The notes beneath the pieces are model-generated. The model saw only the letters and a list, made by a program, of their open reading frames with translations. It had not been told where the DNA came from and did not search any database. A DNA stretch of 64,000 nt from Zoroaster sp. YZ-2022 (Eukaryota; Echinodermata; Asteroidea; Forcipulatida; Zoroasteridae). A program made the translations under genes and the position numbers. Within the stretch, counting starts at the first letter, position 1. Each line of letters starts with the position of its first letter. Where the stretch lies: assembly GCA_029582265.1 (NCBI GenBank), contig CM055819.1:42851048-42915047 (forward strand), in the 5' to 3' direction. Below, piece after piece: positions 1-64,000 of the stretch.

Positions 1-330
1 TGTAGAATTGTCCCCTCTTTGAAACGAACAAACCGTCACAGGTTTTCATTTCTCCCAAATGCAATTCACCTTTTTAACAAATGGCATGTTCGTAAATTTT
101 TTATGGGGTCGGGAGCAAACCGTGGTTTTCCTGTATGTCTGCGTTGTTGTTATTGTCTTTTTGGTCTCTACAACTTGTTGTAAATATGCATAGTTTTTGT
201 GTACATGTTACCGTTTTACCTTTATACTTATTATAACAGTGTGTTATTAATTTAACTTTACCTAATTTAATCTTATATTTTAAAGTAGAACTTGATTTTT
301 TCACTTATTTATTTTTCATGATTTTCAATT

Positions 331-421
331 TGCATATTTTTTTATTTTTATTGTACACCTGGAAGTAGATTTTCATGTTTTTATACATGACTAATAAATA
401 TTTTGAATTGAATTGAATTGA
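331..421 (+). repeat. Possible 3' tail of a retroposed element
   Basis: An AT-rich stretch ends with an AATAAA-like signal followed by a short TTGAA/ATTGA tandem at about 404-421, as seen at the 3' ends of many non-LTR retroposons. No coding sequence is recognisable upstream in 1-330, and no second copy was seen in the window, so the class is a guess. Confidence 0.3.
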
Positions 422-595
422 GCTGGTATCAACAAGAATATTCAATTTATGCTATTAAAAGAAAAAGCGATTTAGATTAATAAATGGCGCACTAGGTGTT
501 TCTCCTGCAGTAGACTTGTAAATAATATAATATGAGACTCTATGAGGATCTACTGAAAACAGATTATAGAAATTCACAGCATTTTACAATGATAC

Positions 596-1095
596 NNNNN
601 NNNNNNNNNNNNNNNNNNNNNNNNNNNNNNNNNNNNNNNNNNNNNNNNNNNNNNNNNNNNNNNNNNNNNNNNNNNNNNNNNNNNNNNNNNNNNNNNNNNN
701 NNNNNNNNNNNNNNNNNNNNNNNNNNNNNNNNNNNNNNNNNNNNNNNNNNNNNNNNNNNNNNNNNNNNNNNNNNNNNNNNNNNNNNNNNNNNNNNNNNNN
801 NNNNNNNNNNNNNNNNNNNNNNNNNNNNNNNNNNNNNNNNNNNNNNNNNNNNNNNNNNNNNNNNNNNNNNNNNNNNNNNNNNNNNNNNNNNNNNNNNNNN
901 NNNNNNNNNNNNNNNNNNNNNNNNNNNNNNNNNNNNNNNNNNNNNNNNNNNNNNNNNNNNNNNNNNNNNNNNNNNNNNNNNNNNNNNNNNNNNNNNNNNN
1001 NNNNNNNNNNNNNNNNNNNNNNNNNNNNNNNNNNNNNNNNNNNNNNNNNNNNNNNNNNNNNNNNNNNNNNNNNNNNNNNNNNNNNNNNNNNNNNN
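596..1095. other. Assembly gap of 500 N
   Basis: Exactly 500 undetermined bases, the usual placeholder for a scaffold join of unknown size. Nothing can be said about its content. It lies just outside the Polinton, whose left target duplication starts at 1204. Confidence 0.99.
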
Positions 1096-1209
1096 ATTAA
1101 TTGAGACTGTAAATCAATGTTTGAGTTGCGTTTTTGATTTCGGTAAAATTTTCTGTATTTTCATAAATATTCATTAACACCCTACATACCCAAATCAACA
1201 ATGTAGAGT

Positions 1210-1440
1210 AAAATATATAAATTACTGATCCGACCACAAAATGAAAAAAATGTATTTTTTTGATATTTTGATGTGTAGTTGGTAGGTTGGTAGGATCGTA
1301 TAAAAAAGTGGTTGGGTAGTAACAGGAGAGATTTAAGAGTTGGGGTGAATGACCTTTGACTGGTTAAAAAAGATATGTATTTAACAAAAATTCGAAAAAA
1401 CGATTTAAGATTGTGTTGTTGAATAGATAAATAGTGGATG
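1210..1440 (+). repeat. Polinton left terminal inverted repeat
   Basis: About 230 bp that reappear reverse-complemented at 18063-18372. The match runs from ATATAAATTACTGATC at the outer edge to TTGTTGAATAGATAAATAG at the inner edge. The polymerase start codon (1438) sits at the inner boundary. Confidence 0.93.
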
Positions 1441-4400
1441 GTGACAAAGTATTTATCAAAATGGACATTGATAAAATTGAAAGAATTTGTTGATCAACAT
1501 GAAATTTATGTTATGCGAGATAGTAGAAGGAATAAATACAATAAACGATCTTATTACGATGCAGTGAGGAAATATAAAAAAACGAAAAAAACCGCGACGA
1601 TTATATAAATTAAAATTATCTGAATTAAGAGAGATTATAGCTGGTGAAAATATTGAGTTACCTTACCGTGGTAGCGGGAAAGGAAGACGTTTATTAAAAA
1701 TAGACTACATGAATACTATTAGACGGTTTCGAGGTGTGGAAGAAGATTTAAAATTTGACAAAGTTGTTATTAATGCAGGAAGAAATTTTCGTGAACGAAG
1801 AATAATAGTTCCATTTAATCATACGAAAGAAAGCGATGAAAACATATTTTTAGCAGCTGTAAAACCAAAGATTATGGAAAAGTTAACTTTGGATAGACGT
1901 GAATTTAGAGGAGCAAAGTTTCGGATAAAATTGAAGTTGTATTTATAAAACTTGTTTCAGACGGTACTACGGTAGAAAAAACAGCTTATTTTTCTGGTGA
2001 TAAAAGTGATGAAATGAACAATGATTACGAGATTGCAGGTGGTTTATCACGAGCTTACGATATAATAAAAAAGCAAATAGAAGAATGGATTAATTAAATC
2101 TAGTTTTGAAATAGACCGTATTGTAAGATTAGATTATTATATTTGTAAAAGTCCTCATTTTAGAGGTGGTAAATTTATTGAACTACCACAATGGATACAA
2201 AATAAAGAAGCATGTATCAACATCAAAAACGACAACGATAAGTGCATACGATATGCATTACGTTGTGCATTTATATCTAGAAAATAAAGTGGTAGAAAAA
2301 AGAATTTAAAAAAATCCAAACATACTGTCTAGCTACCCGAGGGAAGATGGATTAAATGTTGATGGTATTAAATTTCCGTTTGAATTGAAACAAATTGAAA
2401 AACTAGAAAATCAAAATAATTTGATGATAAACATTTTTAGTTACGAAGAAGATAAAGAAGATTCGTATTTCCTTTACGTATTAATCAAAAAGAAAATAAG
2501 GAGGATAAACCACATATAAATGTATTATTGATTCGTAAATTTCTTGAGGACGTGAAGGAAACTATATCACACTACGTATATATTAAGAATATAAGTCGAT
2601 TACTTTCGCATCAGACAAAAAGGTGTAACGAAACATATTATTGTTTAAAATGTTTTCATGGTTTTACGAGAAATTACTTGTTAGAAGATCATAAAGAATA
2701 TTGTTTTGATTCAGAGTCTGCACCTTGTAAGGTGATAATGCCTCAAAAAGGTATTAATAATATTATGAAATTTAAAAATTATAATAAAGTGATGAAAGTT
2801 CCTTATAAGATATAATGCAGACTTTGAATGTATTATAAAAAAAGGATAAACATATCCCTTGTGGATATTACTACATTGTGGTGGGCGATGGTAAAGTAAT
2901 ATCATCATATGGATATTGTGGTTTAGATACAGTTGATCACTTTTTAGATAGACTGATCAACGTAGAAAAAGAGAATATCAATAATCTTTTAAGTAAATAT
3001 ATAAAAAGTATAAATCCGTTAAAAATATGATAATGACAGAACAAGAAAAGCGAGATCATAATGAAACAAAAAAGTGTTACATTTGTGGGTGGAAAAAATT
3101 TCACATTCTCGGTGAAAAATATTATAAAAGTGGTGGAAAATGTTATTGTTGGGCTTGCAAAAAAGAATTTGAGAATGAATTATATTGTATGAAAGAAGAA
3201 TATTTGAAAGAAAAAATCGAAGAATTTAAGAAAGAAAAATTTGAAGAATTAATAGAAGAATTTAAGAATCGATATATTAAAGTTAGAGATCATTGTCACA
3301 TCACAGGAAAATATCGAGGTGCTACGCATAGTGTTTGTAATGTAAAATTAAGACAAAAAAATTAAGATAAAAAATTATGATACTCATCTGATCATGCAAG
3401 GAGTGAGTTGTACAGAAGGAATTTTATACTTGGAAAAGTACATTATGTTTTCAGTTGATCAACTAAAATTTCTAGACACTTTACAATTTTTACCTTCTTC
3501 GTTGGATAAACTCGTTAAATCACTGGACGTAAAATCTTTTCACATAAGTAAATTACACGGACCCAATCCAAAAAAAGAAAGTTACTTTAATTAAAAAAAA
3601 GTGAATATCCTTACGAATGGACAAATAGTTTAGATAAATTAAATGTAAAGTGTCTTCCTCCAATAGAATATTTTTTTAGTAGTTTAAACAACTCACACAT
3701 TACAAAGGAATAATATAATCATGCAAAGAAGGTACGGAATACATTCGATTGTAAAACTCTAAAAGATTATCTGAATATATACGTACGTTCAGATGTATGT
3801 TTATTAGCAGACGTATTTGAATTTTTTTGTAAAACTAGCATGCAACATTATAAATTAGATCCTGCTCATTATATTACGAGTCCTAGCTTAAGTTGGGACG
3901 CAATGTTGAAATATACAAAGGTTTATTTAGAATTGTTTACTGATCATGACATGCATTTACTCACAGAAAGGGGTGTTAGAGGTGATTTAGTAATGGTGGG
4001 TAAGAGATATGCTAAAGCAAATAATCCTTATTTATATACGATTACGATCCATCAAAACCAACGACTTATATAATGCATTTAGATGCAAATAATCACTATG
4101 GTAATCAGATGAAAAAAAAATTCCGGTTTCAAATTATAAATGGTTAACTAGAGAAGAAATTTGTTCTCTCGATATAAAATCAATATCGCTTAACTCAAGT
4201 ATAGGATACATTTTAGAAGTAGATTTAGAATATCCTATAGAATCACAAGATACTTTAAAAGATTTTCCACCTGTGATAGAGTCGTTGGTGATAAAAAAAA
4301 AGAATGGTTATCACCGTATCAACTTGAGTTATTGGGTGACGAGCGCATGTCAAAAGAGAAAAAAATAGTTTGTAATTGTTTTAAGAAAACAAAATACGTT

Positions 4401-5804
4401 TGTTATTATTCAATATTACAATTCTATTTAGAACGTGGTATAAAATTGACTAAAATTCATCGTGGTTATAAATTTGCTCAAAAACCTTGGATGAAATCGT
4501 ATATTGAATTAATTAAATACGAATTTACGAAAAAAATGCAACGCCAGATTTTGATAAAGATTTTTTCAAACTGATGATTAATTCATGTTTTGGAAAAACG
4601 ATGGAAAATGTAAGAAATCGAGAGAATATAACACTCATGAAATTTAATGACGAAGAAGATGAGAAACGTGCGCTTAGATTGACTGGGAAGCCAAATTATA
4701 ATGCCTTTAAAATGTTTAATAATAATTTAGTTGCAATTCACATGAATAAACAAAAAATTACGCTCAACAAACCGATAGCTGTCGGAATGGTTATTTTAGA
4801 AAATGCTAAACTTGACATGCTCAAGTATTTTTATTTTTTTAAAGATAAATACGGCGACAAGTTAAAATTCCTTTACACAGATACGGACAGTTTTATTTTG
4901 GAGATTGAAACAGAAGACATTTATAAAGATTTATTAAAAGATAAGCATTTATATGACTTTAGTAATTATGATAAAGAAAAATGTTTATATTCCGAAGATT
5001 ATAAAAAAGAACCGGGTAAATTTAAAGATGAGACAGCTGGAATTGCTATTTCTGAATTTGTTGGACTAAGATCAAAAATGAAATCGGTAAAAGTATTGAA
5101 TAAATACACTAAACAATGCAAAAAAGTAGAGAAACAAAACACTGAACGACTCAAAAATGTATATTTTGAAAACAATGAACGTTTAGAAAAAGTATCAAAA
5201 ACTAAACGACTTAAAGTAAAGAAACAAAACACTAAACGTCTAGAAAAAGTAAAGAGTAAAAACAATGAACGAGTCGAAAAAGTAAAGAGTAAATACACTG
5301 AACGTCTAGAAAAAGTAAAGAAACAAATCAATGAACGAGTCGAAAAAGTAAAGAGTAAAAACACTAAACGAGTCGAAAAAGTAATGAGTAAAAACAATGA
5401 ACGATTCAAAAATGTATATTTTGAAAACAATGAACGAATCGAAAAAGTAAAGAGTAAAAACAATGAACGAGTCGAAAAAGTAGTGAAACAAAACACTGAA
5501 CGACTTGAAAAAGTAAAGAAACAAAACATTAAACGAATCAAAAAAGTATTAAATATATCAGAACTAAAAACTGCCAAGGGTGTAAAAAAACAAGTTATAG
5601 AATATGATCTTAAACACGAAAACTTTAAAAGTGTTTTATTTAACGATGACACGCTTTACTACAAAATGAAATTTATTAAAAATGAGGGTCATAATCTTTG
5701 GAGGAGAGAATTCATAAAAAAAAATGTTGAGTGCAAATGATGATAAAACATATGTTTTACCAGACAAAATAAACTATTACCCTCATTTTATACACATTTT
5801 TTAG
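1438..5804 (+). pseudogene. Protein-primed family B DNA polymerase (DNA_pol_B_2), decayed
   Basis: Polinton replicative polymerase, spread over several frames. In order: an N-terminal basic region from ATG 1438; a CxxC...HxxxxC zinc-finger-like segment near 2630-2700; an ADFEC exonuclease motif near 2820; a second Cys/His block at 3070-3350 (CYICG, then DHCHITGKYRG), as in recombination endonuclease VII-like inserts; palm motif A near 4080 (LDANNHYG); motif B at 4574 ([14 protein letters not shown]); and motif C, YTDTDS, at 4874-4891 with both catalytic aspartates intact. A tandem-repeat insertion (5120-5539) sits between motif C and the C-terminus. Frameshifts occur near 1560, 1935, 2815, 3365, 4070 and 5720, with further stops. 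The end overlaps the convergent integrase by 17 bp. Confidence 0.92.
5120..5539 (+). repeat. 33-bp in-frame tandem repeat inside PolB
   Basis: About 13 copies of a 33-bp unit encode 11-residue repeats with consensus [11 protein letters not shown]; variants include EKVKKQNTERL and [11 protein letters not shown]. Two copies are shortened to 9-10 residues. The array is open throughout, very rich in Lys, Glu, Asn and Arg, and lies between [10 protein letters not shown] and the C-terminal TAKGVKK segment. The spacing and charge pattern suggest an elongated or coiled-coil spacer. Confidence 0.93.
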
Positions 5805-6783
5805 GTGGATTTTCAGTATCTCTCGGTACAATTTGTAATTCTTCTCAACAAAAGACCTGATTCTAAATAACACAAGATAGGTTGATTTTGAGCTTTTGTA
5901 GTACTACTTAAGTTATAAATTTTAATACTCCATATAGGATCAGTTATTGGGTGACGTCTCGTATCTTTTTCAGCTTACCAGGTGCGTATAAATATCTAAC
6001 TAGTGAATTTAAAGCCATTCTTTTTTCTACACGATGAGTTGGTGAGGCTGGATTTTGTTCAACGAGTTGTAGTTTAATTGCATCTTCAGGTTTTAAATGT
6101 ATAAGTCTGTTTTTTCCATTATTAAGTGCTTTTACAACCAACGGTAATCTTTTACCCATTCTTCCGATCTTTCAGCATTATCAGCTCGCTGCATTTCTTT
6201 CGCGTATTGATGAGAAAATAATCTTTCGGCTAAATTTCTATTGACTCGTTCTACTATACCTTGCGCTCTATGATTACCAGCTTCGCTTCTTTGGATTTTT
6301 ACATTATTTTTTACTCATTAATACATTTACACTCGACATAAATTCTTTTCCCGGATCGACTTTTAAAATGTTTGACCAAGTTAGCGGAGAAAGTTTATAA
6401 TTTTTTTTCAAACGCGTTAGCGACTCCTGCTGCAGTTTAATCGAGCTTCTTTGTACCTACTGGCTTCATCAGAAACGCTTAAAACGTACATTTACGTAAT
6501 TTTATGTTTACCTCTACCGATCGTATCGTGAGTAAGAAACAATAAATCGGCTTGATGGTTTCACTGGTTTTTCTAAACTCGAGTTTGAGCTGGTTGGTCT
6601 AGGAATAATGGGTGGGATACGGTAAATAAATTTGCCACAGTGCTTGCTTTTTTATCCACTGTCGAACTATTGGTAGTGAAACTTTAGTTTCTTGAGCTAA
6701 TTTTTTAATCGCTGATTGACCTTTCCAATATCCTTTTGGACTATAATATACGTTTCTAATTTTTGTTTTGTACGTTTATCCAT
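5788..6783 (-). pseudogene. rve (DDE) integrase, decayed
   Basis: Retrovirus-like integrase that would insert the element into the host genome. It is read in pieces on the minus strand from ATG at 6781-6783. An N-terminal helix-turn-helix-like part (YWKGQSAIKKLAQE) is followed by the three acidic residues of the catalytic core: D in THDTIGRGKH, D in VDPGKEFMS and E in GIVERVNRNL. The C-terminal part contains VRYLYAPGKL and DPIWSIK. A stop follows KHKIT near 6505, and there are several one-base frameshifts. The reconstructed span of about 330 codons is the normal size. It is convergent with PolB, and the next minus-strand coding piece begins at 6785. Confidence 0.9.
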
Positions 6784-6784
6784 T

Positions 6785-6877
6785 TTATGTCAATGTAGAT
6801 TTCATAATACTGTCTGGTATTACTTGTTGAATTAACCAATCTTTAGTCATTAGCGCTAACCCGACCGTAGCTGTTAG
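6785..6877 (-). pseudogene. C-terminal part of a small membrane protein split by inversion
   Basis: About 30 codons (TATVGLALMTKDWLIQQVIP and on to a TAA at 6785-6787) with no start of their own. In related elements this segment follows a glycine-rich hydrophobic stretch and a KLDLKD motif. That N-terminal part is at 10749-10899 on the opposite strand, at the far edge of the inverted block. The protein itself has no known function. Confidence 0.75.
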
Positions 6878-6883
6878 TTTAAA

Positions 6884-7902
6884 ATGAAGGGAAATGAAAT
6901 TTTTAGTTTAGACGATGCAGACGTGTTTAATTGTTACAAAGATGAGTGGTTGACGAAAGACCAACTCGAAAATTTAGCGTATCAAGGAATTTCAATACCT
7001 AATATAACTAGATTAAGAATAGGTGCTAGTGGTAGTGATGAAACGGCTAACCAAGGAAAAGACAAAGCCGTCGCAGATTGTTTGAAAATTAGATATCACA
7101 TTCCACTTGATTTTGAATTATTGACTGATCATCAAACCTATTATCAATCTGGGATCGGAGATCGGTTGACCTACGAACTCACGTTTAATAAATGGTCTAA
7201 TGTGATTAAAAGTTCCGACGATAATGCTAAATACATCATAAGTGGAATTTCTTTAGAATACGAAGTCGTTCATTCACCACAGCTCTCGCAAATGATTAAA
7301 CAACAATATGATGACAAGGTGACAATATTATTTGATAGAGTATTGAGACAGAGTGTGACATCGTTAAAAAAACGTGATACAACGTGGAATATAAATATAA
7401 ATACACCCGCAAGAAGTATGAAAGGAATATTGTTTTTATTCAAAGAGCCTGACGAAAAAGATCCTTGGAAATTTTATAATCCAAACATCGATAAAGTTTC
7501 GATTACTATTGAAGGAGTTCCCAATCAACTCTACGCGCAAGGAATGCGGAGGTATCAACACTGGGAAGAAACTCAAATATATTTTTCAGATTCGAAAAAA
7601 ATAATTTAGTATGCGAGTAACCAAAGATTTAAATGTATCCAATGTGAAACAAGCCGATTATTTACATGATAGATACGATTTGTTTTTAGATATGAGAACC
7701 ATTGATGACAATAAAATGCATGGAAGCGGAAGACGAGTACAAAACTTATCCGAAGGAATTACCATTCAAATGGATAAAGAAGCGGAAACCGGCGGTGCAT
7801 TATACTTGTACACATAATATTATTATGGATGCGCAACTCAATATTGTAAAGGGACGATTTCATTCTGTGATATACCGTATTAATTTGTTCACAAATTATT
7901 AG
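6884..7902 (+). pseudogene. Probable capsid protein, C-terminal three quarters
   Basis: A 241-codon open frame (GNEIFSLDDADVFNCY, IPLDFELLTDH, RLTYELTFNKW, IEGVPNQLYAQGM) is followed by further coding in two other frames to about 7902 (RYDLFLDMRTIDD, then IMDAQLNIVKGRF). The ATG at 6884 is an internal Met, not the true start. The N-terminus lies at 11840-11564 on the other strand. The predicted whole would be roughly 420-430 residues. Size, beta-rich composition and the packaging ATPase next door make it the best candidate for the major capsid protein, but that identity is inferred, not shown by a motif. Confidence 0.7.
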
Positions 7903-7912
7903 AAGCGATATA

Positions 7913-8533
7913 ATGTTACCGAAATATCCACACGCCGCATTAATTTGTGGACAAACTGGATGTGGAAAAACATAATTTGTTTTAAATTTATTGGAAAAAG
8001 AATATTGTAAATATTTTGAATATATCGTCGTATTATGCCCTACCATCTCGGTAAATCTCACGTATCAAAATAGAAAATGGATTTGGAACGATGAACGAGT
8101 GCACGTTGATGATCTGAGTGTGACGTCATTAAATAAAGCGATACAAATTTATAGCGATGTATTCAAAGGAGACGAAACGTTGTTTATTATCGACGACTGT
8201 AGCGCTAGTAAAGAATTACAATATAAAAAATACGACGAGAATAATAAATGTATGATTACTCAATTAGCTTTTAGCGGTAGACACGTTAAACACAGTTTTT
8301 GGATTCTTTCGCAAAAATATAACACCGTGTTAAAAAGTTTTAGAGAGCAACTAAAGTGGGTGTGTCTATTTTATTGTAAAGATAGAGACTCGTTTGAAAA
8401 TTGTCTTCGAGAAAATGATGTTATACCGACGAAAGAGTTAAGAATGCAAATGCATGAATTACTCAAAAAAGTCAAACATAGCAAGTTAATTTTAAAAACA
8501 GATCAACCTACTGATTACGCAATACTTGACTAG
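7913..8533 (+). pseudogene. A32/FtsK-HerA-like genome packaging ATPase with early stop
   Basis: P-loop ATPase expected to pump element DNA into capsids. From ATG 7913 it has a Walker A motif (GQTGCGKT), Walker B (TLFIIDD, followed by CSAS) and a downstream motif in FSGRHVKHSFWILSQ, all typical of the A32 family of Polintons and large DNA viruses. A TAA at 7973-7975 directly follows the Walker A threonine. The remaining 180 codons are open and intact. About 206 residues is short but usual for this lineage. It follows the capsid-like gene by about 10 bp and would lie on the minus strand without the inversion. Confidence 0.88.
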
Positions 8534-8700
8534 AATACGTTGCGTCTTGCTCCAGCAGAGCTTGCACATGCTGCGCCGATGTAGAATACGTAGCGTCTTG
8601 CGCCGATGTAGAATACGTAGTAGGTGACTTATTAAATTGCTATAGGTGACTTATTAAATTGCTATAGGTAATATAATACTTTTTAATACAAAAATATAAT
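8534..8700 (+). repeat. Short tandem and dispersed repeats downstream of the ATPase
   Basis: Contains three copies of a unit around TAGAATACGT(A/T)GCGTCTTGC, then two copies of TAGGTGACTTATTAAATTGC. The TAGAATACGTAG motif recurs in the coding tail near 13810-13980 on the other side of the element, as part of a microrepeat family of this Polinton. Confidence 0.75.
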
Positions 8701-8717
8701 ATAATATATAGATAAAT

Positions 8718-8921
8718 ATGTTCGTCGAATGTTTAGTTGGATTTAGTATAATAACAAATATTTATTTTCATCTCTGTACCAGTTACTACGTGGAAGATAA
8801 ACTTTTACGCGTTAAAAATGATTTAGTAAATCATCTTCATTGTCTTGAAAAAAAACATTATATAATAAAAATGTTATCGAAGAGCCTCAGCTGGAGCAAG
8901 CTGAAGCAACAAGATATATAA
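8718..8921 (+). CDS. Small Polinton protein with N-terminal membrane segment
   Basis: 67 codons, open from ATG. Residues 1-22 are hydrophobic (FVECLVGFSIITNIYF), then a charged helix-like part with KxxL spacing. It starts about 20 bp after an ATATAATATATAG tract like those before other genes of the element. The tail overlaps a CAGCTGGAGCAAGC microrepeat also found at 10450. No family was recognised. It may be real because of its position in the gene series and its intact frame, but a degraded remnant cannot be excluded. Confidence 0.5.
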   Translation: MFVECLVGFSIITNIYFHLCTSYYVEDKLLRVKNDLVNHLHCLEKKHYIIKMLSKSLSWSKLKQQDI

Positions 8922-8930
8922 AAAAATGAG

Positions 8931-8938
<8 letters not shown>

Positions 8939-8996
<58 letters not shown>

Positions 8997-9181
8997 TATA
9001 TTATATATATAAATAAATTAAATCGGGAGGGTGGCCTTAGCTTTCGATCCAATCCGGACCTTCATCAGAGGCTTTGACAAAGTACAACATAAAAACTCAT
9101 CCATTTATAGTGACAAGGGATCCAAACAAAGGCGGGAAAATAGTGAACAATTAAAGGGGCGATTATTGAGCCACACAATAT

Positions 9182-9270
<89 letters not shown>
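8939..9270. mobile_element. Dispersed repeat inserted in the Polinton, flanked by (TA)n
   Basis: Two long (TA)n tracts (8939-8990 and 9184-9270) bracket about 180 bp that match the sequence at 35490-35690 in the host gene's intron (CTTTCGATCC, CCGGACCTTCATCAGAGGC, GGCGGGAAAATAGT). The last bases, GAGCCACACAATA, also match 37245-37315. It therefore belongs to the host's interspersed repeats rather than the element. On the minus strand it contains CTGATGA and GAAA separated by a short stem (9042-9068), resembling a hammerhead ribozyme core. Confidence 0.75.
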
Positions 9271-9275
<5 letters not shown>

Positions 9276-9277
<2 letters not shown>

Positions 9278-9650
9278 GTCTATAGTTGATTTATTGCATA
9301 TAGTTGGTTTTAAAATTAATTATTGCATTTTAGATGCAATTAGATATTGTTTAAATAATAAAGATTGAATTAGAGAACATCTAAATGAATATGGTAAAAT
9401 ATATTTAGATAAACTTAATGAATGTCTAAATGAGAAAGATAGTATTAAATGTATAGATGAAATTATACAATTTATAAATAACAAAGAGGGTAAATTTGTT
9501 TGTGAACTTAGAGAAAATGTTTTTTGGAACGATGATGAAGCGGTAGCTCACGTAGCTGATGAAGCGGTAGCTCGCGTAGCTGATGATGAACTTAAAAAAT
9601 ATGTAAATAAGAAAGATGGACTTATTGAATTTATAAAAAAAATTGATTAA
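9276..9650 (+). pseudogene. Unknown 125-codon Polinton protein, one stop
   Basis: ATG 9276 to TAA 9648-9650 in one frame, with a single TGA at 9366-9368 (after NNKD). The product is a mostly helical charged protein (LDKLNECLNEKDSIKCIDEI). It carries a duplicated segment, DEAVAHVADEAVARVADD, encoded by a microrepeat that recurs at 13896-13925 in another gene. The length suggests a recent loss of function, or readthrough. No homologue was recognised. Confidence 0.6.
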
Positions 9651-9688
9651 ATTTTTTATGGTATATATATATACCATATATATATAAA

Positions 9689-10309
9689 ATGGAAGAAGTT
9701 GCAAAAATGTTAAACGAAGAACCAACAACACCTGCTACGCAATCTATTGAACAATCATCACTACAATGTGCTACGCAATCTAATGAAAATCAACGCAACA
9801 ATCGACTTTTTGCTGTAGTTGCTGGAGGAAACTCAAAAAAAAATTGGTAAAGAGTATTCTGTCAGTGAAATTGAAGCCATAAATTTAGCAGATCAAGATA
9901 AATTATACACGTAATATGAAGCTAAATTAGGTCACGAAATGATATCTTCGTTAGGTAGCTCAATTCTAACTCTATATGTAAAAGGATTAGAATCGAGTTT
10001 AAACTATATTGATTTGATGGGATATCATTTTGAGATCGATGACAAAGGTGAATTAATTACAGATTTAGAAAAAGACCGATTAATTTCGAGCGCTCTTTCT
10101 TCCATAATTATTATGCGAAATATACTACAACTATGGAAATAATGTTAGCACTGATCGCAATGACGCTAATTACAGCGAAACATTTAAAAAGAAAATATTC
10201 TTTTTTAGATAATAAAGACGATGGAGAGCAATGTACAATCAGAGGAAAAGGAACATGTATCATCAATAAACCAAGTGACGAAAGCGCAGAGTCTACAGAC
10301 GAAAAATAA
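9689..10309 (+). pseudogene. Conserved Polinton protein of unknown function, frameshifted
   Basis: Begins at ATG 9689, right after a TATATATAAA tract. A Gln/Thr-rich N-terminus with CATQS-type repeats is followed, after a frameshift in an A-run (about 9832), by EYSVSEIEAINLADQDKLYT, a stop, then YEAKLGHEMISSLGSSILTL and on to about 10140. A further shift leads to MEIMLALIAMTLITAKHLKR and the stop at 10307-10309. The DQDKLY...YEAKLG block is recognisably conserved in related elements. The hydrophobic stretch at 10133-10180 may be a membrane helix. Function unknown. Confidence 0.62.
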
Positions 10310-10700
10310 ATAAAAATCCAATTAGAGTTGCAGCTGGTAAAAAAGTCGCGGAACTTAATAAAAAGAATAAACAAAATTTAAAAAAGAATAATGACGTAAC
10401 ATTTTTAGAAAATTTACCCAACAACAACAATAAATCAAGTGACGAAAGCTCAGCTGGAGCAAGCTTTGCTGGAGCAAATACGTTATATATTGTGCTAGGA
10501 GTAATAGGTTTAATGGGTTTAGGTATTACATTTACATTTACCGCTCTAAATCTGTTGATCTCGACCTCGAAGAACCATCGACAATAAGCAATATTGTAGA
10601 ACCGTCTCCAAATATTGTTGAACCATCTACAATAAGATCAGTCGAGATCAATGAAGCATCACCGCCAAAACAAGAATTTAATGTTTTTGAACTGGAATAA
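10306..10700 (+). pseudogene. Single-pass membrane protein, start codon lost, one frameshift
   Basis: The coding frame opens with ATA at 10306, where an ATG is expected (INKNPIRVAAGKKVAELNKK). The basic N-terminus is followed by a Ser/Gly linker with SAGASFAGAN, a 21-residue membrane segment (LYIVLGVIGLMGLGITFTF) and, after a frameshift near 10537, an acidic Pro/Ser tail (two copies of IVEPS) ending at TAA 10698-10700. Short basic-plus-TM proteins of this kind accompany related elements; their role is not established. Confidence 0.62.
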
Positions 10701-10731
10701 AAAAATAATAATAATAACATTTAAAAAATAT

Positions 10732-10751
10732 TGTCTATACTATAAAATATG
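10732..10751 (+). promoter_or_regulatory. 20-bp motif directly upstream of a start codon
   Basis: TGTCTATACTATAAAATATG, ending in the ATG of the gene at 10749. The identical 20 bases end in the ATG of the capsid-like gene at 11838 on the other strand. A TATA-like element so close to the start codon suggests a short-leader promoter. Confidence 0.6.
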
Positions 10752-10899
10752 TCTATGATAGATACAAAAAAAAATCGTTAATTCAGCTTATCATGGAGGA
10801 CTCGTAGGAATTATAACCGTTGTTTATAGCATGATTGGTAAAAAAGTCTTAAAAATAAATCCGGCTGATTTGGGAAAGCTAGATTTAAAAGACGCTCCG
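10749..10899 (+). pseudogene. N-terminal part of the small membrane protein split by inversion
   Basis: ATG 10749, then one extra base in an A-run, then IVNSAYHGGLVGIITVVYS (probable membrane helix) and KKVLKINPADLGKLDLKDAP. Coding stops making sense at the 647-bp insertion (10900). The matching C-terminal part is at 6877-6785 on the minus strand. The right side of the insertion (11547-11557) still carries a few more bases of this gene before the inversion junction. Confidence 0.75.
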
Positions 10900-11546
10900 G
10901 TGCATGGTCGCAATATAATCACACGAACACATGATGGCACTAAATCATTTAGTACGTTTGAATAGCGTGTAAAACGTTCATATAGGGGTACACAATCCCT
11001 TCTCAAATGGTGTAAACAGACTTATTGAGTCCCTCTAGACCCAAGAAAACAATTTAAAGCCAAATAATTATAACGTTTTATATGGGTGCCAGCCCACAAT
11101 CCCTTCAAAAAAAATTGTTACCCAAAACCAATTTTTTTGCACATTTTTTGCACTGCTGACATTCTACAGAGAAACCAAGAGATTCTATTTGTCTGGCCAT
11201 GCTAATACCCACAACCAGACCTCAAAATAAACATATCAGGTTGCCGGTATGTCTGGGCCATGAAAGCAAGTGCCAGGATGACTGATTACATTGGGATTAG
11301 TGCGGTAAGATCAATGGATGACATCTGTACAGTTCCAATGGGTTGTCTGCTGGCAAGGGGGGGGGGGCCTTACTTTGAAAGCTGCTGCATACCGGGTCAA
11401 TGGTTCACCCCAGGTTGAATTTTGTTTACCATGTTATCAGGCACTGTATCAATAGAGAACTTATGCAAAGTGGCTGAATTTGAGTTTTCAATGACGTAGT
11501 AAACAACAATTGTTTACAAAGGGACTAAATCAAATAGCACCATGCA
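10900..11546. mobile_element. 647-bp non-coding insertion at the inversion junction
   Basis: Flanked by the direct repeat GCTCCG (10894-10899 and 11547-11552). The ends are short inverted repeats: TGCATGGT at 10901-10908 against ACCATGCA at 11539-11546, with imperfect similarity further in. It contains no long open frame. Its base composition differs from the AT-rich Polinton; it includes a G-run at 11357-11367 and a short palindrome ACTAAATCATTTAGT. Probably a non-autonomous DNA transposon; the superfamily is not clear because the duplication could be 6 or 7 bp. Confidence 0.72.
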
Positions 11547-11563
11547 GCTCCGCAGGGTTTTAA

Positions 11564-11840
11564 TGGTTATATTTTTTACGATAGTTCTGCCTATATTATA
11601 TACCAACGTTCTTGCTTCATCGCTCGAAGATTCCAGCGTAATGTTAAAAGCTAATCTAACCGTACCCGGAACGATAACATCGTTTTCTCCTAAATTTGGA
11701 AAACGAACCGGCAGCAATTGATTTTCGGTGATTGTGCTCGGATTGTTTGTAATGACAACTTTTTGACGCGTTCCTTTTAAAGCAAAACGTTTTCTTAATT
11801 TTCTGGATGGATTTAGTTTATCTCCGTATATGTTATTCAT
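11564..11840 (-). pseudogene. Probable capsid protein, N-terminal quarter
   Basis: Starts at ATG 11838-11840. The frame encodes LNPSRKLRKRFALKGTRQK, NNPSTITENQLL, RFPNLGENDVIVPGTVRLAF and NIGRTIVKNITIK; after this the sequence crosses the inversion junction and reads 14 unrelated codons to a stop at 11514. The continuation is the plus-strand frame at 6884. It is divergent from the gene at 11911, with about 70 bp between the two starts. The capsid assignment is inferred, as stated for the other half. Confidence 0.72.
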
Positions 11841-11857
11841 ATTTTATAGTATAGACA
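11838..11857 (-). promoter_or_regulatory. Second copy of the 20-bp start-codon motif
   Basis: Reverse complement of TGTCTATACTATAAAATATG, identical to 10732-10751 and again ending in a start codon, here that of the capsid-like gene. After correcting the inversion both copies would point the same way. Confidence 0.6.
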
Positions 11858-11910
11858 TTATATTTTATTTTTTTAATTTTGTAAAAAATGTTTACTAAAT
11901 TATAAAACAA

Positions 11911-12372
11911 ATGGCATTGGCATCGATTGGAATGATGGTTTTTGGTGCTATAGTAAACGCGGCAGCTTTTATCTGGAGGAAATGTGACAGCTTCTCTCAT
12001 TTGTAAAAATAATGATGCGGAAATAGAACGAAAGAGGCATGATTTAGCGCTAGAACAACTGACGAAAGCGAGAGACGAATGGTAAAAATGCGTGAAAATA
12101 TCTAAATTTTTAAAACGAACAATTACAAAAAGAAGCGAAAACTAAACAAACTTTTAACGATATAGACGAAGTGATGAATGAATATTATAACGTTACCGGT
12201 AGACAATTTGATTTGCCAAAAGATTTAAAAAACGAACCTAAACTAGAAGATTTTTATACTTCGAGCGAAGATCAAAAAACCAGAGAAATTTTATTTATTA
12301 TTTTGGGTATGAAGATAGTAGGTTACGCGAGTTATAGGGGCCTTCATTATTAAAGAAAAAGATAAAAAGTAA
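11911..12372 (+). pseudogene. Conserved helical Polinton protein with terminal hydrophobic segments
   Basis: ATG 11911. MALASIGMMVFGAIVNAAAF is hydrophobic. After a frameshift there is a charged helical section (ERKRHDLALEQLTKARDEW) with a stop and another shift near 12085-12125, then MNEYYNVTGRQFDLP, LEDFYTSSEDQKTREI and a C-terminal hydrophobic helix (ILFIILGMKIVGYAS). The in-frame stop at 12351 is probably secondary; another frame runs to TAA 12372 with a basic tail. The order (TM, coiled coil, YTPS-like motif, TM) is conserved in related elements. Function unknown. Confidence 0.68.
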
Positions 12373-12379
12373 TTGTAAA

Positions 12380-13677
12380 ATGGCGGAAGGAAGGCACGAT
12401 TATATGGAGGCGGATCCGGCTTATAATTATCCTGAAGAAGAACAAGAAGAACAAGAACAAGAAACGGCTATTGATCAATATATTGATGATAATATTGATT
12501 ATAATATTGAAGATAACCACTTGGGTAATGTTCCAACCTCTGCAGAAACACCCCAGCTAAGTGCGAAAAATAGATTACGCAAAGATATAGTAGATGCTTT
12601 TTATAAAAGTTTGAGATATGAACCAGCTTTTAAAGACTATAATAACTTCGTGTATGAAAAAGAAAAACCAACAGATGAATATAATTTACTCTATTATATA
12701 AAAGGTTCAGAAAAAATACGACTATCCAGTAAGTCCAAAAAAGGTGGATTTATAAAGTTAAGTGGAATACAAGGCTTATCTAAAGCTGATTTAGGTATAT
12801 TCGATGATGAATCACCACCTCTTCTCTCAAAAGAAAGTACGAGTGCTTTAGAAAATGTTATTAAAGAGATAGAAACTAAAGATGTAGAAACTCAAACAGA
12901 AACTCAAACAGAACCGAGGCGAAAGTTATCACTTACACCGAAACAACTCGCTGAAAACAATTTTAAAAATATCAACTGCCATCAAAGAAGTAAATACCGT
13001 TATTTCAAGAGAACAAGAAACTCAAACGAGTATACAATATATAAGATAACTTATTATCTCTTATCGCTAAAAAGAACGCAGCCACAAAAGCGCGCGAAGA
13101 AGCTGAAAGAAAATACGTAAACGCTAGAGATCAAGATGATGAAGATACTCAAGTAATCGCGAAGCTACGTGAGGAGATGAATAAAGCGCGAGATAGAGAA
13201 CGAGGTTTGTTAGCGGAAATAAATGTAAGAGATAACATTCTTCGCAGTCAAATCAACAGAATTAAAGAAACGATCGAAAAAATGATGAAAATAGACGTGA
13301 CGTTACACGAAATTAAAACTGTATTTAGGTGTCACGATAGTCAGTTTATTAACGGCCATTAGTATGACCATCGCTTCTATCGTTTCAACGATCGCAAGTG
13401 CTGTAAAACCGACGCCTACCCCACCACCACCACCACCACCTCCCCCGAGTAACGGAGGCGTAAAAGACTGGATACAAAAACTTTTAAAAATCTAGCGAAT
13501 TTGCTAAAGAAACTCGGAGCAAAAGCTTTGGCCGCTTTAACGGGTATTATCGGATCGGTAGTAAGTTGGATATTTACCACAATTTCAAAAGTAGTCGGAT
13601 GGGCGACGGAACACGTGTGGCTAGCCTTAACCGGTGTCGGAGTTTTAATGTTAACTTATATAGAATCTCGTAAATAA
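12380..13677 (+). pseudogene. Large coiled-coil and membrane protein of the Polinton
   Basis: ATG 12380, 8 bp after the previous gene. An acidic Glu/Gln-rich N-terminus is followed by a conserved block (LRKDIVDAFYKSLRYEP, LSKADLGIFDDES), QTET repeats, and a long coiled coil (REEAERKYVNARDQDDEDTQ, then LRSQINRIKETIEKM). Next comes a hydrophobic helix (TIVSLLTAISMTIASIVSTI), a poly-proline run of nine (13418-13444), and a C-terminal membrane part (VVSWIFTTISKVVGWATEH) ending at TAA 13675-13677. At least four frameshifts (near 12965, 13050, 13325, 13490). About 430 codons when intact. A structural or membrane-remodelling role is possible; none is proven. Confidence 0.72.
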
Positions 13678-13694
13678 TATAAAATTAAATCTCG

Positions 13695-15273
13695 CTAGGT
13701 CAACAACTTGTAAATCACCAAACCTAATCCGGTAAGTATGTCAAAACCGAAAATTAAAGCATGTTTTCATCTTCGTGAGTGTCTTGCGTTATATCATCAT
13801 CATCGTAAACTACAGTAGCCGATGTTGTAGAATACGTAGTAGAATACGCAGTGGATACATCGCTCGCTTCTGCTTGCAAAGCATCTTGAGTTATATCATC
13901 AGCTACGCGAGCTACCGCTTCATCATCGTTAACTACAGTAGCCGATGTTGTAGAATACGTATAGTAGAATACGTAGTAGGTATAGTTGATGTTGTAGATT
14001 GTGTAGCAGATTTAGGATCGGGTTTAATTAGTACCGAAGCAACTTTAGTATAGTCAGACGGTAAAACATAGGAAAATGGTGACGAATTTGTCTCTTGATT
14101 TAAACCAATTGATAAATCAGACGTCGCGACTTTAATATTATTGTTGTATCCATCGTATATACCTATACGTAAATTCATATCACTCGGCATCGTGTATAAA
14201 TATTCTCCTATACACATGTTTAATTGCAATCTCACGTCATCGCAAATATTTTGATATAAATTGATAGAGTTTTGATAGAAACCTTCTTCTGAATAATTGA
14301 TGAAAGCTTCGAGATTAATACTAAAATTTCTTTTTGCATTTAAACCTGTACCTGGTGTAAGAATCCCACTTTTAGCTTGCGCTTGACCTCCAATTATAGA
14401 GATAACGTACGTTCTTATAGAATCATTGATTCGTTCTATACCACTATCCGTAAAACCTTGAGCTAATTCAGACTCGAGTATAAATTTTACCCAACCTCGT
14501 TCGGTTTGTGGAGATTGTGAAATATAACCGACTCTAATGGTATGTTCTTTACGATTATGTACACCGTCGTCAAAAGCCATTCTTTTTTTCACCCGTTCCA
14601 ATAACGTTTGCAGGAAGGTGGTAATAGGGATCAGTACTCTTGAGAGTAATAGGTTTAGGTGGTGAATCGCTGATGATACTCGTATCATAGCTGTGTCCGG
14701 GTACCGGATCGTATATTTTACCGATGTTCCGCCAAAAATGAGCGGTGCCTAGCCCATTAGTGTATGGATCCATTTGTTGTTTCCAATTAGATACTGGTGA
14801 GAGGTGAAATTCATTACATATTTCATTATACGCCTCAATGTCAACAACATTTTCAAACGCACTCCAATCATTTTGAAAAGATGTAGGACAACTCATTTCT
14901 TTGAGTAATCGTCTAATTTGATAATAAACGTGAAATCTAAAAAAAACTACGAATCATCGGATCCGAATGAAACAAATGTTTATAACTCACACCGCAACCT
15001 GTCGTACTGCACCACGTTACAACATTTATCTGATTTTGATAAAACTTTAGCGGACTAGTATTCCAATCATTTACAACATCGTCGCTATGAACGTTAGGTA
15101 ACCTATAATTTTCAAAAGGATTATAGAGTTCTACGTTAAAAAAACTCATTTTCGTTAAGGTAAATATTCATATTTGTCAAATCTCTCGCACTAAAAATTT
15201 CAACGTGAGTAAAAGTCCCACGTTGCGGATAACGTTTTGATAAATTGCTCTGAAATGCTAATGGAAATGGCAT
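13695..15273 (-). pseudogene. Conserved ~525-residue Polinton protein with C-terminal membrane anchor
   Basis: Read from ATG 15271-15273. Pieces in order: LSKRYPQRGTFTHVEIF (frame closes at 15136), then PFENYRLPNVHSDDVVNDWN and VVTWCSTTGCGVS (15149-14937), a shift, then FQNDWSAFENVV and onwards (14896-14570), a shift, then the long segment GWVKFILESELAQGFTDSGI, RINDSIRTYV, AKSGILTPGTG, MCIGEYLYTMPSDMNLRIG. A low-complexity Thr/Ser tail built from TAGAATACG-type microrepeats precedes a membrane helix (FDILTGLGLVIYKLL) and the stop at 13695. The 14570-14580 overlap of two frames is a frameshift, not two genes. A minor capsid or other virion protein is possible; function unproven. Confidence 0.75.
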
Positions 15274-15307
15274 TTTATTATTATATTATAAAAATATAAT
15301 AATAAAA

Positions 15308-15993
15308 ATGTATCATACGTTCGAAATAAAAAAATTAATTAATACAATTTCATTGAATAATACGATCGATAATCGAAACGGTAAACTCACTATTTCGTTA
15401 AAGAGCATTAACATTTGGATCGGTTACTATAACGTGCGTAAACAATAAAAAATATGGCGATGGAAAAGCTGGATAAATGAACAAAATGAGGAAGACATTG
15501 TAGAGTTTATCGAACCTGGACTTTATAACATTAAAGAAATTATCGACATTGTTATTAAAACACACCTTGGATTACATTTATCGTCGATGAAAAATCTGGT
15601 AAATCTATTATAAATATTACTTTGGAAAAACGAAGAATCAAATTTTCATCGGGATTAGCTAATTTACTCGGATTTCCGAATGAATATCTAGCTATGGGAG
15701 AGCACGAAGGAAGAAGACTCGATTTGCAACCTTTTAAAATAATGTACATTCATTGCGATCAAATTTCTACGAGTGAAAACTTTTACGACGGTAAACCTTG
15801 TACTATTTTAAACGTTGTTCCGGTACAAGATAAATCGTTAGGAGAAAGTATGTGGATAGAATATTCTAATCCGTTACAAAAAAATATTAAAACTGGTACG
15901 TTTAACGAATTGACTTTTCAAATTAAAGATTCATTAGGTAGAGATATAAATAATCATGGTATGCCTATTATTTTAACTTTAGAAATTAAATAA
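15308..15993 (+). pseudogene. Conserved Polinton protein, probable beta-rich structural protein
   Basis: ATG 15308 follows a TATTATAAAAATATAATAATA leader. The N-terminal part (KLINTISLNNTIDNRNGKLT) has a stop near 15448 and a shift near 15575. From 15622 the frame is open for 123 codons (FSSGLANLLGFP, PFKIMYIHCDQISTSENFYD, ILNVVPVQDKSLGE, RDINNHGMPIILTLEIK). The C-terminal half is well preserved, with strand-like alternation. Related elements encode the same protein; its function is unknown. It is divergent from the gene ending at 15273, with an AT-rich 34-bp spacer holding both starts. Confidence 0.7.
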
Positions 15994-16019
15994 TTATATA
16001 TATATATAAATATATAAAT

Positions 16020-16511
16020 ATGGCAAGTATTTACGGTCCTAGTCGAAGTCGACCTCAAAGAAGCGATAGCACCAGCAACGTTATACATCAACAACAGCAA
16101 AATCAGTACATTTACGAGCATCATGGCTACATCGATAGAGATTAAATTTTACAAAAGATACCTTTAGTCCAACAATTTAACATTATAATAGGATGGCACG
16201 GCACGTTTAAACTACCCTTTTACACGTTTAACGATCCACCAACATATTGTGAAATTTTTACAAAATTTATGAAACACGGAGAAATTTTTTCACATTCGTC
16301 AACGGGTAATTTTGCCATTGATGTATATTATATTCCTTCTCCAGCTCGAGGAAAAACATTTGTTTTCAATGATAATTCGCAACATGTAGATTTTGAATTG
16401 TGCTTTCAAATGCGAGATAATAAAACAGTTTTTGTACAAGCGACTTTTTTGGGTTCTTTAAACGCTAAAATCTGTTTCAATATAGAAATTAAAAGTTTAC
16501 CGTTAACATAA
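16020..16511 (+). pseudogene. Paralogue pair member 1, unknown, one in-frame stop
   Basis: 164 codons from ATG 16020, interrupted only by TAA 16143-16145. Begins MASIYGPSR; the C-terminal half (HGEIFSHSSTGNFAIDVYYI, VFVQATFLGSLNAKICFNIE) looks beta-stranded. The gene at 16532 has the same start (MASIYGPSR) and a matching end. The leader is a TATATAAATATATAAATATG tract shared by both copies. Confidence 0.62.
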
Positions 16512-16531
16512 TAATATTTAAATATATAAAT

Positions 16532-16989
16532 ATGGCTAGTATTTATGGTCCTAGTCGTAAAAGCAACAATTATAACGCAAAAAAAAATCCACTACGTTTT
16601 TTTATCTTGAACATACTGGACACATTGAACCGAGCGAACTTTTACGAGAAATAAGATTTTTTTCACAACCAAGAAACAAACTTACAAATTTATTGGATTA
16701 GCCATTCAAATACAATAAGTTTTTTGGTTAATGGTGTTATATTTTATTCATTATATGCAAAAATGAATATGGGCGAAAATAATTCTTATTCTATAGTGAA
16801 AAGTGAAAATTTTGGTGATATTATATCAATTTCGCCGAAGGAAATAATTTTTCTTTTTCAAATGAACCTCGATATTTAGAATGTGTATTATGCTACGTTC
16901 CATATAGAAGATATAATCTCAAAATATATATGCAACTAAATTTTTTCGGCGCTTTAAACACGGGAATCTGTTACGATATAACAATTTAA
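16532..16989 (+). pseudogene. Paralogue pair member 2, unknown, frameshifted
   Basis: Starts 20 bp after member 1 with the same MASIYGPSR. Later pieces in different frames align with member 1: EHTGHIEPSELLREI to EHHGYIDRD, and LNFFGALNTGICYDITI to ATFLGSLNAKICFNIEI. At least three frameshifts. The pair therefore arose by tandem duplication inside the element and then diverged strongly. Confidence 0.62.
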
Positions 16990-17052
16990 AAAATTCCAAT
17001 TCTACCTTTAGTTTAAAATAACAAATTATAATCTTGTATTATTAATAGAATA

Positions 17053-17622
17053 ATGAGTGTCTCTGCAGAAACAAACAAACTTTATCCCTCTATACCATTG
17101 TATACCAGCAATGATAATATAGAAAATGTTAACGCGTTTCGTTTGCAAAAAATCCACGATATTCAAAAACAATTACGATCAGAAAGAAACGAACGCGAAA
17201 GTGTATATAAAAAAATATAATAAAATCATCAAAACTTGTTCCATCGTAGAAACGATGGCTGAATTGGGCTGCATGGGAGCAGGAGCCATCGGAATCGCCA
17301 GCATCGCTAGCGTTGTAGCATCCCCGGTTGGATTTATACTAGAAGGACTAGCTTTAGGGTTAGGGGGTGCGGCGTTTGCAGTCAGATACGCTACCGCTAA
17401 ATTGTTAAAAAAAGCTAAAAAACACAACGAAATAAAAGTTTAGCAGAAAGTAAACTTAATACCATCGAAAACCATGTTTCAAAAGCGATTGAAGACTGTG
17501 CGATTAGCCAAGAAGAATTTCTTTTAATCTGTGAAGAGCGAAATAAATTGTGTCGAATGAAAGAAAACATCAGAACTAAATTTAAACCTGTCGATGTCGA
17601 TAGTAATAAAAAAAAGATGTAA
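17053..17622 (+). pseudogene. Conserved Polinton protein with glycine/alanine-rich hydrophobic core
   Basis: ATG 17053. The N-terminus (LYPSIPLYTSNDNIENVNAF) and a basic helix (LQKIHDIQKQLRSERNERES) are followed, after a frameshift near 17210, by a 50-residue Ala/Gly/Val-rich hydrophobic region (GAGAIGIASIASVVASPVGF, ALGLGGAAFAV). After a second shift near 17440 a helical C-terminus (HVSKAIEDCAISQEEFLLIC) ends at 17622. Two hydrophobic helices with a helical tail suggest a membrane protein. The arrangement is conserved in related elements; function unknown. Confidence 0.68.
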
Positions 17623-17695
17623 AACCCATCATTGTTGACAAAGATAAAGGAAAAAAAAAGATCTCATAGAAAAACATTTAAATTTTAAGTAAAAT

Positions 17696-18065
17696 TTACC
17701 ATAGAATGATCACACGATAAAAAACACCTTTGCAATTATCAGCGGAGCAACACACTTTGCGACCTCCACCGTATACTTTTTATTTCTAACAACTCTTTCA
17801 TCACACGATTAAACAAACGTATAGATTTACCTTCAGCAAGCTTTAAACTTTGCATATCTTTGCACATTTTGTACATAAATTTATCGATGTTTTTTGTACC
17901 CTTTTTACATCTTCGACATAGAACTGACATACTTTTTCCACATCAAATTCGCCACTCATGTGTGCGCAATATTCACCCCCTGGTACGCTAAGTATACAAG
18001 ACTTGTCCGTTTTTCCAACTAATAGCCATTTACATGGAACGATTACTTAACAATTTCTATTTTCC
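17696..18065 (-). pseudogene. Right-end minus-strand gene with Cys/His cluster, decayed
   Basis: Starts with an ATG at the inner edge of the right terminal repeat (18063-18065), mirroring the polymerase at the left end. Fragments in different frames: a Cys/His cluster (PCKWLLVGKTDKSC, then GGEYCAH), MSVLCRRCKKGTKNI with a CxxC pair, a helical stretch, and a Cys-containing end (VCCSADNCKG). A small zinc-binding protein is the best guess. The frames are too broken to name a family, and the extent is approximate. Confidence 0.45.
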
Positions 18066-18372
18066 ATACTATTTATCTATTCAACAACACAATCTTAAAA
18101 CGTTTTTTCGCAATTTTTTTTAATACATATCTTTTTTAACCAGTCAAAGGTCATTCACCCCAACTCTTAAATCTCTCCTGTTACTACCCAACCACTTTTT
18201 TATACGATCCTACCAACCTACCAACTACACATCAAAATATCAAAAAATTAATTTTTTTCATTTTTGTGCTCGGATACTTTTTTATACCAACCTACCAACC
18301 TACCAACTACACATCAAAATATCAAAAAATACATTTTTTCATTTTGTGGTCGGATCAGTAATTTATATCTTT
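18063..18372 (-). repeat. Polinton right terminal inverted repeat with internal duplication
   Basis: Reverse complement of 1210-1440, but about 80 bp longer. The block containing GTTGGTAGGTTGGTAGG and TTTTTGATATTTTGATGTG is present twice in tandem on this side and once on the left. The inner edge again coincides with an ATG, of the minus-strand gene at 17696-18065. Confidence 0.92.
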
Positions 18373-18378
18373 TAGAGT

Positions 18379-18946
18379 GTTCATGATCATCCGTGGCAAC
18401 CGTTCATTTTGAACAGGTTTAATTGAATTTTCATTTGTTAGTGGTAAATACTAGATTTTTGATACTGTAAAACATTGAATAATATTGTTTTTATGTTTAA
18501 CTTACAAATGCTAATCTGGACACAATTTAGTAAAGTGAACACTTCAAATGCATTCTGGGTAATCCAGTATGGCCGCCATTACGTTAAAATATAATAATAT
18601 ATTAATTTGTTGCTCATTTTCATGATTTTTGTTTTAGCTTGTTGAGGTCAATATCTTCAATTATCGTGCTTTTGGTATAAAATGACCCAAAATTGTGATC
18701 TCAAATAATATTTTAAATACGAGCAATCACTTAGACAATGCTATAAGCGGCGGTGTGCCATTATATTGGGGAATTATACCAAAAACATGCATATTCACAG
18801 ATAGGCTATACTCAAATTAAAGGCACTTCAGTTGTTGTAATGGATAAAAACAGTCTCAAGAAAACCTTTAAACAAATTATGAAAATGGTTTTAAAAAATG
18901 GTTTTTGCATATCAACGTAACGAAGGCCATGTTAGCTTCCCATTAT
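18379..18946. other. Host non-coding flank
   Basis: AT-rich sequence between the Polinton's right target duplication and a SINE. No open frame with splice sites and no repeat related to other parts of the window was seen. Confidence 0.6.
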
Positions 18947-19278
18947 GGAGTGCCGTGGTCGAGCGGGTTAGTGCATCGGATTTGTGTTCTGATGGCTGAG
19001 TCGTCAGAATGTGGGTTCGAATCCCAGCCGTGATCGTGGTGCTTGTGTCCTTGAGCAAGACACTTTACCATAATTGCTTCTCTCCACCCAAGTTAAATGG
19101 GTATCTGTGAGGGCAGAGTTGGTTGATTAGCCCTATATGCGTTGTAATGGCAGCAATTGAGCTGTATACTCCCCAGGGAGCTGAGATGGTTTTAGGAATG
19201 ATTTATGAGCCTTATGAGCAGGGGTAATAATATAATGCTCCTTGAGCACCACTCAGTTGGTGGATACGTAGTCCACAC

Positions 19279-19290
<12 letters not shown>
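18947..19290 (+). mobile_element. tRNA-derived SINE, copy 1
   Basis: The head resembles a long-variable-arm tRNA: an A-box-like TGGTCGAGCGGGTTAGTG and a B box GGTTCGAATCCCAG about 60 bp apart. The body contains CTCCCCAGGGAGCTGAGATG and GTAATGGCAGCAATTGAGCT, and the 3' end is a (TTA)n-type tail. Further copies lie at 35698, 45184, 45838 (reverse) and 62092. It is not a tRNA gene: the head lacks a clean acceptor stem and is always joined to the same body. Confidence 0.85.
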
Positions 19291-19316
<26 letters not shown>

Positions 19317-19393
19317 CATTATCACTATCACTATCACTATCACTGTCACTGTCACTGTCACTGTCACTGTCACTGTCACTGTTATTGTTATAA
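19270..19393 (+). repeat. Evolving hexamer microsatellite
   Basis: Grown from the SINE tail: (ATT)n passes into (TTATCA)n, then (CTATCA)n, then (CTGTCA)n. Each block differs from the last by one base, showing stepwise spread of variant units. Confidence 0.9.
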
Positions 19394-19520
19394 TGCACTG
19401 GAAGTTATCACTGCATGGAACTGCATTTTGTCCAGATTAGGGTTTAGCAGTCGACCCAATTTGGTACCAATTTTAATTCATTTTAATTTTAAATTTTTGT
19501 TTAAACCACATTTTTTGCAG

Positions 19521-19742
19521 GGTATGAATCAACGGTCTGCTATATGGTCCAGGAACGCGATCCAACCGCTGATCAAAGATTCCGCTGGGTAATTCCAGTG
19601 AAAGACCCTTGCAGATGCACTGAGATTCAACTTGGCGGGTTGAATGGCCGCACTCCCTGTCGGCCATTCAGTGTGACCTACTTTGACTCTTTTCTAATCA
19701 GCACCGATAAACAGGAAATTCAAAAATGGCTGAATTGTAAAG
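19521..19742 (+). CDS. Host exon, 74 codons, domain not recognised
   Basis: Flanked by a good acceptor (TTTTTTGCAG) and donor (AAAG|GTAAGTG). Both junctions are phase 1, exactly like the EGF and FAMeT exons downstream, and the frame is open across the exon. The peptide has five cysteines (YESTVCYMVQERDP, KDPCRCTEIQLGGLNGRTPC, KWLNC), suggesting a disulphide-bonded extracellular module. Probably an upstream module of the same secreted multidomain gene, about 9 kb before the first EGF exon. I do not recognise the fold. Expression evidence would decide whether it is joined to the rest. Confidence 0.6.
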
Positions 19743-21750
19743 GTAAGTGATATGAATTTACCTATCGGGAAAGATTGCACAGACCCGCGATATGTAGCCT
19801 AGTACTGTTTCTCCCAAAGCATCTCCTTAAGCCGATTCCATTGTTTTTATTAGAAAAGTGAATGTATGGGCAAATGACGTTTTTTTTTCAACAGTTGAAC
19901 ATGATTTGTTTTAGCAAATAAATATAAAGTGAAATTTCCCATAATACTCGGTGGGTATTTTCTCAGATAAACAATATATCAAGTTAATGTTATGCTATGT
20001 GATTAGTCAGCCCTGTGTGTATTATTCCCAATAACATAACATTAGAACTTGAAATGCTGCTGAGCATTTACTCCTAAAAGTTTACAACAACCTGGCAAGA
20101 CATAAGATTTGAGGCTCTGCATGGTGGAGTATAGGTATAGTTTTGGTTTGCGGTTACATCATTTGTTTATCTAAGTGAAGAACAGGGTTCTGAAAAGAAA
20201 CTTTTCGGGCATTATCTCAACTACCGCTAAGTGAGATTATGGTTTAGGGAGAACCACAGAGTCGGTGGTTTTGTTTTAGCAAATATAATATAAAGTGAGA
20301 TTACATTTTTGTACCCGAGTAAATAATTGTTATGTCAATTTGATGAAATGAAATTCTGTAAATTGTGCCGTATTCATAAACCACTAGAATAATAGTAGTC
20401 AAATATTTCAAGATCTTTAACCCTCCTGGAAATTGATGGGTGGAACAACCAGAGGTCAGAGTACCACCCATATTAAACATGTCTGCCAACACTGCCATCA
20501 TCTCCTCCTAATATTCATGTAGTAACCGAGCTGGAGATTGAAAGTTGAATCGTACAATATGTTCATGCACAGATTAATTGTCCAAATACAGTAATTAGTT
20601 AGCAAGAAGCTATACCGGTATAGTCTGAATAAAAAATAAACACCTTAATAGGTGAAGACTTGTCATATATCATTATCATTGTTTCAATTAAGATTACAAT
20701 CCACACACTCAGTGAAATGGCGAAGAACTTGAAAACATGGTTTTCAAATGAATAGGCCCTTTTGTTTAACATAAGCGAATATAAAAATGGCGGCGCGCCC
20801 TCAGAACATCCAAATCTAATAGAACGACAGATTTCCACCTTCTGTACCATCCAAATCACAAGCACCGTAAAACTAGTCATACTGAAAATAAAACACTCGA
20901 ATCATGGGTCCAATTATACTGAGTTAATATTGTAAATGGAATGAGCGCCCTCAATTGTCAGGTATGGCAACAAACAAATGTATGACAATAGACAAAGTGA
21001 CAGTTAAACTCCTTTGCAGCACGATGGATCAATATTCATTGCAATCATTGTTTAAAAAAAAAAAAAAAAAAACATGACTGTTCGCTTTATTCTTCTTCGA
21101 TTTCAAGGGTCTTAGACTGGATTTGTCCATACGCGTGTGAGATAAGCAAACTTATCAAAACATTTTTGTTTTTCTTACGATATTTAGATTTTCAGGTGGG
21201 GCATATTGGGTACAGCCTGTTTGTTATAGTACGTTGTACGTTTCCCACGTCTAGGTAGCAAGAACTTATTGATACCAATTGTTGGGAGCAGAAATGCACT
21301 TATTACGTTACACAATACGAATTATGTCGAACTGTCCAAAGTCTAATTGACTGTTTGAAAAATGAGGTGTTTTCATAACACTATCGAAAGTGTTGTAATC
21401 AGAAGTGCTTTAATTTTTGTAGTAAAAGATATGCTAATTTCATTTATCTGACTGCAAATAAGACCCATATTTTATTCTTCACTGATTAGGGACTTTACGC
21501 GTCGTTAGTTCGAGTTTAAGAGATACAATTTACAATCTGTCATTTAGTGTTGTGAAAGTGAAATTCGGTCTAGAAAATACTTCGATGGTATTTTAAGTTG
21601 TTTACACGTTGTATTTTATCTGATATAGACCTATATTTATAAATGAAGAAATTTTAATGATATATCAAATTTATTATAGGCACAACGTGGAACCAAACAA
21701 TATTTATAACCATTATATTTTCATTATGTGAAAATGGCGTAAAAGATTGC
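19743..21750. other. Intronic sequence without recognised features
   Basis: No supported exon. An A-run lies at 21053-21072. Two short similar segments near 19911 and 20277 share a TTTAGCAAATA and TATAAAGTGA core, possibly remnants of a small repeat. Confidence 0.5.
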
Positions 21751-21754
21751 CCCA

Positions 21755-21785
<31 letters not shown>

Positions 21786-21794
21786 AACAAAACA

Positions 21795-21829
<35 letters not shown>

Positions 21830-21901
21830 GTGATGATGGTGATGGTGATGGTGATGGTGATGGTGGTGGTGGTGGTGGTGGTGGTGGTGGTGGTGGTGGT
21901 G

Positions 21902-21930
<29 letters not shown>
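21751..21930. repeat. Compound microsatellite
   Basis: In succession: a C-run, an A-run, (CAAAA)n, (CAA)n, (GATGGT)n, (GGT)n and (ATT)n. The last block is probably the 3' tail of the minus-strand LINE that ends here. Confidence 0.92.
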
Positions 21931-21932
<2 letters not shown>

Positions 21933-24900
21933 TTAGATCTGCACAAGATCAGTGAGTTTCCGGAGCATATGTAGTATACTATTAGCCCGTTTGACCATGT
22001 AGTCTACGTGCTTATCCCATTTAAGCTTTGACTAAATGAAAATTCCAAGCAATTTCACTATGTTGCACTGCTGTATTGTGACGTCATTCAGTATTAGGTT
22101 TATGGGGGCTGGTTTATTCCTGGCAAAGCAGACGCTCATAACCGCACACCTTTTGTATTTTCTGTCAACCATTTGTTGACTTCGTTCAGAACTGTTGGTA
22201 GCTGTGATTAGGTGTGAATATTTGATGTTTTTTATCACAGTTAGATAGTGTCTACATATTTGTAGCACGATATTTGGCTTGTAACATGGCTTGTCCATGC
22301 GTCATTAGCCGTGTTCGCACTGGACTTTTTTGGGTAAAACTTACAGAGACGATGGGTACTTTTCCCATTTTAAGTCCAGTGCGGACAGCCTGGGACACTT
22401 TCCTCTCAGTTACTTTTCCTGAGTCCAGCGGTTACTTCTACTGGCCAACTGCTGCCCAGGAAAACTAACCAGGTAACTTTTCCCGAGACGATAAGTCCAG
22501 TGCGGACAGTGCGAGTCGGTAAAAGCGGCTCAGGAAAGCGTACATCCGGCCCGAGCGCAAGGTCGTGCTACACTGCGCGGTGGGGCGGGCCGGGCGCATT
22601 TTCTGTGCGTTGTTGAGTCAATCGGGTCAACGTAGAAAGGTCACGCAAAGCGCCCTCATGAGTCATTATACTGACAGCTCGGTTACTTCTACCACGGTCT
22701 CGGTAAAATTTTCCCGTGTCGAAAGTCCAAGTGCGGACAGAGGTTACATTTGACTATTTTTCATTTGACCATCGTCTCGGTAAAACCTTCCCCCAAAAAA
22801 AGTCCAGTGCGAACACGGCTATTGATTACAGCGAGGAAAACGACCGGACCTAGCTTTGTTCCCTGCGGTATTCCTGCGTGCGATGTAGTCCAGTTTGACA
22901 CGGCTTTGCCGTATCTTACACACTGCTGGCGATTGCTCAAGAATTCACTTATTCAGGAGACTATTGAGTGAGGAATTCCCATTTGTAAAAGTTTGGAGAT
23001 GGCAATAGTGTGATCGATGTGGTCGAAAGCTTTGGAGAAATCAGTAAGTAGCATAGATGAGACTGATCCTGGGTTATCTGCATGTGAGTGGAGGGTATGA
23101 AGAATATCAACCAAGCAATGTGAGGTAGACGCGCCTCTGATGTTGCAAAATTGTGCAGGATCAAGAGTGTGTCTCATTACTTCCATAGTTTGCTGTGCTA
23201 TAAAGTGTTCGGCAATTTGTGAGAAATGATCAGTGAGAGCAATTGGGCGAAGATTGTCAGTTGAGGCTGGAGTTGATTTAGGAACAGGCACGATGATGGC
23301 TTTTTTCCATTGAGAGGGAACAACATGTTGTGCAAATGATGCATTGATAATGTCTGTCAATGGTTTTGCAAGTTCGTATGAAAATTGACGGATCAACTTG
23401 GCTGGGATGTTGTCAGGACCACTTGATTTCCCGGGTTTGACTCTGCTCAGTTGGTGAAAGACTTGCCATGGTTGAACTGTTGGAATTGGCAGAGATGGTA
23501 AATACGCTGGAAGGGATGTTGTGTCTAGTGATTGAAGATCTTCAGAAACTGATGCAAAGCGTGAAGATATAGCATTTGCAATTGAGCTGTGGTCGTTTGG
23601 GTCGATGTTGTCTACAGTGATGTTACGCTGTGAACTGTTTCCATAAGTCATTGCTCGGATTTCACGATACCAAGCACTTGGGTTGGATCTTTTCAGGGTT
23701 TTGACTTTGCTTGTGTAATGTGTTTGTTTGGCTTTTTTAATTTCTCGTTTGACTTTGTTTCTGTAATACTTCCAGAACGTAGTTTTTCCATCCTTGAATA
23801 CACGCTGACGTCGATTAACAAGGTATTTTATATACGCTGATACCCAAGCCTTATCTTGTGGGTGCTGTTTTACCACCCGTTGAGGGAAGTAGGTCTCTAT
23901 TGCTTGGTGGAGAGTATCATAAAACTCAGAGCACTTGATTTTCACATTTCCCGCACTTAGAACATCAGAGCAGTCATGATTACACAGCCATGCTCCAAAT
24001 TCACGCATATCACTGTCTCTCATCGGTCTCACTGTGTGTTTTTGACTGGTGTTGTTGCGTGGTGGAGGAGCTGTAGGTTTGATAATGACGCACCTGTGGT
24101 CGCTGAGTCCTATTGGTGAGCAAATCACTAACTGGTTTGTAGTGGGCAGATAAGTTGGTTACGATTTTGTCCAATATGGCCTCATCGCGTGTCGGCTGGT
24201 CAACCACTTGCACTAGTGTACTGGATAGTATTGCGTCAAGATCAAGTCGATTGAAATCCCCTAGGATGGCAATTCCCGTGTCGGGCTGGTGAGCAAGAAT
24301 ATTGTCCACTGTTGAGCTTATGTGTTCCAATAGCGATGGAGCAGAAGGGCTTCGAGGAGGGTAGTACACAGATGCAATGACAATAATTATTAGCAATGGA
24401 TCGTGGAAGACGTGGAGGTTGGATTTTTAACCAGATCGCTTCTACATTGTATGGAACAATTACATTCTCAAGAACGGATGCATTTAAATGGGTTTTGGCA
24501 TAAATGGCAACATCGCTTCCTCTACTCTCGGTTCTAGGGCGTGAGAACAGATCATAACCTGGGATATTGAATAAATCCTTTGATTGTTTGGCAGAAAACC
24601 ATGTTTCTGTGATTGCACCTATGTCTATTTGGTTGCTATCTAAAATGAGACTCAGTTCGTCTACCTTATTGTTGAGTGACCGTGGATTGCATAACAGCAT
24701 AGATGGTAGATGATACTGGCAAGAGGGTCTTATTGTAGTTATGTTAACAAGGTTTGAATAAACTGCATGCCGTGACATAGGGTTTACAATGGTTAGTCGA
24801 TATTCTCACCGAGATTCTGCGTTTTCTCTTTGCTCCAGCTCTGCAACAACGTTTTGTAATTTTAGCAATATTAATGTCTTTCAAAAGTTGCCATATCGTA

Positions 24901-25140
24901 GATGGAAGCACAGTATTTTGCAAACGCTTACCAACTTGCCGTAGTGTTGAGGCAGAATATTGTATAGCAGATGCCATGATCTTAGCCTTGGTAGTAGTAG
25001 TACATGCATGGGAGCTTTGTACAGTTGTTGGAGACACAGATTTCAATGTCAAAAATCTTGAAAATCACTCCAAGTTATTCCACAAAATGTACATACACTG
25101 TACAGATAGCGTGTTAAAAACACTTTACATGAAGGAGTGA
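21931..25140 (-). mobile_element. APE-type non-LTR retrotransposon (CR1/L2-like), decayed
   Basis: Minus strand. From 25052: a short ORF1-like region, then endonuclease pieces (SLNNKVDELSLILDSNQIDI, ITETWF, IAILGDFN, GLSDHRCVII), then a 391-codon reverse transcriptase frame at 24128-22953 (VKPGKSSGPDNIPAKLI, WKKAIIVPVPKS, NLRPIALT, LLTDFSKAFDHIDH). The frame continues in 22950-22821, is interrupted by a MITE, and resumes in 22306-22030 (RTNKPAP-like thumb region with VKLLGIF) down to a stop at about 21935 next to an (ATT)n tail. Reverse transcriptase and endonuclease residues are partly preserved; several frameshifts. Confidence 0.85.
22307..22820. mobile_element. MITE, 514 bp, inserted in the LINE
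   Basis: Terminal inverted repeats of about 28 bp beginning AGCCGTGTTCGCACTGGAC at both ends, flanked by ATT on both sides. It has a GC-rich interior with repeats of the AGTCCAGTGCGGACAG motif. It interrupts the LINE reverse transcriptase frame, which continues on both sides, so it is younger than that LINE. Confidence 0.88.
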
Positions 25141-25212
25141 AGGTGGATGACAAGTACAAATAGGGATTAATAAAGATTTAAAAAACAGTTTGCACAGAGC
25201 AAAAATGGCTGC

Positions 25213-27345
25213 TCACTCAACGAAGAGCGCCCTCATTAGCATAAGTTTAAAAACAATTCTCTGTGAAACAGGAAGCCAGTGCAGTTCTTTCAAGATTGGC
25301 ATGATATGGCATGACTTTTTGGACAAAGTCACAGCACGAGCTGCTGTGTTTTGTATGTGCTGAAGACGAGATATTTGATTCTGCGGGAGACCATAAAGGA
25401 GAGCATTCCCGTTATCGAGCTGTGATGTGACAAACGCATGTATAATTTGTTCAGCAGCACTTTTATTCAAGTATTTCCTTGTTCTGCTAATATTTCTGAT
25501 ATGAAATGATGATATGCGAACAATGTTGGAGATATGAGGTTTTAACGTCATTGTCGAGTCAAATATAACACCCAAATTACGTGCCTGTGATGAGGGGGTT
25601 ATCTGCGAGTCACCAATTGTAATAAATGGAAGAGAAACTTTAGACAACTGCTGACGTGATCCAAATAGAACAAATTCTGTTTTTTCGTCGTTCAATTTCA
25701 GGAAGTTTTGTCTCATCCAACTTCGAATCTCTTGAATACATTTCCAGTGTTGTAATTCAGGAATCGGCATGTTCTTGAGAAGATTTAAAAGTAATGTAAA
25801 GCTACATGTCATCAGCGTAGACATGGTAATTTAAATTATACTTCAAAATGATATCACGAAATGGAAAGGTATAAACAGTAAACCACTGTGGGCCGAGCAT
25901 GAAGCCTTGGGGTACAGAATAGTCTAGAATAACAGGCTCGGAGATAGCGTTACCAACACAAACATGCTGGGGCCTATTTAAAAGGTAGGACCTACACCAA
26001 TCCAGGGCTGTGTCATGTATTCCAAGATGATATTGAAGGCGGGAGAGAAGAATTTTGTAATCGACCGTGTCAAAAGCGGCGCTTATGTCTAACAAAACTA
26101 ATGCAGTGATTTTTCCATCATCCATGGAAGATAAAATGTCATTGTTGACACGGAGAAAAGCAGTTTCCGTTCCATGAAATGGTTTATAGGCTGACTGAAA
26201 TGTGTCTGACAGGTTATTATAGCACGAACATGGTCAGAGATCCGTGATGAAACAACTCGCTCGATTGTTTTTCAAAGGTACTTTAAATTCGCTACCGGTC
26301 GGTCATTTTTGAAAACTTCCTTGTCCAAATTGGGTTTCTTCAGGAGTGGTTTAACATGAGCAACCTTCTGGCTGTCAGGGAAACAACCGGAAGAAAGAGA
26401 TCTGTTTACAATAATTGTGATATACTTAGCAAACACATCAATATTTTGTTTTATTAGCGAAGTTGGCACTGGATCAAGTTCACATGATTTTGATGGTGAT
26501 TTCATGATGAGTTTCTTGATCTCCGTAACACTAGTAGGCTCAAACATAGACAGTCTACATTGTGGATCCTTGCGTGACGATGTTTGTGATAGAGTGGCAG
26601 GTACTGGGGGAAAAGAAAAACGGATGTTCTCAAAACAAGTTTTAAAATGCATTTGCGAGGTCCTGATCGGAGTGTGTAGATGGAAGCACTGGAGTTTTGG
26701 GTTTATGAAGCAGCTTTTCAACAATGTTAAAGAGCTTTTTCTGATCGCCAGAGCTCTCTTCCACAAGAGATGAGTGGTGAGTTATTTTTGCCTTGTTAAT
26801 CATGTTCTTCACAATATCACGTTGGTTACAGTATTCTTGCCGATGTACTCCAAGTTTCCCATTGTCACGCCATTTTCGCTCAAGTTGACGACGGATTTTC
26901 CTTGCAGCACGAATATCATCATTGAACCAGGGGGATTCAGATTGTAGTTTAACAGTTCGATATTTTTGCGGAGCATAATCGTCCAAGATGTTACGGACAG
27001 TAGATTCAAATAGACTGACACAAGAATCCAGCTCACCATCTTCAAGGTTTACATTTTCCAGTTGAGATTCAATATCATGACATAAATCTTTAATATTTAC
27101 ATTTTTCCAGTGGCGAGTAGTTACAGAAATAGTAGGAATAGGAGTTTTTTAAGGTTCATCTCTGTCATGATTGGTGTGTTGTTCAGTGTTTCAGGTCTAG
27201 GGTTTGGGTTTATGTCTCCAGAAATTAAGAGTTCCAGGTGAAAGGTGGCAAATGAATTATTATAATATGATATGGGACAACTCAAAAATTTAAGATGGTG
27301 GATTTGTTGTTTATTATGTAGTGTACAAGCTGTAGGTTGCATGCT
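25213..27345 (-). mobile_element. Second CR1/L2-like LINE, endonuclease deleted, 3' truncated
   Basis: Read on the minus strand. An N-terminal piece (27342-27121) carries LISGDINPNPRP, a degenerate 2A-like motif. It then jumps directly to the region before the reverse transcriptase (SPWFNDDIRAARKIRRQLER), so most of the endonuclease is missing. Reverse transcriptase pieces follow (SKSCELDPVPTSLIKQ, LVLLDISAAFDTVDYKILL, SVPQGFMLGPQWF where the usual G is changed, YHVYADDM with the catalytic ADD), then LHWLPVSQRIVFKLML, where it ends. Unusually, it is the 3' end that is lost, where the other LINE begins. Confidence 0.82.
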
Positions 27346-28363
27346 GTAGTCATATTCTAAAGATTAGTCATTGAGACACAATGGTACATGGTCCGGATTG
27401 CAGGAGTAAAATAAACAGAATGTAGACCTTCATTGTCTAATCACAAGGTTGTTGATCCAAACAAAAGGCTTGTGGTCAAGCTACTGGTTATAATCTAAGA
27501 CTGCACAAATAAAATGAAGATACAAGATGGGTATCCACAACACAGTAAAATCTTACAGCAGAGACAGACATAATACAACAGTTTTCCACTTATTATTATA
27601 AGAAAACAAATGTACCAATACTCACATAAAACGTCCAGTAGATTCCAGGTGTAATAAGAAATCCACTAGTATAAAAATGAAGACAAACTTGTAGCTACAA
27701 AACACTTACTTAGCACCAAAACTGAAGAGCTATTATGAGTGGCTGCTTGTTAGACGCTCATTCATTCAAAAAAGTACGCAGTGAGATCGCGAAAACAGCA
27801 TAAGTATAAAAGACGCTTGAATAACTGTATTACACTCAGGAAAGACTCAAGTGCTTTGCAAAGAATAAGGCTTTATGTTGGCTGCACCATAAACATGTTT
27901 TAAACCTTTGATGCTGCTTGGCAAACGACTGGATTGATGCAGGCAGTTTGTTACATTCGTGTGTTAAGGTCCAAGTTGCGAGAAAATAATTGCTTTTTTT
28001 CAAATAATATGTGGTGCACTGACTCAAGTAATTTGGCTTATAACCCTCTCTTTATTATTACTAATATTATTTATTGAGATTCAAACAGCCATAAAGCCCA
28101 AATACATTCATAATTTACATTAAAACAAACTTCACCTCCAGTATGAATTGCCAAACTCCATCTAACATTATTATAAATACAATGTATGACAACAAACGAC
28201 AGGTGAGATGCTGATCGTTCGGGTTTTTCCTCCTATGATTACTTAACCGCCGTCAAAATGGTACATTATGTTTCCTTCAGTCTGTTTTTATATTTTAATT
28301 TATGTCAGCTTATTCACAATAAAGATATCTAAACACATCGTGTTTTCTTTGAAATTGTTTTAG
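27346..28363. other. Intronic sequence without recognised features
   Basis: No exon or defined repeat was identified. From about 28240 the sequence is the duplicated block that precedes the EGF exons and recurs at about 37925-38019. Confidence 0.5.
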
Positions 28364-28489
28364 ATATTGATGAATGTGCGACAGGTGTCGACAACTGTGA
28401 TTCAGCTCATGGACTCTGCACTAACACTGACGGTATCTTTACATGTACTTGCGAAGGAGGATACGAAAGAGATGGCATATCTTGTACAG
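28364..28489 (+). CDS. EGF_CA exon 1, unit 1
   Basis: 126 bp, phase 1 at both ends (TTGTTTTAG acceptor, ACAG|GTAAAT donor). One calcium-binding EGF module: DIDEC start, six cysteines, and CTNTDGIFTCTC, which fits the Asp/Asn beta-hydroxylation consensus. Almost identical to the exon at 38020, with ERDGIS in place of EGGGTS. Confidence 0.9.
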
Positions 28490-28614
28490 GTAAATTTAAA
28501 CATAACATTGGACATTGGTGGACTTCTGTACAAGTAGGAGGATCTTTCAGATGAACCAGTTTCACTTATTCCATGTTTTGTTAACAATTTGTAATTCCAA
28601 TTTGTTTTTAATAG

Positions 28615-28740
28615 ATATTGATGAATGTGCGACAGGTGTCGACAGCTGTGATTCAGCTCATGGACTCTGCACTAACACTGACGGTAGTTTTACATGTACT
28701 TGCGACGGAGGATACGACGGAAATGGTACATCATGTACAG
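28615..28740 (+). CDS. EGF_CA exon 2, unit 1
   Basis: 126 bp, phase 1-1, acceptor TTTTTAATAG and donor ACAG|GTAAAT. Six cysteines, DIDECATGVDSCDSAHGLC and CTNTDGSFTCTC. The 125-bp intron before it is nearly identical to that of unit 2. The close likeness of all four EGF exons points to recent exon duplication. Confidence 0.9.
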
Positions 28741-28857
28741 GTAAATTCAAAGTGTGTACTACAGTCGTAGGTATCTAAACCAGTTTCCATACTCCATGTA
28801 TAATGTACAGTTGTTTTAATCCTCAAGTATAGTTGATGTTATGGCGTGGCGTGTTCA

Positions 28858-29182
28858 TAAGTCTCTGTGAAAAACTACACAGAATTTCACCAACCTATAT
28901 ATATATATATATATATATATATCGCAGAATCCGCTGCTATATAGGATTCTATCCAGCCAATCGCCATCGGGCAAGCTCACTGGTTGAGAGGTTATGACGT
29001 CTGCACTAGTAAGCAGGAGGTCGTGGGTTCGAATCCCGCCCGAGTTCCGCCTGTGTAGTTTTTCACAGAGACTCAGAAAGCACCGAGTATACAGTGCTAT
29101 ACACACGTCGGTGTTAGGGCAAAATTAAATAAATTGTTTATTTCCCGACACAAGAATTTCACCAACCCACAAAAGTATATCA
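28858..29182 (+). mobile_element. Second SINE-like repeat, tRNA-headed, in LINE copy A
   Basis: Contains a tRNA-like segment (GGTTGAGAGGTTATGACG as A-box region, GGTTCGAATCCCGCC as B box), a (TA)n tract, and an end reading CACGTCGGTGTTAGGGC. The same sequence lies at 53396-53711, where a 12-bp duplication AAAAGTATATCA shows it as an insertion in the same LINE family. Here only the right-hand duplication (29171-29182) remains. The left edge joins host sequence directly after the EGF block, so a deletion removed the LINE's 3' half. Confidence 0.78.
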
Positions 29183-32100
29183 TTCTTTACCTTCAAAAGT
29201 GCCGTCTCTGTACTGTGATGTTTCCTATATGCCGATTGAAATAATGGAAATGATGAATGCCTAGCCATATGATTATTAATTTGAGCACACACTGCACTCT
29301 CAGTAAGTTTAGACAAAAACTGCAAGTTGGTGATTGGTCGCTAATTTTCTAAAACTGGGTCGAGGTTATGCTTCTTTAACAAAGGAAAAACCAGTCCGTC
29401 TTTCCAGCAATCGGGAAAAACGCCAGAACCAATAGACAAATTTATGATACTGGTAAGCACTGGCAGCAGAACATCAAGACAATCACTGACTAGCTTAGTT
29501 GGCATTGGATCAAGTGAACAAGACTTCTTTGTAGATTTACTGACAAGTTGCTTAACCTGTTTCTCAGTTAATGTAATGAAATGATCAAACAAAATGTCAT
29601 CAGATGGAATAATATTGGGAAAATTATTAGATTCAGATTCATCTGCCGATCCCAAATTGTCAAGTTTGGAATGAATGTTTGTTATCTTTTTAACAAAGAA
29701 ATTCCCCATTTCATTTGCTAACTCAAATTTGTTATTGAACATGGGAAGGGGTGAAACATGACATTGTTGGAGCAGTGTCTTAGTGGCCTTAAATAATTTA
29801 CTCTGATCGGAACTGTTGGCGTCAATACATTGGTTACCTGTTTCGTTTAGGATTAATTTTAAAATTATTTTGTTAACTTTCAAGGCACTCCATGGTTTAT
29901 CTCCAGTGTACATAAAACATCTCATTAGTATTAACAAAAGTTCCCGTTATAATCTCAGGTCAAGTAGTAATGGTCTTGTTTTAGAGTACCCTAAGGGCAA
30001 GATGCTTGCTACGCTGGGTGCTAGAGCATTTTCTTCGGCAGCCCCAGTGCTTTGGAATACACTTCCGCGTCACATTCGCAATGAACAGACACTTGATTCT
30101 TTTAAACGTAATATTAAAACATACCTTTTTAATGAAGCCTTTTTAAATTAAATTAATTGTTTTTCTCTTTTCCTTAATTGTACTTTTGATGAGAACCAAG
30201 CCAGTTAGGCTATATTCCTTTAATTAGTATAGGTAGGTTAAAGGCGTCTGTCTCCGGAAAGATCGAGACATCACCGATGCCAGTGGGGTACATTGACATA
30301 GATCCTCCTCTAGCGGGACAGACGTAACCCCATACTGAGGTTTGGGAGCTGGCTTGGCAACCTCATCTGTTCTGATTTAAAAAAAAAATTAAAAAAAGTG
30401 ATTTGTGTTTAAATTCTTGTTTGTATTTATATCTGTTTATTCTATGGCGTGTTCATTTTTTGTTAGGCGCTTTTGATCATTTTTAAATGGAAACAGCGCA
30501 ATAGAAATGTTTAATTTATTATTATAATTTATTATAATAAAGTTGGTATAAAAATCACTGCGGGCTTTATTCATGAGAAATGTAGCCCTGTTTCTTTTAG
30601 TTTTAAAATTCGCTAAGTCGTCGGGTGTCCCAGTTCGCCGCCATTTCCTTTCAGCCTGTCTTTTCAACTTCACAGCTGTCTTAATGTTCGCATTAAACCA
30701 TGGCACCAAAGGTCTGGTAGAAACTGTTTTCGACTTTACTGGTGAATGAGTGTTAAGTGTATCGGTGAGAGTGACATTGTAACATTCAACAAGGTCATCG
30801 AGACATTTGGGAGTATCTGTACACAGCTTAGAAGAAGATAGGTAATTTTTTAATGAATTAATATTGATCGATGTAGTGTTCCTATACAAAACTGTTTGGT
30901 TGAAGATGTTAACGATCTTGTTTTTAAATTACACATAACTGATAGATGGTCAGAAAAAAGACGATCAGGAAAAGGTGGGCTCTCTAGAACAACCTCCAAT
31001 GTGTGTCCCCACTCATGGGTTGCCTCAGACCAATAGATTCAAGAAGTTCTATACAAATGGACAGCAGATGGATCTTCAGAAACATCAACATGAATAAAAA
31101 TCCCCAATTATCAGGAGTCATTGAGGGCATAGAATTAACGATTCCAAATACACAGCAAATTCAGTAAGAAACGTGTTCACATTAACTGGATGATTTTCAG
31201 AGTATGGCGCCTATAGATGATCACTAACCGAAGCCTAATATATAAATTATATTCTACCGACAATTCTGAAAATTCAAATGATTCCTTTTCTCCAGCAGCA
31301 ATTTTCTTGACAGAAATTTTATCTCGGAATAATAGACCAGTACCTCCTCCAATGCGATTCTTTCGTGGATGATCCAATAGCTTAAAACCAGAGGGAGTAG
31401 CTTGAACTTTACAAGCAACATCCATTTCAGTAAACCAAGTCTCAGTTAGGGCAAAACGATCAGCCTTGCTAGTTACAACATAATCAACAAAGTCAGCCAT
31501 TTTGTTCTTAATTGATCTGGTATTCAAACTGCAGAGCTTAAATGAGCATGCAGTTGTTAACATGGGTGTTATTGTAACTGGTTGAAGTACTCGATTCCGG
31601 TTTTCTAGTAAGGCTTGAAGACAATAAGTAGAATCCAAACGCTGACTTAGATGGACGGGTATCCTTTGTGTATTACCCTTATACCGTTTACCTGCTCTCT
31701 TCCCTAGAAACCGAAAAATCCCATTTGCTTTAAGTAATTGAAGTTGTTCAGAATGAAACACTGAGAAGATCTACGTAAATTAAACAATTGATTGCGTGAA
31801 TAGGTGATTCGCCCATTATTGGGAGGGCTATTCAAATTAGAATGCAACTCACCATTGACATACAACTCGCTGTTATCAGTGCAGTTCAAACCATTAGGAA
31901 CAGGGTTGATAGAAATGTCCATAAACACAGTTATATCCAGTAGGGGATCATGTCCAGGGATAACCAAACTTGTCTGTCCATGATTCGACCATTTCAACAA
32001 TGCCACTTTGGAAGGGCAGAAACCAGTGGTACATAAACTAACTGACGTCGAATGGCAATTTGCTCGAAGTAGGCCAACAAAAAAGTCTAGAAGATGTACA

Positions 32101-32300
32101 AAAAGGAATGGGTAACTCGGAGTAGTGTTTTCAAAGATAGTATTGGAGATAAATTTAGTTGAATGGAAATTATACTGCGCAAACATAACATGCAAAATGG
32201 CAAGACAAGCACAAACCTGTGTTATGGCGGCCATGATGAAAACACATAGCAATGAACATACACACAGCAGATGATCTCCACAAAAAATCCAAGAAACTTC
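29171..32300 (-). mobile_element. LINE family 1, copy A (5' portion), decayed
   Basis: Minus strand. From 32252: an N-terminal region with a degenerate 2A-like motif (MDISINPVP), then endonuclease start (LNTRSIKNKMADFVDYVV, ALTETWFTEMD), then the pre-RT region (PWFNANIKTAVKLKRQAERK) and RT palm start (SKSTKKSCSLDPMPTKLVSD, FPDCWKDGLVFPLLKKHN, FQSAYRKHHSTETALLKVKN). It ends at the 12-bp site where the SINE-like repeat sits. Copy B (39400-56010) is the duplicated counterpart. A plus-strand fragment of the same family is nested at 29828-30537. Confidence 0.85.
29828..30537 (+). mobile_element. Nested plus-strand LINE 3' fragment
   Basis: Encodes the C-terminal end of the same LINE family (HWLPVSFRINFKII, then GLSPVYIKHLISINKSSRYN, AFSSAAPVLWNTLPRHIR) to a stop at 30149-30151, then 3' untranslated sequence and an (ATT)n-like tail. 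Copy B at 54325 shows the empty site (GTCAATAAAGTTGG), proving insertion into copy A after the duplication. Confidence 0.88.
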
Positions 32301-33744
32301 ACTAGTAATTTACAAAACTTAGCAAAATACCCGAAAAACAAATCACAATCAACACGGCAAACACATCACAAAAGGCTTACAACTTGATGGCAAAGACAGA
32401 GAAAGATAAAAACGGATATAAAACGGATATAAAAAATGTACATTATTATGCACAGAATCTACAAACTGGCAGCTGGACAAACACCGCCTACTTTAGGTTG
32501 AAACAAGTCATTTTTAAAAAAGACGCACACTTGGCCTTGACTCGTATCGGCAACAGGGGCCGTGCGCTACACAATCGCCAAGCCTGGTCCTATCTTAAGT
32601 TTTGGGACTCCAAGTCTAACTACTATCCCCCTTACAAACATGCCTAGTCCCAAAATGTTAGACTAACAGTTAAGTAAGAATTTAAAAAAACAGAAAACAG
32701 CGAACCAAAATAATACCGGGATCACAGGCAATGGGGCAATTATTGTTTTGATTTTCATGTTCTTTATTCACGAATAACACGCACCAGGAAATCCTATACA
32801 TGTATGTGGTAGGACGGCGATTAGCTTCACATGTGCGTCTGTTGTTTGTGGTTTCACTGAGGGTTGGGGTGTACTCGACTTCAATTAAATGTTTCCTATC
32901 AGCTTTACTCCTGTCAGTTTCACAGGCAAGGGGGCAACTTACACCATACATCACCAAATGCATGCCAGTCAGAATTATAGTACTCACACTTAAAATCGTA
33001 CTCGAGTACATTTTGTCTGTGTGTTCGTACTCGTACTCAATAATTATTTGCATTGTGTGAATTTACAGATTCCGAAACGCTTTAAAACTAGAAAGCGATT
33101 TATTTTGCCCATAAACAGTTCAAATTGGCCCTTCGTAAAATCTCCTAGGCCCAAATTATTTCAAAAAGTGTGCAGGACAGTTGAGTCATAAATTTAGGTA
33201 GATAGGTTTGTATGCATATCTTGTATCGTTATGAAACATGAATATTGTAATGGTCCATGATTTTAGTCCTATCTGATTTCACCCTGCAATATTTATTACC
33301 TTTTACACAATAGAACATTACGCTCTAGGTTTGTATGCGTATCTTGTATCGTTATGAAACATGAATATACATCATTTGTCAATATAATAATATAATAATA
33401 CTGACATTTAAGAAGATATTGTCATTCAAAATGTACCTTATTAATGCTATTGCGTATTTGAAGAACATAAATTAATACATTGAAATATCGGCGTTATTAT
33501 TAAAGGAAATCATTATTTTGATTAAGTTGAATATTTAATATTGGGGATATGGTTATTATTAATGTTGTTGGGGTACAAGAAGTGTACAGGCTTACATGAA
33601 CTCCTACTTGGGTTCGATGAATCGCACAACGAAATTTCGTTTGATTCCTAGAGCAAATATTATTTTACCGTCATATATTTACTGGAAATGACAACCACTT
33701 TAATAACCTTTTTTTTTAAATTTCATTTTTGTGGATGTTTGTAG
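32301..33744. other. Intron, duplicated in 56030-57937
   Basis: No exon. An open frame at 32384-32647 is broken in the paralogous copy and is therefore not a gene. The block is closely matched by 56030-56913 and 57568-57937. Confidence 0.65.
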
Positions 33745-33909
33745 TTTGTACTTTCGTCACTGAACCCGCTGATACCCCGTACAGCTACAATTACATCCTT
33801 GAACCACTGACCATGCCTTTTCGTCTGAACTTCTCGTTGAAGGCTCCAAGGAATGCCTTGATAGCCCTAGCAGAGAACAGGGCGGACCAGTCAGTCTTTA
33901 TCGAGATAA
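33745..33909 (+). CDS. FAMeT domain exon a, unit 1
   Basis: 165 bp, phase 1-1: acceptor GGATGTTTGTAG and donor ATAA|GTGAGT. First third of a farnesoic acid O-methyltransferase-like domain (EPLTMPFRLNFSLKAPRNAL, DQSVFIEI). Fits the start of the Methyltransf_FA beta-sandwich fold, continued by the exon at 34456. Confidence 0.85.
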
Positions 33910-34455
33910 GTGAGTATACCACAACATTTGGGCATTACTGAGAACTATATGTCGACCTCCCAGAGAAACAACATAATTTTGAAGACAAAACATTTTGCAA
34001 GCAGTGTACGAGGACGAGGTGTAATCGATTATTTGTTTACGTTTGGAATATTGTTAGATGTGGGATTCAGAGTGTTATTATTGGCCTGTTTTACAGTTAA
34101 TGGGGTTCGAGTCTTTTGATCAATAATATAAAAAAAATAGTAGAAACTGCATTTATATAATTTACCACGATAAATATTATTAAGCTTCAGTTAAAACAAA
34201 ATAATATAAAGTAACATTCATAATTATGTTACATGAATATTGACACATGCACTATAAGGCCTTGGTTTCTGTAATAGGTGTTAAATTTAGTAATGTTTCA
34301 TAAATCCAACTAAAACTACTTCACAACATCGGACTTCACAAAGAGAAAAACAAGTTGGAAATAAAACTCTTTACCTATTTTGACTAAGCGTTCAAATTTA
34401 CAAAACATTTGACAATTGATACCATCACCCAAATAATAATATATTTCCATTTTAG

Positions 34456-34761
34456 TGATTGGTGGAGGTTATAAAGAGGCATACATCCGAGCCTGCATGC
34501 CACATTTGTGTATTAGTAATGCCGGCGCAACGTATACTGAATACCTTGTGTCAGATCCACCTCTACTTGATAACAATGAGTACCATCCCTTCTGGATCGA
34601 GTACAATGAGGGCGTTGTTACAGTCGGCAAAGGAGGAGAGGAGCAGAGTTTCCTGGAGTGGGACGCTGGTGCTCATCATGGCCGAGTACCAACTGAATTA
34701 CATGTTGGTATATCTACATGGGAGAACGACCACGGGTCATGGGATTTCTGTCCTTTTTCAG
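34456..34761 (+). CDS. FAMeT domain exon b, unit 1
   Basis: 306 bp, acceptor TTCCATTTTAG. Encodes GGGYKEAYIRACMPHLC, FWIEYNEGVVTVGKGGEEQS and ELHVGISTWENDHGSWDF, the conserved second part of the domain (FWI..EG.V.VG.GGE, then ..GISTW). The likely donor is TTTTTCAG|GTATTTG at 34761/34762, which keeps phase 1. That donor belongs to the first unit of a minisatellite that starts here. Without splicing, the frame would run on through the repeat to 34832. Confidence 0.82.
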
Positions 34762-34870
34762 GTATTTGCCTTAACCTGTTCTCTCCACAGCCCTTTGTAT
34801 TAACCTGTTCTCTTTTCAGGTATTTGTTTTGACCCGTTCCATTTTCAGGTATTTGCTTTAAATAAACCTG
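34746..34870 (-). repeat. Minisatellite array, reverse orientation, at exon edge
   Basis: Units of about 28-40 bp with CAGGTATTTG(C/T)TTTAACC(T)GTTCT. It is the reverse orientation of the arrays at 35010-35290 and 37440-37815. Each unit carries a splice-site-like TTTTCAG|GTATTTG. Confidence 0.8.
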
Positions 34871-35009
34871 CTCTTTTTTACACTGCTCTTTATTTACACC
34901 CACACACCAACTCCTCAATTTGTATGGTGTAACCCCCCTTTTTTTGTAACCCTTTGTGTATTGTCCTATCTTTACCCTAGGCTTACTACAAGCTGTCACC
35001 TGTACGTGA

Positions 35010-35290
35010 AAATAGAACAGGTTGGGACAAAAACATGAAAAAGAACAGGTTAAAACAAATACCTGGAAATAGAACAGGTTAAAGCAAATTCCTGACAAAA
35101 GAACAGGTTAGAACAAATACCTGAAAAGAGCATAGGTTATAACAAATACCTGAAAAGGGCACAGGTTAAAACAAATACCTGAAAAGAGAACAGGTTCAAA
35201 TAAATACCTGAAAAAGGCACAGGTTAAAGCAAATACATAAAAGAGAACAGGTTGATACAAAAACCTAAAGAGAGTATAGGTTGATACAAA
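35010..35290 (+). repeat. Minisatellite array
   Basis: About ten units of roughly 28 bp around AACAGGTTAAAACAAATACC and TGAAAAGAG. Inverted relative to 34746-34870, with about 140 bp between (also matched, reverse-complemented, at 37300-37440). Confidence 0.88.
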
Positions 35291-35479
35291 TAGCTGCAGA
35301 GAGTAGAGGTTGAATAAATAAATAGGGAATAAAATGGATAAGAGACAAACAAAAAAACAAACAAAAACAGGTAACTCAAGGGCTCACAACGGAGGGATAC
35401 AACAACAGTTAATAGTGACTTACTGCGACAGGTGAAGATCTGTTTCAACCGCTGAGCTACAGGCAGGAAATCCTGATGA

Positions 35480-35697
35480 CCTGAAGATATATAAATTAAA
35501 TCAGGAGGGTTGCCTTAACTTTCGATCCAAACCGGACCTTCATCAGAGGCTTTTACAAAGTACACACTAAATTACATATCCATTTATATGGAAAAGGAAA
35601 ATCAAAGGATCATGGGGCAGAATCCAAAAAGGCGGGAAAATAGTAGCCAATTAAAGATAAGCATCAGTCTAGAAAAGAAGTGAACAAAGGAGGGATT
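35480..35697. repeat. Dispersed repeat with hammerhead-like core
   Basis: Matches the insertion in the Polinton at 9010-9180. The minus strand shows CTGATGA (35540-35546) and GAAA (35520-35523) around a short GGTCC/GGATC stem. Together with the adjoining arrays it seems to be part of one interspersed family. Confidence 0.65.
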
Positions 35698-36020
35698 ATG
35701 GAGTGCCATGGTCGAGCGGTTTAGTGCATCGGATTTGTATTCTGGTGGTTGAGTCGTCAGAATGTGGCTTCGAATCCTATCCGTGACCAGGTTGCTTGTG
35801 TCCTTGAGCAAGACACTTTACCGTAATTGCTTCTCTCCACCCAGGAGTAAATGGGGACCTGTGAGGGCAGAGTTCGTTGTTGTGTTTGATTAGCCCATAT
35901 GCGCCAAATTGCAGCAATTGAGCTGTATTCTCCCCAGGGAGCTGAGATGGTTTCTGCGCCTGATGAGCAGGGGTAATAATGTACAGCGCTCTGATACCTT
36001 GTTTAAGAGCGCTTTAAAAT
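35698..36020 (+). mobile_element. tRNA-derived SINE, copy 2
   Basis: Same head and body as the copy at 18947 (GGTCGAGCGGTTTAGTGCAT, CTCCCCAGGGAGCTGAGATG), but with a different 3' end (CAGCGCTCTGATACC) instead of the GGTGGATACGTGCG end. Confidence 0.82.
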
Positions 36021-36039
36021 GATAATCATGATGATAATG

Positions 36040-36395
36040 ATAACGATTTTTTATTTTTTATTTTAAATTTTTTATTTTTTATTTTTATTATTTTTATTAT
36101 TTTTTATTTTTTATTTTTTATTTTTTATTTTTTATTATTTTTTATTTTTATTATTTTTATTATTTTTATTTTTATTTTTTATTTTTATTTTTATTATTTT
36201 TTATTTTTATTTTTTTTATTATTTTTATTTTTATTATTTGTATTTATTTTTATTTTTATTTTTATTATTTTTTTGTTTTATTATTTTTATTATTTTTATT
36301 ACTTTTATTTTTATTTTTAATTTTAATTTTAATTTTAATTTTTATTATTATTATTTTTTATTTTTATTTTTATTATTATTATTATTACTACTAAC
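36040..36395. repeat. T/A-rich low-complexity tract
   Basis: About 355 bp of TTTTTA/TTATT repeats. It abuts the 3' end of the minus-strand RTE-like LINE, so on that strand it looks like a greatly expanded A-rich tail. Confidence 0.9.
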
Positions 36396-36399
36396 TACT

Positions 36400-37140
36400 A
36401 CTAAAGCGAGGGCGTATATTGGCCTTAAGCTATGCCATCTCGTGTTCCATGAATATGGCACCTCCAGACCAGTTTATCCAGCATGGCAGTCCTGAGTTCG
36501 TTCATGCTGTCAAGGCCTGTGTCGTTCCGCAGTACACTGGTGTAGGTAGCCCGACCTCTACCTCTTCTTGCTTTGCCCTGTGTGGGCTCCCAAAGTATGA
36601 GGGGATTAGCAGACAGTTCAGGGTGCCGAACGCAGTGTCCCGCCAGTCTCATCCTCCTCTCACGGACTTTGACTGACACTCTTGGCAGGCAATCATATAG
36701 GTTGACGTTCCGTACGTGATCTCTCCAAGACACGTTGAGGGCTATTCTGAGCATGCGAGTGTAGACACCATCAAGTGCTTTCTCTTGTTGCACAGTAAGC
36801 GTCCATGTCTCCGCTCCATATAGCAGCACAGACTCGACTGTTGCGACAAAAAGCCGTCGTTTCAGGTCATCTCTCAGCCCCGATTTCCACACTTTCCTCA
36901 TACCGTGCAAAACATTCCATGCAAGAGCTCGTCTAATCTTGATGTCCTGCTCAGTCGAGGCAATCCAGGAGCCGAGATACTTGAAGTCTTTCTTAACATC
37001 AAGCACTGTACCATCTAAGGTAGCGATGGTGGCGTCATCAATATTATATGGCATCACCTGCGTCTTTTTGGTATTAAGCTGCAGACCAATTGTCTTGCAT
37101 TCGCCCTCCACAGCCAGTAGTAGATCCCTTGCCTTCTGCG
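36400..37140 (-). mobile_element. RTE-like LINE, 3' fragment of reverse transcriptase
   Basis: Open minus-strand frame for about 240 codons. It includes GLQLNTKKTQVMPYN, DFKYLGSWI, GAETWTLTVQQEKALDGVYT, RERRMRLAGHCVRHPE and RRGRGRATYTSVL, the thumb and C-terminal region of RTE-like non-LTR elements. The palm with its catalytic residues is missing, so this is a 5'-truncated copy. The frame runs on into the neighbouring hexamer microsatellite (TDTD...), which is not part of the protein. Confidence 0.82.
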
Positions 37141-37200
37141 CTGTATCTGTATCTGTATCTGTATCTGTATCTGTATCTGTATCTGTATCTGTATATGTAT

Positions 37201-37242
<42 letters not shown>

Positions 37243-37245
37243 TTG
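37141..37245 (+). repeat. (TATCTG)n followed by (TGTTGC)n
   Basis: Two adjoining hexamer microsatellites at the truncated 5' edge of the RTE-like LINE. The second runs into the GAGCCACACAATAGG repeat family. Confidence 0.93.
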
Positions 37246-37440
37246 AGCCACACAATAGGTATACGTGGCAGCTTGTGAAAAAGCTAGGGTAAAGGAGGGA
37301 TTACTGAGCCACACAATAGGTAGAGGCGGCAGCTTGTAGTAAGGCTAGGTTAAAGATAGGATAATACACAAAGGGATACAACAACAAAACAGGGGGTTTA
37401 CACCATACATATTTAAGAGTTGGTGTGTGGGTGTAAATAA
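37246..37440 (+). repeat. Interspersed repeat unit preceding the minisatellite
   Basis: Contains two GAGCCACACAATAGGTA copies, CGGCAGCTTGTAGTAAGG and GAGTTGGTGTGTGGGTGTAA. The second half is found reverse-complemented at 34870-35000 and the start at 9165-9180. It appears to be a non-autonomous element whose body is the minisatellite. Confidence 0.68.
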
Positions 37441-37815
37441 ACAGCAGGTTAATTAAAGCAAATACCTGAAAATAGAACAGGTTAGGACAACAACCTGAAA
37501 AAGAACAGGTTAAAACAAATACCTGGAAATAGAACAGGTTAAAGCAAATTCCTGAAAAAAAGAACTGGTTAGAACAAATACCTGAAAAGACCGCAGTTTA
37601 AAACAAATACCTGAAAATGGCACAGGTTAAAACAAATACCTGAAAAGAGAACAGGTTAAGGCAAATACCTGAAAAGAGCACAGGTTAAGGCAAATACCTG
37701 AAAAAGCACAGGTTAAAGTAAATATCTGAAAGATATCAGGTTAAAGCAAATACCTGAAAAGAGCACAGGTGAACATATAACATGTTCAATCAAATACCTG
37801 AAAAAAGTACAGTTG
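37440..37815 (+). repeat. Minisatellite array, third copy
   Basis: About 13 units of the AACAGGTTAAAACAAATACC / TGAAAAGAG repeat, with variants such as CAAATTCCTG shared with the array at 35010, showing common descent. Confidence 0.9.
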
Positions 37816-38019
37816 ATAAAATCCAACAGTGATATAGGTAAATAGTAATGATATAGGTAAATGTAGCTGTATTTGATACCTGTGTTGATGTTGAGGCCAT
37901 ATGGGTGAAGTATTTTAAGTTGATGTATCCAATGTGACTTAAGTGCTATTTTAATTTATATCAGCTTATATACAATAAAGATATCTAAACACATCGTGTT
38001 GTCTTTGAAATTGTTTTAG

Positions 38020-38145
38020 ATATTGATGAATGTGCAACAGGTGTCGACAACTGTGATTCAGCTCATGGACTCTGCACTAACACTAACGGTAGCTTTACAT
38101 GTACTTGCGAAGGAGGATACGAAGGAGGTGGTACATCTTGTACAG
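38020..38145 (+). CDS. EGF_CA exon 1, unit 2
   Basis: 126 bp, phase 1-1. Six cysteines, DIDECATGVDNCDSAHGLC and CTNTNGSFTCTC, and an EGGGTSC end. Duplicate of the exon at 28364; surrounding intron sequence is also duplicated. Confidence 0.9.
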
Positions 38146-38269
38146 GTAAATTTAAACATAACATTGGACATTGGGGACTTCTGTACAAGTAGGAGGATCT
38201 TTCAGATGAACCAGTTTCACTTATTCCATGTTTTGTTAACAATTTGTAATTCCAATTTGTTTTTAATAG

Positions 38270-38395
38270 ATATTGATGAATGTGCGACAGGTGTCGACAA
38301 CTGTGATTCAGCTCATGGACTCTGCACTAACACTGACGGTAGTTTTACATGTACTTGCGACGAAGGATACGACGGAGATGGTACATCATGTACAG
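38270..38395 (+). CDS. EGF_CA exon 2, unit 2
   Basis: 126 bp, phase 1-1. Six cysteines and CTNTDGSFTCTC with DEGYDGDGTSC. Duplicate of 28615-28740. The next coding exon is 19.5 kb away because of the nested insertions between 39.4 and 56 kb. Confidence 0.9.
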
Positions 38396-38399
38396 GTAA

Positions 38400-39395
38400 A
38401 TTCAAAGTGTGTACTACAGTCGTAGGTATCTAACCAGTTCCCATACTCCATGTATAATGTACAGTTGTTTTAATCCTCAAGTATGGTTGATGTTATGGCG
38501 TGGCGTGTTCATATAAGGCGACGTATAAGTAGAACATGTCTATACCATCCATGCAGTGGTGTATGATGATGTCAGCATTTTGGTGATTCGGTTTCAAATG
38601 GCGAATGAGTAATGTGAAGAACAATCCGAAGAGTGAATACAAGAAATTCAGCCTGGCATCAAACCTGTTGTTTAAATTGAGTTGGTCATTCCTCACAGAT
38701 TGAGATTGTACATTTCATCCCTTCGTGCTTATGTGCTTTGTGGCTTGTCATCGGCAATTAAACCCATTAAACACATGCGTCGTGTCGTAAGTGAATTTAC
38801 TAAACTCGGGAAGAGGCAGTCTGGGTAGGATACGGCTCAGAGAGGCATGCGGCTTTAGATTCGTCATCTTCTTTACAAACTTTTTGATCGAAGTGGGATT
38901 GCTGCCACACGTCTTCCCCGATCACACCATCCACCAGACACCGGTACAGAGAGCGATTATGTGCAGCTATGTCCAGCTAGCTCGGCATGAACTGTATTGA
39001 TAATAGGGACCATTAGAAATCCGTACGCGTACGGGATACGTATACGTATATGACGACACGTGGCGCTTCCGTATCTAATCTCGAGCGAGATACCTTGCTA
39101 ATGAGGATTAGATTGTGCACGTTCGTGGTGTGTACGCGCATGCGCCACAGCATGCGAAAGGCCATTTTCTGCCGTACGAGTTTTATCTGCTGAATAAAAC
39201 CAAAGCAATTAAGCCCGTGGTAAGTCATAATCCTGCATGATCATAAATTCCATGAAGACGTTTCTCCCCAGATCAGCCTACAAATTAATCAAGAACATAA
39301 AAATGCTCATTAAGAAAAAAAGTTTATGTTAGTGACCAACCGCAAAATATAAGATTTTCTACAGCAAGAAACTGTTCAAAGTGGCAAAAAATTAT
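38400..39395. other. Intronic sequence without recognised features
   Basis: No exon or repeat family was identified. A short stretch rich in CGTACGCGTACG-like steps lies near 39022-39060. Confidence 0.5.
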
Positions 39396-39399
39396 ATTA

Positions 39400-40890
39400 G
39401 GATAATAAATAATAATAATAATAATAAATTAAAAATTTCTATTGCGCTGTTTCCATTTAAATGATCAAAAGCGCATAACAAAAATAAACACACACAAAAA
39501 ATTGAATAAACAAACATAAATACAAACAAACCCCATTTTTTTTAAATCAGAAGAACAGATGAGGTTGCCAGCGCCCAAACCTCAGTATGGAGTTACGTCT
39601 GTCCCGCCAGAGGAGGATCTATGTCAATATACCCCCAACTGGCTTCGGTGATCTCTCGATCTTTCCCGGAGACAGACGCCTTTAACCTACATAATTATAC
39701 TAATTAAAGGAATATAGCCTAACTGGCTTGGTTCTCATCAAAAGTACAATTAAGGAAAATAATTTACAAAAGCTTCATTAAAAAGATATGTTTTAATCTT
39801 ACGTTTAAAATAATCAAGTGTCTGTTCATTGCGAATGTGGCGCGGGAGTGCATTCCAGAGCACTGGGGCCGATGAAAATGCTCTAGCACCCAGCGTAGCA
39901 AGCATCTTCCCCTTAGGGTACTCTAAAACAAGACCATTACTACTTGACCTGAGATTATAACGGGAACCTTTGTTAATACTAATGAGATTTGTTTATGTAC
40001 ACTGGAGATAAATCATGGAGTGCCTTGAAAGTTAACAAAAATAATTTTAAAATTAATCCTAAACGAAACAGGTAACCAATGTAATTCGCGAAGAATTGGT
40101 GTTATATGCTGAAACCTAGGTGTGTTGAACACAAGTCTGGCCGCAACATTCTGGACTCGTTGTAATTTGGCTAATTGACTTTTCGGTAGACCGTACAATA
40201 AGCTATTACAATAATCCATTCGACTGGTAACAAAAGCATGGACTAAGGTCAACAGAGACTCACGAGATAAACATTTACTAATACTTCTAATGTTATGCAG
40301 AGTCAAACCATGACCCCAAATTCCTAATACATGAATTGGGAAAAATATCAGATTTCCCCACAGTGAGGGTGGGAATGTAAATTTTTTGTAGCTGTTGTCT
40401 GGTACCAATGACAAGAAATTCACTTTTATTATCATTTATCATAAGCCTATCATGAATTATCAAATGCCTGATGTCTTGAATACATCTCTCCATTGCTGCT
40501 ACGGTTTCCAACTGACTGTTTGTATCGTCAGGTTTAAAGCTTATGTACAACTGTGTGTCATCTGAATAACAATGAGAATTTGGCAGATGGCACTCAATAA
40601 TATCAAACAACCTAGAAGCATAGATGGTGAGAAGCAATGGACCCAGACATGATCCTTGGGGAACACCACAGTCAAACCTAAAACTATTTGACAAGGTCCC
40701 ATCTATAGACACACGCTGGCTTCTAGAAGACAAATAAGATGCAAACCAATCGAGCGCCGAGCCAGATATCCCAAGCTTTGACTGAAGGCGTTCCAGCAAA
40801 ATTTTATGATCAATGGTATCAAAGGCGGAACTAAGGTCTAATAATACAAGTAATGTTACATGCTGAGAATTCATCTTTAAAAGTATATCA
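39400..40890 (-). mobile_element. LINE family 1, copy B, 3' half
   Basis: Minus strand, continuing where the 5' half (53712-56010) stops. RT palm core: LLVLLDLSSAFDTIDHKILL, FDCGVPQGSCLGPLLLTIYA and HCYSDDTQLY, where the usual first residue of the catalytic A-D-D is replaced by S. It then runs to the C-terminal MDYCNSLLYGLP and LHWLPVSFRINFKI, the 3' untranslated region and an (AAT)n tail near 39400-39425. A frameshift lies near 40300-40430. Confidence 0.87.
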
Positions 40891-40943
40891 ATTGATTTAA
40901 TTTTGCCCTAACACCGACGTGTGTATAGCACTGCCCTTACAAA

Positions 40944-41120
40944 AAAGTTCTATAGAATTCTATAGAATTCTATAGAATGTTCTATAGAGCTCTATAGAGC
41001 TCTATAGAAATTTAAAAATTCTATAGAAACTCACAATTTTTTCTATAGAATTTTTACTTTTTATAGAATTCTATAGAACCAGGTTTTCTATAGAGACAAA
41101 TTTCTATAAGACTACGGTCT
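40944..41120. repeat. Subterminal TTCTATAGAA array, left
   Basis: Many copies of TTCTATAGAA and variants (GCTCTATAGAGC). Clustered subterminal repeats of this kind are usual transposase binding sites in EnSpm elements. Confidence 0.85.
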
Positions 41121-44100
41121 GTAGAATTCCTACCAACTATATATAGTTGCGGAAATATTAATTGTTTGCCATTTTAAATTCTCATCCTCCCATATTTTAG
41201 CCCTGGGTTGATTCTAAAGATTTGAGTAATGTCTTTATTGATATATGTGTACTCTTGATCAATGACTTGACGGTCACTAACGCATTGCTTTGACTCAGAA
41301 AATTTTTATCGAATTTTTACTTTACATAGAATTCTAAGCTTGAAGAAAAACTTTGCACCCAGGTTTACGATAAATTCAGTACGAAAACAAGAAATACATT
41401 TAAATTAAATAAGAACTTTTATTTTTAATCACAAAGTTCATATATTAAATACATGCAACAGTTTATATAGAACAAAGCGAAACAAACATTTGAAGTTCAT
41501 GTACAATTTGGTAACATACATTCAACCTTCGTGAACTATATATAAAAAAATTGGGTCAAAATACTTGGTTTTTGAGAAACAATTCATGTTTCTCTGACAT
41601 GGATGCGCTTAATTAATTTCTTAGGTGGATTGAATCTACTTCTACAAACTTTACAACAAGTAAGGATGTTGGTACGTTAATTGCATTAATATCCATTCTA
41701 CATGTAAGGTAGACCTTTCATCCATCGAAAATAACAAATTCAGTTGGAAATTTGATTTAGTACTTAGACATTTTCCCAGGATGCACGAATGCATACAATC
41801 CTTTTACCACAAAACTATTTTATCAAACCTTCAAGATATTTCATTCTGCTGTATCTAATCTGTAAATTTTTACCATGAAAATTATAAATCCCTATGGCAA
41901 ATGTCTAGCCACATGAACCATCTGTCCAAGTACATTTCTTCTGTTTAATCCAATTCAACATTATTTGGGAGAACAGAAGCGATTTCACGGGTTCCATATT
42001 TAGAATACATACATTTCTTATCAAACTCTGTAACAGGACAAAGCTTGTACTCTCTATGACATTTGATATTCCTGAGTCCTCTATGGACAACTTTGTACCC
42101 TGGTATATCTACACTAAAACAATTTCTCTGGTCATGTTTCAAAATGGATAAAAATAACATACACTGCTTTTTACAATCACATGTAACCCGATTACAGGAA
42201 CGACATAACAGAAATATGTTCTTAACAACTGCTATGCTCCCATCTTTGATGGATATATAACAATCAATCCGTTTCCTTTTTTTATTCATATATTTGTCTG
42301 TTGTAAGCTTTATACCATTAAACGAAACTATACCATATCCAAGCACTGCCTTCTGAGTATACCCAATTTGTTTGAGATAATGCAACTCTGTGTTTCCAAC
42401 TTGGATCAGCCTGGGCACACCTCTGAGTACGACACCTGTCAAATCTGATTCCATTGACTTATAGGATCGAAAATTATTTATGTTGCATTCAAAATAATTC
42501 TTAGTGTCCAGATTACTTTCAAAACAATCTACAGCAATGTGTGGAAGTGTTCTTGATAGAAGAAATTTCCTACTAATTTGTTTTTGTACAAATTGAGTGC
42601 CAGAAATCATTTTATTTAATTTATGGTTCATGCTTTCAAATGGAAAGCAAGAAATGGCCCACAATGGTCCCCAATTTCTAACAGAGTCAACCATATGAAT
42701 GAGCTGATGCATGTTATATGTAACATACTCCTTACCATACAACTGCTCACAATCTATGACAAATTTAGTAAGAAGTAACTCTGCATGGTTTATCATTGAA
42801 GTCTCAATGTCATCCTGAAGTAAAATATAAACTGCTGTTACAAAACACATCCAGTGTTGAAAGTAAGCATTGGGGAGTATATTATTTAAAACCAAGGGAG
42901 AATAATGGAAAAGCCATGCTCGCCACTCATGGGCCTTCAGAATTTTTCTGCACCAGTGTTCTTGTAAGACGTGTGACTTCAGAAGGGGCCTACATTGGTT
43001 TAATCTTTCATTTAGACTTTCCAATCTATTCCCAATATAGCATGGCATTGCAGTGTTTTCTAGCCATAGAAATGTGAGTGTTCTGCCAACACCAAGACAA
43101 ACAGTGTGCATGTAATCTACAACAAATCCTGAAATTATGTTGAAATGCAAAGGAGCAAAATCATAGAAGGTTTTCACACCATGAACTGGTTTGTTCATTT
43201 CTACACACTTCTGCGCATCTACCTTGAAAGATACTTCATCTCTCTTTGGTGGCAATTGGTCAAACTGTTCCAAAGGGTAAACATGTGTGAACCCTCTGCC
43301 TTTAGCGACATGTTCTCCAGGATGTAGACACCATGAGCACCCATACTTGCCATTGAATTGGGAAATATCTTGGAGCTGGCATCTTGCTACACTGTCACAT
43401 GACAATGGACCAGGGAACACTTTTGTCCTTCTAGCATTTTTTGCTTTCATCTTCCCATGTAATCCCTTCACTGCTGAGAGAGTTCATTTCCTCGACAATT
43501 GGTTTTAAAAAAGAATGAAAATTAGGTTTGCCACTACCAAACCAAAGACCCCCCATTAAAATATGTTTACGTCTAACTGAATAAGGCAGTTCATTGATCA
43601 TGAGCAGCAATGGCCAAATAGAATAATTAGAAGATGAAAATATAGCTGCCCCATCGGAACCCCAAGTTACACTTATGTCATCTTCTTCCATTGGCAGTTG
43701 CTTGTAGCAACTACCTTGATGCAAATCACATTTTTTTTGATTAACCTTACACTGGATGTCGGGATCCTGTAACAGGTACTTAATCTGATTGGCAATATTA
43801 AAAACTATGAAGTAGTTGCCTGAACTTATACTTTCATCGTAACTGACTAACATGCCACAGTCAGGGCACAGTGCAGTTGCAGTTCCAACATAGCCCTGAC
43901 ATGCTGCACAATATACATGGCACTGAATGCGCCCACATAAACCATCAAAATGTTGATTAAATATGTACTTTGAAGCAGGAAAAGAGGTCCCTGCAGGCAA
44001 GTGAAACTGCAACAGCTGAAGCAAACTGGCGAGTGCCTCTTGTGTCAATCCGTGGCGTAGAAAATGTGCCATGGTCAATAACAAACTTTCCTTTTTTGTT

Positions 44101-44989
44101 ATTTGTGCACCAGGGTAGAGTGGATCATCCTGTAAAAATAACAAAAATGTAACAAAAAATAATCTTCACAAATCAGTTGACAAACCTAAACATTGTCGTG
44201 TCTGACCGCCCATTTTTAAGGGGATTTTGTGGAATTGTTTTGGAACCACTAACCAGTTAACAAATTATTCTATCGATTTTTGGGGGTACAGAAAGAGAAA
44301 ATCTTTAAAATCCACTTTTATGAAAATAAAAGGATCCTATTATAGTTGCCACTACGTATGTACAATGACCGTGTTGGAGGAGTTGACAAGATCAGACTGA
44401 TATGACCAAGGATGTCATGGTATACCAAAAATGATTTGTTTTCATGAAATAAATATCCTGGAACAATTTGAAGCATATGTCCATCATCATCCATATGTTC
44501 TCCACTTTAATGGGTAGGTATAAGATGAGGGTTTCCTAAGATGATATTATTGGTTACATTGAATGATAATAAGTGGTTGTCGGATACGACATTCTACTCG
44601 CATGAATTAATTATTATTTTCTATTTACTAATCTTTATTCCATGGAAAATGAGAGCCGAGTTTTATGATCCATGTTCGAAACAAAATTAACTAAATTAAG
44701 ATTTGCTTTTTGTAACAAACATACATGTACATTAACATCTGAACTGATTCATTTACCAAATCTGTTGTAAATCCTCCATCCTCGGTATTGCTGTCGCTTT
44801 TGCTGGGACCATCATAATCCATCTCTTGTCCATGACTTTCATCATTTTCTGTACACTGCAAAGAAAGATTACAAAATAAAATTAATTTTTAGGAATTTTT
44901 TTTTGAGTAAACGTCCCTTGCAATTGTTGGCTAAAAAAGTTAAGCATTTCACATAAGCAGCGGAGTTACACAAAAAACATAACTAAACA

Positions 44990-45098
44990 ATGTACCTATA
45001 CCTATATATATATATACATGTATATATACCTATACATATATACCTATATATATACCTATACATATATACCTATACATATATATACATACATATATACA

Positions 45099-45134
<36 letters not shown>

Positions 45135-45180
45135 TATATACATATATACATATATACATACATGTACATGTATATACATA
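44990..45180 (+). repeat. (TATACCTATACA)/(TATATACA)n microsatellite
   Basis: Low-complexity TA/CA tract in the transposase intron directly in front of a SINE. Open frames across it are artefacts. Confidence 0.93.
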
Positions 45181-45183
45181 TAT

Positions 45184-45530
45184 GTCGTGGCCGAGCGGTC
45201 TAGCTTACCGGATTCAAGTTCTGGTGTTAGCAACAGAATGTGGGTTCGAATCACGGCCGTGACACTTGTGTCCTTGAGCAAGACACTTAATCATAATTGC
45301 TTCTCTCCACCCAGGGGTTAAATGGGTACCTGTGAAGGCAGAGTTGGTTTGCTCTATATGCGCTAGAAATGGCAGCAATTGAGCTGTATACTCCCCAGGG
45401 AGCTGAGATGGTTTCAGGAATGATTTATGAGCCTTATGAGCAGGGATAATAATATAATGCGCCTTGAGCACCACTTAGTTGGTGGATATGTGCGCTATAT
45501 CAATCCACACATTATTATTATTATTATTAC
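45184..45530 (+). mobile_element. tRNA-derived SINE, copy 3
   Basis: Full head-to-tail copy (TGGCCGAGCGGTCTAGC, GGGTTCGAATCACG, GGAGCTGAGATGGTTTCAGG, a CACCACTTAGTTGGTGGATA end and an (ATT)n tail) in an intron of the EnSpm transposase. Confidence 0.88.
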
Positions 45531-45837
45531 ATCTGAGTCAACTCGTACCTTAACCAACCTGTACTTAACCAGCTCGTACTCCAACCAACCAACTCATAGT
45601 CATATATTAGAAAAAATAGAAGAAAATGGAATCTTCGTGTGTCATTTTTACCCTTAACTGTTGAAAACCTTAGAAGGTATTATTAGAATAAATTGAGTTT
45701 TTTATGAAAATTACCAACTTTTAAGAAAATCAAATTTAAAAAAATAATTGAATTTTGGTATGTCCTTTTTACCCGTAACTTTTGAAAACCTTAGAAAATA
45801 TTATTAGAATAAATTAAGTTGAGTTTCCCAGGCTTTT

Positions 45838-46108
45838 ATAATAATAATAATAATAATGTGTGGACTTATATAGCGCACGTATCCACCAACTAAGTGGTGC
45901 TCAAGGCGCATTTTTTTTTTTTTTTTTACGTGCATTACACAACACACGGGACCTACGGCTTTACGTCCCATCCGAAGGACGAAGCAATTATGTTTAAGTA
46001 CCTTGCTCAAGGACACAAGTGTCACGACCGGGGCTCGAACTCACACCCTGCTGCTGGCAACACCAGAACTTGAGTTCGGTGCGCTAGACTGCTCGACCAC
46101 GACACTCC
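45838..46108 (-). mobile_element. tRNA-derived SINE, copy 4 (variant body)
   Basis: Reverse orientation. Same 3' end (GTGGTGCTCAAGGCGCA on the plus strand) and same tRNA-like head, but the middle is a different sequence containing GGGACCTACGGCTTTACGTC. A chimaeric subfamily sharing head and tail modules. Confidence 0.8.
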
Positions 46109-47555
46109 ACTTATAATTTAAAATTAAATATAAAAAGTCCCAATTTGAACAAAATGAATTTTGGTGTGTTGTTTTACCCGTAACTTAAAAAAAACCTTGG
46201 ATGATATTATTTGAATAAATTTAATCATGGACATGTTATGTAATGAACCGCAAACCTATGATGGCGGTCGCGTCATGAGCATGAGTTGGTCGGAGTACGA
46301 GTTGACCTGTTTCCGTATGTTACATTAACTGTTACCTTTCAAACTTAAATTAAAGATAAATTAATAATAATAATACAATTAAAATAATGTACCTCATCAG
46401 TTGACGATGATAAAGGAACTTCTGTGCTGTCAGAATCTGAGATCCTGCCATCTTGATTCTAAAAAGCTGATGGCGGAGAATGGCTAGAATCACAGAAAAT
46501 TGAATCATCATCGTCGTCATGATCTTCAATACTGACAACAATGTCATTTGATGAATTAGGCCTAGCCTGGTCATGATTTTCTGGCGTTTCTGGTATCACC
46601 TCATTGACCTCCACTGCTACTGAAGTGACTGGCACAACAGACATTTCCTCCTGGGTGATAAGACTGGCATCACTACCATTAATGTCCGATTCTGAATCGG
46701 CTGAACTCGACAATCCTGAACTCGAGATGGTCTGGAGTGGCACTGCCGTTGGCTGAAGCCGAGGAACGCGAATGGGAACTCCGTCATTAGAACGATGGTG
46801 GTGTAGACCGCTGACGAGATCATTCTCGGAATCCGAACTCGTGTCTAAAACATTTGGCCTAACACTTCCTAACGTCCTCTTCCGATTATTTCGATAGCGT
46901 GTTCTTCTTGGAACTGATACAGTTTTGTTAGGTTCTAACTGCTCCCACAAGTATGATTTAAGGGATCTTTTCATTGAGCTATTTTTGGCCATACTCGTTC
47001 AACGCGGTACAAGTTGGTAATTAAAGGACGAGTTGGCACCATGCGTACGGGTACGGGTACTGATGCCCACTCCGTCGTCACCGACGACAATCGGCGCGCG
47101 TACATACGTGAGTGGGAAACGCCCAGTACCAGTGAATTCAACCTTGTTTTCACGGTTTGTGATCCCACTTATGGAGACGAGGTTGCAAATAGACGAGTCG
47201 TGTCACGTTAGGAAAGGATTTTAAGAATTACATTGTCGTAAGTCAAAATAGATTATCCATTAACAATAAAATAAGATCCTAATTAACATGTAATAATTAG
47301 GGAATGATAAACGTGTAGTAAAAATAATGTTTTCTCAATATTATTGGTGTATAAGATAAAAATAAATGAAACGTCAGCAATACTAAACGTCGTAGTCAGC
47401 CAATCAGGACTTAGCGCGCCAGCTGTGAATGAAATGTAAGGCCGGTCAAAGCGTCGCGTCGCGTCTTGAACCACCATTTTCACATACTCTGCCTACAAAC
47501 AGCATTGTCGAATTTTTTGTGATTTAAATTTACTATTATTAGTTCGTATTTCGTC

Positions 47556-50500
47556 ATGACTTCTGCCGGCTTGTATGTTTTGGTTAAGTGGATCGAAGAA
47601 GAGGCCTGGGATGTACTCCTGTGAAAACAGTGTCGCAGAAATTGAAAATTTAGATGAAATAGTTGGAAACGTTGTAGATTTCTTTTGGAAAAAGGCGAAG
47701 AGTCAGCCTTGCACAGTGCTGGCCTATGGTAAGTACCGATATACACTGTACCCCTCGAGTATATTGCGCATGAAAGATGTGGAATTATTTTGTAATTATT
47801 TTGATACATGGGGGCATAACGTTAGCTATGGCTATGCATGTACATCACAACATCAGGCCCGTTACTTCAAATTATTCCAGGGCATTTTTGGGATACAAAT
47901 AGGCCTACAATGAGTAATGACTTCTTTCGCCCATTCTAGCCCTAGGACATTAGTCATTATATTATAATACTAATACTACTAGTACTAGTACTAGGCCTAT
48001 CCACATTCTATCTATAGGGCCAAGGCAATGGACTAACAAGGCAATGGACTAGCTCCCTCGATCAGCTATTCCTCGATCTGTATATCCTTGGCCCCAGCTA
48101 GCACCACATATGTACAAAAAAGGAGCAACTTTTGATTTGCTGTATTACAACTTATTTGTATAAATAACATTACCCATTACATGTCCAACTGACCACCCTC
48201 TGTTATTTGTTAATGCTGTTCAAACACTAAAACAGGAAAGCGTAAGGAGATGGAGAATAAAATCAGCGAGGTGACATCCGAGAGAAGTTTGATGGCTTCA
48301 ACCAGTAAGTCACCACAACTAGGTGTTGGCCGCAGAGTGATTAAAAGACCGGCTCGCCTTGATAGTACTGACACTGAAGTCCCGATGGAACTGGAGCAAC
48401 CAGAAAAGGTACAGTGTGCTTAATGAAAGCATCAAAGTCCAGAAAAAAAATTCTTTATATGGACAAAGTATTATCTGAATATATAAGTGTACTATCCTAA
48501 ATCCGTGGCATAGTACTCCATGCACAATGTATATAAACAAATGTTCCTTGTATTCAAGTATATATTATTTATTTATCAGCAGCTTCACCCAAAGAAGAAA
48601 CAAAACAAACAGTCGGCAACAAGCCATAAGATACTTGCACAGCTGGAGAAAAGCCAGGAGGTAGCAAGACGGACGACACCATCATGCCGATGCAGCAAAT
48701 ATTTGGCCCTTAAGTCAAAGTACTTGACAGTGAAACAGCAAACAAATGATCTTGCAGCACAGGTTGAAGAACTCCAACAGTTTAAAGGTAACATTTTTTG
48801 CAGCTAGGAAAGCCCCATTTTTATAAATTAATAACAGCAGAATTGTGTAGTTTCATTATGTATGCACTGCTATCCTCACCACACAATCCACTTCCAAATG
48901 AGCTGCAGTGGGTGGCCGCTAATAGTCTGCAAACCCTGACGCAGGACTAACAATTTGTGAAAGGAAATAGGCAAGTTGGAAAATCGGTGGTAGTTGGACA
49001 AAAGAAAATTGCCAGTTTTTACAAGTCACAAGATCCTGTGGGAAGAACCCTGAAACTGCCTAGTGCTGGACCGGTTAACTGTCCAAAACTATTGATATAT
49101 ATTTTATTTATAAACTGATTAACAAAAGCCACTATTTAAAAAAAATAGACCAATAAATTTTGAAGAATTTGCCTATTCTATTCTAAACTCTTTGCCACAT
49201 GAAATTTTAAATACAATATATTACCAGATCTTATTTTTTTAAATTGCAATGACAAGAACTGAACAGCATTGTGACCAATCTGAGGGAATTCCAGCAACAG
49301 TACACATCAGTCGAAGTCCCATCAGATCCTGGCAAATCTACCTCATTAATGCATGTTCCTGATGTGAGCCTAGTTACACCCGACGTGAGCCTAATTGCTA
49401 CACCCGGCAGGCGCCATTCTATACCCGATGTGAGACATTCTACGCCCGATGTGAGACATTCTACGCCCGATGTGAGACCTACTTCAAAGGTATAGAAGTT
49501 ATTAAGGACAATTAATGACCATAATTTTCCCTAGCTGTGGTGACCGCAGCCCTACTACCCGACTTTTACAACTTCTGTCATTAACGGACAGTAGTAGCGC
49601 TGCGGTGAATGCCCATGGTAGTCCTGTATGGACAAGTATCGATATCGAGCAGGCAATGTTCTGTACCCCAAAAAGGTGTCCTAAACATGACAAATGCTCT
49701 TCAAAACTCGCCTCCAAATTTAATGCCACCTACAGATGCCTCCTCTGAGGTTTAAAACCATGCAACTTGCATTGGCGAGATTTTAGGGACATTTTAAGTT
49801 TGGAAAAATGCAAGATTGAACTAGTAAACATGGAAATTGCTGGCCTCGTGACGTTTCCCAACAATGCATTGCGCGCATACAATGACCCCTGCTGCGGGCG
49901 AAAACGGGCGGTATAGCGCCACCTGGCGATTTATAGCGTACCAACCTGTAGTTGTACACGACTGTTATTGGTACGCTAAAAATCGGTAGGTGGCGCTATA
50001 CCCTGTTTTTAGTTTTTACCGGTAGCAGGGGGTCGTGTATGCGCGCAATGCATTGTTGAAGCGTCACGAGGCCAGCACTTCCATGTTTACGAGTTCAATC
50101 TTAAAATTTCCCCCAAATGTTTTATAAATTCCTCGTATAGTACATCGGTGGTTAGGAACTGACCTTAAATCTTTGATATGAAAAGTTGGCAACAAAAAGG
50201 AATGAAACTAAAATAATTGGTTTATGAATGCATTTATTCTTCAACAGGTTGATATAGGCAATGGTGTGCTAATGGAAAAGGGGCGACTGCTGGCAATCAC
50301 ACAGGCCAGCAACAGTGCCACCAGATTGGCCCGAAATTTTTTCTCCTCATTGTTTACAAGGGATGATGTCATTGGCAAGAGCCTAACCGGAAGAAAAAGC
50401 AACGCCCATCAACAAACATCGGAAATAAAGGATGCGTTAAATCTTGCAAAAGTGAATGCTGTCATAGGTAATGTTTCCCTATTTACATGATGGTTTGCTT

Positions 50501-51022
50501 CACATGCTGCCATAAAAATATACAATTTTTTAACTGTACTTTAGCCATTGATAAACATGTGTTCAATGAGTTTGTCTCATTTTGTATGCACTTGTTTCCA
50601 TTACACAAAATTTAACCACAACTGAGGAAAATTTGTTTAACATTTCCACTTCGATAACTTGGCTTTTGAATATGACATTGACATGCACAAGCATTAAACC
50701 ATGACAAAAATAAGTAAATTAATTATGGCATATATACACACACACACACACATATATTTGTTTGTTTATCATACATTGTAGCAAGAGCACATTGACAAAA
50801 TCTATCATAACTTCAGTCTGACTTTGACTTGTGTAACATAGATGAAATCTGAATTATTTTTTTAAGCTTACATTTACTACATGTAGGAACCTAATCAGTG
50901 CATTTTGTTTTGAATTTTTGTCTTCAGATTTCACAATAAAAAAGTACCCCAGTGGTTCAACCTCCCTCATCAAGCAGTCACTGGCAAATAAGGTGAAAGA
51001 GTTGAATAAGGTTCGGTTTTAA
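47556..51022 (+). pseudogene. EnSpm-associated BEN-domain gene, six exons
   Basis: Divergent from the transposase, starts 560 bp apart. Exons: 47556-47728, 48236-48408, 48580-48787, 49257-49489, 50248-50467 and 50928-51022, each with AG acceptor and GT donor. Exon 1 begins LYVLVKWIEEEAWDVL but needs a one-base shift near 47615. Then come basic and Ser-rich parts, a coiled coil (QTNDLAAQVEELQQFK), a repeat of HSTPDVR, and a BEN domain in exons 5-6 (IGNGVLMEKGRLLAITQ, SATRLARNFFSSLFTRDDV, KVNAVI). BEN domains bind DNA and chromatin; here perhaps transposon ends or target chromatin. Confidence 0.8.
49798..50119. mobile_element. Foldback MITE in a BEN-gene intron
   Basis: Two inverted arms of about 147 bp (49798-49944 and 49968-50119) with a 23-bp loop. 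The arms share AGATTGAACT, GTGCTGGCCTCGTGACG-like and TATAGCGCCACCT segments. The whole unit can fold back on itself. No protein. Target duplication not resolved. Confidence 0.82.
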
Positions 51023-52980
51023 AAGTTTACACCTTTTTTTTTAAATATTTTTTATTTGTTTTTTATTTTTTTAAATTCACTGTGCATTTTTGGATATTTT
51101 GGGAACCGGATACCCGAAATCAGTAAACTTCGGATACCCGTTTTCATTTTTGTTGAAAACATGCCTCTGGTGGTGTACAAATACATGTTCTGTAAATGGT
51201 AACAAATTGACTTTTATAACACGGAGGATACCATACTTAAATCGATCTTTTCTTTATTGGAGTGCAATCTTGTGAATTTAAAGATAATTGTCTGTAAAAG
51301 AGTCACAGATTTCTTTTCGCACCGCTCAAATGTTAAGTAATAATTTTAAAAAGTCGTTTACGGGTAATTGGAACCGAAAAATGGAACCGGGTAATGACCG
51401 TTTCAGACGGATACCTGGATATCAGGCACAGCCCTACTATACACTAATTGGTTGCGTTGTGTGCAAGATAAAATATGTTTCAACATATTGTGTGACCGGC
51501 AAAGGTTGTAAGCAATTAATGTGCAAAATTGTTTTCAAGAAAATCGAGTGAAATTTTCGTCCTTTTTTGCCATTTATAAGTCATTGTAGGAAAGTTAAAT
51601 TCTGCACGGGAAAAGAAAAACATGTCTTAGGAGTAATTCAGGAGTTAAAACAATGGTTTATGCTCTGCTTGCAGCTATGCAACATTTCAGCTGATTTCCT
51701 CTGTTGTTGGTTACTCAGCCATTGTACAAAGTCTGGCTGTGGCTAGCACTTACCTCTCTTCTGGACAAATTTTTCAAAGGAGCCATTTTATCGTTTACGA
51801 CCCTCTGTTGAGAAATAAGGTTGAAGGGCCATACCTTCTGGGTACAAGACGATGTTAACGACATAGTGAAATAAGGTGAAATTTTCAGAGGTACATTTTT
51901 ATACATGTATTTGTATTATTATAAGTATAGATGTGTCAACAGACGTATTACCCAGGCATGCAACTATTCAGCGGGTCAGCTGATTTTCTTTTCTTTCTTT
52001 AGCTGTGCCATTAAAAACTGAAAAATAGTGTACAAATTCTTGATGTGCCTGTCATTATCCTCTTTTTTTGTGTGGACAAAATGCAGTTGCATGCCTAAAT
52101 ACCAATCTTGTTCCTACCAGAAGGCAATGTACAATACTGGTTATTATCAGATTCCAAAGTTAACTTAAGTTGATATTTATAAAACTAAATTTGTGTATTT
52201 CATTAAACTGGATGAGGGACGAAATTAACATATGCTGACAAAAATCAATTATGTACCTTCCCTTCACTCCCACATTATTATCTGAAAGCCAACCGTGATG
52301 TAAGGTTGATAAAGGTAACAATTATCCATAAAAAAATAAGTGCTCTGATTTTTAATAGAAAGTTTGCACAGTCTTGTCAACGTACCAAAGAGTATTATTT
52401 ACATTATTTGTTTTTTAACTAAAGTAAATAAAAAACTTTTGTATTTAACATAATACGTCCACCTTGCCGTAAAGTTCCACATTATGTATAAATCATGATA
52501 TTTTTAATAGTCAATGTTGGTACAAAAAGATGTACAATTGCAGACCAAATTGTTGGGTCGATTGGAATTCTGCTGTGCTGTGTTTTAAAAAACTTTTTCA
52601 AATATAAGTATAAAGTTTGCCTGATTTTCTGTGACCAAAACAGGAAACCTTTTGGTTTTGGCATAAATAAGTTAAATGATAATTTAACTCCTGGTGGTGC
52701 TATTTTGTATGTTGAGTAATTCATTGAATTTTATGTTTTATATTTAATACTTTGTTGTTGCACCTGATTTATTTTAATTTATATTTGAAAGTATGTGTAT
52801 TTCTGTTATTTCTTAATTGTTCCCAGGAAAACAATAAATCAATACCTTGCTTCAAAGAACATGATATTTTTCAGCCCTGTTATTATAAATGTATTTTGTT
52901 TTAAGTGGACCGCATTTTGATTTTGTAAAGAACTGGTTATATTTTTTCTCTCAAGGTCGCTGTAACTCTAATTCTGAAAT
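51023..52980. other. Non-coding right part of the EnSpm element
   Basis: 3' flank of the BEN gene. Several short open frames, including 52495-52719, have no splice context or recognisable motif. No other feature seen. Confidence 0.55.
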
Positions 52981-53390
52981 GCTCTATAGAACTCTATAAA
53001 CACTTCTATAGAACTCTATAAACACTTCTATAGAACTCTATAAACACTTCTATAGAACTCTATAAACAACTTTCTATACAATTCTATAAAATTTTATATA
53101 GATTTCTATAGAATTTCTATACAGTTCTATAATTATATGGCTAAAAATTACACTGTTTTCTATAGAAATTATTTAGATTTATATACAAACTGTTGCATTT
53201 TCTATAGAATATTTTTAGAAAAGTGGCCCACTTTTCTATAGAAATTCTATAAGCCGTATAGAATTTGTATAGAAATTGTATAGAAATTGTATAGAAATTG
53301 TATAGAGGGATTCTATAGGATGTTCTATAGAATTATGTATAGAAATTCTATAGAATTTTTTTTATAGAATTCTATAGAACTTTTTTGTAA
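52981..53390. repeat. Subterminal TTCTATAGAA array, right
   Basis: Starts with four tandem copies of CACTTCTATAGAACTCTATA-type units, then diverged TTCTATAGAA copies up to the terminal inverted repeat. Confidence 0.85.
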
Positions 53391-53393
53391 GGG

Positions 53394-53711
53394 TGTATAC
53401 TCTGGATAGAATCCTATATAACAGCGGGTTCTGCGATATATATATAGGTTGGTGAAATTCTTGCGTCGGGAAATATATATATCGCAGAACCCGCTGTTAT
53501 ATAGGATTCTATCCAGCCAATCGCCATCGGGCAAGCTCACTGGTTGAGAGGTTAAGACGTCTGCACTAGTAAGCAGGTCGTGGGTTCGAATCCCGCCCGA
53601 GTCCCGCCTGTGTAGTTTTTCACAGAGACTCAGAAAGCTATACACACGTCGGTATTAGGGCAAAATTAAATAAATTGTTTATTTCCCAACGCAAGAATTT
53701 CACCAACCTAC
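53394..53711 (+). mobile_element. SINE-like repeat in LINE copy B, right piece
   Basis: Continues the piece at 40891-40933 across the EnSpm insertion. Both ends carry the 12-bp LINE duplication AAAAGTATATCA (40879-40890 and 53712-53723). It contains the tRNA-like box region (GGTTGAGAGGTTAAGACG, GGTTCGAATCCCGCC) and inverted terminal segments (GCCCTAACACCGACGTGTGT against its complement near 53650). Confidence 0.8.
53403..53514. repeat. Near-perfect palindrome, 43-bp arms
   Basis: TGGATAGAATCC...GCGATATATA is repeated as its reverse complement after a spacer of about 25 bp that contains GGTTGGTGAAATTCTTGCG. In copy A only one arm is present (28921-28957), so the palindrome arose in copy B. 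Confidence 0.85.
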
Positions 53712-56010
53712 AAAAGTATATCATTCTTTACCTTCAAAAGGGCCGTCTCTGTACTGTGATGTTTCCTGTATGCCGATTGAAATAATGGAAATGATGATTG
53801 CCTAGCCATATGATTATTAATTTGAACACACAAGTTGGTGATTGGTCGGCAATTATCTAAAACTGGGTCGAGGTTATGCTTCTTTAACAAAGGAAAAATC
53901 AGTCCCTCTTTCCAGCAATCGGGAAAAACGCCAGAACCAATAGACAAATTTATGATACTGGTAAGCACTGGCAGCAGAACATCAAGACAATCACTGACTA
54001 GCTTAGTTGGCATTGGATCAAGGGAACAAGACTTCTTTGTAGATTTACTGACAAGTTGCTTAACCTGTTTCTCAGTTAATGTAATGAAATGATCAAAACA
54101 AAATGTCATCAGATGGAATAATATTTGGAAAATAATTAGATTCAGATTCATCTGCTGATCCCAAATTGTCAAGTTTGGAATGAATGTTTGTTATCTTTTT
54201 AACAAAGAAATTCCCCATTTCATTCGATCAAATTTGTTATTAAACATGGGAAGGGGGAAACATGGCATTGTTGGAGCAGTGTCTTAGTGGCCTATAATTT
54301 ACTCTGATCAGAACTGTTGGCGTCAATAAAGTTGGTATAAAAATCACTGCGAGCTTTATTCATGAGAAATGTAGGCCTGTTTCTTTTAGTTTTAAAATTC
54401 GCTAAGTCGTCGGGTGTCCCAGTTTGCCGCCATTTCCTTTCAACCTGTCTTCTCAACTTCACAGCTGTCTTAATGTTCGCATTAAACCATGGTAGAAACT
54501 GTTTTCGACTTTACTGGTGCATGAGTGTTAAGTGTATCAGTGAGAGTGACATTGTAACATTTAACAAGCTCATCGAGACATTTGGGAGTATCTGTACACA
54601 GCTTAGAAGAAGATAAGTAATTTTTTAATGAATTAATATTGATCGATGTAGTGTTCCTATAAGAAACTGTTTTGGTTGAAGATGTTAACGATCTTGTTTT
54701 TAAATTACATATAACTGATAGATGGTCAGAGAAACGACGATCAGGAAAAGGTGGGCTGTCTAGAACAACCTCAGACTGCCCCGTGATAACGAAATCCAAT
54801 GTGTGTCCCAACTCATGGGTTGCCTCAGACCCATAGATTCAAGAAGTTCTATAACATGGACAGCAGATGGATCTTCAGAAACATCAACATGAATATTAAA
54901 ATGCCCAGTTATCAGGAGTCATTGAGGGCATAGAATTAACGATTCCAAATACACAGCAAATTCAGTAAGAAACGTGTTCACAGTAACTGGATGATTTTCA
55001 GAGTATGGGGCCTATAGATGATCACTAACCGAAGCCTTATGAATTATATTCTACCGACCATTCTGAAAATTAAAATGATTCCTTTTCTCCAGCAGCAATT
55101 TTCTTGACAGAAATGTTATCTCGGAATAATAGACCAGTACCGCCTCCAATGCGATTCTTTCGTGGATGATCCAATAGCTTAAAACCAGATGGAGTAGCTT
55201 GAACTTTACAAGCAACATCCATTTCGGTAAACCAAGTCTCGGTTAGGGCAAAAAGATCAGCCCTGCTAGTTACAACATAATCGACAAAGTCAGCCATTTT
55301 GTTCTTAATTGATCTGGTATTCAAACTGCAGAGCTTAAATGAGCATGCAGTTGTTAACATGGGTGTAATTGTAACTGGTTAAAGTACTCGATTCCGGTTT
55401 TCTAGTAAGGCTTGAAGACAATAAGTAGAATCCAAACGCTGACTTAAATGGCGGGTATCCTTTGTTTATTACCCTTATACCGTTTACCTGCTCTCTTCCC
55501 TCGAAATCGAAAAATCCCATTTGCTTTAAGTAATTGAAGTTGTTCAGAATGAATGAAACACTAAGAAGATCTACGTAAATTAAACAATTGGTTGCGTGAA
55601 TAGGTGATTCGCCCATTATTGGGAGGGCTATTCAAATTAGAATGCAACCATCGACATACAACTCGCTGTTATTAGTGCAGTTCAAACCATTAGGAACAGG
55701 GTTGATAGAAATGTCCATAAACGCAGTTATATCCAGTGGGGGATCATGTCCAGGGATAACCAAACTTGTCACTGTCCATGCTTCGACCATTTCAACAATG
55801 CCACTTTGGAAGGGCAGAAACCAGTGTCACATAAACTAACTGACGTCGAATGGCAATTTGCTCGAAGTAGGCCAACAAAAAAGTCTAGAAGACGTACAAA
55901 AAGGAATGGGTAACTAGGGGTAGTGTTTTCAAAGATAGTGTTGGAGATAAATTTAGTTGAATGGAAATTATACTGCGCAAACATAACATGCAAAATGGCA
56001 AGACATAAAA
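53712..56010 (-). mobile_element. LINE family 1, copy B, 5' half
   Basis: Duplicate of copy A without the nested fragment. Pieces: N-terminal region near 55993-55770, endonuclease start (LNTRSIKNKMADFVDYVV, ALTETWFTEMD) at 55360-55070, pre-RT, then KSTKKSCSLDPMPTKLVSD and FPDCWKEGLIFPLLKKHN at 54172-53712. Rejoins the 3' half at 40890. Confidence 0.86.
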
Positions 56011-56913
56011 AATGTACATATGCACAGAATCTAAAAACTGCCAGCTGGACAAACAGCGCCCTCTAATCGGGAGAAGCCTGCTTTAGGTTGAAAAATGTCA
56101 TTTTTTTTAAAGATGCACACTTGGCCTTGACTCGTATCTGCAACAGGGGCCGTGCGCTACACAATCGCCAAGCCTGGTCCTATCTTAAGTTTTGGGACTC
56201 CAAGTCTTACTACTATCCCCCTTACAAACATGCCTAGTCCCAAAATGTTAGACTAAGAGTTAAGTAAGAATAAAAAAAACAGAAAACAGCGATCCCAAAT
56301 AATACCGGGATCACAGGCTATGGGGCAATTATTGTTTTGATTTTCATTTTCTTTCTTCACGAATAGCATGCACCAGGAAATCCTATACATGTATGTGGTA
56401 GGACGGCGATTAGCTTCACAGGTGCGTCTGTTGTTTGTGGTTTCACTGAGGGTCGAGGTGTACTCGACTTCAATGAAATGTTTCCTATCAGCTTTACTCC
56501 TGTCAGTTTACAGGCAAGGGGACAACTTACACCATACATCACCAAATGCATGCCAGTCAGAATTATAGTACTCGCACTTAAAATCGTACTCGAGTACATT
56601 TTGTCTGTGTGTTCGTACTCGTACTCAATAATTATTTGCATTGTGTGAATTTACAGATTCCAAAACGCTTTAAAACTAGAAAGCGATTTATTTTGCCCAT
56701 AAACAGTTCAAATTGGCCCTTCGTAAAATCTCCTAGGCCCAAATTATGTCAAAAAGTGTGCAGGCCAGTTGAGTCATACATTTAGGTAGATAGGTTTGTA
56801 TGCATTGTATCGTTATGAAACATGAATATTGTAATGGTCCATGATTTTAGTCCTATCTGATTTCACCCTGCAATATTTATCACCTTTTACACAATGGAAC
56901 ATTCCGCTCTAGT

Positions 56914-57567
56914 CACCTATGTTTACATTATGCATTAGGGTCACTCACAACACTGATTGGTCAGTTACTTACTGTACTAATGTATAGGTCATTATGTTTT
57001 GTACATGACTTGATTTTACATGCGTTGTATAGGGGTTGAGATCCTATATAAGGAGAAGTTGTTCTGAATAAAGTGTTGTTCTTGCTGCTATGTAATCACC
57101 ATAGAAAACCGTTTCTGGTATCCATTTACTTTAGTATTAGTGTAACTGGGATCCTCACCGTTATCTGTATGGGATCCTCACGCGATCCTCACGCGATCCT
57201 CACTCGATCCTCACTGTTATTGGTATAGGATCATCACTGTGTAAGATCTACCCGCGATCCTCACGCGATCCTCATGCAATCCTCACTGTGATCTGCATGG
57301 GATCTTCACTGTTATCTGTATGCGATCCTCACACAATCCTCACGCGATCCTCGCGCGATCCTCACTGTTATTGGTATAAGATCCTCACAGTGTAAGATCT
57401 GCATGCGATCCTCACTGTGATCTGCATGGGATCCTCACTGTGAACAACTCAGAGCTGCATCCATTGACTTGGAAGCTGCGATCCACCACCGCAGGAACCT
57501 ATTGCTTTGAAGCATATCACGCTACCCGTGCGCTTAAGGAATAGGTTAAGACAAACATTACAATATA
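56914..57567 (+). mobile_element. LTR-like insertion with GATCCTCAC repeats
   Basis: Present in copy B only. It carries promoter-like CTATATAAGG (near 57041), then AATAAAG (near 57068), followed by about 20 irregular copies of GATCCTCAC/GATCCTCACTGTTAT. The spacing of TATA box and poly(A) signal resembles a long terminal repeat, but TG...CA ends and a target duplication were not found. No coding. Confidence 0.55.
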
Positions 57568-57937
57568 CATCATTTGTCAATATAATAATAATAATACTGA
57601 CATTTAAGAAGATATTGTCATTCAAAATGTACCTTATTAATGCTATTGCGTATTTGAAGAAGAAAAATTAATACATTGAAATATCTGCGTTATTATTAAA
57701 GGAAATCATTATTTTGATTAAGTTGAATATTATTGGGGATATGGTCATTATTAATGTTGTTGGGGTACAAGAAGTGTACAGGCTTACATGAACTCCTTCT
57801 TGGGTTCGATGAATCGCATAACGCAATTTCGTTTGATTCCTAGAGCAAATATTATTTTACTGTCATTATTTACTGGAAATGACAACCACTTTACTAACCA
57901 TTCTTTCTTTTCTTTTCATTTTTGTGGATGTTTGTAG

Positions 57938-58102
57938 TTTGTACTTTCGTCACTGAACCCGCTGATACCCCGTACAGCTACAATTTCGTCCTTAAACCAC
58001 TGACCATGCCTTTTCGTCTGGACTTCTCGGTGAAGGCTCCAAGGCATGCCATGATAGCCCTAGCAGAGGACAGGACGGACCAGTCTGTCTTTATCGAGAT
58101 AA
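57938..58102 (+). CDS. FAMeT domain exon a, unit 2
   Basis: 165 bp, phase 1-1, the same splice sites as at 33745 (GGATGTTTGTAG; ATAA|GTGAGT). KPLTMPFRLDFSVKAPRHAM and DQSVFIEI. No stop or frameshift. Confidence 0.85.
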
Positions 58103-58709
58103 GTGAGTATACGATAACATTCGGGCATTACTGAAAACTATATGTTCAAAACATTTTGCAAACAGTGTACGAGGACGAGGTGTAATCCAATATTTGTTTA
58201 CGTTTGGAATATTGTTAGATGTGGGATTCAGAGTGTTATTGTTGGCCTGTTTTACAGTTAGTGGGGTTCGAGTCTTTTGATCAATAATTAAACAAAAATT
58301 CGTAGAAACTGCATTAATTTTTATATAATTTTCCACGATAAATATTATTAAGCTTCAGTTAAAACAAAATAACATTCATAATTGTGTTACATGAATATTG
58401 ACACATGCACTATAAGGGCTTGGTTTCTGTAATACGTATTGCATCGGTCCTGAACCCATTCAGTTAATTTTGCCCTTTTAAACATGAGCCTTTTGCATCT
58501 CGTTATTTATTAAGTAATTACATTTAATTCAGTTACATATTTTAAATTTATTAATGTTTCATAAATCCAACTAAAACTACTTCATAACATAGAACTTCAC
58601 AAAGAGAAAAACGAGCTGGAAATAAAACTCTTTACCTATTTTGACTAAGCGTTCAAATTTACAAAACATTTGACAATTGATACCATCATCCAATTTGTTT
58701 CCATTTTAG

Positions 58710-59018
58710 TGATTGGTGGAGGTTATAAAGAGGCATATATCCGAGCCTGCATGCCACATTTGTGCAGTATTAGTAATGCCAGCGCAACGTATGCTGAATA
58801 CAATGTGTCAGATCCACCTCTGCTTGATAACAATGAGTACCGTCCCTTCTGGATCACGTACAATGAGGGCGTTGTTACAGTCGGCAAAGGAGGAGAGGAG
58901 CAGAGTTTCCTGGAGTGGGGCGCTGGTGCCTATCATGGCCGAGTACCAACTGAATTAAATGTTGGTATATCTACATGGGAGACAGACCAAGGGTCATGGG
59001 ATTTCTGTTCTTTTTCAG
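58710..59018 (+). CDS. FAMeT domain exon b, unit 2
   Basis: 309 bp, acceptor TTTCCATTTTAG. Contains EAYIRACMPHLCSISNAS, RPFWITYNEGVVTVGKGGEE and LNVGISTWETDQGSWDF. As in unit 1, the probable donor TTTTTCAG|GTATTTC (59018/59019) is the first unit of the minisatellite. One codon longer than unit 1. Confidence 0.82.
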
Positions 59019-59107
59019 GTATTTCCTTTACCCTGTTCCTTTTTCAGGAATTTGTTTTAACCTGTTCTATTTCCAGATATTTGTTTTAATTGGTTCTATT
59101 TTCAGTT
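59005..59107 (-). repeat. Minisatellite remnant at exon edge, unit 2
   Basis: Three diverged TTTTCAGGTATTTG(T)TTTAACCTGTTC units, as at 34746-34870. Confidence 0.78.
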
Positions 59108-59507
59108 TAGTAAGGTTTGTATGCGTATCTTGTATCCTTATGAAACATGAATATACGTCATTTGCCAAATATAATAATACTGAAATTTAAGAAGATATTG
59201 TCATCCAAAATGCTATTGCGTTTTTGAAAAAGAAAAATTAATACATGAAATGACACATTATCTGCGTTATTATTAAAGGAAATCATTATTTTGATTAAGT
59301 TGAATATTATTGGGATATGATCATTATTAATGTTGTTGGGGTACAAGAAGTGTACAGGCTTTTGAACTCCTACTTGGGTTCGATGAATCGCACAACGCAA
59401 TTTCGTTTGATTCCTAGAGCAAATATTATTTTACAGTAATATATTTACTGAAAATGACAACCACTTTACTAAAAAAAATGTTTTTGTTTTTTTGTGGATG
59501 TTTGTAG

Positions 59508-59672
59508 TTTGTACTTTCGTCACTGAACCCGCTGATACGCCGTACAGCTACAATTTCATCCTGAAACCACTGACCATGCCTTTTCGTCTGAACTTCTTGG
59601 TGAAGGCTCCAAGACATGCCATGATAGCCCTAGCAGAGGACACGACGGACCAGTCTGTATTTATCGAGATAA
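59508..59672 (+). CDS. FAMeT domain exon a, unit 3
   Basis: 165 bp, phase 1-1, the same splice sites again. KPLTMPFRLNFLVKAPRHAM, DQSVFIEI. It lies only 490 bp after the end of unit 2, with no EGF exons between. Its partner exon b is 2.9 kb away because of the Penelope-like element and a SINE. Confidence 0.85.
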
Positions 59673-60103
59673 GTGAGTATACGATAACATTCGGGCATTA
59701 CTGAAAACTATATGTTCAAAACATTTTGCAAACAGTGTACGAGGACGAGGTGTAATCGAATATTTGTTTACGTTTGGAATATTGTTAGATGTGGGATTCA
59801 GAGTGTTATTGTTGGCATATCTTACAGTTAGTGGGGTTCGAGTCTTTTGATCAATAATATTTAAACAAAAATTCGTAGAAACTGCATTAATTGTTATATA
59901 CTTTACCACGATAAATGTTATTAAGCTTCAGTTAAAACAAAATAACATTTATAATTGTGTTATATTGACACATGCACTATAAGGACTTGGTTTCTGTAAT
60001 ACGTGTTGCATCGGTCCTGAACTCATTCAGTTAATTATGCCCTTTTAAACATGAGCCTTTTGCATCTCGTTATTTATTGAGTAATTACATTTAATTCAGT
60101 TAC

Positions 60104-62033
60104 GTAAGTAAGACTAATTGCGGTGACACCATGTGGAATCTCAATTGAGTAGTAATTAGTTCTGAAAAGAACTGGAGGTACAACTCGACGTTTCGATCAG
60201 TAAGCTCTGATCGTCCTCAGGAGAATGCCGGACTCTGGAAAATGCTGCTGCTTAAGTAGACTGCTGGAGGATCATCCCATGAATGGATGCTGGAGGATTA
60301 GTTCGTTGAGGCGCGCAGGCGGGAACTGTTGAGACTAGGATCCTAGGGATTGGGAGAGAGGTGTGTGTGCTCACTGAACTGAATCAGTTGTTAATGTGGT
60401 GACTACCTTACTTTCATGTACAGTTTTGTAAATATTTACATCACGTGATGCGAAAGGCCAATCAACGCCAGCTTTACTCGCTCACTGGTACGCTGTACAG
60501 TGCTGTATATACGTTGTTTTCTTCATTGACTTTTTCGCTGGTTTTTCGACTCACATGGTTTTTGGATATTACCAGCTTTTGGATTGTGAGTTTCCATGCA
60601 CTTTCGTCAGATATTATTACCGCTTTTCGACCTTTTTGAGGAGTTCATAAGTTAACTGTTAATCGTCGTTGTATATCGTCTATTGTTCGTTCGCCGTCTG
60701 TACTTTGTGAACAATCCACGACACATAATACTCAGTCTGAGGATACATGTACTTGCATGCTCTCCAGTTTTCCCAGCCGACCAAAGCCCTGCGCCATTCT
60801 CCAGATCAGACAAAGTTGGGTGAGTTGAAATCTTACGTTGGATACACATTTCCCATTGTTATTTGCGGAGTAGAAACAAACTAAAGATCAATTCCCTAAA
60901 TTAACAAGCACAGGGGGAAGGAGGGTGGTTGACTTAGGATATAGGAGATCCCTCAGTCTGGGGTGGGTTATGGACCTTGGATATAGAAGATCCTTCAGTC
61001 TGTAGTATTGGTCGCCAAATGTCGCTGATGGAGAAGCCGATGTCATGTGGCACAGTGTCGTGTTTGACGATCTCGATGGCCTCTCTGCGTCTGGGGTGCC
61101 ATGCGTCGATGGGTGTTATGACTTGGGCTGCCTGCCAGTCGATTTGGTGGTCCTTGATGTGCGAGTGCTTGATGATGGCGGACTTCTCGAAATCTCCTCT
61201 GCGGCCGTCTGCTCGGTGTTCCTTCAATCTGATGGGGAGGTTGCGTCCTGTTTCGCCGATGTACACCTTACCGCACTCACAGGGGATCCGGTAGACTCCC
61301 GCTTAGTTGTTTGGGTCCGGTTTGTCCTTGTGGGTGTGTAGAAGTCCTTGGGGTTTGCTGGGGGCTGAGTGGAACACATCGATGCCTGCTCGTCGGAGGA
61401 TGAGTTGTAGTTTGTGAGACGTCGAACCTAGATAGGGGAGACAAGCAGAGAGGGTTAGATTACTTACCTTGCTTTCGGGGTTTGGAACCGGCTTCGCTGT
61501 GCTGATCTTGCTGGGATTGTAACCGTTGCGTTTGAGGGTAGTTCGGATGTGCTGTAGTTCCTTGGGAAGGCTGTCCTTGTCACAAATGTTGTAGGCGCGT
61601 TGGACGAGGGTACGGTTGACCGATGACTTGATGCTTGGGTGATGGAAGGAGCGCTGGTTCAGGTACCGATCTGTGTGCGTGGGCTTTCTGTAAACAGGAC
61701 GCAACCTCCCCATCAGTTCTGAAAAGAGCTATAGAGGTACAACTCGACGTTTTGATCAGTAAGCTCTGATCGTCCTCAGGAGAATGCCGGACTCTGGAAA
61801 ATGCTGCTGCTTAAGTAGACTGCTGGAGGATCATCCCATGAATGGATGCTGGATGGAGGATTAGTTCGTTGAGACTAGGATCCTAGGGGTTGGGAGAGAG
61901 CTTACTAATCGAAACGTCGAGTTGTACCTCCAGTTCTTTTCAGAACTAATTACTACTCAATTGAGATTCCACATGGTGTCACTGCAATTAGTCTTACTTA
62001 TCATCCTCACCATGCAAAGCTACACGTTTTACC
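60104..62033 (-). mobile_element. Penelope-like element, 5'-truncated, 1.93 kb
   Basis: Flanked by the 12-bp duplication TAATTCAGTTAC (60092-60103 and 62034-62045). The paralogous intron has the uninterrupted site near 58525. Repeats of about 200 bp (60157-60363 and 61715-61900; CTGATCGTCCTCAGGAGAAT) lie at both ends as pseudo-LTRs, and outer inverted repeats (GGTACAACTCGACGTTTCGA against its complement near 61915-61935) bound them. The minus strand encodes the end of the reverse transcriptase and a GIY-YIG domain. CTGAGGA, a perfect 7-bp stem and AAAC inside the repeats resemble the hammerhead motifs known from Penelope pseudo-LTRs. Confidence 0.87.
60934..61713 (-). pseudogene. Penelope-like RT C-terminus and GIY-YIG endonuclease
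   Basis: Frame 61713-61303 holds the end of the reverse transcriptase region (RPVYRKPTHTDRYLNQRSFH, SSVNRTLVQRAYNICD). After a TAA at 61303-61305 it continues in frame with GVYRIPCECGKVYIGETGR (the GIY and YIG motifs), IRLKEHRADGRRGDF, ..KSAIIKHSH and DAWHPRRREAIEI, where E is the expected catalytic glutamate. The endonuclease part is otherwise well preserved; the RT palm is missing. Confidence 0.87.
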
Positions 62034-62091
62034 TAATTCAGTTACATATGTTAAATTTATTAATGTTTCATAAATCCAACTAAAACTACTG

Positions 62092-62433
62092 GAGTGTCAT
62101 GGCCGAGCGGTCTAGCTTTCCGGACTCAAGTTCTGGTGTTAGCAGCAGAATGTGGGTTCGAATCCCGGCCGTGACACTTGTGTCCTTGGGCAAGACACTT
62201 AACCATAATTGCTTCTCTCCACCCAGGGGTTAAATGGGTACCTGTGAGGGCAGAGTTGGTTGATTAGCCCTATATGCGCTGTAATGGCAGCAATTGAGCT
62301 GTATACTCCCCAGGGAGCTGAGATGGTTTCAGGAATGATTTATGAGCCTTATGAGCCTTATGAGCAGGGGTAATGATATAATGCGCCTTGTGCACCACTT
62401 AGTTGGTGGATACGTGCGCTATATAAGTCCACA

Positions 62434-62465
<32 letters not shown>
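62092..62465 (+). mobile_element. tRNA-derived SINE, copy 5 (best preserved)
   Basis: GGAGTGTCATGGCCGAGCGG head, GGGTTCGAATCCCGGCCGTG B box, full body, GTGCGCTATATAAGTCC and an (ATT)n tail. It lies in the last intron of the host gene between the Penelope-like element and the final exon. Confidence 0.9.
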
Positions 62466-62466
<1 letters not shown>

Positions 62467-62597
62467 TTCACAACATCGAACTTCACAAAGAGAAACAGAA
62501 GCTGGAAATAAAACTATTTACCTATTTTGACTAAGCGTTCAAATTTACAAAACATTTGACAATTGATACCATCATCCAATATTTGTTTCCATTTTAG

Positions 62598-62902
62598 TGA
62601 TTGGTGGAGGTTATAAAGAGGCATACATCCGAGCCTGCATGCCACATTTGTGCAGTATTAGTAATGTCGGCGCAATTTATGCTGAATACCTTGTGTCAGA
62701 TCCACCTCTGCTTGATAACAATGAGTACCGTCCCTTCTGGATCGAGTACAATGAGGGCGTTGTTACAGTCGGCAAAGGAGGAGAGGAGCAGAGTTTCCTG
62801 GAGTGGGACGCTGGTGCCTATCATGGACGAGTACCAACTGAATTACATGTTGGTATATCTACATGGGAGAAAGACCAAGGGTCATGGGATTTCTGTCAGT
62901 AG
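62598..62902 (+). CDS. FAMeT domain exon b, unit 3, last exon
   Basis: Acceptor TTTCCATTTTAG. Contains EAYIRACMPHLCSISNVG, RPFWIEYNEGVVTVGKGGEE and LHVGISTWEKDQGSWDFC, then CAG TAG: the protein ends two residues after the domain, at the point where units 1 and 2 have the minisatellite donor. This looks like the ancestral end without the repeat. Confidence 0.88.
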
Positions 62903-62968
62903 ATGACAGCTGTTGATACATATCAACATAGTCCATCTATAGTATCTGAAAGATCATCTTCATCCTAA

Positions 62969-62974
62969 AATAAA
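62969..62974 (+). terminator. Poly(A) signal
   Basis: AATAAA 67 bp after the stop codon of the last FAMeT exon; a plausible 3' end for the host gene. Confidence 0.6.
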
Positions 62975-64000
62975 ATCATACAAATAGTAGACTTTCTGGT
63001 ATGATCATTATAATCATAATCATCAACCCAGACATAAATAAATTCATTAGACTATTTAATAACAAGACATTACAACAGACCATCCTGAGAATAACATCAG
63101 TGTATAACATGTTTAAGATGCGTATGTATCGCTATTGTATTGGTAATTTTGCAATTAATCGGTACACTTGAATGGTCTTATTAAACGAAAAAGGTCACAA
63201 AAACAAAATGTATTACACATACAAGCTACCATTTCTCAAGTAATAGTTTATTTATGACGCTTTTTTGAAATTTAATTTTATTAAGCTACTCTTTACCCAT
63301 CGCGATCACAAAAAATGCATCTCTGCATTATTAAAACCCATTTCCTGCACTTTAAAAATGTAAAATATTTAGAATAATATTAATTAAACAAAATTATGTT
63401 GTCTAAATATCATAGAGATGTACAACTACGAATTACGTTCAAACACATGCGCTTTATTATTTATAAATGTCGCAAAAGTAGTGTTTGCACAAACGAATAG
63501 ACACCAGATACTAATGAGCAATGGAAAATTCACAAATACACGTCACTTTATTAAATACACCAATAGAAAAACTAGTTAAATAAAATCACACATAACAGAG
63601 TTTTCAAAGCACACACGAAAGAGAATGTTAACCAGCAAATCCCATGGGTCTATGAAATGCCTTTGGTTTATTTGATTAAAATGCAGTTTTATGTAGATAC
63701 ATAATTTACTTAATATCCATGCTTCTAGGCAGTTTAACAAAATTGGGAATGTATTTTTATATAAGTGAAGATAGAGTAAACTGTGAACATTAAACAAAAC
63801 AAATCTGGCTTATCATTGACATATGAGGGCGCTGTTTTCTGAGATCCCTGCAAGAATTCAGCGTCACACCACATCTCTAAAAGACTCTTAGCCAATGTAC
63901 AGAAAGGATGCAGCTTTGGTGTATGCATATTTCAAGGAGGTAGAGAAACTGTATTAAAACTGTATTTATTTTTATTTTTTAAACTTTGTCTGGAATAAAA
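62975..64000. other. Downstream sequence without recognised features
   Basis: AT-rich, no exon, repeat copy or RNA gene recognised. Confidence 0.55.

Follow-up and report, generated by a model that had tools for sequence, protein, structure and literature searches.

The window, a stretch of 64,000 nucleotides from Zoroaster sp. YZ-2022, contains a Polinton-like element in which a block of genes is reversed. The features below are given with their positions in the window.

1209..1435, plus strand: terminal inverted repeat at the left end of the Polinton-like element, pairing with 18068-18374 (arms 94-98% complementary)
1568..5740, plus strand: polymerase-like region, broken in frame, a putative pPolB by its motifs
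5944..6314, minus strand: putative integrase remnants (6132-6314: rve_3, E=0.004, below the cut-off)
6797..6880, minus strand: C-terminal piece of the small protein gene (P0121 residues 51-77, E=7e-07; P0122 residues 45-73, E=3e-07)
6878..6881: left inversion junction, joined in a T run common to both sides (at least 2 bp)
6878..7606, plus strand: C-terminal piece of the major capsid protein gene, assigned by its relatives (best E=7.5e-79) and by Foldseek on the relative P0001
6879..6882: TTAA, target-site duplication copy of the MITE adjoining the capsid C-terminal piece
6879..10897: inverted block of about 4.0 kb with the capsid C-terminal piece, the ATPase, small genes and the small-protein N-terminal piece
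7976..8533, plus strand: piece of a Pox_A32-like packaging ATPase (PF04665, E=2.4e-05, 24.4 bits against a cut-off of 22.8)
10774..10893, plus strand: N-terminal piece of the small protein gene (P0121 residues 9-48, E=1e-14)
10897..10898: right inversion junction, where the small-protein piece meets the MITE without its last 7 bp
10898..11559: TTAA-type (piggyBac-like) MITE of 662 bp inserted in the capsid gene, a high-copy repeat flanked by TTAA that stayed with the capsid N-terminal piece
11558..11843, minus strand: N-terminal piece of the major capsid protein gene, assigned by protein match to relatives
11560..11563: TTAA, second target-site duplication copy, adjoining the capsid N-terminal piece
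18068..18374, minus strand: terminal inverted repeat at the right end, in which about 80 bp are tandemly duplicated, a duplication apparently missing from the second contig considered below

Within its terminal inverted repeats the element measures about 17.2 kb from end to end, which lies in the 13-25 kb range of Polintons/Mavericks, and it carries a packaging ATPase of the A32 type (PF04665). By eye, TAGAG is found at both flanks (GTAGAG and TTAGAG, five of six bases matching), a candidate for the 6-bp target-site duplication of Polintons. The polymerase-like pieces that were tried gained no support from Pfam or PDB profiles, and the Capsid_N profile stayed below the cut-off on the capsid (E=0.00011 to 0.0035). 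A Foldseek search with a model of P0001 (pTM 0.51) listed 50 hits, all of them viral coat or scaffold proteins (best E 3.2e-11) with TM-scores by query length of only 0.33-0.49. These included proteins of PBCV-1, Faustovirus, mavirus, SGIV and PRD1 as well as vaccinia D13, which share the double jelly roll. The split gene is predicted to encode a double-jelly-roll major capsid protein, with low TM-scores. No relative was confirmed in viral contigs or phage records. Within the genome the Polinton family is very large, with 2,596 capsid candidates at first look, of which 150 were scored.

An earlier note on this DNA had read the capsid gene and the gene of a small, putative membrane protein as each cut in two, with the halves on opposite strands, and had proposed that a single inversion splits both. 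Comparison with relatives bears this out. The two capsid pieces match one and the same protein in 118 of 120 listed relatives, where they abut, with an overlap of two residues in 111 of the 118. The small-protein pieces likewise adjoin in both relatives, P0121 and P0122, leaving a gap of two residues. At the level of DNA, the block has the opposite relative orientation in all 34 other copies that were compared, a non-random sample made up of the best-scoring and the short-frame copies from 149 other matches with scores, so that the present copy is the only one with the block reversed. The comparison breaks exactly at window 6879 in 32 of these copies and at 11558 in 32. L002 and L003, the nearest by capsid DNA (tree distance about 0.06), are both uninverted. 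Thus, a 4.0-kb inverted block in a single Polinton copy splits the capsid gene and the small protein gene.

Gene order in other copies of the same genome supports the further claim that turning the block back aligns the ATPase and its neighbors with the integrase. In 19 out of 19 nine-kb copies the capsid, the ATPase and the small-protein N-terminal piece share one strand, which also carries the integrase in all 17 copies in which it was detected and the small-protein C-terminal piece in all 16 with detection. The integrase remnants have the same position and strand in 17 of 17 copies with detection, and the counterpart of the polymerase-like piece 4517-5000 is opposite in strand to the capsid gene in 17 of 17 (19 copies in both cases). 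The limits of the block had to be revised. It had been given as 6881-11560 (4.7 kb), of which 6879-10897 is the inverted piece proper and 10898-11559 is the inserted MITE.

MITEs of the piggyBac type duplicate a TTAA target site and have short inverted ends; for the present MITE the label piggyBac-like refers to the TTAA flanks alone. The family yielded 605 candidates genome-wide at first look, 40 of which were scored. Of 4 copies read, 2 have clean TTAA at either end (TTAA...TTAA) and L057 has it at neither, and short terminal inverted repeats (AACCCTGCGG... and ...CCGC(A/G)GGGTT) were seen in L058 and L059. In addition, 16 of 38 other scored matches run on at their left side as far as query base 54 or 55 and take in the TTTAAAA word, which is a hand count and indirect. 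At the insertion site a single TTAA is present in all 9 intact capsid copies read. Since the block now separates the two copies of the duplication, one at each of its ends, the MITE was inserted before the inversion took place. The presence of TTAA both on the capsid N-terminal side and on the separated C-terminal piece also leads us to reject the MITE as unrelated templated filler.

The earlier note had further pointed to TTTAAA/TTAAAA at both breakpoints. This holds for the capsid cut, with TTAAAA on both sides. The small-protein cut reads CTAAAAC, without TTAA, in 5 of 6 copies read, the sixth (L023) having unrelated sequence. Because the words at the capsid cut stem from the target-site duplication of the MITE, they are not switch sites. 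Words of this kind (TTAAAA, TTTTAA, TTTAAA) are common, with 116 occurrences in the 17-kb element.

Taken in order, the events can be read at the level of single bases. A TTAA-flanked MITE first entered the capsid gene, as the sequence records in the TTAA copies at 6879-6882 and 11560-11563. Two breaks would have followed. One, at the distal MITE end, cost 7 bp, and the other, inside the small protein gene, cost about 2 bp when compared with the nearest copies. The intervening segment would then have been rejoined in reverse, with microhomology of at least 2 bp at one join and hardly any at the second. The inversion itself is directly observed, and faulty end joining is its presumed cause. We consider this two-step origin, MITE insertion followed by an end-joining inversion in one frame-broken provirus, highly probable. 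The inversion is likely a one-off scar and no reversible switch, in agreement with the uniform orientation of the 34 other copies and with one of the two outcomes that the earlier note had allowed for. A more doubtful extension is that a TTAA transposase acting in trans cut one MITE end within the provirus, that the excision was aborted, and that the repair of this cut with a second break flipped the capsid block. If so, small transposons would be a force of the host genome that takes integrated viruses apart not only by inserting into them but also by inverting parts of them.

The right junction is fully spanned at two of the 40 places scored, the present copy and C4:42789062 (98%). The latter lies on a second contig (C4:42789048-42851642) 73 kb off, with the same host flank and a divergence of about 2.5%, which indicates that the inversion probably predates the split of both sequences. 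This contig starts within the small gene at window-equivalent 10816, following an N run. It matches window 18366-18735, nearly all of it host flank, at 361 of 370 positions, and of the 40 places scored for a 601-bp host flank just two match it over its full length. Past the right flank, L061 has a match at window 30832 (97.9%) and another at 54607 (93.0%), the matches of L062 and L063 are non-colinear and repeat-like only, and the probe 46440-47040 is a repeat with 19 matches, none of them on the second contig. Hence, the second contig is likely the other haplotype of the locus, with a local duplication as the less likely alternative. Within the MITE only 2 of 654 aligned bases differ between the contigs, compared to 25 of 957 in three flanking segments (Fisher p=0.0002; two further flanking segments, with 17 of 490 and 14 of 700 bases differing, were outside this test). 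Such a difference is not predicted by a simple shared history without local gene conversion.

An assembly error, in which a contig was wrongly joined and the organism has no inversion, had been named beforehand as a refutation and now appears quite improbable. The stretch seems hard to assemble, given the 500-N gap at 596-1095 of the window and the N run on the second contig, and the left junction is backed by a single contig. Against an artefact speak the right junction on two diverged contigs, the continuity of the sequence at either junction, the target-site duplication whose copies the block holds apart, and the position of the left join within a shared T run.

Little more can be said for template switching during replication of the element, by which the inversion would have arisen before landing at the present site. 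A replication template switch would leave a trace similar to that of end joining, and the short microhomology at the left join fits it. Module orientation varies between some vertebrate lineages of Mavericks, with differences reported in cane toad and Xenopus tropicalis (PMC8097293). Nevertheless, no second host site with the inversion was present among the 40 places scored per junction, and we give this explanation scant credence.

That two MITE copies in inverted orientation recombined ectopically is less credible still. In Drosophila buzzatii, Galileo inversions have the transposon at both breakpoints, chimeric copies and exchanged target-site duplications (PMC2775673). A MITE does lie at one of the present junctions and its family is abundant, but with one MITE only, and neither TTAA nor a MITE end on the small-protein side, we reject this route.

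The weakest alternative, which we give hardly any credence at all, is a switching structure in which a site-specific recombinase reversibly inverts the block and turns the capsid and small protein genes on and off; for it speak the simultaneous cut of two genes and a 14-base word, TGTCTATACTATAA, before both gene starts, but this word lies at 10732 and 11857, away from the block ends, and a switch is disfavored by the single orientation of the 34 other copies, the origin of the TTAAAA words from the MITE target-site duplication, the bases lost at the joins, and the lack of inverted recombination sites in the 100 bp around each block end. The longest exact inverted match there is 7 bp, which is the level of chance, as the same measure for 188 pairs of sites drawn at random from the element ranged over 5-11 bp, most often 8. 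Moreover, none of 39 other scored matches spans the left junction, 38 covering the capsid side only and one the small-protein side only (hand count). A literature scan at the level of titles, abstract starts and term counts yielded no invertible segments in Polintons.

This locus thereby provides an ordered history at base resolution, from transposon insertion to inversion to the divergence of two locus copies, and removes invertible Polinton segments as a false lead. The size of the Polinton family offers many copies for comparing how often passenger transposons break proviruses.

Regarding known systems, the present MITE resembles piggyBac-type (TTAA) MITEs, having short inverted ends and a duplicated TTAA target. 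The element shares size, terminal inverted repeats, and genes for capsid and ATPase, together with a putative integrase, with vertebrate Mavericks/Polintons, which are about 13-25 kb long, have terminal inverted repeats, carry the capsid, ATPase and integrase in conserved modules, and are eroded by mutation at 96% of loci (PMC8097293). The orientation differences reported there concern arrangements of intact elements, whereas here the ends of the block cut two genes. With Galileo (PMC2775673) the locus has in common a DNA transposon at an inversion breakpoint, but here it is one MITE at one breakpoint, 7 bp short and with joins resembling those of end joining.

1209-18374: Polinton-like element of ~17.2 kb, bounded by terminal inverted repeats
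10774-10893, plus strand: N piece of the small gene, placed by alignment to two relatives
6880 downward, minus strand: C piece of the small gene, placed by the same alignment

Protein searches bore out the earlier note's reading that two genes of this element, one capsid-like and one encoding a small, putative membrane protein, are each split. The capsid C piece (6878-7606, plus strand) searched alone retrieved 340 relatives. Among the 120 listed, of which Mytilus edulis was the sole organism named, 118 aligned to both capsid pieces within the same single protein, and the pieces overlapped by exactly two residues in 111 of these 118. The N piece of the small gene searched alone retrieved two relatives, both of which also match the separated C piece at adjoining residues. 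A search with the structure model of P0001, a relative of the capsid protein, yielded 140 matches at E <= 0.001; all of the best 50, which were examined, were viral coat or scaffold proteins. TM-scores of the listed matches were only 0.33-0.49 by query length; the model has a pTM of 0.51, and confidence in the modelled capsid fold is moderate.

The ATPase is of the Pox_A32 type, and the integrase remnants match their profile below the cut-off. Profile searches of the frame-broken region that we take, from its motifs, to be polymerase-like gave no support for that label; towards the end of its frame, 5071-5548 consists of internal tandem repeats with many Lys, Glu and Asn codons. Near-identical segments of 31-35 bp lie at 9528-9587 and 13895-13930, inverted relative to each other. 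Both split genes have the identical 14-base word TGTCTATACTATAA just upstream, the small gene at 10732-10745 (plus) and the capsid gene at 11857-11844 (minus); it is perhaps a shared promoter. With up to 2 mismatches allowed, at least 2 matches arose in 22 of 100 shuffles.

The window occupies C4:42851048-42915047 of a 1.0-Gb assembly (616 contigs). The capsid-gene family is very large, with 2,596 first-look candidates in this assembly; about 104 of 150 scored candidates (hand count) have an open frame of at least 400 residues. Of 149 further scored copies in this genome we compared 34, made up of the 19 best-scoring ones and 15 whose frames are short; they do not form a random sample. In all 34 the capsid pieces have the relative orientation opposite to that of the window, including L002 and L003, the nearest copies by capsid DNA, and homology switches exactly at 6879 in 32 and exactly at 11558 in 32. 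For 19 copies 9 kb of sequence was read, and gene order and strands agree throughout. Capsid, ATPase and small-protein N piece share one strand in 19/19, joined by the small-protein C piece (detected in 16) and the integrase (detected in 17), and the polymerase-like piece lies on the opposite strand in the 17 where it was detected. Among the copies examined the window copy alone is flipped, as the proposed single inversion would have it.

The inversion had been placed at 6881-11560, an extent that did not hold. Positions 10898-11559 are a repeat (605 first-look candidates genome-wide, 40 scored) and not Polinton sequence; two of four other copies read have TTAA at both ends. In the window the intact end of this repeat borders, at 11560, on a TTAA and the N piece of the capsid gene. 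A TTAA also opens the capsid C piece, at 6879, on the opposite side of the block. Since TTAA at this position is single in 9/9 intact copies read and occurs here on both capsid pieces, we conclude that a MITE of the TTAA type inserted into the capsid gene. The two TTAAs are its target-site copies; they now lie at opposite block ends, so the inversion that parted them came later. With 10898-11559 being the MITE, the inverted piece is 6879-10897 and one original break point is the far MITE end. That end lacks its last 7 bp, and ~2 bp are lost at the small-gene break relative to the nearest copies. The left join falls within a T run common to both sides, whereas at the right join the two sides overlap hardly at all.

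The sequence shows that MITE insertion into the capsid gene duplicated the TTAA target site and that the inversion followed; two breaks, at the far MITE end and inside the small gene, would have let the segment be rejoined reversed. We infer that end joining produced the inversion; one of the breaks was perhaps made by transposase at the MITE end.

The right junction (10897/10898) also occurs, at 98%, on a second contig (C4:42789048-42851642), these two being the only ones among 40 scored places to span it fully. Window 18366-18735, almost wholly host flank, matches this contig at 361/370 positions, and a 601-bp host flank has full-length matches only in these two among 40 scored. Outside the MITE, five segments diverge by 2.0-3.7%. 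Most simply, the contigs are likely two haplotypes side by side, the second retained in tandem on the scaffold; it may instead be a local duplication, since probes farther along were uninformative. The alternative of an assembly error is weakened at the right junction by the two contigs. The left junction (~6879) is seen once because the second contig begins inside the small gene; not one of the other 39 scored matches crosses it, and an inverted copy of equal similarity would score above the listed half-matches. The inversion is probably real. The MITE differs between the contigs at 2/654 aligned bases and three flanking segments at 25/957 (Fisher p=0.0002; two others, 17/490 and 14/700, lay outside the test). 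This counts against the proposed history, and local gene conversion is possibly the cause. Runs of N bound the contig repeating the locus (500 N at window 596-1095; 348 N seen at C4:42788700-42789047). An ~80-bp tandem duplication in the right terminal repeat (18194-18355) appears absent from it.

A reversible switch of the block, which the earlier note had considered, is disfavoured by the single orientation of all other copies examined, by the bases lost at the joins and by the block ends, which carry no inverted repeat (longest exact inverted match 7 bp, versus 5-11 in 188 random place pairs). Ectopic recombination between MITE copies, as described for Galileo, is argued against by the single MITE of the window block, which differs in this respect from that system. 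Mavericks are reported to differ among themselves in module orientation (PMC8097293), and inversions generated by transposons are described as well (PMC2775673). The inversion described here is a well-resolved new instance, ordinary in kind.
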